Below are positions 1-64,000 of a stretch of 64,000 bases of DNA, one piece after another. Under the pieces are notes generated by a model. It was not told the DNA's origin. It was given only the letters and a program-made list of their open reading frames with translations, and searched no databases. The DNA is taken from assembly GCF_017874375.1 (NCBI RefSeq), contig NZ_JAGGLK010000003.1, positions 496,001 to 560,000 of the forward strand. Reading direction: 5' to 3'. Positions within the stretch are counted from its first letter, which is position 1; each line of letters starts with the position of its first letter. The DNA comes from Methanohalophilus levihalophilus (GTDB lineage Archaea; Halobacteriota; Methanosarcinia; Methanosarcinales; Methanosarcinaceae). A program made the position numbers and the translations under genes.

Positions 1-88
1 GATTGTCCGGTTGTAATGCCAAAGACAATGCTTCCATTTTCTCATTGTTGTTTTCATCAATAATCTCAAAGGTAGTTGAAATCTTCAG
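1..88 (-). CDS. pcc1: KEOPS complex subunit Pcc1, 5' part only
   Basis: Only the first ~29 codons lie in the window; the gene runs off its left edge. The frame gives LKISTTFEIIDENNNEKM followed by an ALQPDN segment, which resembles the first strand and the conserved Ala-Leu-x-Pro-Asp-Asn turn of archaeal Pcc1. Pcc1 is the dimerising subunit of KEOPS, which makes t6A on ANN-decoding tRNAs. The frame is closed by a stop just before a CTG that overlaps the TGA of the upstream RecJ-like gene (aaCTGA), and no ATG, GTG or TTG lies near, so a CTG start is the simplest reading. Identification rests on a short stretch. Confidence 0.55.
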   Translation of the reverse strand, partial: MKISTTFEIIDENNNEKMEALSLALQPDN

Positions 89-1410
89 TTATTCATTCCC
101 CCAAGCTGCTTTGTTGTGATTTCATCTACAATGTTCAGGAATTCCTCTTCTTTTCCCCGGGGGATTGCAGCACCGGATGCAATATTATGACCGCCGCCGT
201 TTCCACCTACAGCTGCAGACGCTTCTCTTAAGGAGACTGCGAGATCAAGACCCTGATTAACCAGTGCTCTTGTTCCTCTTCCCGAAACTTTGACAATTTC
301 TTCAACCCTGTTTAATGTGACAAAGGGCCTGTCAGGATATGCGTAGCGTATCAGTGTACCGGCAATTATCCCGGTTGCTTCCATGTCATTGCCTATGATG
401 TAGCGAATGCTTGATTTCTCCTGCACGGTGGATTCAGCATTCCTGATTACGTGTACGAGCCTGCTTTTGTACTCTTTTGTTATCTGAAGAGCTTCAGGAA
501 GTGCCTTCTCATCTCCCATACAAACAGAAAGTGCAAGCGCGGGTTTATCCATTTTTCCGCAGCAGTTTGCAATGTCCACCAGATCATATACGTTTTCCAC
601 GATTTCTTTGTTCAGAAGATACACATCCCCGATAGCTGCATCTATAGCTTCCGGACTTGCGCGTTTTGTTAGCTTCATGGCAATTGCAGATGTCAGTTTT
701 TTTGTTCTCTCTTCATCCAGTTTCTCGAGATTACCGGTAATCCCAAGAATTTCCATGAAATTCTCAATTTTCTCGCTATCGCCGGTTATGTCAAGGTAAG
801 GTTCAGGGGAATTCATGAGGACTTCAGCAATATCGCCATCCCCAATTTTGAGCCCTTTGCGTATGGAAATAACTCCATTTTCGATGATTTCTTCCAGTAT
901 TTTCCCGTTGGCACCATCAAAAAGCTGTTTGTCACCGACAGCTCCTGTGATTGCGATTCCCCCGAGATCAATATTTTCAGGATTCAGCGCTCTTGCAACC
1001 ATATAAGCAGTAGTCGCGGCACACATGTGTGTTGCTCCATCAATGCCTGCGTAATGTGGGTTAATTGCTGCTTTTGCAGGTGAATCCCCTACAGGTATGT
1101 GATGATCAATAACCACAACATCGTTGTCAATGGAACCAATGATTTCCGGCTGGCCACTTCCCATATCACAAAATACTACAATTTCATCGTCTGACAGATC
1201 CGGCTTAATCCCGTCAATACTTTCCTGATCCAGCCTGCCGAGTATAGTTGTATGGAATATTTTTCCTTCCCGGAGCAATGCACTGCAGATAATAGCGACA
1301 GAGGTGATGCCGTCTGCATCATTGTGGGAAATTAGCCGGACCTTTTGACTGTTTTTTATCGCCTCTGCTACCCTTGCTGCCATTTCTTCTACTTGTTCCA
1401 TACCTTCCAC
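85..1410 (-). CDS. DHH-family phosphoesterase, archaeal RecJ-like nuclease
   Basis: The 441-aa protein has the DHH architecture: an N-terminal HNDADG metal motif at residues 29-34, the DHH triad at about 102-104, and a C-terminal DHHA1 region with a GGNGGGH glycine motif near residue 405. Archaeal members include RecJ-like single-strand exonucleases (GAN-type) that work with replication and repair proteins, and also phosphodiesterases; the exact substrate cannot be told from sequence. The start is a GTG at 1410, eight bases after GAGG; an ATG three codons later is an alternative. This ribosome-binding segment belongs to a duplicated stretch (see the remnant at 1411-1585). The gene is followed without a gap by pcc1. 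Confidence 0.8.
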   Translation of the reverse strand: MEGMEQVEEMAARVAEAIKNSQKVRLISHNDADGITSVAIICSALLREGKIFHTTILGRLDQESIDGIKPDLSDDEIVVFCDMGSGQPEIIGSIDNDVVVIDHHIPVGDSPAKAAINPHYAGIDGATHMCAATTAYMVARALNPENIDLGGIAITGAVGDKQLFDGANGKILEEIIENGVISIRKGLKIGDGDIAEVLMNSPEPYLDITGDSEKIENFMEILGITGNLEKLDEERTKKLTSAIAMKLTKRASPEAIDAAIGDVYLLNKEIVENVYDLVDIANCCGKMDKPALALSVCMGDEKALPEALQITKEYKSRLVHVIRNAESTVQEKSSIRYIIGNDMEATGIIAGTLIRYAYPDRPFVTLNRVEEIVKVSGRGTRALVNQGLDLAVSLREASAAVGGNGGGHNIASGAAIPRGKEEEFLNIVDEITTKQLGGMNN

Positions 1411-1585
1411 TTAAAATTCCTCGCAAAATTGGAGTATTGATTCTCCGGGTTTTCTCTTGCCTGAATCAACCAGCTTTCCCTTTGTTATAACTTTTATGTT
1501 TTTAGTATCATGACACAGGTTTGCAACATTGTCATGCTCCAAACTTACAATTCTTAACTGATATCATTGTTTCCAATGTATGTCA
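1411..1585 (-). pseudogene. Decayed duplicate of the 3' end of the GlmU-like gene
   Basis: Read on the minus strand, this stretch encodes GHLTYIGN, then after lesions [22 protein letters not shown] and PGESI. These match the C-terminal segments [30 protein letters not shown] and PGESIH of the intact gene at 2269-3462. It contains an in-frame TAA, frame changes and an internal deletion of about 90 bases between the last two blocks. The homology continues through the spacer and into the GAGGAATTT-GTG start region of the next gene. It is therefore the decayed copy of a direct repeat; the intact copy lies at about 2249-2521, and the DUF998 gene sits between them. Confidence 0.8.
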
Positions 1586-2251
1586 GATGCCCTTTTTAGC
1601 ATGTATGGAATAACGGATCATTATTGCTGAAATTAAGCCTAAATAAACATACTGACTTAATAGAAATAACCTTTGCCAAAGTCCCGTGTACCCTAAAATG
1701 CCATCAATGGAGGAACTATTCTCTGAAACTACAAATAAGAAAAAGAATATCAAACCAAATAGAAATGCGCCAATTGACGACCAGTACATTTTGGTTGCAC
1801 TTCTTCGATGGAATATGCCTAAAGAGACTAGTGGTACAAACATAATTGCAATAAATCCTGTCCCAGCACAAATACCATGTAATTTACCTGTGAGGGTAGT
1901 TTCTGTGCCCCCGGGTTCCATTGGGAATAGGCCCGCCCCAATCCCTGCGCCAATTCCAAATAATAATATAAGCAGTGTTACAATTCGAACTGATTTTTTT
2001 CCAGAAGGAAAAGCCTTTCTATACCCAAATGCAAACACTATAATCAAAACACCGAAGACAATCCACCAAAGGTTAATCCAGGTTGCAACCGGGCTTTGTA
2101 CTGTGCCAAGCTCACTCATGACTAATGTGAGGTGGTTGTAATTCGGGTAGAAAAAACCCAAAACAAATGTGACTAAAAAATCTCCGACAGTAGCTATCAA
2201 CACAGCAATTGAAGCGATTTTTATTAATAACAGGTCAGTTGAGTGTCTCAC
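1583..2251 (-). CDS. DUF998-family membrane protein
   Basis: A 222-aa hydrophobic protein with about six membrane segments, a pattern typical of DUF998 proteins: an early Tyr-Pro-x-Tyr-Asn-His-Leu segment, a GLFPMEPGG loop near the middle, and a Lys-Leu-His-Gly turn after it. The function of the family is unknown. The start is GTG at 2251 with GAGGAATTTGGA just before it, a copy of the start region used by the RecJ-like gene downstream. The stop codon lies inside the decayed glmU copy (GGCATCTGA), so the last residues appear to derive from that remnant. The setting suggests insertion of this gene, with duplication of the flank, into an older glmU-recJ arrangement. Confidence 0.7.
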   Translation of the reverse strand: MRHSTDLLLIKIASIAVLIATVGDFLVTFVLGFFYPNYNHLTLVMSELGTVQSPVATWINLWWIVFGVLIIVFAFGYRKAFPSGKKSVRIVTLLILLFGIGAGIGAGLFPMEPGGTETTLTGKLHGICAGTGFIAIMFVPLVSLGIFHRRSATKMYWSSIGAFLFGLIFFFLFVVSENSSSIDGILGYTGLWQRLFLLSQYVYLGLISAIMIRYSIHAKKGI

Positions 2252-2268
2252 TCCAAATTCCTCAAGAA

Positions 2269-3462
2269 TTAATGTATTGATTCACCGGGTTTTGTACCGG
2301 TTCCTTTTTTCATGACACAGCCCACGTTAATGCTGGTGTTGATTCCCGTATGGACTTCATCTCCCATAATGACCCCGAGTTTCCTCCTGCCCGAATCTAC
2401 CAGCTTACCTTTTATCATCAATTTTATGTTTTTGCCATCATGGCGCAGGTTTGCAACCTTTGTCCCTGCTCCAAAATTGCAATTTCTGCCGATAACACTG
2501 TCTCCAATATATGTCAGATGACCGATTTTAGTGCCATCCATAATGATGCTGTTTTTTACTTCAACGGCATTTCCGACGTGGACATCGTCACCGATTGCAG
2601 TACCCGGACGAATAAAACAATTCGGTCCGATATCACAATTTTTTCCTATAACCACAGGCCCGATAATGTAAGCTCCATTCCTTACAGTAGTTCCTTCTCC
2701 TACGACAACTTCGCCTTGTAATGTAGCAAAGGATTCAACCGTGCCTTCAATGCTACCTTTCAAACCGGATAGCAAAAATGCATTTGCATCAAGTAAATCC
2801 CAGGGTCTTCCAATGTCAAGCCATTCATCTTCCAGCAATTCGTAACCTACATCCTTACCTTCGTCAATGAGTTTCTGGAGAGTATCCGTTATTTCCAGTT
2901 CCCCCCGGACAGATTCTTTTGTTTGCTTAATGTAGCTGAAGATATCCGAGTTGAAAATATAAATCCCAGCGTTTGCTAAATCGGTCGGTGGCTCTTCGGG
3001 TTTTTCCAGTATTCTTGTTACTTTATCCCCGGAAGTGCTTATGACACCAAAATCTTTTGGATTTTCGACTTTCTTCACTGTGAGAACTGCTTCCTCATTC
3101 TTTCTTCCAACAAGCTTGCGCATATGTGAGGAACTGACCAGCATGTCACCGTTCAAAACAATAAAACGACCGTCAACATATCCTTCTGCACATCCGATCG
3201 CGTGTGCTGTTCCTCTTTGTTCATTTTGGTGAGTGTAATCAATGTTTACTCCCAGATCACTCCCGTTTCCAAAATGACTTTTGATCAAATCCTCGCGATA
3301 CCCTGTAACAATAAGGAAATCTTTGATACCTGCTTCGGAGGCAGCAATTATGATGTGTTCCAGAATGGGTTGGTTGGCAATAGTCAACATGACTTTGGGA
3401 GTGTCATCAGTCAGGGGTCTCATACGGGTCCCCTGTCCTGCTGCAAGGATGACTGCTTTCAA
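2269..3462 (-). CDS. glmU: Bifunctional sugar-1-phosphate nucleotidylyltransferase/acetyltransferase, GlmU-like (copy 1)
   Basis: The 397-aa protein starts with the nucleotidyltransferase signature [18 protein letters not shown] (residues 6-23), carries an LNGDML segment near 100 and an EKPEEP segment near 155, and has a left-handed beta-helix of hexapeptide repeats from about residue 245 to the end. This is the archaeal GlmU layout (GlcN-1-P acetylation and UDP-GlcNAc formation). It overlaps the glmM stop by four bases (ATGA), so it is translationally coupled, and it lies in one operon with glmS and glmM, which supports the UDP-GlcNAc role. A second homologue opens the same operon; which copy does which half of the chemistry is not visible. 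Its 3' end has a decayed duplicate downstream. Confidence 0.85.
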
Positions 3463-4760
3463 TGCAGTGCCTCCTGGACCATATGTTCAATCTCTTTGTA
3501 CATCGTTTCAGCACCGCTTCTCGCTTCGGCAGTTATACGGATTTTCGGTTCGGTTCCCGAGGGCCTGACAAGTACCCATCCGTCTTCCAGTTCCACACGT
3601 ATCCCGTCAATATCAGAAACTTCACCCATACTTTTCAGGCTGGAAATCAGTTTCATCATCACATTTTCCTTTTTGGAATCTTCACATGCAATGGTTCCCC
3701 GTACAGTTGGATATTGCGGAAGTGATTTCCTTAAATCAGAAAGCCTGTTTTCATCTGCCATGTTCACAAGCCTGCCGGCTGCATATATGCCGTCGGGACA
3801 ATATGAAATTGCAGGGAATATCCAGCTTCCTGACGGTTCCCCGCCAAAGCTTGCGTTGTGTTTCTTGATGCTCTCGGCAACATAAACATCTCCCACGCGT
3901 GTCCTCACAATAGTTGCTTCAGGTAAGGCATCATCCAGCATCATGGATGTATCAACGGGAACTGCAATTGTATCATTTTTCTCGCATTCCTGCAATGCAA
4001 AAAGAGTGAGCATTTCATCACCGGTTACAAATGTTCCCTCATCATCGACAGCCATCATCCTGTCGGCGTCCCCATCATGCGCAATTCCCAGATCAGCATC
4101 AAATTCCCTGACCGCCTTTTGAAGCATCCACAGGTTTTTTTCATTAGGTTCGGGGTTTCTTGCGGGGAAATATCCGTCTGGCTGGGAATTTAAAGTAATA
4201 ACTTCGCATCCCATGCGGCGTAATAAATAAGGCGTAATGGTACTTCCTGCTCCGCATCCACAATCCAATACAACTCGAAGCTTTGAGGAATTTGTGTTTT
4301 TCAGGATTTGTCTGCAATGTTGTTCAACAAAACCACTTTTTTCTTCAATGGCGCCTATCTCATTCCATTTTACACGTTCATTCATGGGTTCAGGGAATTT
4401 GTTCTCGATTTCAGTTTGCTGGGCTGAATCAAACGCCATCCCGTCGGGATTCCACAACTTTATCCCTACATATTCTGAAGGGTTGTGGGAAGCAGTGACC
4501 ATTATTCCGCAATCGTAGTCCCTGGATGCAAATGCAAGCGTTGGGGTAGTTACAAGACCGGCAAGTGTCACATTGCAGCCAGCAGATGATAATGCTGCAG
4601 CAAGAGCTTTTTCAATCATAAGTGCTGAAATACGGGGATCTCTGCCGATAACTACATTTGAATTGGCAGCTCCTACAATCTCACCAATTCTGAGGGCAAG
4701 ATCAACTCCTACTTCCCGGTTTGCAAGACCGCGAATACCTGATGAACCAAATAATTTCAT
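3459..4760 (-). CDS. glmM: Phosphoglucosamine mutase
   Basis: A 433-aa alpha-D-phosphohexomutase. The catalytic phosphoserine loop TASHNPSEY is near residue 88-96, the metal loop DGDADRMM near 230, the sugar-binding GEPSGSW near 305, and the phosphate-binding [11 protein letters not shown] near 400. It converts GlcN-6-P to GlcN-1-P. Archaeal homologues may also act on glucose or mannose phosphates, but the position between glmS (12 bases upstream) and a GlmU-like gene (4-base overlap) points to the amino-sugar role. The start ATG at 4760 follows an AGGTTG ribosome-binding site. Confidence 0.9.
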
Positions 4761-4772
4761 AAAAACAACCTG

Positions 4773-6602
4773 TTATTCCACTGTTACGCTTTTTGCAAGG
4801 TTTCTCGGCTTGTCAATAGCACAACCCCTTTCAAGGGCAACATAATATGCGAGCAACTGGAGCACAACTGCTGAAAGTATGGGTGACAGCAGCTCGTGGG
4901 TTTTAGGGATTTTTAGTACAGTGTCCACGTACTTCCTGATTTCCCTGTCATCTTCATCAGCTACGGCAATTACCTTTGCACTTCGCGCTTTTACTTCCTT
5001 TATGTTGCTCAGGATTTTCTCATAGGTGTTCCCATGGGTAGCAATTGCGACTACGGGTGTATCTTTTGTCAGTAAAGCAATTGGGCCGTGTTTTAACTCA
5101 CCGGCAGCATATCCTTCTGCATGGATGTATGAAATTTCCTTGAGTTTGAGAGCTCCTTCCAGGGCAATGGGATAATTGAGATATCTCCCAATGAAGAAAA
5201 AGTCCGCTACATCGGAGTACTCCACTGCGCATTCCTTGATTTGATTGCGTTGTTCCAGGACTTTCTGGATCTGACCCGGTAATCTTTTAATTGCTTCCAG
5301 AAGTTCCCGGCTGTCTTCCGCACTTATCTGATATCTGATTCTTCCAAAATAAATGGCAAGCAGGTATAAGGTCAATAATTGTGAAGTAAATGTTTTGGTG
5401 GCCGCAACTCCGATTTCAGGGCCTGCCCTTGTGTATAATACGTTCTCGGTCTCACGGGTAATGGTGCTTCCGACGACATTTGTTATTGCAATTGAATTAC
5501 ATCCGTATTGGTTTGTACTTCGTATGGCTGCCAGTGTATCTGCAGTTTCTCCGGACTGGGTGATTGCTATAGTGAGAACATCATTCCGCATAACCGGATC
5601 TCCATAGCGGAATTCGGATGAAGTACTGACATCGGTATGAACTCCGGCAATTTTTTCAAAAAGGTATTTTGCAAGCAGTCCGGCATTCCATGATGTACCA
5701 CAGGCAATGATTTCTATCCTTTCGATTTCTGTTATATCCTTTGGATCCAGATTAAGTTCATCGAGCTTGATTTTACCTTCCAGTTCAAAAATTTTCCCTG
5801 AGAATGTATCCTGAATTGCAGAAACCTGCTCGTGAATTTCCTTAAGCATGAAATGCTCATACCCGGCTTTTTCAGCAGCTTCAACGTCCCAGTCAATTGT
5901 GGTAATTTCTTTCTGGATATTTTGACCATCAAAATTTGTATAGTTCACTCCGGAAGAGTCGATACTGACAATTTCTCCATCTTCGACAAAAACCACATTT
6001 TTAGTGTGATCCAGAAAGGCCGTCACGTCAGATGAAACAAAAACCTCGCTGTCTCCCAGTCCCAGAACAAGAGGGCTATCTTTTCTTGCAGCTATCAGGG
6101 TGTCCGGATATTCTTTGCACAATATTGCAACTGCATATGAGCCTTCAAGTTCCTGCAAACTTTCCCTGACGGCATCATAAAAACTGCTATCTGAATTATT
6201 GCTATAGTTGAAATTAATTAAGTGGACAATGACTTCGGTATCAGTTTCTGATTTAAACTCATATCCATTTTGTTCAAGTTTTTCGCGTATTTCCAGATAG
6301 TTTTCAATAATGCCATTATGAACAACAGAAAAATCTCCGGATTCATGAGGGTGAGCATTAGTAGTGCTTGGTGCCCCGTGGGTTGCCCATCTGGTATGTG
6401 CAATTCCTATTTTTCCATCCATTTCCGATGGCAGGATTGCGGATAGTTTATCAATAGAACCTTCGGTTTTGTATGTGGTAATGTTGCCGTTAAGAACACT
6501 TACGCCTGCGGAATCATATCCGCGGTATTCAAGCTTTTTCAGGGAATTAACCAGTGTTTCCATTGCCTGGTTTTTTCCGACGTATCCAACTATTCCGCAC
6601 AT
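4773..6602 (-). CDS. glmS: Glutamine-fructose-6-phosphate aminotransferase (isomerizing)
   Basis: A 609-aa full-length GlmS. The protein begins MCGIVGYVG, so Cys2 is the N-terminal nucleophile of the glutaminase domain, followed by TRWATHG and the HNGIIEN motif. The second half has two SIS domains with CGTSWNAG and TQSGETADT sugar-phosphate motifs, and it ends with the expected KPRNLAKSVTVE. It makes GlcN-6-P from fructose-6-P and glutamine, the entry step to UDP-GlcNAc. AGGGGGATAAT precedes the ATG. It lies 15 bases after the second GlmU-like gene and 12 bases before glmM. Confidence 0.95.
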   Translation of the reverse strand: MCGIVGYVGKNQAMETLVNSLKKLEYRGYDSAGVSVLNGNITTYKTEGSIDKLSAILPSEMDGKIGIAHTRWATHGAPSTTNAHPHESGDFSVVHNGIIENYLEIREKLEQNGYEFKSETDTEVIVHLINFNYSNNSDSSFYDAVRESLQELEGSYAVAILCKEYPDTLIAARKDSPLVLGLGDSEVFVSSDVTAFLDHTKNVVFVEDGEIVSIDSSGVNYTNFDGQNIQKEITTIDWDVEAAEKAGYEHFMLKEIHEQVSAIQDTFSGKIFELEGKIKLDELNLDPKDITEIERIEIIACGTSWNAGLLAKYLFEKIAGVHTDVSTSSEFRYGDPVMRNDVLTIAITQSGETADTLAAIRSTNQYGCNSIAITNVVGSTITRETENVLYTRAGPEIGVAATKTFTSQLLTLYLLAIYFGRIRYQISAEDSRELLEAIKRLPGQIQKVLEQRNQIKECAVEYSDVADFFFIGRYLNYPIALEGALKLKEISYIHAEGYAAGELKHGPIALLTKDTPVVAIATHGNTYEKILSNIKEVKARSAKVIAVADEDDREIRKYVDTVLKIPKTHELLSPILSAVVLQLLAYYVALERGCAIDKPRNLAKSVTVE

Positions 6603-6617
6603 ATTATCCCCCTAATA

Positions 6618-7832
6618 TTAGAGAACAACTGAATTTTCAGGTAATAGCTCCCTGATAGTTGTGTCTGAGCCAATACTACATCCCTTCGAAATAATGGCCC
6701 CCGCTTTTGTGAGCACTCGTAACCCCGCTTCGCAGTCTTCACCTACAATGGCGCCGATTTTACCGGCATCAACAAGCTCATTTCCGAGTTTTATGCCTGT
6801 GTTATCTTTTGCTTCCGTTGCAAAGTATGGCCCAAGTGAAGTATTGTTTGCAATTACCGAATGAGATATGTGTGAATGGGGTCCAATTCTGACATTATCC
6901 ATTATAATGCTGTTTTTTATTGTGGTGAAAGGCTCAATTGAAACATTTTTTCCAATGCTGGTGCTTGGTAAAACAACTGCATTAGGTCCTATGTCACAAT
7001 TTCGTCCTAATGCTACAGGTCCTACTATGTATGAACCGGCACGAATAATTGTGTTTTCACCGACGCTGACTTCTCCTACTATCGTAGCCCCTTCCTCCAC
7101 TTTCCCATGGTTCACGGGCTCTTCTTTACGGTTTAACATGCTGGAATTAGATTTTAGAAGATCCCATGGATATCTTGAATCCATCCACAAATGCTTTGTT
7201 GTGACGGTGTGTACATCTTCCCCTTTTTCTATCATGTTTTGTAGTGCGTCAGTAATTTCATATTCTCCACGCTGGGATATGGTTGTTTTTTCGATTTCCG
7301 GGAAGATATTTTCATTAAATACATACATTCCAGTATTGACCAGGTGACTTACAAGGGATTTTGGTTTTTCAATTATTTTGGTTACTTTTGATCCCTTTGT
7401 TAAAACTACACCATATTCAGAGATATCGTCTCTTTGTGATGTCAGAATGGTTGCTTCCCCTTTAAACGAATTAAGCAAATCCTTGATGGTTGAGGATTCT
7501 ATTATATTATCGCCGTTGAGTACAAGGAAATTCATACCTTTTTCAATGTATGGGCGTGCTTGTTCAATTGCATGGGAAGTTCCAAGCTGCACCTCCTGTT
7601 CAATGTACTTTATAGAGGCGCCGAAGTCAACACCGTCTTCAAAATAGTCCATTATTCTTTCTTTTTCATAACCTACGATTAGAATAATGTCTTTAATATC
7701 ATTTTTTACAAGTGCTTCTATTACATATTCAAGAATTGGTCTATTTACCACTGGCAGCATAACCTTTGACCTGGTAGCTGTCAACGGTCTGCATCTTTGC
7801 CCCTCTCCTGCGGCCAGCACAATAGCTTTCAT
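6618..7832 (-). CDS. GlmU-like nucleotidyltransferase/acyltransferase (copy 2), first gene of the operon
   Basis: A 404-aa paralogue of the gene at 2269-3462, with the signature LAAGEGQRCRPLTATRSK at residues 6-23, the LNGDNI and EKPKSL segments of the nucleotidyltransferase fold, and a C-terminal hexapeptide beta-helix. I chose the ATG at 7832 because the catalytic loop starts there in the paralogue; an upstream in-frame ATG at 7883 would add 17 residues with no family support. As the first gene before glmS-glmM it should act on a sugar-1-phosphate, either as a second UDP-GlcNAc enzyme or as a UTP/dTTP-glucose-1-phosphate enzyme; the sequence alone does not decide. Confidence 0.8.
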   Translation of the reverse strand: MKAIVLAAGEGQRCRPLTATRSKVMLPVVNRPILEYVIEALVKNDIKDIILIVGYEKERIMDYFEDGVDFGASIKYIEQEVQLGTSHAIEQARPYIEKGMNFLVLNGDNIIESSTIKDLLNSFKGEATILTSQRDDISEYGVVLTKGSKVTKIIEKPKSLVSHLVNTGMYVFNENIFPEIEKTTISQRGEYEITDALQNMIEKGEDVHTVTTKHLWMDSRYPWDLLKSNSSMLNRKEEPVNHGKVEEGATIVGEVSVGENTIIRAGSYIVGPVALGRNCDIGPNAVVLPSTSIGKNVSIEPFTTIKNSIIMDNVRIGPHSHISHSVIANNTSLGPYFATEAKDNTGIKLGNELVDAGKIGAIVGEDCEAGLRVLTKAGAIISKGCSIGSDTTIRELLPENSVVL

Positions 7833-7976
7833 GAGATATACAGGTCTTTCTAATAATTTATATGTTGCTAAATACAAATTCATTTTCCATGAAGGTAAAG
7901 CGATATTCCAATTTTGTAGGTTGCTATGAATTTGCAGTATAATATCTGGGGAAGCTACCGCTGGATAAATTGATGG

Positions 7977-8019
7977 ACAAAATAAAAAAAGAAAGATAAA
8001 TACGGCTGATAGCCGTATT
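7977..8019 (-). terminator. Hairpin plus poly-U terminator of rps15
   Basis: AATACGGCT-GAT-AGCCGTATT is a perfect 9-bp inverted repeat with a 3-nt loop (7999-8019). On the minus strand it is followed at once by a T-rich tract (TTTATCTTTCTTTTTTTATTTT). The stem includes bases of the rps15 stop codon. The rest of the gap to 7833 is AT-rich and should hold the promoter of the glm operon, but I see no clear TATA box. Confidence 0.8.
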
Positions 8020-8476
8020 ACCTTGTAATAAGCATTTCTGCAGTTTCTGGTTTGTACTTCCAGTCTGCAGGCAGTACCTTGTTTGCCTGATAGTATTTTA
8101 CAAGTCTGCGGATCTTAGCTTCTGTAAGGTGCAGTGCACGACCATTATGGACGTCCTTGTGATTCTTTGAAATGTGTTTCCTCATCCTGATTGCTTTGAC
8201 AATGAGGTTGTAAAGGTCTTCAGGTACCCTTGGGGCAGTGTCATTTTCAGCCAAAATAGCTGTAATTTTCTTGCCGGTGGCAACTTTGACATCTGGCACG
8301 CCATAGTTGTCCCTGAGGATCATTCCAATTACACTTGTGGAATTTCCCTGCTTCCATAAGTCAAGAATGATATTTGTAATTTCATCGGCGTCGTACATGG
8401 ACCAAGCTGGAGCTTCTGTGCGTCCAGGCCTTGTAGACCCTGAGTTACCCTTGCTGCGGGTGTGCATTTTTGCCAT
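8018..8476 (-). CDS. rps15: 30S ribosomal protein S15 (uS15, archaeal/eukaryal S13e type)
   Basis: 152 aa, the length of archaeal S15, which carries an N-terminal extension relative to the bacterial form. It begins [17 protein letters not shown], and the C-terminal helical rRNA-binding part contains [15 protein letters not shown] and ends DWKYKPETA. It binds the 16S rRNA central domain early in small-subunit assembly. AAGGAGTAAATTGT precedes the ATG. It is monocistronic here, with a strong hairpin terminator at its stop codon. Confidence 0.97.
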
Positions 8477-8605
8477 ACAATTTACTCCTTAGATAATGAT
8501 ATTAATGCTATTTGATGGAACATGAATAGCTGTCCCAATGGCGAAGTGGAGCTAGTTATCCCAACATCGAATATATACTTTGTGCCCTTTTCCCATCTTG
8601 CTATT

Positions 8606-9838
8606 TTATCGTAAAATGAGCTCAAGAGCTTCGTCCAGAGTAGTTAAACCCTGCTCACCGGAAGCCATTTCCTTGAGTGTTACCTTCCCTGCTTCAACTT
8701 CCTTTTTACCTACAATCACAACATAATCCGCTTCTACGTTATTTGCATGGGATAACTGGTTGCGGAAATTCCTTTCCATAATGTCAAGATAAACTGGTAC
8801 GTACTCTCTCAGTTTGGTTGCAATATCAATGGCTTCTATCCTTGTGTCATCTGTTGCTACAACCACAACACCGGGAATGGGTTTTGGTTCAAGGGTGCAA
8901 ACTTCCATAATCCTGTCAAAACCTATTCCAAATCCGGTGGATGGAACGTCACCTCCGCCAAACAACTGAATGAGCTGGTAGGAACCTCCACCACAAACCT
9001 GATTCTGGGCTCCCAGGCCTTCGGCATATATCTCAAAAACCATTCCTGTGTAATAATCAAGTCCCCGTGCGATTCCAAAGTCAACTGAAAAATCTACTCC
9101 ATATCCCTCAAGTAAATCAAGCAATAGTTCGAAACGATCAAGTTCAGGCAGGCTTCCGACAATTTCCCTCGCTTTTTCTATTGCATTTTCACCCGAAATA
9201 CTCACCAGCTCGAAAAGTTGTTCGCGAAGCTCGGCTGTGGCATTTATTGATTCAAGGTAGTCATCGAGTCCCTTGTCATCCTTCTTATCCACAAATCTCA
9301 TAATCCTGGTTTGTTCTTCCCCGTCCAGCTCTTGAAGGATATGGCGTATTACACCAAGATGCCCAACATGGATGTCTCCTTTTATACCTGCAGATTCTAC
9401 CATTTTTTCTGCCAGGGCAATAACCTCTGCATCAGCATGAGGACTTTTGCTTCCGATAACTTCCACTCCGAATTGCCAGAATTCCCTGAATCTTCCTTTT
9501 TGGGGTCTCTCATATCGGAAACAGTTTTCAAAATAGAATAATTTTAGTGGCAATGGCCTTGACTGCATGCCGTTGACGTACATCCTCATGGCAGGCGCAG
9601 TCAATTCGGGGCGGAGTGATAAATCCCTGTCTCCCTTGTCTGTAAAATTATAGATTTCCCCTATTATTCCTTCACCGGATTTAAGAGTGAAAAGATCAAG
9701 ATGCTCAAAAGTAGGAGTAATTATTTCATGGTAACCCCAATGAGTAACCACATTTCTCATTATACTTTCAACATGCCTTCTGTGAGCGGTTTCTTCCGGA
9801 AGGAAATCCCTTGTGCCTCTTGGTTTACTTATTTTCAT
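8606..9838 (-). CDS. hisS: Histidyl-tRNA synthetase
   Basis: A 410-aa class II synthetase. It starts with the [11 protein letters not shown] motif, has motif 2 as [18 protein letters not shown], the histidine motif ARGLDYYTG, and motif 3 as [10 protein letters not shown], followed by a C-terminal anticodon-binding domain. It charges tRNA-His. The start ATG at 9838 is preceded by AGGTG eight bases upstream. The 129-base gap before rps15 gives rps15 room for its own promoter. Confidence 0.97.
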
Positions 9839-10043
9839 TGTTGTGCACCTGAATAGGGGGCTTTTATTAGTGAATAATACAGGGTGGAACTATAAGCCAA
9901 CTATATTTTATTGTTTCTATCCTGATATCTTGTTCCTCCTTCAGAACAAATTATGCATTGTTGGTTAAAAGGTATTCAAACGCAAAGTTTGACTCACTTG
10001 ATCATTACCTATTTAAAAGTTAGAAGTAAATATAATTGTCAGT
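9839..10043. promoter_or_regulatory. Divergent promoter region of hisS and the amidohydrolase gene
   Basis: A 205-base AT-rich gap between divergent genes. On the plus strand ACCTATTTAAAAG (about 10006-10018) fits a TATA box ~30 bases before the ATG at 10044, so that transcript would have almost no leader; no Shine-Dalgarno is present there. On the minus strand AT-rich stretches near 9895-9910 could serve hisS. No further structure is seen. Confidence 0.45.
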
Positions 10044-11156
10044 ATGCCTTCTAAATCCTGTGAGCAGGTAATATATGGGAAGATTCTGTATGGAGAGGAA
10101 TTATCGCTTCTTCAGGGTTATGTCTGTGTAAAAGATGGTGTGATCCATGAAGTGGTAGAAGAGCAAACCAACTCTGAAAATATCCTGATTCCCGGATTTG
10201 TTAATTCACATACTCATATAGGTGATTCAGTCTGCAAGGATCCATGTCTTGGGCAATGTGAAAATTTCGTTGTTAAACCTGATCTTGATACTCTTGTCAA
10301 GCCACCGGATGGCCTCAAACATCGCATTTTGTCCGAGACTTCTTTTGAACATCTCGTTTCCTCTATGCGTTTATCTATCCTGGATATGCTTGCTACCGGT
10401 ACAACTGCTTTTGCAGACTTCCGGGAAAGCGGTGTCAATGGTGTTGCTGCCATAAAAGAAGCACTTGCGGATGTTAATATCCGGAGTCGCATTTTAGGCA
10501 GGCCATCTGGCTGCAATACATCTCCCGATGCACTGGAATCTGAAATTGCCATTTTGTTAAGTGAGGCTGACGGACTCGGGATGAGTGGGGCTAACGACAT
10601 GGATATGGCTATTCTTGAACAGGCATCCTCGCTGGCCAGGAAAAAACACAAAATATTTGCAATACACGCAGCTGAGAAATCAAGAATTGATCTGGAAAAT
10701 GCGCTTTCACTTGATCCTGGTTTGCTTATTCATTTGACACAGGCGGATAAAACAGATCTTAAAGCAGTGTCTTCAGCTTCAATTCCTGTTGCTGTATGCC
10801 CGAGATCAAATTTCATTACCGGTGTTGGAATGGCTCCAATACAGGATATGCTTTCTGAAGGAATCAGTGTTTCAGTTGGTACGGATAATGTTATGCTAAA
10901 TTCTGTCAACATGTTCTCAGAAATGGAATTTCTCTCTAAAGTTTTTAAGTTAGACGATAGACAAGTATTTAAGATGTGTACACTTAATGGTGCTTCAAAC
11001 CTGGGGTTTACTGATATAGGCCCTATAAAAGAAGGATTTGGCACTAATATTGTTGTGCTTAACGGGTCATCCAATAATCTTCAGGGGATACGGGATATTA
11101 TTGGAGGTGTTGTCAGAAGGGCACGCCCGGATGATATTCTTTCAGTAATCAATTAA
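10044..11156 (+). CDS. Metal-dependent amidohydrolase, deaminase-like
   Basis: A 370-aa amidohydrolase. The beta-strand 1 metal motif HTHIGD is near residue 57 after the usual IPGFVNSHTH lead-in, an IHAAEKS motif is near 215, and the metal aspartate lies in SVGTDNVM near 280. It resembles the chlorohydrolase/cytosine-deaminase/SAH-deaminase group (ATZ/TRZ type) but is shorter than the archaeal adenosyl deaminases; the substrate is unknown. The TATA position suggests a leaderless or nearly leaderless mRNA. It precedes the usp gene by about 25 bases and may be co-transcribed with it. Confidence 0.7.
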   Translation: MPSKSCEQVIYGKILYGEELSLLQGYVCVKDGVIHEVVEEQTNSENILIPGFVNSHTHIGDSVCKDPCLGQCENFVVKPDLDTLVKPPDGLKHRILSETSFEHLVSSMRLSILDMLATGTTAFADFRESGVNGVAAIKEALADVNIRSRILGRPSGCNTSPDALESEIAILLSEADGLGMSGANDMDMAILEQASSLARKKHKIFAIHAAEKSRIDLENALSLDPGLLIHLTQADKTDLKAVSSASIPVAVCPRSNFITGVGMAPIQDMLSEGISVSVGTDNVMLNSVNMFSEMEFLSKVFKLDDRQVFKMCTLNGASNLGFTDIGPIKEGFGTNIVVLNGSSNNLQGIRDIIGGVVRRARPDDILSVIN

Positions 11157-11183
11157 ATATCATTTACATGCGAGTTGTCAGTG

Positions 11184-11639
11184 ATGAGCAGTGAAATCTA
11201 CAAGAAAATCCTGATTGCAACAGATGGTTCTGAGAAGAGCCGGAAAGCAATTAATTATGGTATTGAGCTTGCAAGGCTTAGCGAAGCAAAAGTATACGTG
11301 GCATATGTGGTTGATACTGCTTCCTTTGAATCTATCCCAATGGATGGAGGCTGGGAAATGATGTATGAACTCCTTGAAAAAGAAGGCAGTGAAATCACTG
11401 GAACTGTTTCTGACATGGTAAAGGAAAGTAATGTCGAGGTTGAAGCCCGAGTGCTTGAAGGACATCCAAGCCACGAGATAATTGAATTTGCAGAAAACAA
11501 TGACATTGATTTAATTGTACTGGGTACTCATGGCAAGAGCGGATTTGATCGCTTCCTTCTTGGAAGTGTAGCTGAGAAAGTTACCAGAACTTCCAAAGTA
11601 CCTGTCTTAGTTGTACGTGATTCACCTGTTGAAGACTAA
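11184..11639 (+). CDS. Universal stress protein, UspA family
   Basis: About 151 aa with the Usp fold. It begins KKILIATDGSEKS, and the ATP-loop signature GTHGKSGFDRFLLGS is near residue 117, followed by VPVLVVRD. This ATP-binding subtype usually acts as a small cytoplasmic regulator. Possible starts are ATG 11184, GTG 11181 and TTG 11175; none has a good ribosome-binding site, and I prefer the ATG. The next gene encodes a CBS protein, a common pairing of two adenylate-sensing proteins. Confidence 0.85.
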   Translation: MSSEIYKKILIATDGSEKSRKAINYGIELARLSEAKVYVAYVVDTASFESIPMDGGWEMMYELLEKEGSEITGTVSDMVKESNVEVEARVLEGHPSHEIIEFAENNDIDLIVLGTHGKSGFDRFLLGSVAEKVTRTSKVPVLVVRDSPVED

Positions 11640-11664
11640 TAAATAACGGTTCAAGAGGTTCTTT

Positions 11665-12519
11665 ATGCCTGAAAACACACTTATAAAAGACATCATGGTT
11701 ACAGATGTAGCTTCTGTTACCCTGCCCGGTTCACGTGATGAAGTACTTGCGATGCTTAAAGAAAAGCAGGTATCCGGTGTTCCGGTGCTTAAGGATAACA
11801 AGCTTGTTGGTATTGTCAGCAGGAGTAATTTGCTTAGTAATCCTGAAGAAGAACAGCTTGCTCTTTTAATGACACGTGACCCGCAGGTTGTAAGTCCTGA
11901 TGAGAATATCAAGGTAGCAGCCCGCATTCTTCTTGATGCTGGTTTCAGGCGTTTGCCAGTTGTTGATGATGGCCGTCTGGTCGGTATGATCACAGTAGCT
12001 GATATTGTACGAAGCATGGCCTCATTAAACATAGATGAGCCTATTAGCAACTATCTTGAAAGGCGTGGAACGGGACCTGTTTGGTCTGACACCCCCTTGC
12101 ATGTTGTCGCTCGTCACATGGAACTTGCAAATGTAAAAGCAGTACCTGTTATTGATTCAGCGCTTGATCTTGTAGGTATTATATCAGATCGTGATATTAT
12201 CAGTGCCAGTGTCATCGAAGATACATTGGAAGTTTCTGATCTTTCCGCTGGTTCTGACGATGATGAATGGACCTGGGAATCAATGCGTGACACACTTAGC
12301 ATTTATTATAATGTCTCAAAAATAAAAGTACCTGAAATACCTGTTAGTGAAGTCATGGTCAAGGATATCATTGAAGCATCTAATAATATGAGTGTCAGTG
12401 AATGTGCCCTTAAGATGAAAAGAAATAACGTTGATCAGGTTCCCGTATTGAATGCAAATGGTGTATTCATTGGTTTACTTCGGGATCGCTATCTGTTGAA
12501 GGCATTACTCGAAAATTGA
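11665..12519 (+). CDS. Four-CBS-domain protein
   Basis: A 284-aa protein made of CBS motifs in two pairs: residues ~1-60 (IMVTDVASVTL ... VSGVPVL ... GIVSRSN), ~65-125 (FRRLPVVDDGRLVGMIT), ~135-190 (KAVPVIDSALDLVGIISDRD) and ~220-284 (VSEVMVKDI ... VDQVPVL). CBS pairs bind adenosyl ligands such as AMP, ATP or SAM and control partner proteins. There is no attached catalytic or DNA-binding domain, so the partner is unknown. It lies 25 bases after usp and 18 bases before the riboflavin-type reductase gene. Confidence 0.85.
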   Translation: MPENTLIKDIMVTDVASVTLPGSRDEVLAMLKEKQVSGVPVLKDNKLVGIVSRSNLLSNPEEEQLALLMTRDPQVVSPDENIKVAARILLDAGFRRLPVVDDGRLVGMITVADIVRSMASLNIDEPISNYLERRGTGPVWSDTPLHVVARHMELANVKAVPVIDSALDLVGIISDRDIISASVIEDTLEVSDLSAGSDDDEWTWESMRDTLSIYYNVSKIKVPEIPVSEVMVKDIIEASNNMSVSECALKMKRNNVDQVPVLNANGVFIGLLRDRYLLKALLEN

Positions 12520-12537
12520 TTTCAGGAAGGGTTCTTA

Positions 12538-13212
12538 ATGGATCGCCCTTTCACTTTTATAAATGCTGCAATTTCCGCTGACGGCAAACTTTCAACCCGT
12601 GAGAGAAAACAAGTCCGGATATCCGGTGACGTGGATTTTGATCGGGTTGACGAGTTGCGGGCATCTTCCGATGGTGTGATGGTTGGAATAGGTACTGTTC
12701 TTACGGATGATCCGAGCCTGACTGTGAAGTCGGAAGAGCGCCGAAAATCCCGAAAAGCAAAGGGTTTGGATGAAAACCCTGCACGGATTGTGGTTGACAG
12801 CAAGGCCCGGATCCCGCTTGATGCAGATATTTTCCGCAAAGGTGAAGGATTACGGATAATTGCAGTTTCCAACGCTGCTCCATTTGAAAAAGTACAACTT
12901 TTGCGCCAGAAAGCTACTGTTATAATGGTCGGGGAAAGCAAAGTAAATCTGGTTTCCCTCATGTCTGTCCTGCAGGAAATGGGGATCAACAGGTTAATGG
13001 TTGAGGGTGGTGCCATCCTTAACTGGGGTCTGGTTAGCAATAATTTGGTGGATGAAATCTATACATTTATTGGCAATATTCTCATTGGTGGCTCCAATGC
13101 ACCATCACTTATCGACGGAGATGGTTTTTCCGATACACAGCTTCCAAAACTTGAATTGTTCGATTCGGAAACTATTGGGGATGGAATTCTTCTGAAGTGG
13201 AAATTCAACTGA
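12538..13212 (+). CDS. 2,5-diamino-6-ribosylamino-4(3H)-pyrimidinone 5'-phosphate reductase
   Basis: A 224-aa RibD C-terminal-type reductase (archaeal ArfC/RIB7 group). Signatures are FINAAISADGKLSTR at the start, SDGVMVGIGTVLTDDPSL near 42-60, and a VEGGAILNWGL nucleotide loop near 155. It reduces the ribosyl side chain to ribityl in archaeal riboflavin and F420 (Fo) precursor synthesis. GGAAGGG precedes the ATG at 12538. It is closely spaced after the CBS gene, which hints at co-transcription. Confidence 0.88.
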   Translation: MDRPFTFINAAISADGKLSTRERKQVRISGDVDFDRVDELRASSDGVMVGIGTVLTDDPSLTVKSEERRKSRKAKGLDENPARIVVDSKARIPLDADIFRKGEGLRIIAVSNAAPFEKVQLLRQKATVIMVGESKVNLVSLMSVLQEMGINRLMVEGGAILNWGLVSNNLVDEIYTFIGNILIGGSNAPSLIDGDGFSDTQLPKLELFDSETIGDGILLKWKFN

Positions 13213-13312
13213 TCTCTTTTTCTGAAGTATCGTTGATCCTCAACAACTATTTATCCCAGATTCGCAAACTTCACTATGTAATCTCTAAAAGAGATTCAGG
13301 GAGTGAGTATAA

Positions 13313-13486
13313 ATGCCAGCAATAGTCGATAAAGACATTTGTACTGGGTGTGAATCATGTGTTGATTCCTGTCCGGTTGAAGCTATTTCAATGAAAGATA
13401 ATCTCGCAGAAGTTGATCCTGATACATGTGTAGACTGTGGAGACTGTGTTGAGATATGTCCGGTTGAAGCGATTACTCTGGAATGA
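13313..13486 (+). CDS. Small 2[4Fe-4S] ferredoxin
   Basis: A 57-aa protein starting MPAIVDKDI. It has two complete clostridial-type motifs: CTGCESCVDSCP (Cys 10, 13, 16, 20) and CVDCGDCVEICP (Cys 39, 42, 45, 49). It is a cytoplasmic low-potential electron carrier. GGGAGTGAG lies just upstream of the ATG. A small ATCTCT-AAA-AGAGAT inverted repeat sits in the leader at 13281-13295. The VOC gene follows after 15 bases. Confidence 0.93.
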   Translation: MPAIVDKDICTGCESCVDSCPVEAISMKDNLAEVDPDTCVDCGDCVEICPVEAITLE

Positions 13487-13501
13487 GTAAAGAAGGGGGA
13501 G

Positions 13502-13897
13502 ATGGGCGTGTTCAAAGATGCACCTGCATTCAGTAGTTTTTCAGTTGACGATCTGGAAAAAGCGAAAGCATTCTATGGTGAAACACTTGGTCTTGAAGTT
13601 GCTGAAAACCCATACATGGGACTGACAATTAACCTTGCAGGAGGTATGAAAATTTATGTCTATCCTAAAGAGGATCATCAGCCTGCAACATTTACTGTTT
13701 TAAACTTCTCAGTTGAAGATATAGATAAAGCGGTAGATGAACTGAAAACTCGTGGCGTCGTATTTGAGCAGTATGAGGGCGAGATGCAGACAGATGAAAA
13801 AGGAATTGCTCGCAGCGGTTCCAAAGAAATGCCGGACATTGCCTGGTTCAGGGATCCTGCAGGCAACTTCCTGTCAGTTTCGAACGGTACACTATAA
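13502..13897 (+). CDS. VOC (glyoxalase/bleomycin-resistance) family protein
   Basis: A 131-aa single VOC module pair: VDDLEKAKAFYGETLGLEV in the first half and FSVEDIDKAVDELKTRGV plus WFRDPAGNFLSV in the second. VOC proteins use a metal centre for isomerase, lyase or dioxygenase chemistry, or bind ligands; substrate not predictable. GAAGGGGA overlaps the start ATG region. Probably co-transcribed with the ferredoxin. Confidence 0.85.
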   Translation: MGVFKDAPAFSSFSVDDLEKAKAFYGETLGLEVAENPYMGLTINLAGGMKIYVYPKEDHQPATFTVLNFSVEDIDKAVDELKTRGVVFEQYEGEMQTDEKGIARSGSKEMPDIAWFRDPAGNFLSVSNGTL

Positions 13898-14075
13898 TCA
13901 TAAAATGTCCTGCTGCCTTGTTTTTGTCGTTACATCCGAGGCAGCGGTAATTTTGATTTTCATGATGTGTTTAGATGAGATAACAAAAAGAGGGGGTAAA
14001 TTTGTGCGGTTTTGTGCAAAACCCCCATAACATTTATATTGATATACTTCTCATTTCTCTTTGGAGTAGTTTGAA
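13898..14075 (+). promoter_or_regulatory. Gap with a weak hairpin and the promoter of the thioredoxin-like gene
   Basis: GCTGCCT/AGGCAGC forms a 7-bp stem with a ~20-nt loop at about 13911-13945, a possible weak terminator for the VOC gene. CATTTATATTGATAT at about 14030-14045 fits a TATA box for the GTG start at 14076. Confidence 0.45.
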
Positions 14076-14585
14076 GTGGAACGCAAAACATGGTTAATTC
14101 CCTTATTCCTTACAGTGCTGGTAGTTGCCTTTTCAGGTTGCAACGTTTTTCCTCAGAGTGTTTTTCCACAATACGGAAATGACTCCTCTTCAGCTGTGAT
14201 TCTGGAAGATATCAGCTCAAAATTGCAGGAAAAGCCTGTTCTGATTACATTTGGTTCTGAATCATGTGGGGCATGCCAGCAACAGGATACTGTGCTAGAG
14301 TACCTTGAGAAAATGTATGATGGCTCTGTCTATTTCGTACACATTGATGTTGATGACCATCCTCGCCTTGCAGGCACTTTTGGAGTATATGCAATTCCCG
14401 ATACTAGCGTGATAGTAGCGGAAGAAAATGGTCAATATGTCTATATGGATTACTACGGCAATGTAAGCTCTGAGAGAAGTGCTTCTAGCAGATTCGGTCC
14501 ATCAGGTGTTGACACTCTTTCCCGTGTTCTTGATATGTCTGTGGATTACAGGAATAACACTTCTATTAGTCTGGAAAATCCTTAA
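14076..14585 (+). CDS. Thioredoxin-fold lipoprotein
   Basis: A 169-aa exported protein. Residues 1-22 are a signal peptide (basic MERK, hydrophobic core, lipobox-like FSGC), so Cys22 may be lipid-modified or membrane-attached. The thioredoxin fold follows, with the active-site pair in SESCGACQQQD (CGAC) and the cis-Pro in YAIPDTSV. It likely acts as a thiol-disulfide oxidoreductase on the outer face of the membrane. The start is GTG at 14076 behind TTGGAG. It lies 11 bases before ccdA, whose product would supply reducing equivalents across the membrane. Confidence 0.82.
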   Translation: MERKTWLIPLFLTVLVVAFSGCNVFPQSVFPQYGNDSSSAVILEDISSKLQEKPVLITFGSESCGACQQQDTVLEYLEKMYDGSVYFVHIDVDDHPRLAGTFGVYAIPDTSVIVAEENGQYVYMDYYGNVSSERSASSRFGPSGVDTLSRVLDMSVDYRNNTSISLENP

Positions 14586-14596
14586 GGGGTAATCTG

Positions 14597-15235
14597 ATGG
14601 TGGATGTAACTCCTTTTGCAGTTTTTTTCGCAGGAATTGTGAGTATAGTATCACCTTGTGTGTTACCTCTCTTGCCAGTAATTCTGGCAAATTCTGCGGA
14701 GTCGGGAAAGTTTCGACCACTTGCGCTTGTGGCTGGTCTTGGAGTGACATTCATTGCAATGGGCTTGATTACTTCTGCTTTTGGATCGGTTTTGCAAACC
14801 TATATTCCATTCTTGAAAATAGTTGCAGGACTTTTGATCATGGCTCTTGGAGTTTTAATGATTACAAATTTCGAACTATTTGCCGTTGCATCCCGTCTTT
14901 CTTCTTATCTTCCCACCAGAGAAAAAGGAATTATTGGAGGATTCCTTTTAGGTATGTCTCTTGGAATACTCTGGATTCCCTGTATAGGACCAATTCTGGG
15001 AGCAGTTCTTGCCACGGTTGCTCTTGAAGCAGATGCCCTCTACGGAATTCAAATGCTTCTGATTTATTATCTGGGATTTGCGATCCCAATGTTGGCAATT
15101 GCCTACTCAACACATTTTGCACTTGGAATGAAAAAAATAGGAAAATATCATGCACCAATAAGAAAAATATCAGGAGGGGTACTTATTGCAGCAGGTGCAT
15201 GGATGCTGCTTGATGGTCCCCTGCTTTTAATTTAA
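14597..15235 (+). CDS. ccdA: CcdA/DsbD-type transmembrane electron carrier
   Basis: A 212-aa six-helix membrane protein with the two conserved Cys-Pro motifs SPCVLPLLPV (residue ~20) and WIPCIGPILG (~127), which form the redox pair that moves electrons from cytoplasmic thioredoxin to outer thiol proteins. GGGGTAATCTG precedes the ATG. Its partner is the thioredoxin-like lipoprotein just upstream. Its 3' end overlaps the convergent cbiC by four bases. Because the window also encodes a multiheme cytochrome c, a role in keeping CXXCH cysteines reduced is plausible but inferred. Confidence 0.88.
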   Translation: MVDVTPFAVFFAGIVSIVSPCVLPLLPVILANSAESGKFRPLALVAGLGVTFIAMGLITSAFGSVLQTYIPFLKIVAGLLIMALGVLMITNFELFAVASRLSSYLPTREKGIIGGFLLGMSLGILWIPCIGPILGAVLATVALEADALYGIQMLLIYYLGFAIPMLAIAYSTHFALGMKKIGKYHAPIRKISGGVLIAAGAWMLLDGPLLLI

Positions 15236-15945
15236 TCGCAAAGATCTTTTTCGTTTGCAATTGCAATAATTTCATTAACTGAAGCAACTGCCATCGGGGT
15301 TCCTCCGCGTGTTCCCTCGCAGGTTACTGATGGAACGTCAAGTTTGCGGATTTCTTCCTTTGATTCTGCAGCGTTTACAAATCCTACGGGAGTTCCAACA
15401 ATAAGAGCCGGGCGGATGCCGTGTTCAATCATCCTGCAGACTGCCAAAGCTGCAGATGGAGCATTTCCAATAGCTACAATGCTTCCTTCAAGGCGATCTC
15501 TTGCCATCAGGAATCCTGCAGCAGTACGGGTAATTCCATACTTGTGTGCAACTTCTGCATCCTTGTCTTCATCGAGTACACAGATAATGGGGCAGTTGTG
15601 TCCCTTCTTTGTAATTCCGGCTTTCACCATGTTGATATCGACAAAAATCGGGGCTCCATTGCGAATTGCTTCAACTCCTGCATCAACAGGGTTGTTGTTG
15701 AATCTCATGATGTCGGCAACTTCTGGATCGCCTGTGGAAATCATACAGCGCATTCTTATGCGGCCTTCTGGGGAAGTATCACCAACAACTTCCTCAGCAA
15801 TCCTGCGGCTGGTCATGTAGATTGCCTTTGCCTCATCAGTTCGGGCACCTGAATCCTTGCAGGCATCAATAAGTTCCGGCTTGATCTCAGTCGTAAATTC
15901 AATGAGGTCTTCAAGATCAGGTTGCTTTTTTGCATCAGTAGTCAT
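15232..15945 (-). CDS. cbiC: Cobalt-precorrin-8 methylmutase
   Basis: A 237-aa CbiC/CobH protein. It contains SPEGRIRMRCMISTGDPEV, the VDINMVKAGITKKG catalytic region, and the GNAPSAAL and VGTPVGFVNAAESKE loops. It moves a methyl group from C11 to C12 to give cobyrinic acid in the anaerobic pathway. I set the start at ATG 15945 (MTTDAKKQP), 27 codons inside the open frame, because the longer frame lies within cbiH and has no family match. It is the last gene of the minus-strand cbi operon and overlaps cbiH by 11 bases. Confidence 0.93.
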   Translation of the reverse strand: MTTDAKKQPDLEDLIEFTTEIKPELIDACKDSGARTDEAKAIYMTSRRIAEEVVGDTSPEGRIRMRCMISTGDPEVADIMRFNNNPVDAGVEAIRNGAPIFVDINMVKAGITKKGHNCPIICVLDEDKDAEVAHKYGITRTAAGFLMARDRLEGSIVAIGNAPSAALAVCRMIEHGIRPALIVGTPVGFVNAAESKEEIRKLDVPSVTCEGTRGGTPMAVASVNEIIAIANEKDLCD

Positions 15946-16711
15946 ACTTATTTTGATACCCCCTTGGAGTGATAATTCTTTCGATGCCGTCCTGCTCCCA
16001 AATTCTGGAGTTTTTGGTTGAAACAAGGATCATAGTCCTCATGTCTACCCAGTCATCATAGTCCAGAACCTCTCCAAGTCTTGTGACCTTGAATTCCTGT
16101 GAGTCACCACGGAGTGCATTCTTGACAAGTCCTACTGGAGCAGATCCATCCCTGTGCTGACTGATTATCTCAATAGCTCTTCTGAAGTTTGAATTTCTCT
16201 GGCGGCTCTTTGGGTTGTATAGTGCAATAATAAAGTCAGCTTCAGAGGCTGCTTTGAGCCTTTTCTCAATGAGTTCCCACGGGGTAAGAAGGTCACTGAG
16301 GCTGATGACTGCAAAGTCGTTTACAATAGGTGCGCCGAGAACACTTGCACCTGCTGTAATTGCTGTAACTCCCGGAAGTACTTCGATGTCGACATCGAGA
16401 TCCTGATGTTCAGCTACTTCGAGCACAAGTCCTGCCATACCGTAAACGTTTGCATCTCCGCCGCTGACCATTGCAACAACATTTTCTGTGGCAAGTTCCA
16501 CAGCTTTCTTTGCCCGGTCAACTTCCTTGCCCATGTGGCTGCGGATGATTTCCTGTCCGTCAAGCAGGCTCTTGATCTGATCAAGGTAGGTTCCGTTACC
16601 GACGACATAATCTGAGTTAAGTACTGCATCCCTTGCAGCTACTGTCATCTGTTCTACAGAACCAGGTCCAATTCCGATAATGTATAATTTACCTTTATTT
16701 TGCGATTGCAA
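15935..16711 (-). CDS. cbiH: Cobalt-precorrin-3B C17-methyltransferase
   Basis: A 258-aa tetrapyrrole methylase. The N-terminal IIGIGPGSVEQMT and VSGGDANVYGMAG loops bind SAM; LPGVTAITAGASVLGAP is the mid-protein motif; IALYNPKSRQR and the C-terminal GLVKNALR are typical of CbiH/CobJ. It methylates C17 with ring contraction. It overlaps cbiG-C by 17 bases upstream and cbiC by 11 bases downstream. Confidence 0.93.
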   Translation of the reverse strand: MQSQNKGKLYIIGIGPGSVEQMTVAARDAVLNSDYVVGNGTYLDQIKSLLDGQEIIRSHMGKEVDRAKKAVELATENVVAMVSGGDANVYGMAGLVLEVAEHQDLDVDIEVLPGVTAITAGASVLGAPIVNDFAVISLSDLLTPWELIEKRLKAASEADFIIALYNPKSRQRNSNFRRAIEIISQHRDGSAPVGLVKNALRGDSQEFKVTRLGEVLDYDDWVDMRTMILVSTKNSRIWEQDGIERIITPRGYQNKYDY

Positions 16712-17048
16712 TTGTAACCCTTCCGTATGCTTTTTTCTTCATTATAAGTTCTTTATCATCCGATAGTATGATTGCACTAGGCTCTGCCACGCCCTTGAGA
16801 CCAAACCTGCTGGCCTGGGATGCTGAAGGTACGTCACAGCTGTTTACTTCATCATGGGATATGAAATGAATTGGAATTCCAAGTATTTCAGAAGCTTCAA
16901 TAAGTCCTTTTTCATCCTTTTTTATATTTGCGGAAGCCAGTGCATTTACGTCAGTCAAAGTAGCTCCGATTTCCTTGAGAGCTGTTTCAATTGCTTCTAT
17001 TACTTCGCTTGCATCCACGCCGCGACGTGCTCCAACTCCGACAATCAT
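16695..17048 (-). CDS. cbiG: CbiG C-terminal domain protein (cobalt-precorrin-5A hydrolase, C part)
   Basis: A 117-aa protein equal to the CbiG C-terminal domain: VGVGARRGVDASEVIEAI at the start, the ALASANIKKDEKGLIEAS segment, and FGLKGVAEPSAIILS near the end. CbiG opens the ring-A lactone and releases acetaldehyde. Here it is a separate gene whose ATG overlaps the stop of the N-terminal part by four bases (ATGA), so the two halves are probably made in equal amounts and associate. Some other species carry a single fused cbiG. Confidence 0.88.
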   Translation of the reverse strand: MIVGVGARRGVDASEVIEAIETALKEIGATLTDVNALASANIKKDEKGLIEASEILGIPIHFISHDEVNSCDVPSASQASRFGLKGVAEPSAIILSDDKELIMKKKAYGRVTIAIAK

Positions 17049-17593
17049 TTTTTTTCCCTTTGCTCTGCATCTTCTGCTTTTAGCACAGACACATCATTGT
17101 CTACAATAACAATTTTAGGTCCTTTAAGCCTGAGAACTTCCACATCCTGATCAAGGAGTGCGCAGTTCACGTCAAGTGTAGATTCCTTGTTGACGATGTC
17201 ACAACCAAGTTTCCTGGCGATTCCTTCCACGGAATTGCGTCCATGAACTTCTGTTGCAGTCGTCACTACTGGTATGGGGCCGATTTCCGCAATTTTCCTG
17301 ACAAGCTCATTGGCACCATGATGCCCGCCAAGAAGCGGGATTGCAAAATTAAGTGCAGAATCAACGACTACAACAGCCGGATCTTCCCACTTGTTGTTTA
17401 AAAGGGGTGCTATGTCCCGAACTACAATTCCTGTTGCAAACATAGCGACAATGCCACTATATTTGGCAAACACTTCTTCGAAAATACCTTTCTTGTAGAT
17501 CAGGATCTCAGCATCTATGTGTGAAGCAACCTTTTTAGCATTTTCAAGGTTGCGTTCAAACGTAATTACAGCGGTTCCTGTGGAACTCCGTAT
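17045..17593 (-). CDS. cbiG: CbiG N-terminal and middle domain protein, unusual start codon
   Basis: From GTG 17473 the frame gives 142 aa containing [14 protein letters not shown], the [14 protein letters not shown] motif and [10 protein letters not shown], all CbiG signatures. The frame stays open upstream and continues in good CbiG N-terminal sequence (AVITFERN ... [13 protein letters not shown]), so GTG 17473 would cut a conserved domain. No ATG, GTG or TTG lies in the added part. A perfect AGGAGGT (17601-17607) is placed seven bases before an in-frame ATA at 17591-17593, which I take as the likely start; this gives 182 aa. An ATT further in is another option. It overlaps the end of cbiF. 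Confidence 0.7.
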
Positions 17594-18294
17594 AGGTGTG
17601 ACCTCCTGTAATTCTTCGGGTCGACAACACCACCGATAATGATCATAGCGGATCTCTGGATTCCGGCATCCTTGACTTTCTGTGCAATATCAGCCACGGT
17701 ACCGTATATCACAGTTTCATCTTCCCAGGAAGCATGGAAGACAACAGCTACAGGTGTATCTTTTGGACATTGGACTGTTTCCATGATGGTCTCGATTTTC
17801 TGGGTTCCAAGGAAAATGGCCATTGTCTGTCCATGGGCTGAAAGCTCTTTTATCCAATCCTTATCAAGGGTTTTGCCGGCTGGACGGGTGATTATGAGGG
17901 AGTCGGAAACTCCATTAAGAGTCAACTGAGTATCGAGTGCAGCAGCAACTGCAAAGACTGAAGATACTCCGGGGACTCTTTCTACTCCGATATCGTATTT
18001 TTTCAGTTCTTCCATCTGTTCGATAACTGAACCGTACAATGAAGGATCTCCACTGTGCAACCTTACGACTTTTTTACCCTCGTTGATAGCATCGGCCATT
18101 ATCTTTGTAATCTCGTCAAGGGTAAGTCCATAACTGTCGATTTTCTCTCCATTTGAATAGTTGAGAACTTCCGGGTTTACCAGTGAACCGGCATAAACTA
18201 CAAGGTCTGCTTCTTCAAGCTTTTCTTTCCCGAGAAGGGTTATGAGTTTAGGGTTTCCGGGTCCTGCTCCTACAAAAGTAATTGTCTTATCCAT
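17566..18294 (-). CDS. cbiF: Cobalt-precorrin-4 C11-methyltransferase
   Basis: A 242-aa tetrapyrrole methylase with [17 protein letters not shown] at the start, [14 protein letters not shown] near 31-44, [10 protein letters not shown] near 80, and [15 protein letters not shown] in the centre. These mark CbiF/CobM. It methylates C11 of cobalt-precorrin-4. Its last codons contain the AGGAGGT that probably drives translation of cbiG, so the two genes are coupled. It lies 15 bases after cbiL. Confidence 0.94.
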
Positions 18295-18309
18295 GAATAT
18301 CCTTCCCGA

Positions 18310-18921
18310 TTATTCTTTGCTGGCACATACAATGCTGAAATAATTTCCTTTTTCGGGGAAATTCTCAATTCCATAAATGATATTTTCCTTTTCAGAGAAC
18401 AGTCTCTCTGCAAATATGAAGTCAGTGTATCCTTCCTTGCTGAAATTTTCTGCAATTTCCTTTGGGGATTTTGCCTTGAGTCTGATTGCGGTCTTTTTAT
18501 CAGATCCGTCTGTGACTTCAAAGCTGGAATCAACTTCTGATCCTGTTCTTGAAGCAAAGGATGTAATGGAACTGATTCCGGGTACTGTTGCAGTTTCAAC
18601 ATCAGGATAGTACTTCTTCATAACACGCTTTAAATGTGTGAAAGTGGAAAAGAAATTTGGATCCCCGATAAGGCCGAAAACAACGTCTCCTTTAAGGGCT
18701 TCATCTGCGAGAAGCTCTGCATTCTTTTTCCATACTTCATTTAATACATCATAATCAGTAAGCATGGGGAAATCCAGTATTTCTGCTTCCACATAAGGTT
18801 TAACAAGTTCTTCGGCCATTTTGCCTGGAACATATACCTTGTCGCTGTTTTTGAGTAATTCCACTGCTCTTAAAGTAAGAAGATCCGGGGCTCCGGGCCC
18901 AAGTCCGACACCTATCAACAT
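18310..18921 (-). CDS. cbiL: Cobalt-precorrin-2 C20-methyltransferase
   Basis: A 203-aa tetrapyrrole methylase beginning LIGVGLGPGAPDLLTLRAV, with GLIGDPNFFSTFTHL near 85 and VPGISSITSFASRTG near 115, typical of CbiL/CobI. It is somewhat shorter than bacterial CbiL (~230 aa) but all core motifs are there. It adds the C20 methyl group. It overlaps cbiT by seven bases. Confidence 0.92.
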   Translation of the reverse strand: MLIGVGLGPGAPDLLTLRAVELLKNSDKVYVPGKMAEELVKPYVEAEILDFPMLTDYDVLNEVWKKNAELLADEALKGDVVFGLIGDPNFFSTFTHLKRVMKKYYPDVETATVPGISSITSFASRTGSEVDSSFEVTDGSDKKTAIRLKAKSPKEIAENFSKEGYTDFIFAERLFSEKENIIYGIENFPEKGNYFSIVCASKE

Positions 18922-19490
18922 TTCTCATCACCGTTCTCGATATGATTTCTTCCAACAAGTATAAACACAGGATTTTCAGGTTTTAGCATAGTTTCCCCTG
19001 TAATGGGATAACTGCGTGAAATTGATACGTTTACCAGCTCTTCAAAAACACCAAGTTCTTTCATTTTTTCCATTGCATGAACAACAGTCTCGATCCTTAC
19101 GGCATTAATAACAAAAGCCTTTGCCTTCTTTTCAACAAGAGCTTCGAGTATTGAATCAATATTTTTTGTTCCGCCAACAAATGCATAGTCTATTGTTTCA
19201 TCTTCGGGAATTCCTTTAAGGGCAGCAGATGATTCTCCGTGAATCAGTTTTGCTCCTTCAATCTTGAAGTTTTCAAAATTCTGTTTGGCAACTTCAATTG
19301 CCTTTTCCCGTGCATCAATAGCTGTTACGCGTAAGTTTCTTGCTATTTTTGACGCTTCAATGGATACAGCTCCGGTCCCACATCCAACATCATAGAAATT
19401 GCAACCGTCTCTCAAGTTAAGTTTAGATAATGAGACTGCAATGATCTCAGGCTTTGTCGGGCCGCCGCTTATATGTAATAGTTCTGGCAT
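18915..19490 (-). CDS. cbiT: Cobalt-precorrin-6B C15-methyltransferase (decarboxylating)
   Basis: A 191-aa class I SAM methyltransferase of the CbiT type. The first residues SGGPTKPEIIAVSLSKL and the SAM motif DVGCGTGAVSIEAS (~38-51) are diagnostic, with VTAIDAREKAI as the acidic strand 2. It methylates C15 and decarboxylates the C12 acetate chain. It is the first gene of the seven-gene minus-strand operon cbiT-L-F-G-G-H-C. The 81-base gap to cbiP must carry both divergent promoters. Confidence 0.93.
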   Translation of the reverse strand: MPELLHISGGPTKPEIIAVSLSKLNLRDGCNFYDVGCGTGAVSIEASKIARNLRVTAIDAREKAIEVAKQNFENFKIEGAKLIHGESSAALKGIPEDETIDYAFVGGTKNIDSILEALVEKKAKAFVINAVRIETVVHAMEKMKELGVFEELVNVSISRSYPITGETMLKPENPVFILVGRNHIENGDEKC

Positions 19491-19571
19491 CGTTTTCCCA
19501 AGTAAACTTTATTGGAGTTAATTAGATATAGCAGGTACATAATAACGTTGCTACATAAAAGGTTGTTGTAA

Positions 19572-21047
19572 ATGATGGCTGATACATTTCCTAAACATTT
19601 ATTAATTCTCGGGACAGCATCCCATGTTGGCAAAAGTGCAATAGTTACAGGCCTTTGCCGGATCTTTTCTGAAAAATACACAGTTGCTCCCTTTAAAGCC
19701 CAGAACATGAGCCTGAATTCCTGGATCACAAAGGATGGTAAAGAGATAGGTATTGCGCAGGCTATCCAGGCCATGGCAGCACGTGTGGAACCGACTGCAG
19801 ATATGAATCCTGTTCTGCTTAAACCAAAAGGTGACCGGGTGTCTCAGGTCATTGTGCTTGGTGAACCATTTGCCGATAAAAGTGCTGGCGCTTATTATGA
19901 TTCCATCGATGAGATGCATGAAATCCTGCAGGGATCACTTGACAGGCTTGGGGATAAATATGAGCTTGTAATCATGGAAGGTGCCGGTGGGGCCGCAGAG
20001 ATCAACCTTTATGATCGTGATATTGTGAATATAGGTTCAGCACGCCTCACAAATGCTCCTATAGTTCTTGTTGGTGACATTGAAAGAGGAGGTGTTTTTG
20101 CAAGTTTGTACGGTACAGTTGCATTGCTTCCTGAAGATGTCAAAAAGCAGGTTAAAGGCTTTATAATAAACAAGTTCCGTGGTGACGAAGCAATACTCCA
20201 ACCCGGAATTGAAGAACTTGAAAAAATAACCGGCATTCCTGTATTAGGTGTTTTTCCATATTCCAAACTTGGCATTCCTTCAGAGGATTCAGTTTCCATC
20301 GATGACAAAACGGCAAGTTCTGAAAAACTCTATGACGTGGACATTGCTATTATAAGACTTCCTCGCATTTCCAATTTCACTGATTTTGAACCGCTGGAAA
20401 GGGTTGCAAACGTCAGGTATGTAGACCTTGATGAAAAGCTTGGAACTCCGGACGCAGTAATTATACCGGGTACCAAAAACACAATTAGCGATCTTTTGGA
20501 TCTGCAGTCAAGCGGTATGTCAGCACAAATCAAAGCCCTTCATGGCAAAGCTCCAGTAATTGGAATCTGTGGAGGCTACCAGATGCTTGGTAATAATATC
20601 AAGGATGCTGGTATTGAAGGCGATAAAGATGCTGTCTATGAAGGATTAGGTCTGCTTGACATCGAGACGGTCTTTGGTGAATATCGTAAGACAACTGTGC
20701 AGGTAACAAAAGAAGTCAATTGTGGCAGTCCTCTCTTTGATTCAATTTGTGGTGAAGATGTCCACGGTTATGAAATCCATATGGGTGAATCAAGCTCCAG
20801 CTCTCCTCTATTTGGTGACGATGGCTGTATAGGTAGCGATGGTACTGTTATTGGGACTTATCTTCATGGTTTGTTTGCAAACAGGAATGTCAGAAAAGCA
20901 TTCATATCCTATATCCTGAGCAAAAAAGGGCTTGAGTTTGAAGAGGAAGATATGGAATCAGATCCTTATGAGGATCTGGCTGATATACTGCGTACTCACC
21001 TTGATATGGAAAAAGTCTACGATCTCCTTTCTCTGGAGCCACGGTAA
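19572..21047 (+). CDS. cbiP: Cobyric acid synthase (glutamine-hydrolysing)
   Basis: A 491-aa CbiP/CobQ. The ATP-loop ILGTASHVGKSAIVTGLCR starts at residue ~11, PFKAQNMSLNS follows, and MEGAGGAAEINL lies near 140. The C-terminal class I-type glutaminase domain has the nucleophile in GICGGYQMLG (~335) and the histidine in GTYLHGLF. It amidates four side chains of adenosylcobyrinic a,c-diamide. It is transcribed divergently from the cbi operon, one block of one pathway on both strands. Confidence 0.95.
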   Translation: MMADTFPKHLLILGTASHVGKSAIVTGLCRIFSEKYTVAPFKAQNMSLNSWITKDGKEIGIAQAIQAMAARVEPTADMNPVLLKPKGDRVSQVIVLGEPFADKSAGAYYDSIDEMHEILQGSLDRLGDKYELVIMEGAGGAAEINLYDRDIVNIGSARLTNAPIVLVGDIERGGVFASLYGTVALLPEDVKKQVKGFIINKFRGDEAILQPGIEELEKITGIPVLGVFPYSKLGIPSEDSVSIDDKTASSEKLYDVDIAIIRLPRISNFTDFEPLERVANVRYVDLDEKLGTPDAVIIPGTKNTISDLLDLQSSGMSAQIKALHGKAPVIGICGGYQMLGNNIKDAGIEGDKDAVYEGLGLLDIETVFGEYRKTTVQVTKEVNCGSPLFDSICGEDVHGYEIHMGESSSSSPLFGDDGCIGSDGTVIGTYLHGLFANRNVRKAFISYILSKKGLEFEEEDMESDPYEDLADILRTHLDMEKVYDLLSLEPR

Positions 21048-21248
21048 CAAGTATTTCGCAATATTCTTTTATTTAATGCTTGTATAGTTGATACTCTCTT
21101 TAATTATCGGTTGTGATATGCAGCTGACCACAATAAATATCACATCCTAAAATAAAATAATCATCAAAATAATATGCCTATAAGGTAAAAGAATAGTCTA
21201 TGAAATTTTTAAATACGTATTCTCATACTTACTAATAGGTGTGCTTGC
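21048..21248 (+). promoter_or_regulatory. Promoter region of the Msr-type regulator
   Basis: A 201-base AT-rich gap. TTTTTAAATA at 21206-21215 is a good TATA box; initiation ~25 bases on would give a leader of about ten bases. AGGTG at 21237-21241 sits before the ATG at 21249. No hairpin was seen after cbiP. Confidence 0.5.
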
Positions 21249-22064
21249 ATGGATGTTCTCAAAATATACGATGATGTACAGAAGGATGTACAGGCTATCT
21301 ATAGATCGAGATTACAGGTTCAGATACTTCTTTCTCTTTCAGCAAAAGGTCAATCACTTAGCGATTTAAGGGATGTCACTGGCAGCACTTCTCAGGCATT
21401 ACTTCCCAAAATCAGAGTTCTTGAAGCAAACAAATTAATTGAATCAATCGAACATGAATACAGGTTGACTCCACTTGGAAGAATTATTGCTTCTAAAGTC
21501 TCTGATTCTGTAAAAACGATGGGTACTGTACTTAAGCATAAAGAATTCTTTTATACTCATCATCTTTCCGGAATACCGGATGAACTTCTCAAAGACATCG
21601 GACTTCTCTATAATTCAGAGGTAGTCAGTGATACGAACGTAGAGATTTTCAATGTCTATAACAATTATTTAAAAATGGTGAAAGAAGCAGGGGAGATATA
21701 TGGTGTTTCTGCAATCATGAGTAGTGGCCATGCAGATTCACTTGCTGCCAGAATACTTGATGGTATACCTGTAGAGTTAATTGTAACTGCTGATGTGTTG
21801 GGTGAACTTGGCCAGCAGGTCTATGCTGAACAGATAAACAGTTTGCTCCAAAATGAAAACTTCAAGATTTTTGTGGTGCAGGAACAAATAAAGCTTGGGT
21901 TTACAGTAACTGATAAACGCTTATCTATAGGTCTGTATAAGGATGATGGTATTACCTACGATTCGACCATGGATCTTTTTAGTTTTGATGATGTTGCCAT
22001 CCAGTGGGGTAAAAGACTATTCGAATACTACCGCTCAAGAGCAGAAGAATTTAAAGGTTATTAA
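21249..22064 (+). CDS. FilR1/Msr-type winged-helix transcriptional regulator
   Basis: A 271-aa protein with an N-terminal ArsR-like winged helix (residues ~10-90, with SLSDLRDVTGSTSQALLPKI as the recognition region and LTPLGRIIASKV after it) and a C-terminal FilR1 (DUF1724) domain (~120-265) with VEIFNVYNNYLKM and GLYKDDGITYDSTMDL. In Methanosarcina this family contains MsrF, MsrG, MsrC and MreA, which control methyltransferase and methanogenesis genes. The regulon here is unknown. It stands next to a convergent response-regulator gene (5 bases apart). Confidence 0.82.
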   Translation: MDVLKIYDDVQKDVQAIYRSRLQVQILLSLSAKGQSLSDLRDVTGSTSQALLPKIRVLEANKLIESIEHEYRLTPLGRIIASKVSDSVKTMGTVLKHKEFFYTHHLSGIPDELLKDIGLLYNSEVVSDTNVEIFNVYNNYLKMVKEAGEIYGVSAIMSSGHADSLAARILDGIPVELIVTADVLGELGQQVYAEQINSLLQNENFKIFVVQEQIKLGFTVTDKRLSIGLYKDDGITYDSTMDLFSFDDVAIQWGKRLFEYYRSRAEEFKGY

Positions 22065-22069
22065 TCCAG

Positions 22070-22492
22070 TTAGCAGATAACTTTTCCGTTTAACATGCAG
22101 GTGGAATGTTTACTTTTTTTTAAAATTAGATCTGCAACAGTGTTGAGAAGTTCCTTTGGATTAATAGGTTTTGTAAGATATGCATTAGCCCCGGCATTCA
22201 TTCCATTTCGCTTGTCAGACGTATCAGTAAGTGCGGAAAATATCATAATTGGAATAGTTCTGGTTAAATTATCATTTTTAAGAAGTTTGCAGGCTTCCAA
22301 ACCATTTAGATCTGGCATCATGACATCAAGAATTATTAGATCAGGGTTGTTTTCCTTTGCTTTTTTCAACCCCTCTGTAGCATTCAGAGCTCCGATTGTG
22401 GAATAATCATCTTCCAGGAATATTTCAAGCAATTCCACGACATCTGGTTCATCGTCTACGACCAATATCAAAGGCTTGTCTTCTGAAATCAT
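22070..22492 (-). CDS. Single-domain response regulator
   Basis: A receiver domain of about 140 aa: acidic pair in LILVVDDEPDVVEL, phosphoacceptor Asp in LIILDVMMPDLNG, Thr/Ser in FSALTD, and Lys in YLTKPINP, with a short tail and no output domain. I chose ATG 22492 (MISEDKPL), five bases after AGGT. An upstream ATG at 22576 would add 28 residues that span a perfect hairpin and look non-coding. It may receive phosphate from the sensor kinase at 23588-25843, which is on the same strand on the other side of the UbiA-family gene. Confidence 0.85.
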   Translation of the reverse strand: MISEDKPLILVVDDEPDVVELLEIFLEDDYSTIGALNATEGLKKAKENNPDLIILDVMMPDLNGLEACKLLKNDNLTRTIPIMIFSALTDTSDKRNGMNAGANAYLTKPINPKELLNTVADLILKKSKHSTCMLNGKVIC

Positions 22493-22523
22493 AATACCTG
22501 CATCCGGCGTTTTTGAAAAGATT

Positions 22524-22555
22524 CTGAGAGTTGCAAGGGACCACGCAACTCTCAG
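22524..22555 (-). promoter_or_regulatory. Perfect hairpin in the response-regulator leader
   Basis: CTGAGAGTTGC and GCAACTCTCAG form an 11-bp perfect stem with a 10-nt loop, located between a TATA-like ATATATGTATAG (~22590-22605, minus) and the chosen start at 22492. It could be an attenuator, a protein-binding element or an RNA-stability element. Confidence 0.6.
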
Positions 22556-22684
22556 GATTATATTGTCCTCATTCATGTACTATAATTTGAAAACTATACA
22601 TATATTCTTATGAGTAATGTTAATCGATCCGATTAATCTTCTTCATAGGAACTAACGTTAATCCCTTTGACTCATTATTACATT

Positions 22685-23587
22685 ATGGGAGAATATAAAC
22701 AGTATTCAGGAAATGGAAGTACAGTAGTAAAACAAATTTTTGATTTTTTGATCTTCAGTTCGATATATCTGGCTTTTGCAGGAGTTGCAATGGCGTATAT
22801 ATCATGTGTGCTACAGGGTCTGGCAATCACCTGGGAACCCCTTGCAATTATGTTCCTTGTAACCTATGCGGTTTATAATATTGACAGGAAAGCGGACGAA
22901 GAGGAAGATTCGATAAATCACTCTGAAAGATTCATGTTCACTTCGAAGTATTCCAAATTCCTTTTTGTTTCTTCCGTTATGGCCTATTTGCTTGCATTTG
23001 TAATTGCAGGGTTTTACGGTTGGGAGGCAGTTGTTGTAACTTCTATTCCCCTTGTAAGCGGTTTGCTTTACAGCTTCGCATGGCTTCCTAAAGGATTCAG
23101 ATACAGAAGACTTAAGGAAATCCCTTCGGTTAAAAATCTTGTAATCGCCTTTGCATGGGCTTTCACACCCGGACTTCTTCCGGCATTGATTTATGATGTA
23201 CAATACAGTATCGGTGTATTAATTGCTCTGTGCTATTTCTTCCTTTTAGTGTTTATCAACACTGTTGTTTTTGATATGAGGGATATTGAAGGTGATAGCC
23301 TCTCGGGTATAGATACAATTCCTGTCTTAATGGGTGCAGAAAAGACTCGCATGATGCTAATTGCATTAACAATAATTTTTGGTGTTGGAATGCTATTCTT
23401 CGGTGTTTCAAGTCTCAGCATCCCCGCATTAGTAGTTCTGGTTGTTGGAATCTTCTATGCTCTTACTTATGTGCTCTTTTCAGACCGGATTGGTCAGACA
23501 AATGCTATCTGTGATGTCATGGCCGATGGGCAATTTATAATACTTGGATGCGTTCTGCTTGCATTTACCTTAACCATTGGTGCATAA
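22685..23587 (+). CDS. UbiA-family prenyltransferase-like membrane protein
   Basis: About 300 aa with roughly nine membrane helices. Two Asp-rich loops typical of UbiA proteins are present: YNIDRKADEEED (~residue 68) and VFDMRDIEGDSLSGIDTIP (~200). They bind Mg and a prenyl diphosphate. In archaea the family makes DGGGP ether lipids and quinone or phenazine precursors; the first motif is less typical than in DGGGP synthase, so the product is open. ATG 22685 is preferred; a TTG at 22667 is also in frame. No ribosome-binding site is evident. Confidence 0.75.
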   Translation: MGEYKQYSGNGSTVVKQIFDFLIFSSIYLAFAGVAMAYISCVLQGLAITWEPLAIMFLVTYAVYNIDRKADEEEDSINHSERFMFTSKYSKFLFVSSVMAYLLAFVIAGFYGWEAVVVTSIPLVSGLLYSFAWLPKGFRYRRLKEIPSVKNLVIAFAWAFTPGLLPALIYDVQYSIGVLIALCYFFLLVFINTVVFDMRDIEGDSLSGIDTIPVLMGAEKTRMMLIALTIIFGVGMLFFGVSSLSIPALVVLVVGIFYALTYVLFSDRIGQTNAICDVMADGQFIILGCVLLAFTLTIGA

Positions 23588-25843
23588 TCACTCATTTCCC
23601 TGAATAGGAATTGTGAAAGTGAACCTGCTTCCTTTTTCAGGTTCGCTTTCCACCCATATTTTACCACCATGCATTTCCACGAATTTTTTGACAAGCGCAA
23701 GTCCAAGACCGGTTCCCTGATATTTTCTTGAAGATGCCGAATCCAGTTGTTTGAAAGGCTGGAATAACTCTTTGGCATCTTCTTTACTAATTCCGATACC
23801 CGTGTCAAAAACTGTGATGATCGTATTTTTGGATGACTGATGGACTTCAACGCCTACTTTTCCATCATTCGGGGTGAACTTAACTGCATTACTTAGCAGA
23901 TTGTACAGAATTTGCTTAATTTTTAATCTGTCACCATATATACTGACATCATTTTCAGGGTAGGTAAAAGAAACTTCAATGCCTTTTTTCATAGCAATAG
24001 GCTCAATTGTATTCTTTAATTCATCCAATACATTATCCAGAACAAATATCCCTGCATGAAGCTCCATTTTCCCGGCTTCTATCTTTGAGAGATCAAGAAT
24101 GTCATTAATAATACTCAGTAAATGCTTCCCACTGCTTGATATGTTTCCTGTGTAGCGGGATTGCTTGTTTGTCAATTTACCAAAAGTTCCATCCAGCATG
24201 AGATCTGAAAATCCAATAATCGAATTAAGTGGTGTTCGGAGTTCATGACTCATATTGGCAAGGAATTCGGATTTAGTACGGCTTGCCGATTCCGCAATCA
24301 TTTTTGCCTCCAGCAAGGCCATTTCAGCTTTCTTTTGTCCACTAATATCAACAATGACTCCCTGCAGGTAATCCACATTCCCATTTTCATCAAATATTGT
24401 TGTCATGTGTTCGGCGACCCATAGTTTTTCACCGTTTTTCTTTTTGATCTCGTATTCATCAAGACAGCCGCCGGTTTCAATAGCCTTTGCAACATCTTCA
24501 GGAAGCATTATGTCAGCAAAATTGATTTTCCCGGACAGGAAATCGTCTTTGGTATATCCAATATTTGTTACATTTTCAGAGACAAATTTAACCGGCCATC
24601 CGGGCTTGTCTTCCCATTCAAAAACAATCACTGGACTGGTTTGTATGACTTTTTCCAACCTCTCCCTGGAGGTATCCGCTTTTTGTAATTTGTCCAGAAT
24701 CTCGTTTAGCCTCTTTGGTATTTTCTCAAAATCTACAGCAACATCAGTTCTGGCTCTCTTGGAGAGATTTCCAGCTGCAGATTCATCTGAAATAGAGTCA
24801 AAATCTGATATTATCCGGGTTATGGGTTTACTTATAGATCTTGCTATCAGGAATCCGATGCTGCTCATGAGGACCACTGCAAGCGTTGAAATTGCCATAA
24901 GTTGTAACCTGAGTATCTGCACTCCGGCCAGCATTTCATCTTTTGGAACTACTAGGACAAAGGCAAGATTCCCTGTTTTGACAGGTTCATAAAACATAAT
25001 GACTTCCTTGCCTGTAGTTGGATCCAAGGTTTCTATATTTCCTTCCACATTGTTGAGAATGTCCTCTGCCATTGCGGCGATTGCAGGATCACCAAAATCA
25101 TTGAGGGACTTTTTCCCTATCCATTCTTTTTCACTTGGATGGGACATGATAATCCCTGAGCTACTTGTCACAAAAGCATAACCTGTATCAAAAATTTGTA
25201 TTTGGTTAATATCCTCATCAATGTAATTCAGTGAGACATCAGTTCCACCTATCCCGATAAACTCATCATTCCGGATGATGGGAGTTACATAACTGACTAT
25301 CAACTCTTCCTGATACAGGTATGGTTCAGTGATTACATCGGATTTGGTATTTTTTGGTATCTGGTAATAGTCGAGTGTGTCATAATCAAGCAAGGGCTCA
25401 AGATGCAGGGGGCCGCCAATTTTCGTCCAGTATGGAATAAAACGGCCTGTAGAATCATGCCCGAATGTATTGGCATATAACTCGTCCTTTCCATCGAAAG
25501 CATCGGGTTCAAAGGCAACGTAAGTGCCTGTTAAATTGGGATTTTCAATCATCAGGCGCTTTAGAATGGCGTTGACCTCATCCCTGTCACCGGATTCATA
25601 TTCGACCATGGAATTGGCAATTGTCCGGCCGATTGCATGATAGCTTTGCATATCCCCGTTAAAGTGGTTTGCGTAACGTTTGGCCGTCTCAATTGATTGA
25701 CTGTATGCAAGATTTTCTTCCTGTGCAGTAACGGTTGAAGTGATTACGGACGTCGTAAAAATCATCACGATGGAAATGCCCAAAACAATCAAAAGAAGGA
25801 TCTTGGTTTCAAGCGTAACGTTTTTCCACTTTGGGATTTCCAT
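23588..25843 (-). CDS. Membrane sensor histidine kinase (dCache-HAMP-PAS-HisKA-HATPase)
   Basis: 751 aa from ATG 25843, which has GGGTGATTTC before it. Order: transmembrane helix ~13-38, an extracellular Cache region ~40-290 (FEPDAFDGKDELY, GIGGTDVSL, GYAFVTSSSGIIMSHP), a second helix ~300-330, HAMP ~330-385, PAS ~395-505, HisKA with the phosphorylated His in SHELRTPLNS, and HATPase with NLLSNAVKFTP, DTGIGIS and GTGLGLAL. It senses an external ligand, probably a small organic molecule. Its likely partner is the single-domain response regulator at 22070-22492. Confidence 0.9.
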   Translation of the reverse strand: MEIPKWKNVTLETKILLLIVLGISIVMIFTTSVITSTVTAQEENLAYSQSIETAKRYANHFNGDMQSYHAIGRTIANSMVEYESGDRDEVNAILKRLMIENPNLTGTYVAFEPDAFDGKDELYANTFGHDSTGRFIPYWTKIGGPLHLEPLLDYDTLDYYQIPKNTKSDVITEPYLYQEELIVSYVTPIIRNDEFIGIGGTDVSLNYIDEDINQIQIFDTGYAFVTSSSGIIMSHPSEKEWIGKKSLNDFGDPAIAAMAEDILNNVEGNIETLDPTTGKEVIMFYEPVKTGNLAFVLVVPKDEMLAGVQILRLQLMAISTLAVVLMSSIGFLIARSISKPITRIISDFDSISDESAAGNLSKRARTDVAVDFEKIPKRLNEILDKLQKADTSRERLEKVIQTSPVIVFEWEDKPGWPVKFVSENVTNIGYTKDDFLSGKINFADIMLPEDVAKAIETGGCLDEYEIKKKNGEKLWVAEHMTTIFDENGNVDYLQGVIVDISGQKKAEMALLEAKMIAESASRTKSEFLANMSHELRTPLNSIIGFSDLMLDGTFGKLTNKQSRYTGNISSSGKHLLSIINDILDLSKIEAGKMELHAGIFVLDNVLDELKNTIEPIAMKKGIEVSFTYPENDVSIYGDRLKIKQILYNLLSNAVKFTPNDGKVGVEVHQSSKNTIITVFDTGIGISKEDAKELFQPFKQLDSASSRKYQGTGLGLALVKKFVEMHGGKIWVESEPEKGSRFTFTIPIQGNE

Positions 25844-26090
25844 GAAATCACCCTTTTTTTCGGGACAATGCCGGGATGCAAAGTAAGACAAAATATGTTT
25901 ACATTGTATATATAATTTAACATAAAATAATCTAAAGACTATTTTATTACACTTTCAAAAATCGATGTGCTATTGCATCAACACATCTTCAATTGATTTA
26001 GATGATTATTTTGACTCAATCAATTTTCTTGTAAGTAAGTTGAGGCTTTGTCACAAGAGATTTTATGTGCAACGCCTTCTGCGGCGAAAC
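25844..26090. promoter_or_regulatory. Divergent intergenic region, kinase promoter
   Basis: An AT-rich gap between the sensor kinase and trpD. TTATATATAC on the minus strand (25906-25915) is a good TATA box for the kinase. Between about 25930 and 26040 I see nothing specific. Confidence 0.5.
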
Positions 26091-26138
26091 CTATAAATAC
26101 ATTGTTTTTAATTGTACATTAATGTACAAAAATGAACA
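26091..26138 (+). promoter_or_regulatory. trp operon promoter with TRP-box operator
   Basis: CTATAAATAC (26091-26100) is a strong TATA box. The perfect 18-bp palindrome TTGTACATTAATGTACAA follows at 26112-26129 and covers the expected transcription start. It holds two TGTACA boxes, the core sequence bound by the archaeal tryptophan repressor TrpY in Methanothermobacter. A third imperfect box, TGAACA, lies at 26133-26138. The placement fits repression by blocking polymerase when tryptophan is present. No trpY-like gene is in the window. Confidence 0.75.
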
Positions 26139-26154
26139 TTAAGTTGTGGTTATT

Positions 26155-27165
26155 ATGAAGCAATATTTGCAGAAAATTACAAACAATGAGTCTCTTTCGG
26201 AGGATGAGGCTTACAAAGCGATGCAGTGTATTTTCACAGAAGCTTCTGATGCTCAGATAGGAGCGTTCCTTGCAGCTTTAAATGTCAAAGGTATAACTGC
26301 GGAAGAACTTACAGGATTTGCAAGAGCAATGCTTGGCAATGCCAATGTCATCCATCCTGAAGTAAACGGTTATCTTGTGGACACCTGTGGCAGTGGCGGA
26401 GATAGGCATAACACAATTAATATTTCCACAGCTGCAGCAATTGTAACGGCAGCTGCCGGTATTCCGGTTGCAAAGCACGGAAACCGCTCAGTTACTTCAC
26501 TTTCGGGTAGTGCTGATGTGCTTGAAGCACTGGGTGTAAAAGTTGATTGCACACCTGAAGACGTTTGCTCAACAATAGAAAACATAGATATTGGCTTCAT
26601 GTTTGCTCCCATGTTTCATCCTGCAATGAAAAGGGTGGGTGGTGTGCGTAAGGATCTTGGGGTAAAAACCGTCTTCAATCTTCTGGGTCCTATAGTTAAT
26701 CCAACTGAAGCACCTGCTCAGGTTGTCGGTGTCTATGACAGGAAATATTGCAAACCTGTGGCAGAGGCATTGAGACGGCTGGGTAAATCGCGAGCCCTTG
26801 TAGTAAATGGAGATGGAATGGATGAAATTTCAACTCTCTCTGAGACATGTGTTGTTGAACTGAAAGATGATGTCGTATCATCATACATAATCACTCCTGA
26901 AGATCTTGGTATTCCAAGAGCAACAGCAAATGACATTGTCGGTGGTACTCCTGAAGAAAATGCAGACGATATAATGCGCATCCTGAATGGTGAAAAAGGG
27001 CCAAAAAGGGATATTGTTGTTGCAAATGCTGCCGCTTCGATTTATCTTGGCAGGAATGACATCTCAATGCGTGAAGCGGTAACAATTGCTGAAGAAGCTA
27101 TCGACAGTGGAAAAGCACTGGAAAAGCTTGAACAGCTTATTGATCTTACAAACAAGGAGGCCTAA
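26155..27165 (+). CDS. trpD: Anthranilate phosphoribosyltransferase
   Basis: A 336-aa TrpD. The PRPP-binding loop DTCGSGGDRHNTINIS is at about residue 77, KHGNRSVTSLSGSADVLEAL follows at ~105, and VFNLLGPIVNPT is near 175. It attaches phosphoribose to anthranilate. ATG 26155 is preferred over GTG 26146. It is the first gene of trpDFEG behind the TRP-box operator. The trpF ribosome-binding site GGAGG overlaps its last codons. Confidence 0.95.
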   Translation: MKQYLQKITNNESLSEDEAYKAMQCIFTEASDAQIGAFLAALNVKGITAEELTGFARAMLGNANVIHPEVNGYLVDTCGSGGDRHNTINISTAAAIVTAAAGIPVAKHGNRSVTSLSGSADVLEALGVKVDCTPEDVCSTIENIDIGFMFAPMFHPAMKRVGGVRKDLGVKTVFNLLGPIVNPTEAPAQVVGVYDRKYCKPVAEALRRLGKSRALVVNGDGMDEISTLSETCVVELKDDVVSSYIITPEDLGIPRATANDIVGGTPEENADDIMRILNGEKGPKRDIVVANAAASIYLGRNDISMREAVTIAEEAIDSGKALEKLEQLIDLTNKEA

Positions 27166-27170
27166 TCTTC

Positions 27171-27848
27171 ATGCACCCTGAAATCAGGGTCAAGATTTGT
27201 GGCATGAGGTATGCCGAGGATGTAGAGATTGCAGTAGCCTGCGGTGCAGATTCGGTAGGATTTATTACTGAAGTTCCGGTGAATACCCCAAGGAATCTCG
27301 ATATACTACGTGCTTCTGAACTAATCGGCCTGGTTCCTGAGTCAATATAGTCTGTGATTGTAATGATGCCATCTTCAACAGAACATGCACTTGGTATGAT
27401 AGAGACTGCAATGCCGGATTGTGTTCAGGTTCATTCGACTGTGGAAGCAACAATACTTCACAGCATTCGCAGTTACTCAGATGTGCAGCTGCATCAGGTA
27501 TTCCCGCTTCCGGAACAGGCAACTATGGACCACGCAGTGGATATTATTAATAAAGTGAATTTGCTGATTGACGCAGATCTCGTAGACGGGATTGTTCTTG
27601 ATACCGGTTCAGCAAATGGCGGTGGGAGTGGCAAGGTGCATGACTGGAATATAAGTCGGGAAATTGTTGGTGAACTGGATTTGCCTGTAATAGTTGCAGG
27701 TGGTTTAACTCCTGAAAATGTTGCATCCTGCGTGGAACAGATATCTCCATATGGTGTTGACGTGTCTTCAGGCGTTGAAAAAGATGGGCATAAAGACGAA
27801 TCATTAGTATGCGAATTTATTGAAAATGCAAGGTGTAGTTTATGTTGA
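27171..27848 (+). CDS. trpF: Phosphoribosylanthranilate isomerase with in-frame TAG at codon 60
   Basis: From ATG 27171 (10 bases after GGAGG) the frame runs 226 codons to TGA 27846-27848, with one internal TAG at 27348-27350. The first part has RVKICGMRYAEDV (catalytic Cys10) and GADSVGFI; after the TAG the frame continues as VIVMMPSSTEHAL, with the catalytic Asp in GIVLDTGSANGGGSGKVHDW and the phosphate loop VIVAGGLTPENV. The two catalytic residues lie on opposite sides of the TAG, there is no frame change, and the length is that of a normal TrpF. The simplest reading in this group of organisms is UAG decoded as pyrrolysine; a fresh nonsense mutation or a sequencing error are the alternatives. 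Confidence 0.85.
27348..27350 (+). other. In-frame UAG codon, candidate pyrrolysine site
   Basis: TAG at codon 60 of trpF, between GLVPESI and SVIVMMP. It takes the place of one residue in a loop before a core strand, away from the two catalytic residues. No other in-frame stop and no shift is present in the gene. Confidence 0.6.
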
Positions 27849-29419
27849 ATTTAGATTTCAGCAGGGATGAATTCATCGATCTTATTCGGGGTCAGTCCGG
27901 GCCATGCATGGTCCAGCTTATGGCTGAGATTCCTGCGAATTGTACTCCTCTGCAACTTTACAGCCTGATACATGACAACCCATTTACCTACCTCCTTGAA
28001 TCTGTGGAAAAAGAGAGCAGACACGCACGTTTTTCCTTCATTGGTGCAAATCCCGAATTTGTACTTTCCGTTTCTGGGAAGAGTGTATCAATTGATTATC
28101 CATACAGGAACGCTTTTGTGACAGAATCAGTTGAAGGTCTCAAGAATGTGTGCGAGTCCTATAATGAAAAGGAAAAGAGTTTCACAGGAACAATAAAAAA
28201 TAGCTTTAATCCCCTTGATGCAATTCGCTCTTCATTTGTAACATCACGTAACATTCCTCTCCTGAATGAGAAAGGATTTGGTAAACAGACTTTCCTTGGA
28301 GGTGCAATTGGCTATCTTGGTTATGATTTGATCTATGAGTGCCTGCTTGATCAGTCAATGCCTTTTGATTCGAAAATGCCGGATGCACGCCTGATGTTTT
28401 GTCAGGAAACGTTCCTTTTTGATCACATGGAAGACAAAATATATCTTGTTTTTTCACCATTCATGCGGTCCGAAGATGACCCTGCTGAAATATATGATGG
28501 CATTCTTGCAAGAGCATCGGAAATGCAGGATGTTCTGACCAAAGCTTCAGATATTCAGTTGCAACCTATAGGTGAAGATTCGAATGCAAAACTGGTTGGT
28601 TGCAGTATGGATCAGGAACTGTTTGAAGATGCGGTACGTAAATCAAAGGAGCATGTGTTTGACGGGGATATTTTTCAGGTTGTAATATCCCGAAAATGTG
28701 AAGTCGCTTCAGAGGACTCTTCCTTCCAGCTGTACAGGAAACTCAGGGATATCAATCCCAGTCCGTACATGTATATCCTCGATCTTGACGATGTAGGAAT
28801 AATAGGTGCAAGCCCTGAAACTCTCATGAGTATTCACAAGAGGCAGGTTTCCACAAATCCCATTGCAGGAACCTGTAAGAGGGGGCAGAACGAGGAAGAA
28901 GATCTTTCCTGTGCTTCTGCTATGTTAAACGATGAAAAAGAAAAAGCAGAACATATCATGCTGGTAGATCTTTCTCGAAATGATGTAAGAAGAGTTGCAA
29001 AGGGTGGCACTGTAGAAGTCGAGGATTTCATGAAAGTTGTCCGATATTCCCATGTCCAGCATATTGAAAGCACGGTTGTGGGCGATCTCAGGCCTGAATG
29101 TGACCAGTTTGATGCATTTGTTGCCTTGATGCCTGCAGGAACCCTTTCCGGAGCTCCAAAGGTCCGTGCCATGGAAATAATTCGTGATATTGAAAGTGCA
29201 CCAAGAGGCGCTTATGGAGGTGGAGTGGGCTATTTCTCATGGAATGGTGATCTGGATTTTGCAATTACTATAAGGACAATTGTGAAACAGGGAAATAAAC
29301 TTAGTATACAGGCAGGGGCAGGAATAGTTGCTGATTCAGATCCTGCATCAGAGTACAGGGAAACCGAAAACAAAATGGCAGCCATGCTCAGGGCGGTAGG
29401 TGTAACTGATGGGAATTAA
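27842..29419 (+). CDS. trpE: Anthranilate synthase component I
   Basis: A 525-aa chorismate-using enzyme. The N-terminal part has YTYLLES-like FTYLLESVEKESRHARFSF (regulatory region), and the C-terminal chorismate domain has DIFQVVISR, SPYMYILDL, SPETLMS, PIAGTCKRG, HIMLVDLSRND, and MPAGTLSGAPKVRAME. It forms anthranilate from chorismate with the TrpG amidotransferase. It overlaps trpF by seven bases and trpG by eleven, so the operon is tightly coupled. Feedback inhibition by tryptophan is usual for the family. Confidence 0.95.
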   Translation: MLNLDFSRDEFIDLIRGQSGPCMVQLMAEIPANCTPLQLYSLIHDNPFTYLLESVEKESRHARFSFIGANPEFVLSVSGKSVSIDYPYRNAFVTESVEGLKNVCESYNEKEKSFTGTIKNSFNPLDAIRSSFVTSRNIPLLNEKGFGKQTFLGGAIGYLGYDLIYECLLDQSMPFDSKMPDARLMFCQETFLFDHMEDKIYLVFSPFMRSEDDPAEIYDGILARASEMQDVLTKASDIQLQPIGEDSNAKLVGCSMDQELFEDAVRKSKEHVFDGDIFQVVISRKCEVASEDSSFQLYRKLRDINPSPYMYILDLDDVGIIGASPETLMSIHKRQVSTNPIAGTCKRGQNEEEDLSCASAMLNDEKEKAEHIMLVDLSRNDVRRVAKGGTVEVEDFMKVVRYSHVQHIESTVVGDLRPECDQFDAFVALMPAGTLSGAPKVRAMEIIRDIESAPRGAYGGGVGYFSWNGDLDFAITIRTIVKQGNKLSIQAGAGIVADSDPASEYRETENKMAAMLRAVGVTDGN

Positions 29420-30005
29420 TGTAGTTTTTATCGATAATCGTGATTCATTCGTCTGGAACCTTGTGGATGCCTTTTCGATACTAGGGGTGGAAACAAAAGT
29501 GGTTCCAAACACAGTCACAGTTGAAGAGATTAGAAGCCTTTCACCGGATGCCATCGTAGTATCTCCAGGTCCCGGGAGACCTGACAATTCCAGGGATATA
29601 GGCAATTGTCTTGAAGTTATCCGGGAATTTGCACCGAAAGTTCCGATTTTGGGCGTTTGTCTCGGACATCAGGCAATCAATGAAACATTTGGAGGCCACA
29701 CTTCCAGAGCACAATGTGGTCCCATCCACGGAAAAACATCCGAAGTTTACCATAAAGAGTCTGCATTATTTGACGGTGTCCCAAGCCCTTTTACAGGTGG
29801 AAGGTATCACTCCCTTGCAATTTCTGCGCTTGCTCCCCCTCTGGAAGTCATTGCAGAAACTCCTGATGGTACAATCATGGCTGTGAAACACAAGGATTAC
29901 CTTACATTTGGTGTCCAGTTTCATCCGGAATCGGTTCTCATGGAAGAAGGCCTGAAAATCATCGAAAATTTCATATCAATTGCCCAATCCGGGCACAACC
30001 CTTAA
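29409..30005 (+). CDS. trpG: Anthranilate synthase component II (glutamine amidotransferase)
   Basis: A 198-aa class I amidotransferase: FIDNRDSFVWNLVDAF at the start, SPGPGRPDNS, the nucleophile in GVCLGHQAI (~residue 80), and the His/Glu pair in VQFHPES near 172. It supplies ammonia to TrpE. The operon order here is trpD-F-E-G; trpC, trpA and trpB are not in the window. Confidence 0.95.
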   Translation: MGINVVFIDNRDSFVWNLVDAFSILGVETKVVPNTVTVEEIRSLSPDAIVVSPGPGRPDNSRDIGNCLEVIREFAPKVPILGVCLGHQAINETFGGHTSRAQCGPIHGKTSEVYHKESALFDGVPSPFTGGRYHSLAISALAPPLEVIAETPDGTIMAVKHKDYLTFGVQFHPESVLMEEGLKIIENFISIAQSGHNP

Positions 30006-30031
30006 AGGTCTGATTGATTTATTTCCAGAAT

Positions 30032-30571
30032 ATGTTTATTGCTCTTACAGGCACTCCCGGTACCGGCAAGACGTCAGTTACTGATGTTCTTGAAAATAGC
30101 TATGGTTACCGGGTGATCCATCTAAACGATGTCATAAAGAGCGAACGTCTTTTTGAAGAAGTGGATGAAGACAGGGATTGCGTACTTGCGGAGATGGATA
30201 TGATAGCCAACTATCTGGAAGGGCAGTCTTCAGACAAGGATATTATAATAGTAGATAGCCATCTGTCGCATCATTTCGCACAGCAATGCATTGTCTTAAG
30301 AACAGCACCTTCTGATCTAAGAACACGTCTGCTTTCCCGTGGCTATAGAGATCGTAAAGTCGAAGAGAACGTGGAAGCCGAATGTCTTGATGTCATTCTG
30401 GTTGAAGCGGTTGAGATGTGCGAAGATGTCTTTGAGGTAGAAACTACGGGGAGACATTCAACTGATGTAGCAAAGGATATTCACGGGATTGTAACTGCAA
30501 TTTCTTCAGGTTCTTCTCCTGATTCAAGGTTTTCTCCGGGATCCTTCAACTGGATTGAGGAGATCCTCTGA
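30032..30571 (+). CDS. Adenylate kinase-like protein, Fap7/hCINAP type
   Basis: About 179 aa with a P-loop at the very start (FIALTGTPGTGKTSVTDVL) and VDSHLSHHF and LRTRLLSRGY segments, which match archaeal Fap7/AK6 proteins that act in 18S/16S rRNA maturation and as adenylate kinases. ATG 30032 puts the P-loop at the usual place; a TTG at 30014 lies a few bases after AAAGGTC and is a possible start. It follows trpG by 8 to 26 bases, so it may be read from the trp promoter. Confidence 0.8.
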   Translation: MFIALTGTPGTGKTSVTDVLENSYGYRVIHLNDVIKSERLFEEVDEDRDCVLAEMDMIANYLEGQSSDKDIIIVDSHLSHHFAQQCIVLRTAPSDLRTRLLSRGYRDRKVEENVEAECLDVILVEAVEMCEDVFEVETTGRHSTDVAKDIHGIVTAISSGSSPDSRFSPGSFNWIEEIL

Positions 30572-30682
30572 AAAATCCTATGTTATCCTTATGGATCACA
30601 TGCATAATTCAAAAAGTACTCTTTATATCCAGTAATTCTCTATCAAGGGATTGGGGCTTACAAGAGGTTTAACCCGCATTTC

Positions 30683-30714
30683 GAAGTCGGATATAGCGGA
30701 TACAATCCGGCTTC
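30683..30714. other. Hairpin between convergent genes
   Basis: GAAGTCGGAT (30683-30692) pairs with ATCCGGCTTC (30705-30714), 10 bp with one G-U pair and a 12-nt loop. It lies in the 182-base gap between the 3' ends of the Fap7-type gene and nadM. No T-run follows on either strand, so a bidirectional terminator is possible but not clear. The rest of the gap shows nothing specific. Confidence 0.5.
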
Positions 30715-30753
30715 GGTGGATTCCAGATATCTAAAAAAGCTGAAAAGTCTCTT

Positions 30754-33303
<2,550 letters not shown>

Positions 33304-33336
33304 TTATTAGTGATTAACGTTAGTGAAGGAAGACAC

Positions 33337-33362
33337 ACATATATTAAAACCTTATTGGTTTT
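33337..33362 (-). promoter_or_regulatory. mer promoter with inverted repeat
   Basis: On the minus strand TTTAATATATGTG (~33337-33348) fits a TATA box ~50 bases before the mer start. AAAACC-TTATT-GGTTTT (33346-33362) is a perfect 6-bp inverted repeat just upstream and partly overlapping it, at the BRE/operator position. Confidence 0.5.
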
Positions 33363-33677
33363 CTGCTGTCGTGTCCGTTTTAGAACCTCTTTTACATGAA
33401 TTTTATTCCATTAATCCCGTAGAAAAGGAAATGGAAAAATCAATACACCGATATCAATAAATAATGCTCTCCCAATCTTTATTATGTAACAAATCTCAGG
33501 AGTGAGGTAAATCAATATCTGAAAGTGGTTCAATAATTCACATATAGTTAGTGTAGTACCGAAATTCAGATCGCTGAAGCGGGTGTTGGTGTACCAATTT
33601 CTGCGATTAGGGAAAAGATCTCATTGGAACTAAATTCTGTATTTATTACTTTTAAATTCACAGTTTGGTGATTAGTA
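33363..33677. other. Gap of ~315 bases without a clear gene
   Basis: No start-to-stop gene is seen. The segment 33560-33640 on the plus strand reads as a protein-like stretch (IQIAEAGVGVPISAIREKI) with no start codon, which may be a decayed gene. A TTGGT-GT-ACCAA inverted repeat lies near 33586-33597. The promoter of the DUF2180 genes should be in the AT-rich last 60 bases. Confidence 0.4.
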
Positions 33678-33914
33678 ATGAAATGTTATGAATGTGAAAA
33701 AGAAGGCAAAACCACCGATACAGTAGGTATTTGCATAATTTGTGGAAGAGGTGTTTGTAAAGACCACCTTGTAAGGGAACAGGTTCCGGTATTGGAAGGA
33801 GAATATCAGGTAAGGGTCAAATGTATGGGAGATGCATGTGAACTAAAGGATATGCAGCCCCTGCTTAAGGTAGTCTGCAAGCCATGCCACGAAGCCCTGA
33901 AGGAAAACTTCTGA
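33678..33914 (+). CDS. DUF2180 small Cys-rich protein (copy 1)
   Basis: 78 aa with paired cysteines: MKCYECEKEG, ICIICGRGVCKDHL, CMGDACEL, and CKPCHEAL. The spacing suggests one or two zinc sites of B-box or treble-clef type; it fits DUF2180, a family found in methanogens. Function unknown. It is the first gene of the plus-strand redox island, 11 bases before a second copy, with no ribosome-binding site that stands out. Confidence 0.75.
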   Translation: MKCYECEKEGKTTDTVGICIICGRGVCKDHLVREQVPVLEGEYQVRVKCMGDACELKDMQPLLKVVCKPCHEALKENF

Positions 33915-33925
33915 GGTGATTTACA

Positions 33926-34144
33926 ATGATGAAATGTTATGATTGTGCTGAAGATGGAAAAGAAGTTGAAGCTTCCGCAGTATGTATTGTCTGTGGTAAA
34001 GGTCTCTGTAGCGATCACTCAAAAGAGGTTCCACTCCCGTTGACAGTGGGAAAGCCTCCTGAAGTAAAGCGCCTGCACAAAAGCCTTCCACACTTCATGT
34101 GCAACTATTGCTTTGACAACACAGTTGAAGATTCGTTCGACTGA
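33926..34144 (+). CDS. DUF2180 small Cys-rich protein (copy 2)
   Basis: 72 aa, a paralogue of the preceding gene: MKCYDCAEDG, VCIVCGKGLCSDHS, and CNYCFDN at the end; the central CMGDACEL pair of copy 1 is missing. AGGTGA lies six bases before the first ATG; a second ATG follows directly. The tandem pair probably arose by duplication. It is followed by the AhpD-like gene. Confidence 0.75.
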   Translation: MMKCYDCAEDGKEVEASAVCIVCGKGLCSDHSKEVPLPLTVGKPPEVKRLHKSLPHFMCNYCFDNTVEDSFD

Positions 34145-34168
34145 ATATGATGGGGAGGTTTGAAGAAA

Positions 34169-34519
34169 ATGAGCGAACACGAAGAGGTTGTAAAAAGTAT
34201 AGGGGACAAGATGGGTTTCACTCCAAAAATACTTGAAACCCTGAAAGATATAGATCCGCATTTTGTGAGAAAGTACAACCGCTGCAATGAGAAAATTCTC
34301 ACTGATGGAGCTATTGAAGCCAAATACAAGGTACTAATGGCCCTTGCTGTGGTTGCATCAAAGCAATGTGAAGCATGTACGGTTTCCCAGATGAGAAGCG
34401 CTCTTAACCACGGTGCTACAAAAGAAGAGATCATGGAAACCATGGAAGTTATTTCAATAACATCCGGGGCTCCGGCAGTGGCTGCCTGCAGGGATGCATT
34501 AAAGCTCCTGAAAGACTGA
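34169..34519 (+). CDS. Carboxymuconolactone decarboxylase/AhpD-like protein
   Basis: About 116 aa, all-helical CMD fold. The redox-type pair is in [26 protein letters not shown] (Cys-Glu-Ala-Cys followed by the conserved His), the AhpD signature. It is likely a thiol peroxidase or reductase; true decarboxylases lack the CxxC. ATG 34169 lies 10 bases after GGGGAGG; a TTG at 34160 is too close to it. It leads into the cytochrome gene. Confidence 0.82.
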
Positions 34520-34587
34520 ATCGATTCCAGAATCGGGAAGTTCACGAATACGAATTTCCCACTTTATTCATTTTCGGGGGGTTCTCT

Positions 34588-35979
34588 ATGCTATCCAAAA
34601 ACCCTGTTGTTTTGCTAAGTATCACAATCATTTTCTTAGTACTTGTATTACCAGCTACTGCTTTGCCTTCTTCGCATGGTGAATTTACATCAGATGAGTT
34701 TACTGAATACTCAAAGTGTGGACAGTGCCATGCTATAATTAGAAGTGAATGGGATGGAAGTATGCATGCAAATGCTTTCACAGATCCTTTTTATCAGGAA
34801 GAATTGAAGCTTGCCAGTGAAGACAGTGATGGTGCACTTGATCTCTTCTGCACTCGCTGCCATATTCCTGTAGGTGTGTTGTCGGCAGAAGTTCCGCCAA
34901 TTGATGGCTCACAAGCTAGCGATGTTGCTCTTGAAGCAGTTAGCTGCGATTTCTGTCACACTGTATCCGATAATGATGGGACTGGAAATGGTGCTTTCAT
35001 TTCTTCTCCGGGAACAACAAAGTACGGTCCATTTGATGATTCGGAATCTGCGTTCCATGGAAGTGAATATCTGGAGCTTTACCAGCAAGCAGAATACTGT
35101 GGAATGTGTCATCAGGTTTATCATCCAGCCAATGGGCTGGTTCTGGATGATACTTACATGGCCTGGGAAGAGGGTCCCTACTCCGAACGCGATGTAACAT
35201 GTCAGGATTGTCATATGACTCCTGGAATCACCGATTTTGAAGCCAATCCCGGAAGAGCCGGTTCAGGTGCACCCAAACGTGATCATATTTCCACCCACTA
35301 TTTCTCAGGTGCTAATGTCTTCGTAACAGGAATCCTTGATGAGGAAGATACTATTGAGCTTAATACAGAACGACTCCAGAAAGCTGCTACAGTTGAAGTT
35401 GCTATTCCAGAAACAGCTGAAGCCGGTGAAACTGTGAATATGGAGGTCAGCATCACAAATTCAGGTGCTGGTCACAATATTCCTACAGGTCTTATAGAAG
35501 CCCGGCAGATATGGCTTGAAGTTCTGGTTTCGGATGCTTCAGGCACTGTGTTGCTGGACAGTGGATCTCTGGACTCAGAAGGTAACATACAAAATGCAGT
35601 TGTTTACCAGACAAAGTTTGCAGATTCAGATGGTGAACCCACATTTAAGCTATGGGAAGCTGCATCGGTAATTTCAGACAACAGGATATCTCCTGAAGAT
35701 ACGGCAATCGAAGAGTTTTCTTTTGAAGTGCCGGAGAATGTTGCTGATCCTATTTCTGTAGACGTAAAACTATTGTACCGGTCTGCTCCGCAATCAATGA
35801 TAGATGATATCTTTGGAGACAATGTGCATGAAGTCCCAGTTGTGGAAATGAATTCCTATCGTGGAGCAATTAACGGCGATGTGCCCTCAGAATCAACTCC
35901 CGGATTCGGTGTTGCAGGGATGATCCTTTCATTGATGGGTGCCATATTATATCTCAGGTATGGGAAAAAGGAGGAATGA
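34588..35979 (+). CDS. Pentaheme cytochrome c, exported, PGF-CTERM anchored
   Basis: 463 aa. Residues 1-26 are a signal peptide. Five CXXCH motifs follow: CGQCH (44-48), CTRCH (88-92), CDFCH (120-124), CGMCH (171-175) and CQDCH (205-209). Further His residues (e.g. HANAF, FHGSEY, HISTHYF) could be distal ligands as in cytochrome c554-type folds. Residues ~260-425 look like a beta-rich Ig-type domain. The end has TPGFG at ~437, a hydrophobic stretch and GKKEE, a PGF-CTERM archaeosortase A signal. It should sit outside the membrane, tethered to the surface. It is not the heptaheme MmcA by heme count. The ferredoxin gene follows after one base. Confidence 0.88.
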   Translation: MLSKNPVVLLSITIIFLVLVLPATALPSSHGEFTSDEFTEYSKCGQCHAIIRSEWDGSMHANAFTDPFYQEELKLASEDSDGALDLFCTRCHIPVGVLSAEVPPIDGSQASDVALEAVSCDFCHTVSDNDGTGNGAFISSPGTTKYGPFDDSESAFHGSEYLELYQQAEYCGMCHQVYHPANGLVLDDTYMAWEEGPYSERDVTCQDCHMTPGITDFEANPGRAGSGAPKRDHISTHYFSGANVFVTGILDEEDTIELNTERLQKAATVEVAIPETAEAGETVNMEVSITNSGAGHNIPTGLIEARQIWLEVLVSDASGTVLLDSGSLDSEGNIQNAVVYQTKFADSDGEPTFKLWEAASVISDNRISPEDTAIEEFSFEVPENVADPISVDVKLLYRSAPQSMIDDIFGDNVHEVPVVEMNSYRGAINGDVPSESTPGFGVAGMILSLMGAILYLRYGKKEE

Positions 35980-35980
35980 C

Positions 35981-36172
35981 ATGCCGCCGATTGTAGATGA
36001 GGACAGGTGTACTGGTGTTGGTGCATGTGCTGAAATTTGTCCGACGGAAGTAATTGATCTTGAGACAAAAAGTGAAGGGAAAACAATTGCCGTAATTGCA
36101 CGCCCTGAAGACTGCACAGAATGTGAACAATGCGTAAACGTCTGTCCCGAAGATGCAATCAGTATGGAGTAA
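35981..36172 (+). CDS. Ferredoxin with one complete and one three-cysteine cluster motif
   Basis: 63 aa from ATG 35981 (MPPIVDEDR). The C-terminal motif CTECEQCVNVCP is complete (Cys 45, 48, 51, 55). The N-terminal motif reads CTGVGACAEICP: the second Cys is Val13, leaving Cys 10, 16 and 20. Such loss usually gives a [3Fe-4S] centre or one with a non-Cys ligand. The ferredoxin at 13313-13486 has all eight. It sits between the cytochrome and the iron-sulfur flavoprotein genes, so it is probably an electron carrier for that set. Confidence 0.9.
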   Translation: MPPIVDEDRCTGVGACAEICPTEVIDLETKSEGKTIAVIARPEDCTECEQCVNVCPEDAISME

Positions 36173-36185
36173 AAAGGGGTATTGT

Positions 36186-36797
36186 ATGTCAGATAATGAA
36201 CCAATAAAAATTCTGGGAATATCGGGAAGCCCCCGAAAAAAATCCACAGATTATGCCGTAAAATATGCTCTCCAGCACGCTGAAGAGAAGTTTGGTGCAG
36301 AAACCCAATATTTCTCTGCCAGGGGAATGGACCTTAAGTTCTGTATCCACTGTGATCATTGCATCAGGACAAAGAAGGGTTGTATTCACAAGGATGATAT
36401 TGTTTCACTTTATGATATGATGCTCTGGGCAGATGCCTGGATTATCGGGACACCTGTTTATCAGGGAAATCTGAGTGCTCAAACCAAGACTATTATGGAC
36501 AGATGTCGTGCTGTTGTGGCAAAAGACCCAAAATCATTCCAGAACAAAGTTGGATCTGCATTGGCAGTTGGCGGTGACCGTGTAGGTGGGCAGGAGCCTG
36601 CAATCAAGACCATCCTTGATTTCTACGTTATCAGTGAAATGATTCCGGTATCAGGTGGTTCATTTGGTTCTAATCTGGGTGGTACGCTCTGGTCTCAGGA
36701 TAAAGGTGCCGAAGGAACTTCCGAGGACTCGGAAGGCTTGCGTAGTTTGAGGAAAACTGTGAACCGAATGGTTACTATGGCCCAGAAGTTCAAATGA
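36186..36797 (+). CDS. Iron-sulfur flavoprotein (Isf), NADPH-dependent FMN reductase fold
   Basis: 203 aa from ATG 36186 (MSDNEPIKIL), behind AAGGGGT. ILGISGSPRKKSTDY is the FMN phosphate loop; the compact cysteine motif CIHCDHCIRTKKGC (CX2CX2CX6C) is the [4Fe-4S] site of the Isf family; GTPVYQGNLSAQTK is the second FMN loop. Isf from Methanosarcina accepts electrons from ferredoxin and can reduce O2 or H2O2. Here it stands in a run with the ferredoxin and two more flavoproteins. Its stop overlaps a possible start of the next gene. Confidence 0.87.
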   Translation: MSDNEPIKILGISGSPRKKSTDYAVKYALQHAEEKFGAETQYFSARGMDLKFCIHCDHCIRTKKGCIHKDDIVSLYDMMLWADAWIIGTPVYQGNLSAQTKTIMDRCRAVVAKDPKSFQNKVGSALAVGGDRVGGQEPAIKTILDFYVISEMIPVSGGSFGSNLGGTLWSQDKGAEGTSEDSEGLRSLRKTVNRMVTMAQKFK

Positions 36798-36817
36798 GGC
36801 TGAAAATGGGGAATTTA

Positions 36818-37513
36818 ATGGAATTTGAAGTAATCCTTAATGATGTTATACCTCGAACTCATGATGTGAAGAGTTTCCGTTTTAATAAGCCAGAAGGTTT
36901 TGACTATCTTGCAGGCCAATACATCATGGTTTCAGTTTCTGTAGATGGTACTGTTTTGAAAAAACCCTTAACAATCTCCAGCAGCCCTTTAGATGAAGAT
37001 CTTGAGTTTACAAAGAAGCTTACAGGACACGAATTTTCTAATGCTCTTGATTCTTTGAATGCAGGCGATTCTTTCACAATTGATGGGCCTTACGGAAAGC
37101 TTACTTTTGAAGGAGAATATGACAAAATTGCACTGATAAGTGGTGGAATTGGAATAACTCCTATGATAAGCATCTGTAAAAATTGTACTGATCAAAAAGC
37201 ACCTTTTGATATCGTCCTCATAGCAAGTAACAAGACTGAGGAGGATATTGCTTTCCGTAAAGAGCTTGAGCAAATGGAGTCTGAAAATCCTCATCTTCGT
37301 GTGGTTCACACCCTTACCAGGGCAGATGATAGTTGGAAGGGTTGCAGGGAGCATATTTGCGAAAATATGATATTAAAAGAAATACCAGATTATAAGGAAA
37401 GGGTATTCTATCTTTGCGGACCTCCGGGGATGGTGAAAGCCGTAAAGGAACTTCTGGTTGAAATGGATATACCAAAATCAATGATGAAAATTGAATTAAT
37501 TACAGGATACTAA
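36818..37513 (+). CDS. Ferredoxin-NAD(P)+ reductase-like flavoprotein
   Basis: 231 aa from ATG 36818 (MEFEVILND), six bases after GGGG; ATG 36794 and 36806 are upstream options. The FAD domain has AGQYIMVSV and KPLTISSSP, the NAD(P) domain ISGGIGITPM and FYLCGPPGMV, and the end is IELITGY. No 2Fe-2S domain is attached, unlike PyrK-type subunits. It should transfer electrons between NAD(P)H and an Fe-S or flavin partner, probably the ferredoxin or Isf encoded next to it. Confidence 0.83.
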   Translation: MEFEVILNDVIPRTHDVKSFRFNKPEGFDYLAGQYIMVSVSVDGTVLKKPLTISSSPLDEDLEFTKKLTGHEFSNALDSLNAGDSFTIDGPYGKLTFEGEYDKIALISGGIGITPMISICKNCTDQKAPFDIVLIASNKTEEDIAFRKELEQMESENPHLRVVHTLTRADDSWKGCREHICENMILKEIPDYKERVFYLCGPPGMVKAVKELLVEMDIPKSMMKIELITGY

Positions 37514-37536
37514 TTAGGAATTAAAAGAGGGATTGT

Positions 37537-38076
37537 ATGAAACGAATTGCATGGGGAATTACAGGATCAGGTGACCAGATTAAGGAAACTTATGAGATAA
37601 TGGCTGATATCAGCAAAAGAACAGATATTGAATTCATGGTTTTCCTTTCAAAAGAAGGAGAAACCGTCATGAAGTGGTACAGGATGTGGGACAGCATCCA
37701 GCACGATTTCCCGAACTTCAAGACTGACGCCGGACCAAATTCTCCATTTATTGCAGGCCCATTGCAAGTTGGTCACTATGATGCACTTATAATTGCTCCG
37801 GCAACTGCTAACAGTGTTGCCAAGATTGTTTACGGAATTGCAGATACACTTGTGACCAACGTTGTTGCACAGACTGCAAAAGGACAGACTCCGATTTACA
37901 TACTTCCGGTTGATCAGGTAAGGGGTGAGGTCACAACCTATTCTCCGGAAGGCAAAGAAATGAAACTCAAAATGCGTGAAGTGGATGTAAGGAATTCTGA
38001 AAAGCTGGCAGAAATGGAAAATATAACTGTGCTCAAAAAACCTGAAGACATCTATAAACTTGTAGGGCTGGAATAA
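37537..38076 (+). CDS. Flavoprotein of the AfpA/DmrX type
   Basis: 179 aa, flavoprotein (HFCD) fold: RIAWGITGSGDQIKETYEIM at the start, LIIAPATANSVAKIVYGIADTL as the FMN-binding region, and ILPVDQVRGEV later. It matches archaeoflavoprotein AfpA, which takes electrons from ferredoxin, and the related dihydromethanopterin reductase DmrX. I cannot separate the two; the adjacent ferredoxin and Isf genes favour the AfpA role. It is the last gene of the island and has a terminator at its stop codon. Confidence 0.8.
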   Translation: MKRIAWGITGSGDQIKETYEIMADISKRTDIEFMVFLSKEGETVMKWYRMWDSIQHDFPNFKTDAGPNSPFIAGPLQVGHYDALIIAPATANSVAKIVYGIADTLVTNVVAQTAKGQTPIYILPVDQVRGEVTTYSPEGKEMKLKMREVDVRNSEKLAEMENITVLKKPEDIYKLVGLE

Positions 38077-38100
38077 GCCCTATTTCTTATCCTCTTGATT
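38063..38100 (+). terminator. Terminator of the redox island
   Basis: TAGGGCT (38063-38069) and AGCCCTA (38076-38082) form a 7-bp stem, followed by TTTCTTATCCTCTTGATTTTT. The afpA-type stop TAA (38074-38076) is in the loop and stem edge. Confidence 0.7.
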
Positions 38101-38109
38101 TTTATAGAT

Positions 38110-38946
38110 TCAATAGAATATCATCCCTTCCGTCCGGGATATTTCATCAACCTGCTCTATTTTTCCCAGTTCAGCAGGGAACCTGTATGCAGACAATGTT
38201 GCAAGGATGCTATCAAGGGCATCACCCTCTGAATCATTGATAGCTTTCTCTTTTATGCTTTCATCAAGCCTCATCTTTATTTCTGAAAGCCTTTTCACGA
38301 TTAGTATCCTCTGGGACTCTTGTGCTTCTTCCTTCCCTTTGTATGGTTGGTATAAACCCATTTCTTTAAGAGTGCAGGCCGGACAAATCTCTGCAATCCA
38401 CGGCTTATTAGGGTCTGGATTTTGCATTGGAGGTACGCAAGCAAGCTTCTGTTTTACAAGGGGATATATTACATTTCTGATTCCATAATACGTTTGCCTG
38501 TAAAGGCGAAGATTGTAAGGGGAAAAAGGGGCTCCTTTTTCTTTTTCACTTCTTCTCTTGAATTCCATGTTATTGGTTTGTTTCCGACATTTCTCACGAA
38601 AAGTTTTAGCATCCGGATAGTTTTTGGGAAACTGCAGGATTATTTCTTCCCATTTTTGGTTACCAGTTATCTCCTGAGGTAATCCAAAGGGGAAATCAAG
38701 TCCAAAAACAGCATCATTATTAGAGGCTATAAACTCGCAAAGGAATCGATGGCATTCTTCACGCTCTCTGGTCCCTGCCAGCTCTTCGAGTGGAACGCAA
38801 TACTCTAAATTCAATAAACCACGGGATTCTATCCCATGGCTTATCCAGATTTTGCGGCCTGCATCCTTAGCGCCGCTAAAATCCACTCCGAAAAAAGAGG
38901 AACGTTTGTTCCCTTGTGGCAGCTTACCGCTCCCTGTTGCCTTCAA
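38110..38946 (-). CDS. DUF429-like protein (RNase H-fold)
   Basis: 278 aa. FFGVDFSGAKDAGRKIWIS near residue 18 and VFGLDFPFGLP near 80 give acidic strands as in DUF429 proteins; DSEGDALDSILATLSAYR near the end is the third acidic region. The pattern suggests a metal-dependent nuclease fold; function unknown. The start is a TTG at 38946, inside the end of the inositol-phosphate synthase gene (23-base overlap), the only start before the conserved FFGVDFSG segment. It is convergent with the redox island. Confidence 0.65.
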   Translation of the reverse strand: MKATGSGKLPQGNKRSSFFGVDFSGAKDAGRKIWISHGIESRGLLNLEYCVPLEELAGTREREECHRFLCEFIASNNDAVFGLDFPFGLPQEITGNQKWEEIILQFPKNYPDAKTFREKCRKQTNNMEFKRRSEKEKGAPFSPYNLRLYRQTYYGIRNVIYPLVKQKLACVPPMQNPDPNKPWIAEICPACTLKEMGLYQPYKGKEEAQESQRILIVKRLSEIKMRLDESIKEKAINDSEGDALDSILATLSAYRFPAELGKIEQVDEISRTEGMIFY

Positions 38947-40027
38947 TGAACTCGTTAGTCATCCTGAAGGCATCATCGTCCACATATTGCTGGGGTGGAT
39001 GTTTCATGAAGTATGCAGATGGGGAATAGAGAATTCCGCCGGTGTTTCTCTGGAGAGCCAGCTTGCAGCAGCGAATTGCGTCAATAACAACTCCTGCAGA
39101 GTTTGGGGAGTCTTCCACAGAAAGGCGGAGTTCGATGTTCATAGGCACGTCACCAAACAGCTTTCCTTCCATTCTCAGGAAACATAGTTTGTTGTCTTTT
39201 TGCCATGGGACATAATCACTTGGGCCGACATGTATGTTTTCGTCAGCGAGTCTTTCACCAATAACTGACTGGACAGCTTCAGTTTTGGATGTTTTCTTCG
39301 AGGAAAGCCTGCTGCGGTTGAGCATGTTAAGGAAGTCTGTATTACCACCGGTGTTAAGCTGGTATGTCCTCTCGAGTTTGACGCCACGCTTGCGGAATAA
39401 ATCTGCCAGTGTCCTGTGAGTGATCGTGGCCCCAAGCTGGGCTTTGATGTCATCACCAATAATTGGAAGTCCCTTTGCTGCAAACTTCTCTGCCCATTCT
39501 GGAGTGCTTGCAATAAAAACAGGCATGTTGTTAATAAAGCCAACATTTGCTTCAAGAGCGCATTCTGCATAGAAACGTGCAGCTTCTTCGGAACCAACCG
39601 GCATGAAATTCAAAAGCATTTCAGCACCGGATTCATTGAGAATCTTTACAATATCTTCTTTTGTAGAATTTGTCTCATCGCTGGCTATGAATTTGTATTT
39701 ATCTTCATAGTCTACCATGTGGTCGGAGACACCATCAAGGACATTTCCCATGGTAACCTTTACGCCTTTCTCGGGAACATCCGGGCAGAAGACGGTAGTG
39801 CAATTTGGTTCAGAAAAAATGGCTTCAGATATATCTTTTCCCACTTTCCTTTTGTCAATGTCAAAAGCAGCAACAACCTCGATATCTGAAGGTTTGAATC
39901 CCCCTATGGCCCAGTGCATAAGACCGATAGAATCGTTTTCAGTTTTATCCTTGTAATACTCCAGACCCTGGATGAGGGAGCTTGCGCAGTTGCCCATCCC
40001 TGCAATTGCGATTTTTATTTTATCCAT
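38924..40027 (-). CDS. myo-Inositol-1-phosphate synthase
   Basis: 367 aa from ATG 40027, behind GAGGAAGTGCT. IAIAGMGNCASSLIQGLEY is the NAD-binding loop, ASDETNSTKEDIV and FMPVGSEEAARF lie in the middle, GDDIKAQLGATITHRTLAD and YQLNTGGNTDFLNM form the catalytic region, and NSAGVVIDAIRCCKLAL is near the end. It converts glucose-6-P to inositol-3-P for archaetidylinositol lipids or as a solute precursor. On the minus strand AATTATATA (40080-40089) is a good TATA box. Confidence 0.9.
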   Translation of the reverse strand: MDKIKIAIAGMGNCASSLIQGLEYYKDKTENDSIGLMHWAIGGFKPSDIEVVAAFDIDKRKVGKDISEAIFSEPNCTTVFCPDVPEKGVKVTMGNVLDGVSDHMVDYEDKYKFIASDETNSTKEDIVKILNESGAEMLLNFMPVGSEEAARFYAECALEANVGFINNMPVFIASTPEWAEKFAAKGLPIIGDDIKAQLGATITHRTLADLFRKRGVKLERTYQLNTGGNTDFLNMLNRSRLSSKKTSKTEAVQSVIGERLADENIHVGPSDYVPWQKDNKLCFLRMEGKLFGDVPMNIELRLSVEDSPNSAGVVIDAIRCCKLALQRNTGGILYSPSAYFMKHPPQQYVDDDAFRMTNEFIEGNRER

Positions 40028-40190
40028 AGCACTTCCTCTTTTTAAACATGAATGATTGCAATAAGTTGCAGTACTTATCATATATAATTAATCATTTGAA
40101 CACGGCTATAATGTAGGCAGCTAATAAAAAGGTTTCTGATAATGATAATCGGCTACTTTTTTGTCTCTGAAATCTGGTCTTTTTCGGGGT

Positions 40191-40601
40191 TTAAAGATTG
40201 AAAAAATTCAAGTCTTTATGCATAAAGGCAAACCACAAAACAAAAGGGAAAGCAGCTCTTCCTATAGCATAAACATAAAACAGTTCGCTTGTAACGGATG
40301 CAAAGTTGAACTGGAGAGCTATTATTGTGACTGTAAACAGGAATATTACAGCAGATCCGATTGCTATCAATCTCAATCTCTTTCTGTTTTCTATTGGAGT
40401 GGCCAGGATAAGTGCTATAAAAGGCACGAGATTCAAAGGAAGGTAAAAAGTAAAGAAATCAAATGCATTCAATGCATGGTCGGGCGATAATATATAGGCC
40501 CTAATAGCGGGGATTCCCAATAAAAACAGTATTGTCAGGTATAGAAGAAATTTACCCACAAACACTGTCATCTTTAGCTTTTCACTATTTTCTCTATCCA
40601 T
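40191..40601 (-). CDS. Small membrane protein next to archaeosortase
   Basis: 136 aa with four predicted helices (residues ~14-34, 48-66, 76-96, 110-128), rich in Phe and Leu, ending MHKDLNFFNL. I do not recognise a family. It overlaps the archaeosortase gene by 28 bases and so is translated from the same mRNA; a partner role in sorting-signal processing is an inference from position. The 160 bases downstream to the inositol gene show no clear terminator. Confidence 0.6.
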   Translation of the reverse strand: MDRENSEKLKMTVFVGKFLLYLTILFLLGIPAIRAYILSPDHALNAFDFFTFYLPLNLVPFIALILATPIENRKRLRLIAIGSAVIFLFTVTIIALQFNFASVTSELFYVYAIGRAAFPFVLWFAFMHKDLNFFNL

Positions 40602-41122
40602 ATCAGAACAACCAATACTATTATGAGAATCAATGTTACCTGCCAGAGGTAATAATGGACATAATCAAACATGTCAGGATACCAAATTCCAACAAAGCCA
40701 AGACAAATAAGGCGTACCATATTAATTCCAAGTATTACAGGAATTCCAAATGCAATGCCCATGAGCTTTTTCTGGTATGTCGTTGTATAAGCCATCACAC
40801 AGCTTGAGTATACGAGAACCTCGTATATCCCCGTACATTCATCAATAACTTTCAGTGCAGGAGCTCCTTCTTCAAAAAGGAGAAGGTTTTCGGTAACCGT
40901 ATTTGCTACGCCTAAGCTACTCATCATATATGAAAAGGTGCCGGCTGTCAGGTTCCTCAGAAATTCCAGATCTTCTTTTAGCAATAAGTAAAGCCCGGTA
41001 AAAATGCTGATGTAAATCAGATATAGGGCAACGAATCTTGCAATTCTGTTATCTTTTAGCTCGTAGAGTTTTAGCTTGAGACTTTTGGTATTTTCCCGTT
41101 TTTTCCTCTGCTTTTTCCCCAT
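40574..41122 (-). CDS. Archaeosortase/exosortase-family protein
   Basis: 182 aa with about five helices. The three conserved positions of the exosortase fold are visible: the catalytic Cys in IDECTGIYEVLVYSS (~93), the Arg in GINMVRLICLG (~135), and the His in FDYVHYYLWQ (~155). These enzymes cleave C-terminal tripartite signals and join surface proteins to the envelope. The nearby PEF-CTERM protein points to an ArtC-type role, but the short size also fits ArtE-like proteins. The N-terminus is very basic (KKQRKKRENTK). Confidence 0.85.
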   Translation of the reverse strand: MGKKQRKKRENTKSLKLKLYELKDNRIARFVALYLIYISIFTGLYLLLKEDLEFLRNLTAGTFSYMMSSLGVANTVTENLLLFEEGAPALKVIDECTGIYEVLVYSSCVMAYTTTYQKKLMGIAFGIPVILGINMVRLICLGFVGIWYPDMFDYVHYYLWQVTLILIIVLVVLIWIEKIVKS

Positions 41123-41162
41123 AGTTTCCCCGTTTTTATACTTGTGCGAGAGTACTTAAAAA

Positions 41163-41180
41163 TATCTAAAAAAAAGAAGG
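41163..41180 (-). terminator. Poly-U terminator of the 41197-42408 gene
   Basis: On the minus strand CCCCCCTTCTTTTTTTTAG follows 20-30 bases after the TAA. No stem is seen; a T-tract alone is enough for archaeal termination. Confidence 0.5.
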
Positions 41181-41196
41181 GGGGGATGGGTAAGAA

Positions 41197-42408
41197 TTAT
41201 TCGCGACGTTTCATCGCAACAATTCCAACCAATCCAAGAGCTCCGATAAGTCCGATAAGACCAATTGGAGTCATTGCAGGAACATCTTCGGGTGGTTCAC
41301 AGAGGTAGTTGGCCGGGTCATTGTCTGTTACCGGTATTCCTGAGACAGCTCCCACTCCGTTTGTGGTTCCTATATTGGTGTAGTCTGTACACAGTCTGGG
41401 GACGGTTCCTGATGCATAAAGGGTAGCTTCCTCATTTACGTCAAGATCACCGATATTCCCAATGAAACCAATTATGTCATCTGTGACACTGACACTTGTC
41501 AGGGGTTCATCACCGGTGTTTGTGACTACGTATCTCCAGTAAACTGCACTGTTGTTTTCGAGGACTGGTGCAGTCAGCTTAGTGTTGGCATCAAACCATG
41601 TTGAATTATCTGCGGAGACATATTTCTTGATCATAATGTCCGGACAGGTGAAGTGCACAAATGCGGTAGCTGTGTCTTCTCCAGGGGTGTCGGCAGTACC
41701 ACCGGCACGGACTTCTATCATTATGTCTTCCTGACAGGGTCCGATGTCCCAGATTTCGCTGGCGTCGCTTATTGCAATTTCATAGACACCATCCGCTGTT
41801 GGGCTGAATGCTGCTTCTACATCACTGTATGCAAGAGGTCCAATAATGATTGCCCAGTCGTTATCCTGAACATCAATTTCAACTGCGGGACTTCCGGTTT
41901 GGGTTATTCTGATTGTCCATAGTTCCCATTGGCCCAACCCAAGCCCTGCCGGGCCGGCATTACCATCGGTATCCCTGTTGTCAAAGATTGTGTTTGTGCT
42001 GCCGTCGCCATCCAGATCTCCCGGAATTCCGTATACTGTTGTCATCCCAAAGAGGGTGTCATTTGCAAAATCATAGTGACCATAGATTCTCATGATGTCC
42101 TGGCCACTTGAATCTCCTTCAGTTGCCATTGTTTCGTCATGTGAAGTTCCGGAGTCATTTTTAGGGTCTTCTGCATTCCAGATGGTAGTATCATCATCAA
42201 ATGCACCCTGTCTTACTTCTAGTCGGTTCCCGGTATTGAAAACATCATACTCGCCAGCTGCTGTGGCGTTGTTGGTTTGTCCAAATGCCCAGTTATCATT
42301 CCATTCCGGGTCTTTGATACCATCAACGGTGATAGCTGATGCGGCGGGTACTGATGCCACTAAAGCCAATACCATCAAAATAGTTAGCCATAGCTTCATC
42401 TCTTTCAT
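41197..42408 (-). CDS. Exported surface protein with a VPAMTP-type C-terminal signal
   Basis: 403 aa from ATG 42408, eight bases after AGGAG; a GTG at 42417 is also in frame. Residues 1-26 are a signal peptide ending PAASA. Residues ~27-240 match the neighbour at 42807-43667 (AITVDGI, WAFGQTNNATAAGEYD, GHYDFANDTLFGMTTVYGIP, EIDVQDNDWAII). An extra DUF11-like beta domain (~245-360: YWRYVVTNTGDEPLTSVSVT) is inserted before the end. The C-terminus is VPAMTPIGLIGLIGALG, then VAMKRRE: motif, hydrophobic helix and basic end, a tripartite sorting signal that differs from PEF-CTERM. Glycosylation and anchoring are likely; function unknown. Confidence 0.82.
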   Translation of the reverse strand: MKEMKLWLTILMVLALVASVPAASAITVDGIKDPEWNDNWAFGQTNNATAAGEYDVFNTGNRLEVRQGAFDDDTTIWNAEDPKNDSGTSHDETMATEGDSSGQDIMRIYGHYDFANDTLFGMTTVYGIPGDLDGDGSTNTIFDNRDTDGNAGPAGLGLGQWELWTIRITQTGSPAVEIDVQDNDWAIIIGPLAYSDVEAAFSPTADGVYEIAISDASEIWDIGPCQEDIMIEVRAGGTADTPGEDTATAFVHFTCPDIMIKKYVSADNSTWFDANTKLTAPVLENNSAVYWRYVVTNTGDEPLTSVSVTDDIIGFIGNIGDLDVNEEATLYASGTVPRLCTDYTNIGTTNGVGAVSGIPVTDNDPANYLCEPPEDVPAMTPIGLIGLIGALGLVGIVAMKRRE

Positions 42409-42438
42409 CGTATCCACTCCTATATACCACCTTTCTTA

Positions 42439-42775
42439 GTAGTTCTAAGTAGGATAATTTAATTTATGGAGAAGATTGCTTATAACGATGCAGTAAACAT
42501 AGTTACTGACGTATCGTAGGGCATGAGCATAATGAAAATGTGATTTTTCTTTGATGTTGTGGATGCTCAGAAAGCGCTGATTTATCTTATTTTAGAAGAG
42601 ATTTACGACATATCTGGATGTTCTCCAAACTCCTAATTTCAGTTGCTTTCCTTGAAAGTTCGAATATAAATACTTAATAAACATAAATTCTGAAATTATT
42701 TCCTAAAAAGATATTTGGAAAACGGAGCCTGAGCTATTTTTCGGAAGCTATTGAAAAAATCCGTGAATTAAGATT
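42439..42775 (-). promoter_or_regulatory. Gap with the promoter of the VPAMTP-type gene
   Basis: The part next to the gene (42418-42515) is similar to the region before the paralogue (43677-43775): CCACTCCT, GTACCACC-like, GGATAAT, ATTTATGGAG and AGTAAAC-TAGTT-CTGAC blocks align. CGTTATAAGC (~42479-42488, minus) may be the TATA box. The remaining ~250 bases are AT-rich with no gene. Confidence 0.5.
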
Positions 42776-42812
42776 ACAAAAAAAATCAGGAGTAAGGGAT
42801 TAACCCTCACTC
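42776..42812 (-). terminator. Terminator of the PEF-CTERM gene
   Basis: GAGTGAGGG-TTAAT-CCCTTACTC (minus strand, 42812 to 42790) is a 9-bp stem with one G-U pair, followed by CTGATTTTTTTT. The stop codon (42807-42809) lies in the stem. Confidence 0.8.
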
Positions 42813-43667
42813 ATTTTTTCTTCTCTGGAAGAAAAATGCAAGTCCAAGAATTGCAGCTATTGGAATTGCAACTGTTGGGAATTCGGGGATTTCATTGTCG
42901 CATGGGATCCTGACGAATGCAGTCGCAGTGTCTTCTCCGGGGCTATCTCCAACACCACCAGCCTGTACTTCTATCTTTATGTCTGGTGAGCAGGGCCTGA
43001 TATCCCATATTTCGCTCATATCCTGTATTGATATCTCGTAGACTCCGTCAACAGTTGGGCTAAATGCTGCTTCCACGTCTCCGTATGTAAGAGGTCCGGA
43101 AATGATTGTCCAGTTGTTATTCTGAACATCGATTTCAACTGTAGGGCTTCCTGACTGGCTTATTCTGATTCTCCACAATTCATATTCTCCCAGTCCAAGG
43201 CCTGCAGGACCTGCTGTCCCATCTTCATCTCTGTTATCAAATGTTGTATCTGTGTTTCCGTCGCCGTCAAGATCTCCTGGGATTCCATATACTGTTGTCA
43301 TCCCAAACAGTGTGTCATTTGCTGCGTCGTAGTGGCCATAAATTCTCATTATGTCCTGACCACTTGATTCTCCTTCGCTTGCCATTGACTCATCATGTGT
43401 AGAACTTGAATCATTTTTTGGATCTTCTGCGAACCAGGTTCCTTCAAAGTCGTCAAATGCTCCTTGAGCGATTTCCAGCCTGTCTCCCAGGTTGTTTATA
43501 TCATACTCTCCGGCGGCGGTTGCATTATTTGTCTGGCCGAATGCCCAGTTATCATCCCACTCTGAAGGGCTGTTTATCCCATCTACATTTATTGCAGATG
43601 CTGCCGGGATTGATGCCATTAATGCCACCACTACAAGAAGAGTTGTCCATAGGTTAATTTTTCTCAT
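42807..43667 (-). CDS. Exported PEF-CTERM surface protein
   Basis: 286 aa from ATG 43667, eight bases after AGGAG. Signal peptide 1-26 (ends PAASA), then the same ~210-residue domain as its neighbour (WAFGQTNNATAAGEYD, GHYDAANDTLFGMTTVYGIP, DVQNNNWTII). The end is IPEFPTVAIPIAAILGLAFFF followed closely by QRRKNE: a classic PEF-CTERM signal recognised by archaeosortase C. The domain has many Asp and an acidic character. It is a paralogue of the 41197-42408 gene, which has another signal and an extra domain. Confidence 0.88.
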   Translation of the reverse strand: MRKINLWTTLLVVVALMASIPAASAINVDGINSPSEWDDNWAFGQTNNATAAGEYDINNLGDRLEIAQGAFDDFEGTWFAEDPKNDSSSTHDESMASEGESSGQDIMRIYGHYDAANDTLFGMTTVYGIPGDLDGDGNTDTTFDNRDEDGTAGPAGLGLGEYELWRIRISQSGSPTVEIDVQNNNWTIISGPLTYGDVEAAFSPTVDGVYEISIQDMSEIWDIRPCSPDIKIEVQAGGVGDSPGEDTATAFVRIPCDNEIPEFPTVAIPIAAILGLAFFFQRRKNE

Positions 43668-43850
43668 CGTATCCACTCCTTTGTACCACCTTATAGGATA
43701 GGCTTAAGTTTAGGATAATAGTATTTATGGAGCAGATTGAATATAATTGCCTAGTAAACTTAGTTTCTGACTTAATATCTATTTTCTGTCAGGAAAACCC
43801 GTTGGGTATTGGGAAAAGCAAACATAAGTGAAAACAAGTCAGTTAGGTAG

Positions 43851-44645
43851 TTAGTTCTGAGTCTTCAGGACACTTTTTTTATGGGATGGTGTATGGTTAG
43901 GTGTCCTTTCCGGGTAATTTACGCATTCCTGTGAAATAGATCCATCAAGAATTTTCTCCATCAGGTAGATAGCTTCATTCGGGATTTTTGTTCTTTTCCC
44001 TTTATCTCCATATTCCATGTTAAGGTAGTCAGAAGGCGTCTTACAAACGCCATTCTTTGGATCCTTTGGGTCATAATCTTCAATAAAAACAACACATCCC
44101 TTGAAGCCTAAATTTTTCACTACATAGTCAAGTGCATACTTTACTCCGTAATGGCAACCTATTCCCGGCATGAAGTATTCGTAGCCTTCACTTCTTTTTT
44201 GTTTTAGCCAGGGGAAAAGGTTTGAGTCACTGTCGATTATAAAAATCCTGTCTTTAGTGAATCCTTTTTGCTTAAGAACATCGACCATTTTTCCAAGGGA
44301 GCAAGGGACTTTACATTGGGCGCCATCCAGCTTCAGGCACTTTTGGTTTTTTCGGCCGTCGATGGTGTCTGAAACGGGGCATGTAGTATCATTCCTTGGT
44401 TTCGCGCAATAGGGCAGAAATGCAATACATTTGTCGATTTCGTCCTCAACTACTCTGTTGATATTCAGTGAAGGTGGGTAAACTGCAAGAGAATTGTTTT
44501 TTGGAATTGTTTCCTGTTTGTTAAGTTTGCACTTGCGTTCAATAAGATATTTGTTGATTGCATATGGGGTGAAAGCATGCGCTATTTCTTTTAGTGATGC
44601 TGTTTGTTTTTTTTCTACGCATGTTCTGGGATTTGTTGCTTTCAA
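43851..44645 (-). CDS. DUF116-like cysteine-rich protein
   Basis: About 264 aa. Cysteines cluster in CIAFLPYCAKPRNDTTCP, KCLKLDGAQCKVPCSLGKM, and later GIGCHYGVKYALDYV, as in DUF116 proteins (possible Fe-S or zinc binding; function unknown). The open frame begins at GTG 44702, but a TATA box (TATTTATATA, minus, 44706-44715) lies only a few bases upstream of it, so the mRNA should begin downstream. I prefer TTG 44645, which has GAGGTGAT just before it. No signal peptide, so it is cytoplasmic amid genes for exported proteins. Confidence 0.65.
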   Translation of the reverse strand: MKATNPRTCVEKKQTASLKEIAHAFTPYAINKYLIERKCKLNKQETIPKNNSLAVYPPSLNINRVVEDEIDKCIAFLPYCAKPRNDTTCPVSDTIDGRKNQKCLKLDGAQCKVPCSLGKMVDVLKQKGFTKDRIFIIDSDSNLFPWLKQKRSEGYEYFMPGIGCHYGVKYALDYVVKNLGFKGCVVFIEDYDPKDPKNGVCKTPSDYLNMEYGDKGKRTKIPNEAIYLMEKILDGSISQECVNYPERTPNHTPSHKKSVLKTQN

Positions 44646-44947
44646 CGCAATCACCTCATCATCATAATAATTATGTATGGGACAATTAGTAATAGGTTTC
44701 ACCCGTATATAAATATGTCGATTTTAATTTTTATACATTTATATATTTTGTTTCATTGTCTACCTTTTTCATTTCTGACTGTGGCCCCTGAAGCCTAAAA
44801 TGATTAGAAGCTGTCGTTTTTTAATTTAATTTTCCAATTAATAATTGGGTGGCAGGCAAATAAAAGAGTCCGGTTTAGTGGTTAGAATAATAGTTATTTA
44901 TGTGATGATCAACAGGAATTGAATTACCCAATCCCCGATGAAATATA
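44646..44947 (-). promoter_or_regulatory. Promoter of the DUF116 gene and AT-rich gap
   Basis: TATTTATATA on the minus strand (44706-44715) is the clearest TATA box in this part. From 44720 to 44947 the sequence is AT-rich with no gene; AATTAATAATT-type repeats near 44835-44848 have no clear role. Confidence 0.55.
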
Positions 44948-45196
44948 TCACAGTTTTAGAAGCATTGCAAGATCATGGAAGGTTTTTCCTTTTTCAGTTG
45001 TAATGTACAGATTCCCTTCCTGCCTTATCAACTCTTTTTCTTCTAACATTTCTAAGTATTTCTTTGCAATACTGAAATTTAAATTTGTATTATAGACAAT
45101 TTGGGTTTTATTTGCCCCATTCTTCGCTGTTTCTAAAATATCAGCTGAAATGTCTATTCTGTTTCTTCTCTTAATGGCCACCACTCCCCGAAACAT
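44948..45196 (-). CDS. Small winged-helix DNA-binding protein (HTH_45 type)
   Basis: 82 aa: RRNRIDISADILETAKNG (helix 1), ANKTQIVYNTNLNFSIAKKYLEML (helix-turn-helix) and LYITTEKGKTFHDL (wing and last helix). It matches the small archaeal winged-helix proteins that typically control nearby genes. The ATG at 45196 has only a weak GTGAAAG before it. Its place inside the surface island makes it a candidate local regulator, by inference only. Confidence 0.8.
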   Translation of the reverse strand: MFRGVVAIKRRNRIDISADILETAKNGANKTQIVYNTNLNFSIAKKYLEMLEEKELIRQEGNLYITTEKGKTFHDLAMLLKL

Positions 45197-45320
45197 CTTT
45201 CACTTTATTAGAGCACATCTGGATACCAAGCCTCTGCACTATTTTCTTAATTCATAATTGAATGCAGATTAAATAAATAAGCCCGGTACAGGGTTACGAA
45301 ACATAGTTCTCCCGGATGTG

Positions 45321-45341
45321 ATAAGATCGCCATGATCTTAT
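45321..45341 (-). terminator. Hairpin at the stop codon of the 45338-45832 gene
   Basis: ATAAGATC-ATGGC-GATCTTAT is a perfect 8-bp stem with a 5-nt loop that includes the stop codon. No T-run follows, so it may be an mRNA 3' end rather than a terminator. Confidence 0.55.
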
Positions 45342-45832
45342 TTTGGTCTGTATCTCATCGCCGCAATAGCGCCTATTATCAAAAGACCTCCTGCCAAGAT
45401 CATTAAATATGTGTTATCCAGAGTTTGCTGATTAGTATTAGTTGAAATATCAAGATCAATTGTGTTCCCAGGTCTTGCGTTTTGGAATTCATTTTCTTCA
45501 GTGTCAGCTTCGACTCCATCGATATAGATTTTTATTTTCTCATAGTCATCCTGCCCGGAAGTTATCAGGAGCCTGTTAGTGGGAAGATCGCCATACAAAC
45601 CTTCTGTGCTTATTGTGGTTGAGCCTACGATCCTGTCGTCAATCATTGCGACAACTTCTGAACCGATTTCTGCGGGTTCTCCGTTTACAGTTGCACTGCC
45701 CTTGAGTATCAAAGGCATTATCGGGGTTGCTTCTTCTGCAGCCATTGCAGTTGGTATTGCCAATACGGCAAATAAGAGCAAGAACGCCTGTAGGACTATT
45801 TTCAGTTTATGATGGACCTGAGTATGATTCAT
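45338..45832 (-). CDS. Exported, C-terminally anchored surface protein (copy 1)
   Basis: 164 aa. Signal peptide 1-32 (LKIVLQAFLLLFAVLAIP ... AMA), a ~85-residue beta-rich domain (GSATVNGEPAEIGSEVVAMI, LPTNRLLITSGQDDY, KIYIDGVEAD), then a helix (LMILAGGLLIIGAIAAM) and RYRPK. No PGF or PEF motif precedes the helix, so it may be a simple C-terminal anchor. GAGGATAATT precedes the ATG. It is a paralogue of the next upstream gene. Confidence 0.75.
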   Translation of the reverse strand: MNHTQVHHKLKIVLQAFLLLFAVLAIPTAMAAEEATPIMPLILKGSATVNGEPAEIGSEVVAMIDDRIVGSTTISTEGLYGDLPTNRLLITSGQDDYEKIKIYIDGVEADTEENEFQNARPGNTIDLDISTNTNQQTLDNTYLMILAGGLLIIGAIAAMRYRPK

Positions 45833-45922
45833 AATTATCCTCTACGGGTTTGGAAGATGTACAGGTAGATTTTCCTGCAACATCTTCCTGATCTCAGAAG
45901 CTTTGTTGTTGTATCACTTTTT

Positions 45923-46609
45923 TCAGTTCTTCCTGTGTTTCACAAGTACCACTATTCCAATCAGTGAAACCAGTATTAGTCCAAAGAGTCCACTTACAAC
46001 TGCAGATGATTCTGCGTCGGCGGATGGGCTACTACCAATTGTAGTATCTCCAGCTCCAGCTTCATCTCCTGCAAAAGCTGTGCTTTCAAATGATTCTACT
46101 TCACTAGGCGTTGCATCTGAGCTGCCAGTTCCCATACTTCCAAATGATGAAGAAGATGAACTGCTGGTTGTGGCTTCAGTGGTGCTTGTTGTGGTTGTTC
46201 CACCGCTTGAAGCCGCTGATGCATCGGCGCTCAGGCTGGTTGAAATGGTGTCTCCTGGTGCTGCATTGGTTAAGTCTATAAGATCTGTTTCTACTCCATT
46301 AACGTAGAATTTGAGGTTTTGATAGTCATCGGGTTCGGAAGTTATTAGCAGCCGGTTGTTAGGTGCATCTCCGAATATTCCTTCAGATTCTACAGTTGTC
46401 ATTCCAACTGTTTTATCCCCAAGTTTAACTGTGATCTCAGTTCCCACAGGTGCTGCCTCTCCACCGATTGTAATATCTCCTTCCGCAATGATTGGGAATG
46501 ATGGGGCGGATTCTGAAGCCGCGCCTACAGGGATCGTTGCTATTGCAAACAATAAAATGAATGCCTGTAAGATTATTGTGTATTTTGAAAAGCTCCCTTT
46601 CTTGATCAT
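45923..46609 (-). CDS. Exported, C-terminally anchored surface protein (copy 2) with Ser/Thr-rich linker
   Basis: 228 aa. Signal peptide 1-30, the same beta domain as copy 1 (GDITIGGEAAPVGTEITVKL, APNNRLLITSEPDDY, KFYVNGVETD), then a ~75-residue Ser/Thr/Gly linker (TTTTSTTEATTSSSSSSS), probably heavily O-glycosylated, and a C-terminal helix with VLVKHRKN. The linker is missing in copy 1. GGGTGATTAC precedes the ATG. Anchored stalk-like protein; function unknown. Confidence 0.75.
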   Translation of the reverse strand: MIKKGSFSKYTIILQAFILLFAIATIPVGAASESAPSFPIIAEGDITIGGEAAPVGTEITVKLGDKTVGMTTVESEGIFGDAPNNRLLITSEPDDYQNLKFYVNGVETDLIDLTNAAPGDTISTSLSADASAASSGGTTTTSTTEATTSSSSSSSFGSMGTGSSDATPSEVESFESTAFAGDEAGAGDTTIGSSPSADAESSAVVSGLFGLILVSLIGIVVLVKHRKN

Positions 46610-46624
46610 GTAATCACCCTTTAT

Positions 46625-46657
46625 TAAAATAAAAAAAGGTGAGTAAAAAACTCACCT
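46625..46657 (-). terminator. Strong terminator after the repeat-protein gene
   Basis: AGGTGAGT-TTTTT-ACTCACCT (minus strand, 46657 to 46637) is a perfect 8-bp stem followed by TTTTTTATTTT. It ends the transcript of the 46691-48772 gene, 35 bases past its stop. Confidence 0.85.
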
Positions 46658-46690
46658 GAATGTTTTATTCTTTGTTTCCAGCTCCTCCGG

Positions 46691-48772
46691 TTATCCCACA
46701 AGTGTGTCTTCCTGGGTCAGGTATACCCAGAAACCATCGAATGGGCTAACTTCAAAGATATCTGTTCCGACGTGGTTTCCAGCAATGACGCCTGTTTCAC
46801 CATTGTGGCCTATCTGTTCATAGGTCATGTTAGCAGGATCATACGGACCTTTGATCGTAGTGTAAGACTCGTCGATTGAACTTAGTGCCAACTCAGCTGG
46901 CAGGGTAGTCATTGCATCGCTGTAACCGATTGCATTCCATCCTGCACACAGTGTCTTGGTAGGTGGTACTGTTGGTACCATTGGTTCAAGAACATCGAGT
47001 GTTATTACCTGATCTTCAGTCTCGTCGCTTTCAATCCAGTAGCCGCACAGTGGATCCAAGGTGGTTGGTATCTCCCACATGCCTGAACAATTGTCGTATG
47101 AAGCATTGTAGTACATGATTGTACTGTAGTTGATGTCCGCAAGGACAAATTCAACAGTGCTGTTGTTCAGGTAATATGGTACTGATATGAAGTTCCATCC
47201 TTCCTCGATCACAATACCTTCTGGTTCTTCTGGAGGCTCAACTGGCTCCTCGACAACTTCCATCTGGGTTTCGCAGTCAATTGGCTGTAGGCCAGGTGCT
47301 GCTACATTCAGATCGAATACACCGTCGAAGTCGTATGTTCCGAGTGCTGCATCGCCTGGGATTGTGACATCGTATGTGAACTGGTTGTCACCAGGTGCTG
47401 CTCCAGAGTTTGTCCAGCCGACTGTGTTATCATCGACGACAAATCCACCATCAGATGGGTTGCTTACTACCCACCCTGCAGGTACATTATCCTCGAGTAC
47501 AGTCTTGTCAGCACCGTCCAGTGTAATGTCCAGTTTCACAGTAATTGTGTCACCTGGGTTTGCAGTTGCCGGAAGGTCTCTGCATACATTTGGTTCTCCA
47601 CCATTTTGTGCTGCCTCGACATCCATCTGAGTTTCGCAGTCAATTGGCTGTAGGCCAGGTGCTGCTACATTCAGATCGAATACACCGTCGAAGTCATATG
47701 TTCCTGGTGCTGCATCGCCTGGGATTGTGACATCGTATGTGAACTGGTTGTCACCAGGTGCTGCTCCAGAGTTTGTCCAGCCGACTGTGTTATCATCGAC
47801 GACAAATCCACCATCAGATGGGTTGCTTACTACCCACCCTGCAGGTACATTATCCTCGATTACAGTCTTGTCAGCACCGTCCAGTGTAATGTCCAGTTTC
47901 ACAGTAATTGTGTCACCTGGGTTTGCAGTTGCCGGAAGGTCTCTGCATACATTTGGTTCTCCACCATTTTGTGCTGCCTCGACATCCATCTGAGTTTCGC
48001 AGTCAATTGCCTGTAATCCAGGTGCTGCTACGTTCAGATCGAATACACCGTCGAAGTCATATGTTCCTGGTGCTGCTGCGCCTGGAATTGTGACATCGTA
48101 TGTGAACTGGTTGTCACCAGGTGCTGCTCCAGAGTTTGTCCAGCCGACTGTGTTATCATCGACGACAAATCCACCATCAGATGGGTTGCTTACTACCCAC
48201 CCTGCAGGTACATTATCCTCGATTACAGTCTTGTCAGCACCGTCCAGTGTAATGTCCAGTTTCACAGTAATTGTGTCACCTGGGTTTGCAGTTGCCGGAA
48301 GGTCTCTGCATACATTTGGTTCTCCACCATTTTGTGCTGCCTCGACATCCATCTGAGTTTCGCAGTCAATTGCCTGTAATCCAGGTGCTGCTACGTTCAG
48401 ATCGAATACACCGTCGAAGTCGTATGTTCCTGGTGCTGCATCGCCTGGAATTGTGACATCGTATGTGAACTGGTTGTCACCAGGTGCTGCTCCAGAGTTT
48501 GTCCAGCCGACTGTGTTATCATCGACGACAAATCCACCATCTGATGGGTTGCTTACTACCCACCCTGCAGGTACATTATCCTCGATTACAGTCTTGTCAG
48601 CACCGTCCAGTGTAATGTCCAGTTTCACAGTAATTGTGTCACCTGGGTTTGCACTTGCGGGGAGATCCCTGCAGACATTTGGATCTGCTGCTGCCGCTGA
48701 GACCATTGCGAGTGTCACTAGGCATACTAAACCTATGACTCCAAACAATTGGATACATTTTGGTATTTTCAT
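46691..48772 (-). CDS. Exported surface protein with four 121-residue repeats
   Basis: 693 aa. Signal peptide 1-29, then four tandem repeats of ~121 residues (31-~510), each starting PNVCRDLPA and containing NPGDTITVKLDITLDGADK, the WVVSNPSDGGFVVDD segment and a second Cys in IDCETQM; the two Cys per repeat could form a disulfide. The repeats look like DUF11-type beta sandwiches. A Pro/Glu linker (EEPVEPPEEPEG) leads to a ~165-residue domain (EGWNFISVPYYLNNSTVEFVL, GYWIESDET, AGWNAIGYSD) typical of methanogen surface proteins. No C-terminal helix is present. Likely an envelope component. Confidence 0.85.
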   Translation of the reverse strand: MKIPKCIQLFGVIGLVCLVTLAMVSAAAADPNVCRDLPASANPGDTITVKLDITLDGADKTVIEDNVPAGWVVSNPSDGGFVVDDNTVGWTNSGAAPGDNQFTYDVTIPGDAAPGTYDFDGVFDLNVAAPGLQAIDCETQMDVEAAQNGGEPNVCRDLPATANPGDTITVKLDITLDGADKTVIEDNVPAGWVVSNPSDGGFVVDDNTVGWTNSGAAPGDNQFTYDVTIPGAAAPGTYDFDGVFDLNVAAPGLQAIDCETQMDVEAAQNGGEPNVCRDLPATANPGDTITVKLDITLDGADKTVIEDNVPAGWVVSNPSDGGFVVDDNTVGWTNSGAAPGDNQFTYDVTIPGDAAPGTYDFDGVFDLNVAAPGLQPIDCETQMDVEAAQNGGEPNVCRDLPATANPGDTITVKLDITLDGADKTVLEDNVPAGWVVSNPSDGGFVVDDNTVGWTNSGAAPGDNQFTYDVTIPGDAALGTYDFDGVFDLNVAAPGLQPIDCETQMEVVEEPVEPPEEPEGIVIEEGWNFISVPYYLNNSTVEFVLADINYSTIMYYNASYDNCSGMWEIPTTLDPLCGYWIESDETEDQVITLDVLEPMVPTVPPTKTLCAGWNAIGYSDAMTTLPAELALSSIDESYTTIKGPYDPANMTYEQIGHNGETGVIAGNHVGTDIFEVSPFDGFWVYLTQEDTLVG
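47231..48682 (-). repeat. Four tandem 363-bp repeats inside the surface gene
   Basis: Units on the minus strand start at about 48682, 48319, 47956 and 47593. Units 2-4 are nearly identical at the DNA level, including silent positions; unit 1 differs mostly at its first ~30 bases, and unit 4 has a few changes (Val-Leu for Val-Ile, Ala-Leu for Ala-Pro). This indicates recent duplication or gene conversion. The last unit fades into the linker near 47240. Confidence 0.9.
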
Positions 48773-48785
48773 ATTGAACCCCCCA

Positions 48786-48828
48786 TAAATTGAATGGGAG
48801 AGATTTTCATCTCTCTACACTCAATTTA
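48786..48828 (-). other. Two-step hairpin between two surface genes
   Basis: Inner stem GAGAGAT/ATCTCTC (48798-48804 and 48809-48815, loop TTTC) and outer stem TAAATTGA/TCAATTTA (48786-48793 and 48821-48828) stack with small internal loops. It lies 6 bases after the stop of the 48834-51005 gene and 14 bases before the start of the repeat protein gene. No T-run follows, so it is more likely an RNA-processing or stability element than a terminator. Confidence 0.65.
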
Positions 48829-48833
48829 CAAGT

Positions 48834-51005
48834 TTACTCGCAATATGATCCTGTGCGGTACATGTCGATTACAGCGTTCACATCACTGATTGTCATGCCG
48901 CCGGCTGTGCGGTAGTTGTCTATTATTGTATTGACATCTTCAATGTCGATCTGTTGGTTGTCATTGGTGTCATATGGGCATTCTGGTTCCTGTGGATCTT
49001 CTCCGTTTGCTTCACCAATAAGTTCTGGTGGAACAAAGAGCCTGATGTCTCCATGGGTGACGAAGTAGTTGTCTCTCTCATGGCTGTCGATAAGCTTCAG
49101 GTAGAGCACATCAACACAGGTCCAGTCTCTGCTGCAGTCGTTGTCGAAGAGGTACACTTCGAATCCACTGGATGGTACAACGCCGAGAAGATCTCTGTCA
49201 GAGCTCATGAGTGCTCCATCAGCTGGAAGCATTTCATCTCCTTTGTCTCCTTCATGCTGGTCTCCTACCTTGGTGTTGTTGAAGTAGAACCATTCACCGT
49301 CGATTGCAACATCGGTCAGCCTGACATCACCGGTTGATACATCATCACTGCCGTCCATGTCAATGTATGCGTTATCATCGTCACTGAATACTCCATCGTT
49401 GTCTTTGTCAACGAATTTGATCCATGCGTAGTCAGTGAACATGTAGGTAAGTGCATACTCGACATCAATGTCACAGGATGTTACCTTTGTACCACAGTAT
49501 GGCCATTCCTCGAGTCCGTACCATGGGCTGACTGGGTCATTTACAGGTACATAGAGTCTGAGGTCACCAACAGTTACAGCGTGGTCATAGTTCTTCTTGT
49601 CGACAATCTGCTGTAGGTAGAGTTTGTCTGGACAGGTCCAGTCTCCACTGCAGTCAGAGTCGATGTATCCAAGAAGTTCGTTAAGTGCTGTGTAGTCTCC
49701 TCCGTCCCTGACTCCATCGGTGTCAAGAAGTCCGAAGAGATCGTCACCAACATCGACATCGTTGGAAGCAACAACTGACCATGCAGCGTATACGAATGGG
49801 TCTTCGAATCCCTGTTCGTAAACTGAGACTTCAACAAGCCTGATGTCTCCTGGGGTTACAACATTATCGTCTGTGAGGTCGATGTAAACTGCATCTCCAA
49901 GAGTGTATCCTACAAGACCATCGGTTTCAGCATACCTGACGATTGTCTGGTCTGCAGTTGTAAGTTCATGTCCGAGGTCGAATCTGTTGGAAGGTACTAC
50001 CTTACTGTTTGGTGGGTAGTGTGTAGAAACTTCTGTCAGCCTGATGTCACCAAGGGATACGCGGTTGTCGCTATCCATATCTACATAGACTTCAGTTGGA
50101 ATACCGTCAATTACTCCGTGAGTGTAGTATGCAAGCTGAGCATTCAGGTTCTTCATAAGAAGATAGGTTGCGTCGTGGTCACCCTGGATGACTTTTGTAC
50201 CACATTCTGGGATACATGGGTCATCTGCTGGAATGAATACCCTGGTGTCACCGATTGTGACTTTCATATCCATCCACCAGGACTCGGAATCATGAGGCTG
50301 GATGAGGTAAACCTTGTCGTCTTTGTTGTATGTGTCACTGTTGTCAGCATCGACGTAGTGGATAAGTTCACTGGCTGAACCACTGCTAATAGTTGTAAGT
50401 TCTGTGCCTACTGCAGGGTGGCTGAGAGTTACCCAGGTCCATGCCTGGCCGAGTTCTCCCTGTGTCATGAAGAGTTCTAATTCTGCGACACCGTTGTTGT
50501 CTACAACAGTGTTAATGTCTGTTGCAGGAAGGTCGGTCTGGAGAATGTCGCCTGCTGAAATTACGTCGTTTCCATCAAGATCGTAGACAACACCATCTGT
50601 AAGATCATATTTACCGTTCTGGTTGAGATCAGCATATGAAATTGCACTGTTGTATTCTTCTACAATCAGGTTATTACCTTCTTTGTTGTCCTGATCACTT
50701 GGCATGATCTGGGTGTTAGGAAGATATTTGTCGTGGAAAATTGTAAGGCGGATATCATTTACTGTAAGGATTCTTTCATTGTTGGAGTTGAAATCAGGTT
50801 CAACATCAATGTAGAAATATCCGTCAATTGATTCTACAATCGTGGCGTTTGGCATATCAAACAACACGAAGGTTGTGTCTTTGTCACACTGCTCAACTGG
50901 TGTGCCACATGGCTCCCAGCAAGCTTTCACATCTTCTGCTGCAGCGGATACGCCAGCCATTGCAAGGCATAACATAGCTACAACAAGGATTGTCTTAAAT
51001 TGCAT
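48834..51005 (-). CDS. Large exported Asp-loop surface protein with dockerin-like end
   Basis: 723 aa. Signal peptide 1-22. At least six Asp-rich loops resemble calcium-binding EF-hand or dockerin loops (DLNQNGKYDLTDG, DADNSDTYNKDD, DMDSDNRVSLGD, DLTDDNVVTPGD, DKDNDGVFSDDD, DMDGSDDVSTGD). Three long imperfect repeats, each opening CGTKV or CGTPV and closing with a GDIRL/GDTRV strand plus FIPADDP/YVPVNDP/FVPPEL. The end has DTNDNQQIDIEDVNTIIDNY and ISDVNAVIDMYRTG, a two-helix dockerin-like pair. No C-terminal anchor. GGAGGT lies eight bases before the ATG. Strong promoter-like upstream features suggest an abundant envelope protein. Confidence 0.82.
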   Translation of the reverse strand: MQFKTILVVAMLCLAMAGVSAAAEDVKACWEPCGTPVEQCDKDTTFVLFDMPNATIVESIDGYFYIDVEPDFNSNNERILTVNDIRLTIFHDKYLPNTQIMPSDQDNKEGNNLIVEEYNSAISYADLNQNGKYDLTDGVVYDLDGNDVISAGDILQTDLPATDINTVVDNNGVAELELFMTQGELGQAWTWVTLSHPAVGTELTTISSGSASELIHYVDADNSDTYNKDDKVYLIQPHDSESWWMDMKVTIGDTRVFIPADDPCIPECGTKVIQGDHDATYLLMKNLNAQLAYYTHGVIDGIPTEVYVDMDSDNRVSLGDIRLTEVSTHYPPNSKVVPSNRFDLGHELTTADQTIVRYAETDGLVGYTLGDAVYIDLTDDNVVTPGDIRLVEVSVYEQGFEDPFVYAAWSVVASNDVDVGDDLFGLLDTDGVRDGGDYTALNELLGYIDSDCSGDWTCPDKLYLQQIVDKKNYDHAVTVGDLRLYVPVNDPVSPWYGLEEWPYCGTKVTSCDIDVEYALTYMFTDYAWIKFVDKDNDGVFSDDDNAYIDMDGSDDVSTGDVRLTDVAIDGEWFYFNNTKVGDQHEGDKGDEMLPADGALMSSDRDLLGVVPSSGFEVYLFDNDCSRDWTCVDVLYLKLIDSHERDNYFVTHGDIRLFVPPELIGEANGEDPQEPECPYDTNDNQQIDIEDVNTIIDNYRTAGGMTISDVNAVIDMYRTGSYCE

Positions 51006-51072
51006 TCCTTTTTACCTCCAAATTGAGATTTTCTTTTCTTTTCAGAGCGGCCAAAAGGGATGCAGTTTACCC

Positions 51073-51125
51073 GGACAGTTTGTATGTCCTGGTGGAAGGC
51101 CATTTATAGATCTCCCATGAGGAGA
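51073..51125 (-). promoter_or_regulatory. Proximal promoter of the Asp-loop surface gene
   Basis: CTATAAATGG (minus, ~51101-51110) is a good TATA box. TCTCC-CATGA-GGAGA (51111-51125) is an inverted repeat at the BRE side, and GGACA-GTTTGTA-TGTCC (51073-51089) an inverted repeat at the expected start of transcription. The leader would be ~75 bases. Confidence 0.6.
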
Positions 51126-51221
51126 GATACATCACAGACAGTATTAACTCTCGTACCATACCACTTTACGATAGTCAAACCGTCCGGGTACCACCACCAT
51201 ACCCTTACCACTTCCAATACT

Positions 51222-51250
51222 ATCCTATCCAATGGATAGGATATAAACTT
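51222..51250 (-). promoter_or_regulatory. Distal promoter-like site with perfect palindrome
   Basis: ATCCTATCC-AAT-GGATAGGAT (51222-51242) is a perfect 9-bp inverted repeat directly downstream of, and sharing bases with, GTTTATATCC (minus, ~51241-51250), a TATA-like box. It could be a second, operator-controlled start of the same gene, giving a leader of over 200 bases. Confidence 0.55.
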
Positions 51251-51689
51251 CTAAGAACTCGCAGTAAGTAGTGGTGATCAGGACTTTTAGTTAGTATGTT
51301 AATTACTCACATGTTGAACTTTCTATTTTTGATATGTACTGGCTCATGCCATTTTTATTGGCACAGTCATATTTTATTAAATTAATGCAGTTTCGCAAAA
51401 GAGTTATTATGTTCCCGTGTAAAATCAAGGCAGTCTTTTTGGGAATTAAGTGTTCAGGATTTTTATATTTTGAAATTGAATAATATTTCTTTAGATTGTG
51501 TTTTTCTGCATTGTCTTAATTTTTAGAAAAACTTTGTCAACAAAATGTGTTTAGAAGCAATGTTAAGGTGCGCTTAACTGCGCCTAATCGGGGGGTATTA
51601 ACTTCTGATCCGGCTTCTTTTGAAAAAGGTATTTATTACTTGGAAAACAGAAAATTACCAGAACAAATCAGTTTTGGTGGTGTATTAAT
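51251..51689. other. Intergenic region of ~440 bases
   Basis: AT-rich and without a gene in any frame. GTATTTATTAC at ~51629-51640 fits a TATA box for the nitroreductase gene. The middle part (51300-51600) shows no repeat or hairpin that I can support. Confidence 0.4.
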
Positions 51690-52190
51690 ATGGATGTAAT
51701 TGAAGCTATTGAGAAGCGTATCAGTATCCGGAAATTTACTGATGCTGCTGTTCCCCTCAATATCATTGACAGGATTCTTTCTGCCGGGATACAAGCACCA
51801 AATGCATTTAATAGTGAACCCTGGGAGTTCATATTGGTAAAAGAAGGGCCTGTGAAAGATGAACTCATTTCAATGAGGCGAAAAATCCCTCCTCAGAAAA
51901 CCGCTCTTGAAACAGCAGCGTTTGTAATCGTTGTATGCTACAACAATGAAATGGGTAACGAAGCTTTGAGTTCTGCCTATGCATGTGTGGAGAATATGCT
52001 CCTTGCAGCTACCTCTTTTGGTTTGGGTGCAGTTCCCCTGACTTTTCACGGAAAGAAAATCAGGGAATTGCTCGAATTGCCGGAGGGGTTTGAAATTGCT
52101 TCAGTAATTCCTTTTGGATACCCGGCGGAATCTCCTGAGAAGCCCCTGCGTAAACCTGTTACTGAGAAACTTCACATTGGTAAATTTTAA
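51690..52190 (+). CDS. Nitroreductase-family flavoprotein
   Basis: 166 aa. AIEKRISIRKFTDAAVPL at the start with the FMN-binding Arg-Ser/Ile-x-Arg type loop, QAPNAFNSEPWEFILV near 35, and PEGFEIASVIPFGYPAE near the end. This short subgroup is FMN-dependent and uses NAD(P)H or other donors; substrate unknown. It opens a plus-strand set with ferritin-like, FprA and FTR genes, which suggests redox defence. Confidence 0.87.
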   Translation: MDVIEAIEKRISIRKFTDAAVPLNIIDRILSAGIQAPNAFNSEPWEFILVKEGPVKDELISMRRKIPPQKTALETAAFVIVVCYNNEMGNEALSSAYACVENMLLAATSFGLGAVPLTFHGKKIRELLELPEGFEIASVIPFGYPAESPEKPLRKPVTEKLHIGKF

Positions 52191-52235
52191 TTAACTTAGC
52201 TGCTTATTGTACTTGCTATTTGGGAGTTGAACACA

Positions 52236-52721
52236 ATGAGTATGCTCGAAGATATTAACAAAGAACTTGATGCTTTGAAAACGATTGAGGCAGCTGTTGA
52301 AATGGCTATTTCCCTTGAGGATCAGGGTTGTGAATTTTACACTGAGAAGGCGGGAACTACCACAGAAGTGGCAATTAAGGAAATGTTTGAATACCTTGCA
52401 GATGAGGAAATCAAACATGCTGAGTACCTGCACAATTTCCTGAAGGAAAACAATATGGAAATTACAGTTTCCGAAACACCGAGCTTCACTCAGGCTCTTT
52501 CTGAAGAATTTTCAACCGGTAAAATGGATGAGGTTGGTATTCTTCTCGCAGCCCTGCGTTTTGAGAGGAAGAGTGAAGATTTCTATGCTGAACTCGCAAA
52601 AAGAAGCGATGATGAGGTACAGAAAAAGTTCTTTAAGAAACTCGCTGAAGTCGAACGTGGTCACTATGAGATCATTGACGGTCTTCTTGATATTTCAACT
52701 GGCTTCAGAATGCAGACATAA
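52236..52721 (+). CDS. Ferritin-like diiron protein (rubrerythrin-type, no rubredoxin domain)
   Basis: 161 aa, four-helix bundle. Metal ligands are visible in AISLEDQGCEFYTEKAG, DEEIKHAEYLHNFL, LRFERKSEDFYAEL and VERGHYEII (two ExxH-type pairs). There is no C-terminal rubredoxin domain. It is likely a peroxide-reducing diiron protein. ATG 52236 is preferred, with GGGAG upstream; a TTG at 52227 is in frame. It is followed by fprA after 18 bases. Confidence 0.82.
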   Translation: MSMLEDINKELDALKTIEAAVEMAISLEDQGCEFYTEKAGTTTEVAIKEMFEYLADEEIKHAEYLHNFLKENNMEITVSETPSFTQALSEEFSTGKMDEVGILLAALRFERKSEDFYAELAKRSDDEVQKKFFKKLAEVERGHYEIIDGLLDISTGFRMQT

Positions 52722-52739
52722 CTTATTGGAGGCAAGTTT

Positions 52740-53966
52740 TTGAAAACTCCGGATGATCCCCTTGAGTTAGCAGAAGGGGTCTATTGGGTAGGTGTTATTG
52801 ACTGGAACCTTCGCGATTTTCATGGATATGAGACTCCTCGTGGTGGAACCTACAATGCTTACCTGATTGTGGATGAAAAGGTAACCCTTATCGATACTGT
52901 AAAGGATCAGTTTTCCGGTGAATTGATTGAAAATATCAGCCGTATTATTGATCCTTCAGAGATCGATTATGTTGTTTCCAACCATGTGGAAAGGGATCAT
53001 TCAAGCTCCCTTCCGGCAATTATGGGGCTGTGTCCGGATGCTACCATTATTTCCACGGAAAAGGGAAAAACTGGTCTCCTTGGATATTATGAAATTGACG
53101 GCTGTGCGAATTGGAAATTCGAAACTGTGAAAACCGGTTCGGAAATCTGCATTGGAAAACGGAATCTTATGTTCATTGAAACCGTTATGCTTCACTGGCC
53201 TGACAGCATGCAAACCTATCTCAAGGAGGATCATATCCTTTTCTCGAATGATGGATTTGGACAACATCTGGCCACATCACACAGGTTTGATGATGAAGTA
53301 GGTTCGGATGCAATGGATGAGGCAGAGATCTATTATGCCAATATTCTCATGCCTTTTGGTTCCCGTATTCTGAAATATGTGGAACAGTTGCATAAGCTCG
53401 ATATTCCTATAGATATGATTGCTCCGTCACACGGTATAATCTGGCGCAGTTGTCCTGATAAGATAATTAATGCCTATGTTAACTGGGCATCAGGGAAAAC
53501 CGCACCAAAGGTGCTTGTGATATATGATAGCATGTGGGGAAGCACCGAGCTAATGGCCCGTGCTATTGCTGAAGGAGTAAGACATACCGGGGTAGAAGCA
53601 CATCTGTTCCATCTTCGTAAGAACGACTGGAGTATGCTGGTTAAGGAAATAATGGATGCACCGGTTTTTGCGCTTGGGTCTCCAACAATGCACAACAGTA
53701 TGTTTTTCACATTAGGTGGTTTTTTGACCTATCTTAAGGGCCTAAACCCCAAGGGTAAAAAGGCTGTTGTTTTTGGATCTTACGGCTGGGGTGGCGGTGC
53801 CACCAAACAGATGACCGAAAATCTTGAAAAATTTAAGGTTGAACTTGTGGAGGATGCACTCCAGATTAAGTTTAAACCAACCCATGATGATTTGCAGGCT
53901 TGCCAGGAACTTGGCATAAGGCTTGCAGAAATCGCAAAAAGCGAATCCAACGATACATTAAATTGA
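52740..53966 (+). CDS. fprA: F420H2 oxidase/flavo-diiron protein
   Basis: 408 aa. The metallo-beta-lactamase part has the diiron motif SNHVERDHSSSLP (His-x-Glu-x-Asp-His, ~80) and LHWPDSMQTYL near 148; the C-terminal flavodoxin domain starts VLVIYDSMWGSTELMA (~257) and has SPTMHNSMFFT and GSYGWGGGATK. In methanogens FprA reduces O2 to water with F420H2. The start is TTG 52740, seven bases after GGAGG. It is next to the ferritin-like protein, as expected for O2/peroxide removal. Confidence 0.9.
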   Translation: MKTPDDPLELAEGVYWVGVIDWNLRDFHGYETPRGGTYNAYLIVDEKVTLIDTVKDQFSGELIENISRIIDPSEIDYVVSNHVERDHSSSLPAIMGLCPDATIISTEKGKTGLLGYYEIDGCANWKFETVKTGSEICIGKRNLMFIETVMLHWPDSMQTYLKEDHILFSNDGFGQHLATSHRFDDEVGSDAMDEAEIYYANILMPFGSRILKYVEQLHKLDIPIDMIAPSHGIIWRSCPDKIINAYVNWASGKTAPKVLVIYDSMWGSTELMARAIAEGVRHTGVEAHLFHLRKNDWSMLVKEIMDAPVFALGSPTMHNSMFFTLGGFLTYLKGLNPKGKKAVVFGSYGWGGGATKQMTENLEKFKVELVEDALQIKFKPTHDDLQACQELGIRLAEIAKSESNDTLN

Positions 53967-53999
53967 GAGTAACACATTTTGTTTAAAGGAGAATAAAAT

Positions 54000-54275
54000 A
54001 TGCAATTCTATGACGATCTCGAAACTGAATTTTATGAGCGTTCCAAAAAGAATGCAGAGACTACCGGATACAGGCTAAACACTGAATATGATATTATTTC
54101 CACTGCTGTTAAGAATATAGCAAAGAACAAGCGTGAATTTGGTGAATGGTATTGCTTCTGTCAGAAAAGGACCGGTGACGTTGAAAAGGACAAGAAGATC
54201 ATTTGTCCATGTGCAGCAAGGGCAAGGGACGTTGAAACCAAAGGTTCCTGTAAGTGCGGTCTTTACATGAAATAA
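54000..54275 (+). CDS. Ferredoxin-thioredoxin reductase catalytic subunit-like protein
   Basis: 91 aa with the FTR cysteine pattern: WYCFCQ, then CPC 17 residues on, then CKCGLYM near the end. These residues hold a [4Fe-4S] cluster next to a disulfide and pass electrons from ferredoxin to thioredoxin. Methanogens have this subunit without the plant-type variable chain. AGGAGAATAAAAT precedes the ATG. It ends the redox-defence set, with a terminator right after it. Confidence 0.88.
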   Translation: MQFYDDLETEFYERSKKNAETTGYRLNTEYDIISTAVKNIAKNKREFGEWYCFCQKRTGDVEKDKKIICPCAARARDVETKGSCKCGLYMK

Positions 54276-54277
54276 AT

Positions 54278-54310
54278 AGTCTTAAGAACTTCTTAAGACT
54301 CATTTTTTGA
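54278..54310 (+). terminator. Terminator after the FTR gene
   Basis: AGTCTTAAGA-ACT-TCTTAAGACT is a perfect 10-bp stem with a 3-nt loop (54278-54300), followed by CATTTTTTG. It begins two bases after the stop codon. Confidence 0.88.
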
Positions 54311-54450
54311 AAAATTGTAGCTGTCAGGTGACTGCAGTCTGCAACAGTTAGATATATTTATAGTATCGATCCTATCTTGTTTCTGTGGTCATTGGGAACT
54401 ATTCAGTTCCAGGTGACTGATATCACTGTCATATCATGGAGATTTTTATC

Positions 54451-56022
54451 ATGAAGGTGCTGGTTAGCGATTCATTATCTGAAGAAGGTATTTCAAAACT
54501 TAAAGAGCATTTTGATGTTGATGTTTCAACCGGTCTTTCCGAAGACGAACTGGTTGAAAAAATAGGCGAATTCAATGCCCTTGTAATCCGTAGTGGTACA
54601 CAGGTAACGGCACGTGTAATTCATGCCGCTGATAACCTGAAGATTATCGGACGTGCCGGGGTAGGCGTTGACAATGTTGATATAGAAGCCGCCACTGAAA
54701 AAGGTATTATTGTTGTCAATGCTCCGGAAGGCAACATGCTTTCAGCAGCAGAACACACTGTTGCCATGATGCTTTCAATGGCCCGTAATATCCCCCGTGC
54801 AGATGCTTCCATGAAAGCCGGAAAATGGGAACGTAAGAAATTCATGGGTGTTGAAGTCAACGGCAAAACCCTTGGTGTAATAGGTCTTGGTCGTATCGGT
54901 GCCGAAGTTGCAAAGAGGGCACAGGGCCTTGAAATGAACATACTTGGTTATGATCCATTCGTCACTGAAGACCGTGCAAAAGATATGGGTGTTGAGCTTA
55001 CAACGGTCGACGATATTGCAAAACGCGCTGATTTCATTACCGTTCATACTCCTCTCACAAAGGATACAAGGAACATCCTTGATGCTGATCAGTTTGCCCT
55101 GATGAAACCCACTGCAAGGGTCATCAATTGCGCCCGTGGTGGCATTATTAATGAGGATGCTCTCGCTGATGCACTGAAAAGCGGAAAGATTGCCGGTGCT
55201 GCAGTGGACGTTTTCACAAGTGAACCGCCTACGGAATGCCAGTTTGTAAACCTTGATAATGTAGTAGTCACTCCTCATCTTGGTGCTTCTACCGAAGAGG
55301 CACAGGTAAATGTTGCAGTTTCCGTTGCCGAGGAAGTAATCTCCGTTTTAGGTGGCGGACAGGCGCGTAATACCATAAATATTCCATCCCTGAAACCTGA
55401 GCTTGTAGCAACTCTTGCGCCTTACATAAATCTCATAGAAACTCTCGGCAGTGCAGTTTCACAGTTAATGGATGGCAACTATGAGAAAGTTGAGATCTCC
55501 TATAATGGGGAAATTGCAGAAAAGGACTCCAGGCATCTTACACTTGCAGCCCTGAAAGGCATTCTGGGAACTGCAATGGGTGCATCTGTTAATTATGTCA
55601 ACGCTCCTGCGATTGCAAAAGCCCGGGATGTAGAAGTTATTGAAAGCAAATCTGAGAAATCAGAGGAATATGCATCAAGCATTAAGATTAAACTCAGCAA
55701 GAATTCAATTTCAAAATCAATCACCGGTGCAGTTGTAGCAGACGAACCTCGCATCATTATGATAGACGGGCAAAGGGTTGACCTTGCTCCAACAGGCTAC
55801 ATGGTCGTATCCACTCATATTAACAGGCCCAACGTTATTGGTCCATGCTGCATTGTTCTTGGTGAGAATGATATCAATATCTCCGGCATGCAGGTAGGTC
55901 GTGTACCAATCGGCGAAAAGACTATAATGGCATTGAACGTTGATTCTGAGATCTCAGAAGACATTCTGGAGAAGATAAGGCACATTGATGGCATTATTGA
56001 CGCAAAGCTTGTTTCTCTATAA
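54451..56022 (+). CDS. serA: D-3-phosphoglycerate dehydrogenase
   Basis: 523 aa, long-form SerA. The NAD domain has GVIGLGRIGAEVAKRAQG (~143), the catalytic set INCARGGIINEDAL with Arg, Glu and the His in VVTPHLGASTEEAQ; then the intervening domain (~310-440) and a C-terminal ACT domain (NVIGPCCIVLGENDINISGMQ) for serine feedback. It makes 3-phosphohydroxypyruvate. ATG 54451 is preferred over ATG 54436 because of the GGAG in between. Confidence 0.95.
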   Translation: MKVLVSDSLSEEGISKLKEHFDVDVSTGLSEDELVEKIGEFNALVIRSGTQVTARVIHAADNLKIIGRAGVGVDNVDIEAATEKGIIVVNAPEGNMLSAAEHTVAMMLSMARNIPRADASMKAGKWERKKFMGVEVNGKTLGVIGLGRIGAEVAKRAQGLEMNILGYDPFVTEDRAKDMGVELTTVDDIAKRADFITVHTPLTKDTRNILDADQFALMKPTARVINCARGGIINEDALADALKSGKIAGAAVDVFTSEPPTECQFVNLDNVVVTPHLGASTEEAQVNVAVSVAEEVISVLGGGQARNTINIPSLKPELVATLAPYINLIETLGSAVSQLMDGNYEKVEISYNGEIAEKDSRHLTLAALKGILGTAMGASVNYVNAPAIAKARDVEVIESKSEKSEEYASSIKIKLSKNSISKSITGAVVADEPRIIMIDGQRVDLAPTGYMVVSTHINRPNVIGPCCIVLGENDINISGMQVGRVPIGEKTIMALNVDSEISEDILEKIRHIDGIIDAKLVSL

Positions 56023-56050
56023 TCCATTGAAAAATACGGATTTGGATACT

Positions 56051-56530
56051 ATGAAGAAAAGGATATATCATCGGTTTCCGCATAGGGAAGTGGAGTTTGA
56101 ACAGAGGAATCGCTACTATGCGGATCTTCCTTTTCTTGTAAAGGTAATAGCAGGGATTGACGGTAAATTCGGGATGTTTGTAACGGAATCCGTATCCCGG
56201 AAAGGATATCGTATTCAGGCCCGTCGTGAAATTGGAGTAGAAGTGGTCACAAACGGACTTGACTTTTCTCCTTTGAATTACCGAAACGTGGATTCCATTA
56301 TAGACACTATAGAACCTCAGGGTACCATTGATTTCCGGGTATCACTGAAATATAGCTATCTTGATGGTAAATATAATCGGGTACCCTTTAAAGGTGATAT
56401 TTTCCTTGTGCGTGCCATTCTTGAGGGCGACATCCTGACATTCCGTATTAACCACATCGATGGTCCTGGCAGAACCGAATGTGGAAGGATTGCGGATACT
56501 ATTATTGATGAGCTTCGGCGTGGATCCTGA
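56051..56530 (+). CDS. Conserved archaeal protein, family not recognised
   Basis: About 159 aa from ATG 56051 (MKKRIYHRFP). It is a soluble, mixed alpha/beta protein with RYYADLPFLVKVIAGIDGKF, GYRIQARREIGVEVV and FRVSLKYSYLDGKYNRVPF segments and a C-terminal HIDGPGRTE. I do not recognise a domain. An earlier ATG at 55985 lies within serA and is unlikely. It overlaps the next gene (TGATG), so the two are coupled. Confidence 0.6.
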   Translation: MKKRIYHRFPHREVEFEQRNRYYADLPFLVKVIAGIDGKFGMFVTESVSRKGYRIQARREIGVEVVTNGLDFSPLNYRNVDSIIDTIEPQGTIDFRVSLKYSYLDGKYNRVPFKGDIFLVRAILEGDILTFRINHIDGPGRTECGRIADTIIDELRRGS

Positions 56531-56991
56531 TGGATGAATTGGTTTACGTTGTAGCAGCGCCGTTTAAACGTAGTGGTACCGCTTCGATTTCTGTCAGGGA
56601 TTTTGATTTTTCTCTTTCTTTCGATCTAAAATGGATCTCTCCGCAGCAAGCTTCCGCATTACGGGAATTAGCAACTGGATCAGGACTTCTTAGTGAGAAG
56701 GATGGGTTTATATCCCCAACTTTTGATCCATCTACAATAACAATTCCCAGGGATTTCCATCCCTCCGGCGATTTGCTTAAGAAAACACTCCTTATTGACA
56801 AAATGCTCCAGTATATTGCGGCTTGCAGTAATCTGGAACTCCGGGAAATCGTCGCAAAAGTAAACCTGTTTCAGGAACAACTTTCAGAGATGATAGATCT
56901 GGAGGTTGCTGCTTTTCTTGTGGGGAAGGAATTGGGTTGCAATATGGATGTTTTTTATGAGCAGGTCCAGCAGAAACTTTCCACTGGTTGA
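56530..56991 (+). CDS. DUF2240-like archaeal protein
   Basis: 153 aa. The start MDELVYVVAAPFKRSG, the FDLKWISPQQASALRELA middle and a helical C-terminal half (residues ~90-153, coiled, with Leu/Ile heptads) fit DUF2240, found in euryarchaea. Function unknown. The ATG shares its A with the TGA of the upstream gene (TGATG), so translation is coupled. The promoter of the ribosomal operon follows. Confidence 0.65.
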   Translation: MDELVYVVAAPFKRSGTASISVRDFDFSLSFDLKWISPQQASALRELATGSGLLSEKDGFISPTFDPSTITIPRDFHPSGDLLKKTLLIDKMLQYIAACSNLELREIVAKVNLFQEQLSEMIDLEVAAFLVGKELGCNMDVFYEQVQQKLSTG

Positions 56992-56999
56992 GCACTGCA

Positions 57000-57109
57000 C
57001 ATAATCTTTATGTAGTAGTAATGTAATTACAACCCACTCTGTATTCAGTATTACCTATGTTCGAACGCAGATTTTGCGTGAGTAAGATCTACTCTTGCGG
57101 AGGAGCATA
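57000..57109 (+). promoter_or_regulatory. Promoter and leader of the ribosomal operon with twin hairpins
   Basis: ATCTTTATGTAG (~57003-57015) is TATA-like. In the leader ACGCA-GATTT-TGCGT (57065-57079) and GAGTA-AGATC-TACTC (57080-57094) form two abutting 5-bp stems with 5-nt loops, followed by GGAGGAG (57099-57105) before the ATG at 57110. They may affect access to the ribosome-binding site. Confidence 0.5.
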
Positions 57110-57490
57110 ATGAGCAAAAGAATTCAAAAAATAGTAGCTAAGAAGACCGATCCAAGGATGCCGGCATTAATCTCTGCACTAAGGGAACAGGCATTTCAGG
57201 AAGACGCTCCAATCTGGAAAGATATTGCCAGGAGATTTGAATCCCCAAGGCAAAACTATGCGCAAGTAAACATCAGCAAACTGAACCGTCATTCTGATGC
57301 TGATGAAGTTGTACTTGTTCCGGGTAAGGTATTAGGCGCCGGGGAAATCGGTCATTCTGTAGTAGTAGGAGCACTCGGTTTTAGTGCTTCAGCAAAGGAT
57401 AAGATCGCAGGTGCCGGTGGTAAAATCATGACCATCGAAGAGTTGATGGCTGAGAACCCAAAGGGTTCCGGTATCAGGATTCTGAGATAA
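57110..57490 (+). CDS. rpl18e: 50S ribosomal protein L18e (eL18)
   Basis: 126 aa beginning [15 protein letters not shown], with [29 protein letters not shown] as the conserved core. It is an archaeal/eukaryal large-subunit protein and the first gene of the block with L13, S9, RpoN, RpoK and S2, the standard archaeal order. GGAGGAG precedes the ATG at 57110. Confidence 0.97.
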
Positions 57491-57503
57491 AAAGGTGATC
57501 TTA

Positions 57504-57923
57504 ATGACTGTTATTAACGCTGATGGACTTATCATGGGCAGGCTTGCCAGCACAGTTGCAAAAAGACTGCTTGCCGGAGAGACTATTTTTATAGTAAATG
57601 CTGAAAATGCTATAATTTCCGGTTCTAAATTAACAACATTTGGTGACTACAAGGACAAGAGAACCATTGGTTCTAAAGAATGGGGTCCTTATTTCCCAAA
57701 GAGGCCCGACCGTATTGTTAAGAGAACTGTAAGAGGAATGCTCCCTTATAAGAAATCAAGGGGAAGGGACGCTTTTGGACGTCTTAAGGTATATGTTGGT
57801 GTACCTGATGAGTTACAAGGAAAAGAACTCACAACACTCGAAGAAGCAAGCATTGAACGTCTCAGTACAGGCAAATACATGACTGTTGGCACTTTAAGCC
57901 ACAAGTTAGGGTCTAAATTCTAA
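57504..57923 (+). CDS. rpl13: 50S ribosomal protein L13 (uL13)
   Basis: 139 aa. It has [23 protein letters not shown] at the start, [14 protein letters not shown], and [24 protein letters not shown] 57504 follows AAAGGTGATCTTA; a GTG nine bases earlier is in frame but too close to the site. It binds 23S rRNA early in assembly. Confidence 0.97.
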
Positions 57924-57936
57924 AGGAGATTAATAC

Positions 57937-58341
57937 ATGTCCACCAAAGTTTGTAATACATCGGGTAAGAAAAAGACTGCAATTGCCCGTGCAACAGTTC
58001 GTAAGGGTGCCGGCAAAGTTCGCGTCAACAAGAAACCTGTCGAAATCTTCGAACCTCTCTATGCAAAGCTTAAAATTATGGAGCCTCTCATGCTTGCAGG
58101 CGACTCCGCATCCGACATTGATATCGATGTAAAGGTGCAGGGCGGTGGCATCATGGGTCAGGCAAATGCAGTTCGCACTGCAATTGCCAGAGGCATTATC
58201 GAATGGACAAACGATACATCCCTGCGTGATGCATTCATGGCTTATGATCGTAGTCTCTTGGTAAACGATTCCAGACAGAAGGAAACCAAGAAAGCAGGCG
58301 GTCCGGGTGCACGTGCAAGGTATCAGAAATCTTATAGGTGA
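57937..58341 (+). CDS. rps9: 30S ribosomal protein S9 (uS9)
   Basis: 134 aa with the S9 pattern: [23 protein letters not shown], the [19 protein letters not shown] core and the C-terminal tail [10 protein letters not shown] that reaches the decoding site. AAAGGAG precedes the ATG by seven bases. It lies between rpl13 and rpoN. Confidence 0.97.
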
Positions 58342-58350
58342 GGCTTTTAC

Positions 58351-58539
58351 ATGATTCCTGTTCGCTGTTTCACATGTGGCAAAGTCATTGCAAACAGCTG
58401 GGAAGAGTTCAAACGTCGCGTAGATGGCGGCGAAGACCCAGCATCAGTACTTGATGATCTTGGTATCAGCCGGTATTGCTGCAGGCGTATGATACTCACT
58501 CATGTTGAGCTCGTTGAAGTTGTCTCGCCATACCAGTAA
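58351..58539 (+). CDS. rpoN: RNA polymerase subunit N (Rpo10)
   Basis: 62 aa. The zinc ligands are in [13 protein letters not shown] and RYCCRRM, the RpoN/RPB10 signature. It helps assemble the D/L/N/P platform. The gene begins 9 bases after rps9; the tRNA-Pro gene starts two bases after its stop, so the tRNA is probably cut from the same transcript. Confidence 0.97.
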
Positions 58540-58541
58540 AA

Positions 58542-58616
58542 GGGACCGTAGGGTAGCCTGGACCATCCTTCGGCGTTCGGGACGCCGGTACCTGAGTTCG
58601 AATCTCAGCGGTCCCA
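58542..58616 (+). tRNA. tRNA-Pro (anticodon CGG)
   Basis: A full cloverleaf: acceptor GGGACCG/CGGTCCC (58542-58548 with 58609-58615, discriminator A), a 4-bp D stem, anticodon stem CGGCG/CGCCG with loop TTCGGGA (CGG at 58578-58580), and T arm CTGAG-TTCGAAT-CTCAG. CCA is not encoded and no intron is present. It reads CCG codons and lies within the ribosomal/RNA polymerase operon. Confidence 0.95.
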
Positions 58617-58666
58617 TACCCTTTACGGCCAAATCTGGTATAGGCGATGTTTCGTTTAAAGACCAT

Positions 58667-58792
58667 ATTCGGAGGGATTCCGAATAAACCCATATTTATT
58701 TCAAAGAAAATAACAAATTCCGGACTTTTTTAGACATACTTACTTAAATGTATGCATATTTTCCGCAGACTTATTCCTCTAAGGGTGATCAT
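58667..58792 (+). promoter_or_regulatory. Hairpin and promoter before rpoK
   Basis: ATTCGGA-GGGAT-TCCGAAT (58667-58685) is a perfect 7-bp hairpin ~50 bases after the tRNA, perhaps a terminator or processing site; no T-run follows directly. TTACTTAAATGTA (~58740-58752) is TATA-like and could give rpoK-rps2 its own transcript. Confidence 0.55.
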
Positions 58793-58975
58793 TTGAGCAA
58801 ACAGAATTATACAAGATATGAACGTGCGAGGATTATTGGATCAAGGTCCCTTCAGATATCAATGGAGGCACCGATACTTCTCGATGTAGACAGTGATGAT
58901 CCTTTAAAAATTGCCACACTTGAATATGAGGAAGGTGTGATCCCTATTACCGTTAAACGTGCAGACTCCCAATAA
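58793..58975 (+). CDS. rpoK: RNA polymerase subunit K (Rpo6/omega)
   Basis: 60 aa: [22 protein letters not shown] and [20 protein letters not shown], the RPB6/omega core. The start is TTG 58793 with GGGTGATC just upstream; an ATG at 58748 would add 15 residues that cross the TATA-like sequence and is unlikely. rps2 follows after 13 bases. Confidence 0.95.
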
Positions 58976-58988
58976 TGAGGTGAACTAA

Positions 58989-59678
58989 ATGGAAGAAACA
59001 CAGGATCAAGATATTGAACAAATAGTTGAAGAAGAAGTAGAACAGCCTGTACAGGAGGCAGTGGCTGAAGAAGAGGAAGACAAGTCCACCTCAGCAGACT
59101 CCACATCACTGGTTCCTATCGATGAATACCTTGCAGCAGGTGTTCACATCGGTACACAGCAGAAAACCCAGGACATGATGAAATTCGTCTACCGGGTACG
59201 CACAGATGGTCTGTATGTACTTGACATCCAGTCCACTGACAGAAGAATTAAGGAAGTAGCACAATTCCTTGCAAAATATGATCCGTCCCAGATACTCGTT
59301 GTATCTGCAAGGCAGTATGGCCAGTTCCCTGCAAAAATGTTCTCCAAAGCAATTGGCGCAAAATCTATGGTAGGACGTTTTATCCCTGGTAAACTTACCA
59401 ATCCGGCAGTTGAAGGATTCTTCGAGCCAGATGTGGTACTCGTAACAGATCCTGCCGGAGATGCACAGGTTATTAAGGAAGCTGTTGATATCGGAATTCC
59501 TGTAGTGGGCCTTTGTGATACCAACAACCTGACTTCAAATGTGGATGTAGTCATCCCAACAAACAACAAAGGAAGAAAAGCCCTGTCCCTTATTTACTGG
59601 CTTCTCGCAAGGGAAGTTGCAGCTGACAGGAACATTCCTTTCAACTACGAAATGAGCGACTTCGAGGCAGGCCTCTGA
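58989..59678 (+). CDS. rps2: 30S ribosomal protein S2 (uS2)
   Basis: 229 aa. The S2 core begins at about residue 42 ([20 protein letters not shown]) and has [25 protein letters not shown], and [22 protein letters not shown]. The first ~40 residues are an unusually acidic extension (many Glu, Asp and Gln), as often seen in halophilic relatives. The common archaeal neighbour enolase is absent between rpoK and rps2. TGAGGTGAACTAA precedes the ATG. Confidence 0.96.
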
Positions 59679-59759
59679 AGTCCTTTTTTACCTTTTTCCC
59701 ATGAGTCCTTTGCATACTACTTATATATTGGAGTCTATCTCTTATAGGGGATAGATAGT

Positions 59760-60557
59760 ATGAGACAACCAACAGTAGCCGGACAGTTTTATCCATTGGC
59801 TCCACGTTCCTTGAAGAAAGAGCTGGGGCGTTGTTTCAGGGGGCTGGAACTAAGTGAGACTCCTGTAAAAGGAGTAATCGTTCCTCATGCAGGATATGTT
59901 TATTCAGGTGAAGTAGCAGCTAATTCCTATGCTCGCCTTCCTAAGGCTGAAACGTTTGTGATTTTCGGACCAAATCATACCGGATATGGTTCTCCAGTAG
60001 CTCTTTCCTGTGACGACTGGTCAACTCCTATAGGGGATATTGCAACTGATTTTGAGCTTTGCAAGAAGCTTGCCGGAAGCATTGTTGATATGGATGAAGT
60101 AGCTCATAGATATGAGCATTCAATCGAAGTCCAGATTCCTTTCCTGCAATACAGGTTTGGGGATGATTTCAAGATCCTTCCAATCTGCCTTGGAATGCAG
60201 GATATGGATACTGCTGTGGAAGTGGGCCGGGAAGTTGCAAAAGCTGCCAAAGAACTGGGGCGGGATGTTGTATTCATTGCTTCCAGTGATTTTACTCACT
60301 ACGAACCACAGGAAGAGGCTCAGGGAAAAGATGAAACTCTTATTGAAGCTATTCTAGAAATGAACATTGAGGAATTTTACAAGCGTATTGTAGAACTCAA
60401 TGCATCTGCATGTGGATATGGTCCAATAGCAGCTATGCTTGCGGCATCAAAGGAAATGGGTGCAACCTCTGCAAAGCTTCTGAAGTATGCAACAAGCGGG
60501 GATGTATCCGGTGATTATTCTGCAGTAGTTGGCTATGCATCAATAGTTGTTGATTGA
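59760..60557 (+). CDS. MEMO-family protein
   Basis: 265 aa, MEMO1/AmmeMemoRadiSam B fold: RQPTVAGQFYPLAPRSL at the start, GVIVPHAGYVYSGEVAANSY near 38, FGPNHTGYGSPVALS near 75, and SSDFTHYEPQEEA near 178. The metal-site His and Cys positions of extradiol dioxygenase relatives are recognisable. Activity in archaea is unknown; it is a constant neighbour of mevalonate-pathway genes. A TATA-like CTTATATATT (~59716-59726) gives a very short leader. Confidence 0.9.
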   Translation: MRQPTVAGQFYPLAPRSLKKELGRCFRGLELSETPVKGVIVPHAGYVYSGEVAANSYARLPKAETFVIFGPNHTGYGSPVALSCDDWSTPIGDIATDFELCKKLAGSIVDMDEVAHRYEHSIEVQIPFLQYRFGDDFKILPICLGMQDMDTAVEVGREVAKAAKELGRDVVFIASSDFTHYEPQEEAQGKDETLIEAILEMNIEEFYKRIVELNASACGYGPIAAMLAASKEMGATSAKLLKYATSGDVSGDYSAVVGYASIVVD

Positions 60558-60588
60558 GATAATTGTAAAAGGCGGGATGTATTAATAA

Positions 60589-61494
60589 ATGGTTACCTGT
60601 TCAGCACCTGGCAAAGTGTATCTTTTTGGCGAGCATGCGGTTGTTTATGGTGAAAATGCCATTTGCTGTGCTGTGGACATAAGGACACACATTACCGTCG
60701 AGGAAAATGATTCAGTTTTAATTGAATCGCCTCTTGGAACTACAGGAATTGACTATTCCGTTCATCCCTATGTTTCGGAAGTCCTTGAAAAAGTACGGGC
60801 GATGTCTCCTTTTGAAGGAATCAAAGTCCACGTAGAATCGGATATTCCAATTGGTTCTGGTCTTGGCTCTTCAGCTGCCGTTACGGTTGCAACACTCAAA
60901 GGGCTTGATAACTTGCTTGGACTGGACTTATCTCTTGAAGAGATAGCTTCAATCGGACATGAAATTGAAATACAGGTTCAGGGCGCAGCGAGTCCTACTG
61001 ATACATATGTTTGCACAATGGGAGGTACTGTAATGATTCCCGATCGCAAACATTTGGATTTGCTGGATTGTGGAGTTGTTATAGGAAATACCAATGTATT
61101 TTCCTCGACAAAGGAACTTGTATCCAATGTATCCGCTCTCAAGGATGCTTATCCGGAATTAATATCACCAATTTTTTCCACTATCGGAAACACTGCTATC
61201 AGGGGGGAAACTCTTCTTGCTGTAAAGGACTATAAAGAAGTTGGAAAACTGATGAACGTAAATCAGGGTCTTCTGGATTCCATTGGAGTAAACTGTCCGG
61301 AACTTTCCAGTTTGATTTATGCAGCACGTAACGCAGGCGCTTTCGGTGCAAAAATTACAGGTGCCGGAGGAGGAGGTTGCATGGTTGCGATTGCACCCGA
61401 AGATAAAGTTGAAGATGTCAGCCAGGCGATTTCTGAAGCTGGTGGTGTTTCTCTTATTACTAAATTTACAGGTCAGGGAGTAAGGATTGAATAA
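60589..61494 (+). CDS. mvk: Mevalonate kinase
   Basis: 301 aa GHMP kinase. Signatures: APGKVYLFGEHAVVYGENA at the start, PIGSGLGSSAAVTVATLKG (~89) as ATP loop, and KITGAGGGGCMVAI (~258). It phosphorylates mevalonate for archaeal isoprenoid lipids. GGCGGGATG lies upstream. The ipk gene starts two bases after its stop. Confidence 0.95.
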   Translation: MVTCSAPGKVYLFGEHAVVYGENAICCAVDIRTHITVEENDSVLIESPLGTTGIDYSVHPYVSEVLEKVRAMSPFEGIKVHVESDIPIGSGLGSSAAVTVATLKGLDNLLGLDLSLEEIASIGHEIEIQVQGAASPTDTYVCTMGGTVMIPDRKHLDLLDCGVVIGNTNVFSSTKELVSNVSALKDAYPELISPIFSTIGNTAIRGETLLAVKDYKEVGKLMNVNQGLLDSIGVNCPELSSLIYAARNAGAFGAKITGAGGGGCMVAIAPEDKVEDVSQAISEAGGVSLITKFTGQGVRIE

Positions 61495-61495
61495 A

Positions 61496-62275
61496 ATGAC
61501 CGGAAATTCACAATTAACTATTTTGAAATTCGGTGGCAGTGTAATTACCGACAAGAATGCAGATGAAGGCGTTGCCCTGAAAGATGAAATTAACAGGCTT
61601 GCAAAGGAAGTAAGTTCCTATAAAGGAAAAATGATAGTAGTTCATGGTGCAGGTTCTTTTGGCCATCCTCTTGCCCACCGCTACTCCCTTGTGGATAATT
61701 TCAATGCGGAAGGACTTGTTTTGACCCACCGTTCAGTTGAAATTCTGAATTCCGTTGTTGTAGATGCCCTAAATGAGTCAGGAGTAATGGCAGCAGGCGT
61801 GCACTCTATGGACTGTTTTACCACAACTGACGGTCGCATATCGTCTTCTTTCCTTGATCCGATTCATATTATGCTTGAGAAAGGCATTGTCCCTGTACTC
61901 CACGGGGATGTTGTGATGGACACCACTAAAGGTGTTTCCATAGTTTCAGGAGATCAGGTTCTTCCATATCTTGCACTTGCTCTTGAGGCTGACAGAATTG
62001 GTCTTGGAAGTGCAGAAGATGGTGTGCTTGATGAAAACGGAAAACCAATTCCACTTATAACAAACGATAATTTTGATGACATCAAAGCCTGTCTTGGAGG
62101 ATCTGCCAGCACCGATGTTACTGGTGGGATGTTCGGCAAGGTACGTGAGCTCCTTGATATGTGCCATGGCCGTTCCATGACAGCGTATATTTTCAATGCA
62201 AAAATTGATGGAAACGTCCTTAACTTTTTAAGTGGTAAGGAAATAGGTACTGCCATATCAGACAGTTCAGAATGA
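61496..62275 (+). CDS. Isopentenyl phosphate kinase
   Basis: 259 aa amino-acid-kinase fold: LTILKFGGSVITDKNADEG at the start, MIVVHGAGSFGHPLAHRY (with the catalytic His), GVHSMDCFTT, VLHGDVVMDTTKG and DVTGGMFGKVRELL. It makes IPP from isopentenyl phosphate in the archaeal mevalonate route. ATG 61496 is preferred over the in-frame TTG 61487, which lies within mvk. Confidence 0.94.
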   Translation: MTGNSQLTILKFGGSVITDKNADEGVALKDEINRLAKEVSSYKGKMIVVHGAGSFGHPLAHRYSLVDNFNAEGLVLTHRSVEILNSVVVDALNESGVMAAGVHSMDCFTTTDGRISSSFLDPIHIMLEKGIVPVLHGDVVMDTTKGVSIVSGDQVLPYLALALEADRIGLGSAEDGVLDENGKPIPLITNDNFDDIKACLGGSASTDVTGGMFGKVRELLDMCHGRSMTAYIFNAKIDGNVLNFLSGKEIGTAISDSSE

Positions 62276-62293
62276 AATTCAGTTGGGGTTAGC

Positions 62294-63355
62294 ATGAGCA
62301 CTTCTCAGAGAAAGATTGAACACATGAAACTTTGTGCGGAAAAACCTGTGGAAGCAAGAAACAGTAAACCGGGTTTTGATGATATTGTACTCGTTCATCG
62401 TGCTCTCCCGGAAATTGATATGGATAACATTGATCTTTCAACCAAATTCCTTGGCAAGGAATTGCAAGCTCCGTTTTTGATTGCATCAATTACCGGTGGA
62501 CATCCTGCCACAACACCTGTGAATGCAGCCCTTGCAAAAGCTGCAGGTGAGCTGGGAATAGGAATTGGTGTAGGTAGCCAGCGTGCTGCCATTGAGGACT
62601 CATCCCAGAAAGAGTCCTTTACAGTTGTCAGGGAAGAAGCGCCTGATGCCTTCGTTTACGGAAACGTCGGTGCTGCCCAGATTAAGGAATATGGGATTGA
62701 AATAGCGGAATCACTTGTTGATATGCTGGATGCAGATGCTCTGGCGGTACATCTGAACTTCCTGCAGGAAGCAATTCAGCCGGAAGGTGATAGGGATGCA
62801 ACCGGATGTCTTGAAGCGATAGAGGAGATTTGTTCACTCAATGTTCCTGTTATTGTGAAAGAAACAGGTGCCGGAATTTCGAGGGAAGATGCCAATCTTC
62901 TCAAAGAAGCAGGTGTGTCAGCAATTGATGTAGGAGGCGTTGGCGGCACAAGCTGGGCAGGCGTGGAAGTTTATCGGGCAAGACAGCGCAACGACACCCT
63001 CTTCGAGGATCTTGGCGAATTGTTCTGGGATTTTGGAATACCCACAGTATCCAGTCTTGTTGAATGTCGTGTAGGCCTTCCACTGATTGCAACAGGTGGC
63101 GTACGAACAGGGCTTGACATTGCCAGATCCATGGCAATTGGTGCGGATGTTGCAAGTGCAGCTCTCCCGTTTGTTGGCCCGGCCCTTAATGATGCAGAGG
63201 CCGTAAAAGAGCGTCTCGAAAAAATGTTTGAAGAGCTTAAGGTTGCCATGTTCCTTTGCGGCTGTGGCGACGTTGAATCACTAAAAACGAATTGTCCGGT
63301 GGCAGTCACAGGAAAAACACTGGAATACATAAAACAACGTGGTTTCGATATATGA
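62294..63355 (+). CDS. Type 2 isopentenyl-diphosphate isomerase (FMN-dependent)
   Basis: 353 aa TIM barrel: SITGGHPATTPVNAALAKAA (~64), GVGSQRAAIED, the HLNFLQEAIQPEGD stretch, VIVKETGAGISREDA, DVGGVGGTSWAGVE and IATGGVRTGLDIARSMAIG as phosphate/FMN loops. It interconverts IPP and DMAPP with reduced FMN. GGGGTTAGC precedes the ATG. Confidence 0.95.
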   Translation: MSTSQRKIEHMKLCAEKPVEARNSKPGFDDIVLVHRALPEIDMDNIDLSTKFLGKELQAPFLIASITGGHPATTPVNAALAKAAGELGIGIGVGSQRAAIEDSSQKESFTVVREEAPDAFVYGNVGAAQIKEYGIEIAESLVDMLDADALAVHLNFLQEAIQPEGDRDATGCLEAIEEICSLNVPVIVKETGAGISREDANLLKEAGVSAIDVGGVGGTSWAGVEVYRARQRNDTLFEDLGELFWDFGIPTVSSLVECRVGLPLIATGGVRTGLDIARSMAIGADVASAALPFVGPALNDAEAVKERLEKMFEELKVAMFLCGCGDVESLKTNCPVAVTGKTLEYIKQRGFDI

Positions 63356-63387
63356 AACACAATATCACATTCATGAATTTAGAAACA

Positions 63388-63440
63388 GCGGTAAAAGGTA
63401 CCGCAGGGCTTTGGATTTTTGAAAAAGGAAAATTTTAACT
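63388..63440 (+). other. Small hairpin before the RNase J gene
   Basis: GCGGTA-AAAGG-TACCGC (63388-63404) is a perfect 6-bp stem with a 5-nt loop in the 95-base gap after the isomerase gene, with TTTTT a few bases later. A weak terminator or leader structure. Confidence 0.45.
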
Positions 63441-63450
63441 GAGGAATTAA

Positions 63451-64000
63451 ATGACAGAAATAGGTATAATTGCGGTTGGCGGCTACAATGAAATGGGTCG
63501 CAACATGACTGCCATCAGAGTTGATGACAGGGTTATTATTCTTGATATGGGACTGCGTCTTGACAGGGTACAAATCCATGAGGATGTAGAAATTGATAAG
63601 ATGCACTCTCTTGAGCTAATTGAGATGGGCGCAATTCCCGATGATACTATCATGAAGGAAATCAATGGGAATGTGTGTGCAATAGTTTGTACGCACGGTC
63701 ACCTTGATCACATTGGTGCGATTTCCAAACTTGCACACAGGTATGCTGCGCCAATTATCGGTACTCCCTATACTACAGCCCTAATTCAGCACCAGATAGA
63801 TTCCGAGAGGAAATTCGGTGTCAGAAACAGGATTATCCCGATTGAGGCAGGTGGAACCTACCAGATCAGTGACGATCTCTATATTGAACTGATAAGAGTT
63901 CAGCACAGTATTGTTGATTCAGTATTTGTAGCTGTGCACACTTCCCGTGGTGCTATTCTTTATGCATGTGACTTTAAGCTCGACAGGACTCCTACTCTTG
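63451..64000 (+). CDS. Ribonuclease J, 5' part (cut by window end)
   Basis: The first 183 codons of an archaeal RNase J. Start ATG 63451 behind GAGGAATTAA. VGGYNEMGRNMTAIRVDD is the N-terminal strand set, and the metallo-beta-lactamase motif THGHLDHIGA (HxHxDH) is near residue 76; YACDFKLDRTPTL is reached at the edge. It is a 5' exonuclease in mRNA and rRNA processing. A fixed neighbour of the isoprenoid genes in methanogens. Confidence 0.93.
   Translation, partial: MTEIGIIAVGGYNEMGRNMTAIRVDDRVIILDMGLRLDRVQIHEDVEIDKMHSLELIEMGAIPDDTIMKEINGNVCAIVCTHGHLDHIGAISKLAHRYAAPIIGTPYTTALIQHQIDSERKFGVRNRIIPIEAGGTYQISDDLYIELIRVQHSIVDSVFVAVHTSRGAILYACDFKLDRTPTL

Follow-up and report, generated by a model that had tools for sequence, protein, structure and literature searches.

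Methanosarcina acetivorans carries a gene cluster, MA4664/MA3734-3743, that PMC3729527, with reference to Lessner and Ferry (2007), describes as a putative oxidative stress operon. Among its members are MA3739, a five-heme cytochrome, and MA3743, a homologue of FpaA (PMC3729527); MsvR showed no binding to the M. acetivorans promoters examined in the same study. Deletion of MA3739 had no effect on AQDS reduction, on uptake from Geobacter or on the use of Fe(0) (PMC6703419, PMC8546582, PMC10989991). The AQDS result is stated for all four non-MmcA cytochromes, and the Fe(0) paper reports that no non-MmcA cytochrome is required for uptake from Geobacter. AQDS raises the MA3739 transcript level about 4-fold and loss of mmcA raises it by 80%; cells grown by DIET also have more of it. 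In the literature searched we found no report of oxygen induction of the operon or of the oxidant tolerance of the MA3739 deletion strain, and MA3739 is not mentioned in BMC Microbiol 2010 10:62 or 2011 11:165. Isf, another protein kind of such clusters, is reported to interact with O2 and H2O2 (Cruz and Ferry 2006, as cited in PMC4338226). Two further systems are relevant to the cytochrome. MmcA of Methanosarcina has an OTR-like fold (PMC11024163). Thermochromatium c552, Geobacter ExtKL and cable-bacteria cytochromes have been grouped as a pentaheme family (PHC) structurally related to archaeal nanowires (PMC11976967), a relation to the archaeal extracellular cytochrome nanowire (ECN) reported there, by structure, for the cable-bacteria sPHC only.

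Gene Content of the Operon

The window, the whole 64,000-nucleotide stretch of Methanohalophilus levihalophilus DNA analysed here, holds eight plus-strand open reading frames between 33678 and 38076, with intergenic gaps of -4 to 68 nt. The features discussed below are as follows.

31274-33288, minus strand: mer and fpoF, divergent conserved neighbours (TIGR03555 and NF040616, over cut-off)
33448-33463, plus strand: promoter-like element CCGATATNNATAAATA, putative function
33516-33631, plus strand: relic of the desulforedoxin-like gene that heads the operon in relatives (local alignment)
33678-33914, plus strand: DUF2180 protein 1, Cys-rich, zinc-ribbon-like (PF09947, 9.7e-23)
33926-34144, plus strand: DUF2180 protein 2 (PF09947, 2.2e-20)
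34160-34519, plus strand: CMD-family protein, MdrA-type disulfide reductase (PF02627, 4e-17)
34535-34560, plus strand: terminator-like hairpin in the 68-nt gap before the cytochrome gene (hairpin scan)
34588-35979, plus strand: pentaheme cytochrome c, exported, C-terminally anchored, with a C-terminal Ig-like domain (Cytochrome_C554, PF13435, five CXXCH)
35981-36172, plus strand: dicluster ferredoxin with 3-Cys and 4-Cys sites (Fer4_7, 4.9e-14)
36186-36797, plus strand: Isf, iron-sulfur flavoprotein (PF03358, FMN_red, 2.7e-32)
36794-37513, plus strand: FNR-like FAD/NAD(P)-binding reductase (PF00970 and PF00175)
37537-38076, plus strand: archaeoflavoprotein AfpA (TIGR02699)
38062-38083, plus strand: plausible terminator-like hairpin at the operon end (hairpin scan)
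52227-52721, plus strand: rubrerythrin, displaced cluster member (PF02915, 1.6e-15)
52740-53966, plus strand: flavodiiron F420H2 oxidase (FpaA), displaced member (family and homologue searches)
54000-54275, plus strand: ferredoxin:thioredoxin/disulfide reductase beta-like protein, FtrB-like (PF02943, 1.2e-14)

A sequence-only reading of this DNA had recognized eight co-directional genes, including two for DUF2180 proteins and those for a pentaheme cytochrome, a 3-Cys/4-Cys ferredoxin, Isf, an FNR-like protein and AfpA, all of which the open reading frames and family matches confirm; the closing terminator that it saw is plausible as the hairpin at 38062-38083. Its view that no described system has this set does not hold, the oxidative stress operon of M. 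acetivorans being already published (PMC3729527, citing Lessner and Ferry 2007). Hairpins are weak evidence in this window, the scan returning 8 terminator-like sites against 4.2 expected; judged from sequence, the one before the cytochrome gene could let the two halves of the operon be expressed at different levels.

The metal- and cofactor-binding residues of several products are strongly conserved. In DUF2180 protein 1, C3, C6, C19, C22, C27, H30, C67 and C70 are invariant, as are seven Cys and one His in DUF2180 protein 2 (30 sequences each). The first site of the ferredoxin reads C10-x5-C16-x3-C20-P and misses its second Cys, an absence common to all 18 homologues listed, while the other site is a full 4-Cys one. 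Isf combines a flavodoxin-like domain with an invariant CX2CX2CX6C (28 sequences), within the compact CX2CX2CX4-7C motif of that family. The best solved relatives of the FNR-like reductase are NADH-cytochrome b5 reductases. AfpA reaches 270 bits with TIGR02699 (cut-off 192) and has 3WIS as a solved relative. An Isf/AfpA pair is known in Archaeoglobus and Methanosarcina. As there, the window has both families close together and the Isf cysteine motif intact; unlike there, the pair is embedded with FNR, ferredoxin, CMD and cytochrome genes.

The CMD protein had been called AhpD-like, a label that stands at the family level (PF02627) and fails for AhpD proper, its cysteine pattern fitting MdrA. 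Counted from an internal Met, C39, C67XXC70 and C107 are all invariant (32 sequences), at positions 39/67/70/107, which we take to be those of MdrA. AhpD peroxidase was rejected: TIGR00778 gives 21.8 bits against 27.8, and the CXXCX3H motif is absent, CEACTVSQ standing in its place. The host has a second MdrA-type CMD gene, directly after a peroxiredoxin-like gene (L077:8622-9134, G000:C2), also present in most Methanohalophilus genomes.

Conservation, Decay and Displacement

A search over 60 relatives found the cytochrome at near full length in 29 Methanosarcinales genomes. CMD lies upstream of it in all 29, the DUF2180 pair precedes CMD in 26, and Isf and AfpA follow downstream in 25; since the order is kept in 25/29 genomes, it lies far beyond chance. 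Judged by this distribution, the gene order is old and conserved, and the same gene set, when looked for in other methanogens, proved co-conserved as the sequence-only reading would have it. The flanks are shared as well: mer and fpoF adjoin the operon in 25-26 loci, and nadM in about 25.

Methanosarcina-type loci read DUF2180-DUF2180-CMD-superoxide reductase-cytochrome-Isf-AfpA-rubrerythrin-FpaA, with superoxide reductase between CMD and cytochrome, and rubrerythrin and FpaA after AfpA (L052-L054, L057). The gene kinds and order of L052 and L054 agree with the M. acetivorans numbering (CMD 3736, five-heme cytochrome 3739, FpaA 3743), a match read from Methanosarcina-type genomes and gene numbering. 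The window keeps the DUF2180 pair, CMD (with MdrA cysteines), pentaheme cytochrome, Isf and AfpA in M. acetivorans-type order. It differs in its desulforedoxin relic, in the presence of ferredoxin and FNR genes, and in the detoxification genes: superoxide reductase, rubrerythrin and FpaA are not found within the same operon here. The host's superoxide reductases lie on other contigs, and rubrerythrin, FpaA and FtrB, of which rubrerythrin adjoins AfpA in Methanosarcina-type loci, follow 14 kb downstream.

Three genes vary in presence across loci: those for the ferredoxin, for FNR, and for a rubrerythrin placed between FNR and AfpA. This second rubrerythrin is found in genera other than Methanosarcina. 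Two genomes (G019, G026) have the operon without the cytochrome, CcmE being present. In the nearest relative, G002, cytochrome and ferredoxin are lost, with both breakpoints inside contigs. Three genomes (G037, G044, G056) have CMD and cytochrome with TusA, IscS and an IscU-TrxR fusion in place of Isf-FNR-AfpA, and G056 has its AfpA and DUF2180 genes beside rubrerythrin, FpaA and FtrB, apart from the cytochrome. ANME-like loci (L055, L056, L058) show CMD and cytochrome with TusA, DsrE, IscS and a fused IscU-thioredoxin-reductase-like protein; the company of IscS and the fusion suggests a role of the ANME-like CMD-cytochrome pair in Fe-S repair. In anammox planctomycetes (Brocadia, Scalindua, Loosdrechtia; L027-L035) a homologue 38-41% identical to the cytochrome stands alone, beside trigger factor-, ClpP- and helix-hairpin-helix-like genes and with no conserved redox partner in its neighbourhood, a distribution that suggests an old transfer between archaea and planctomycetes.

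Construction and dismantling of the operon across genera are thus on display, gene decay in the Methanohalophilus genome included. Desulforedoxin is the first operon gene in 14 of the 33 loci scanned, among them that of G002; the intact genes of relatives encode 40-42 aa and match PF06397. The window retains a relic at 33516-33631, absent from the sequence-only list. Against the intact G002 gene it scores 57 in local alignment (a 79-column block, 33516-33594, 70% identity), whereas 500 shuffles gave no score above 34 and the rest of the window none above 33; the alignment with the L021 gene spans 33522-33631, and all four Cys are gone. Ahead of it, CCGATATNNATAAATA is the sole match in the window at up to 2 mismatches, and the loci of Methanohalophilus, G002 and genus g3 each have one exact copy ahead of the operon. 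On these alignments, the desulforedoxin gene of the window is decayed, with the promoter-like element ahead of it intact. Sigma-70 promoters, which have no meaning for archaea, match this region no more often than chance; the MsvR site TTCGN7-9CGAA matches the window once, at 58668, which is not close to the operon and does not exceed the chance expectation.

In G002, rubrerythrin, FpaA and the FtrB-like gene come after the inositol-phosphate synthase gene with little between. In the window the same gap is occupied by an archaeosortase B cluster. This belongs to a minus-strand surface-protein island (40574-51005), which comprises archaeosortase B (TIGR04144, 270 bits, over cut-off), a VPXXXP-CTERM substrate (41197-42417; TIGR04143, over cut-off) and several large exported proteins, and it separates the two halves of the stress operon.

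The Pentaheme Cytochrome

The N-terminus of the cytochrome resembles a signal peptide; the protein further has five CXXCH motifs, present in every full-length relative, a C-terminal domain and a TPGF-TM-basic tail. Heme attachment is plausible because the host has CcmE. The PGF-CTERM anchor proposed earlier can be recognized by eye from its TPGF, its TM helix and its basic tail, elements kept in most relatives, but TIGR04126 gives 14.8 bits, under its cut-off of 24.5. By sequence profile and fold the best solved match is 5ZE8, the Thermochromatium pentaheme c552 (Z 14.6, rmsd 4.2, 224 residues aligned; next row 9.8; heme part of low confidence). The AlphaFold2 model is reliable only in the C-terminal domain, and heme ligation cannot be read from it because pLDDT in the heme part is below 50.

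Five CXXCH followed by an Ig-like domain matching 5ZE8 place the protein in the c552/ExtKL (PHC) fold, an architecture shared with Thermochromatium c552, Geobacter ExtKL and cable-bacteria sPHC. From these it differs in its identity of about 20%, its C-terminal membrane anchor and the lack of a porin or Ext gene nearby; the ExtKL profile NF040886 gives 59 bits against a cut-off of 250. Like MmcA, it is an exported multiheme cytochrome of a methanogen, yet it has five CXXCH rather than seven heme sites, belongs to another fold family and has no adjacent Rnf genes. Of the five non-motif His (60, 157, 233, 237, 296) four are invariant, and H233 is kept in 97% in methanogens. They could give every heme a second axial ligand, which leans to electron transfer. 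Most likely, this pentaheme protein of the c552/ExtKL fold carries electrons at the outer face.

Function of the Operon

We suggest that the operon is, with high probability, the form that the oxidative-stress operon of Methanosarcinaceae takes in Methanohalophilus, serving defence and repair against oxidants. Of the two outcomes that the sequence-only reading offered, defence against oxidants gains support from neighbourhoods in many genera and from the published naming of the M. acetivorans cluster, whereas outward respiration does not. Gene content, co-conservation, linkage to detoxification genes, the architecture of the cytochrome and the gain and loss of parts are observed; the electron donors, substrates and direction of flow of every operon protein we infer as follows. 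The cytosolic ferredoxin, FNR-like reductase, Isf and AfpA would pass electrons from ferredoxin or NAD(P)H to O2/H2O2 and to repair partners, and the MdrA-type protein would re-reduce protein disulfides. Frontline detoxification would fall to superoxide reductase, rubrerythrin, FpaA and FtrB, whose genes relatives carry inside or next to the operon and the present genome carries 14 kb off or at other places. The cytochrome would form a separate outer-face arm, probably drawing on the methanophenazine pool to reduce oxidants while they are still outside the cell. Because superoxide reductase, rubrerythrin and desulforedoxin are lost from the operon here, redox carriers and repair remain, and these losses count against the defence reading. 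The increases in MA3739 transcript with AQDS, under DIET and without mmcA are also compatible with general redox control.

An extracellular electron transfer chain, from ferredoxin through Isf, AfpA and FNR to the cytochrome and on to minerals, humics or partner cells, would account for a surface cytochrome of the c552/ExtKL fold, a family linked to extracellular transfer and archaeal nanowires (PMC11976967), and for the response of MA3739 to AQDS (4-fold) and to mmcA deletion (80%). We consider it improbable. We find no support for an electron path that would join the soluble flavoproteins to the cytochrome, because each part occurs without the other in relatives, ANME-like archaea and anammox bacteria; no operon gene spans the membrane apart from the cytochrome's own anchor, so that cytosolic flavoprotein electrons are left without an evident route to it. 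These two points, together with the MA3739 deletion, without effect in three electron-transfer settings (AQDS, Fe(0), Geobacter), leave both the proposed direct link and outward respiration unsupported. Equally hard to credit is a general flavin/Fe-S maintenance operon for C1 metabolism, with oxidative stress incidental. The constancy of mer, fpoF and nadM beside the operon in about 25 loci speaks for such a tie, as does TIGR02700, a dihydromethanopterin reductase, as second-best family of AfpA; yet it leaves the repeated co-location of superoxide reductase, two rubrerythrin kinds, FpaA and desulforedoxin unexplained.

It is also conceivable, if rather unlikely, that within a defence operon the cytochrome is itself an outer-face enzyme reducing peroxide, NO, nitrite or hydroxylamine instead of a carrier. 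Its gene is located in a defence operon, it falls within the c554/NrfB/NrfH/c552 multiheme neighbourhood, and it has a homologue in anammox bacteria, which handle NO and hydroxylamine. Still, the protein has no CXXCK active-site heme, and its non-motif His could bis-ligate all five hemes, the usual carrier state.

Under the oxidative-stress reading, the cytochrome looks like an add-on part, not the outlet of a new respiration, and the cluster as a whole indicates a shared old defence unit. We advance only tentatively the idea that the pentaheme cytochrome is a dedicated outer-face oxidant sink of the Methanosarcinales stress operon, shared with anammox planctomycetes. If true, such a sink would be a shield against O2 or reactive species powered by the respiratory chain. 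For the MA3739-type cytochrome, the cluster directs attention to oxidant tolerance as a phenotype.

Other multiheme proteins occur in the host. A whole-genome scan for the CXXCH pattern returned too many chance matches but brought a multiheme gene to light. The protein at G000:C3:370012-370554 belongs to PF13447, a multiheme family not found in the other genomes of the genus searched. A second multiheme cytochrome (L076:7685-8983; G000:C1, about 392.7-394.0 kb), with eight CXXCH, one CXXCK and a PGF-like tail, adjoins fumarate reductase TfrAB-like and fumarase-like genes.
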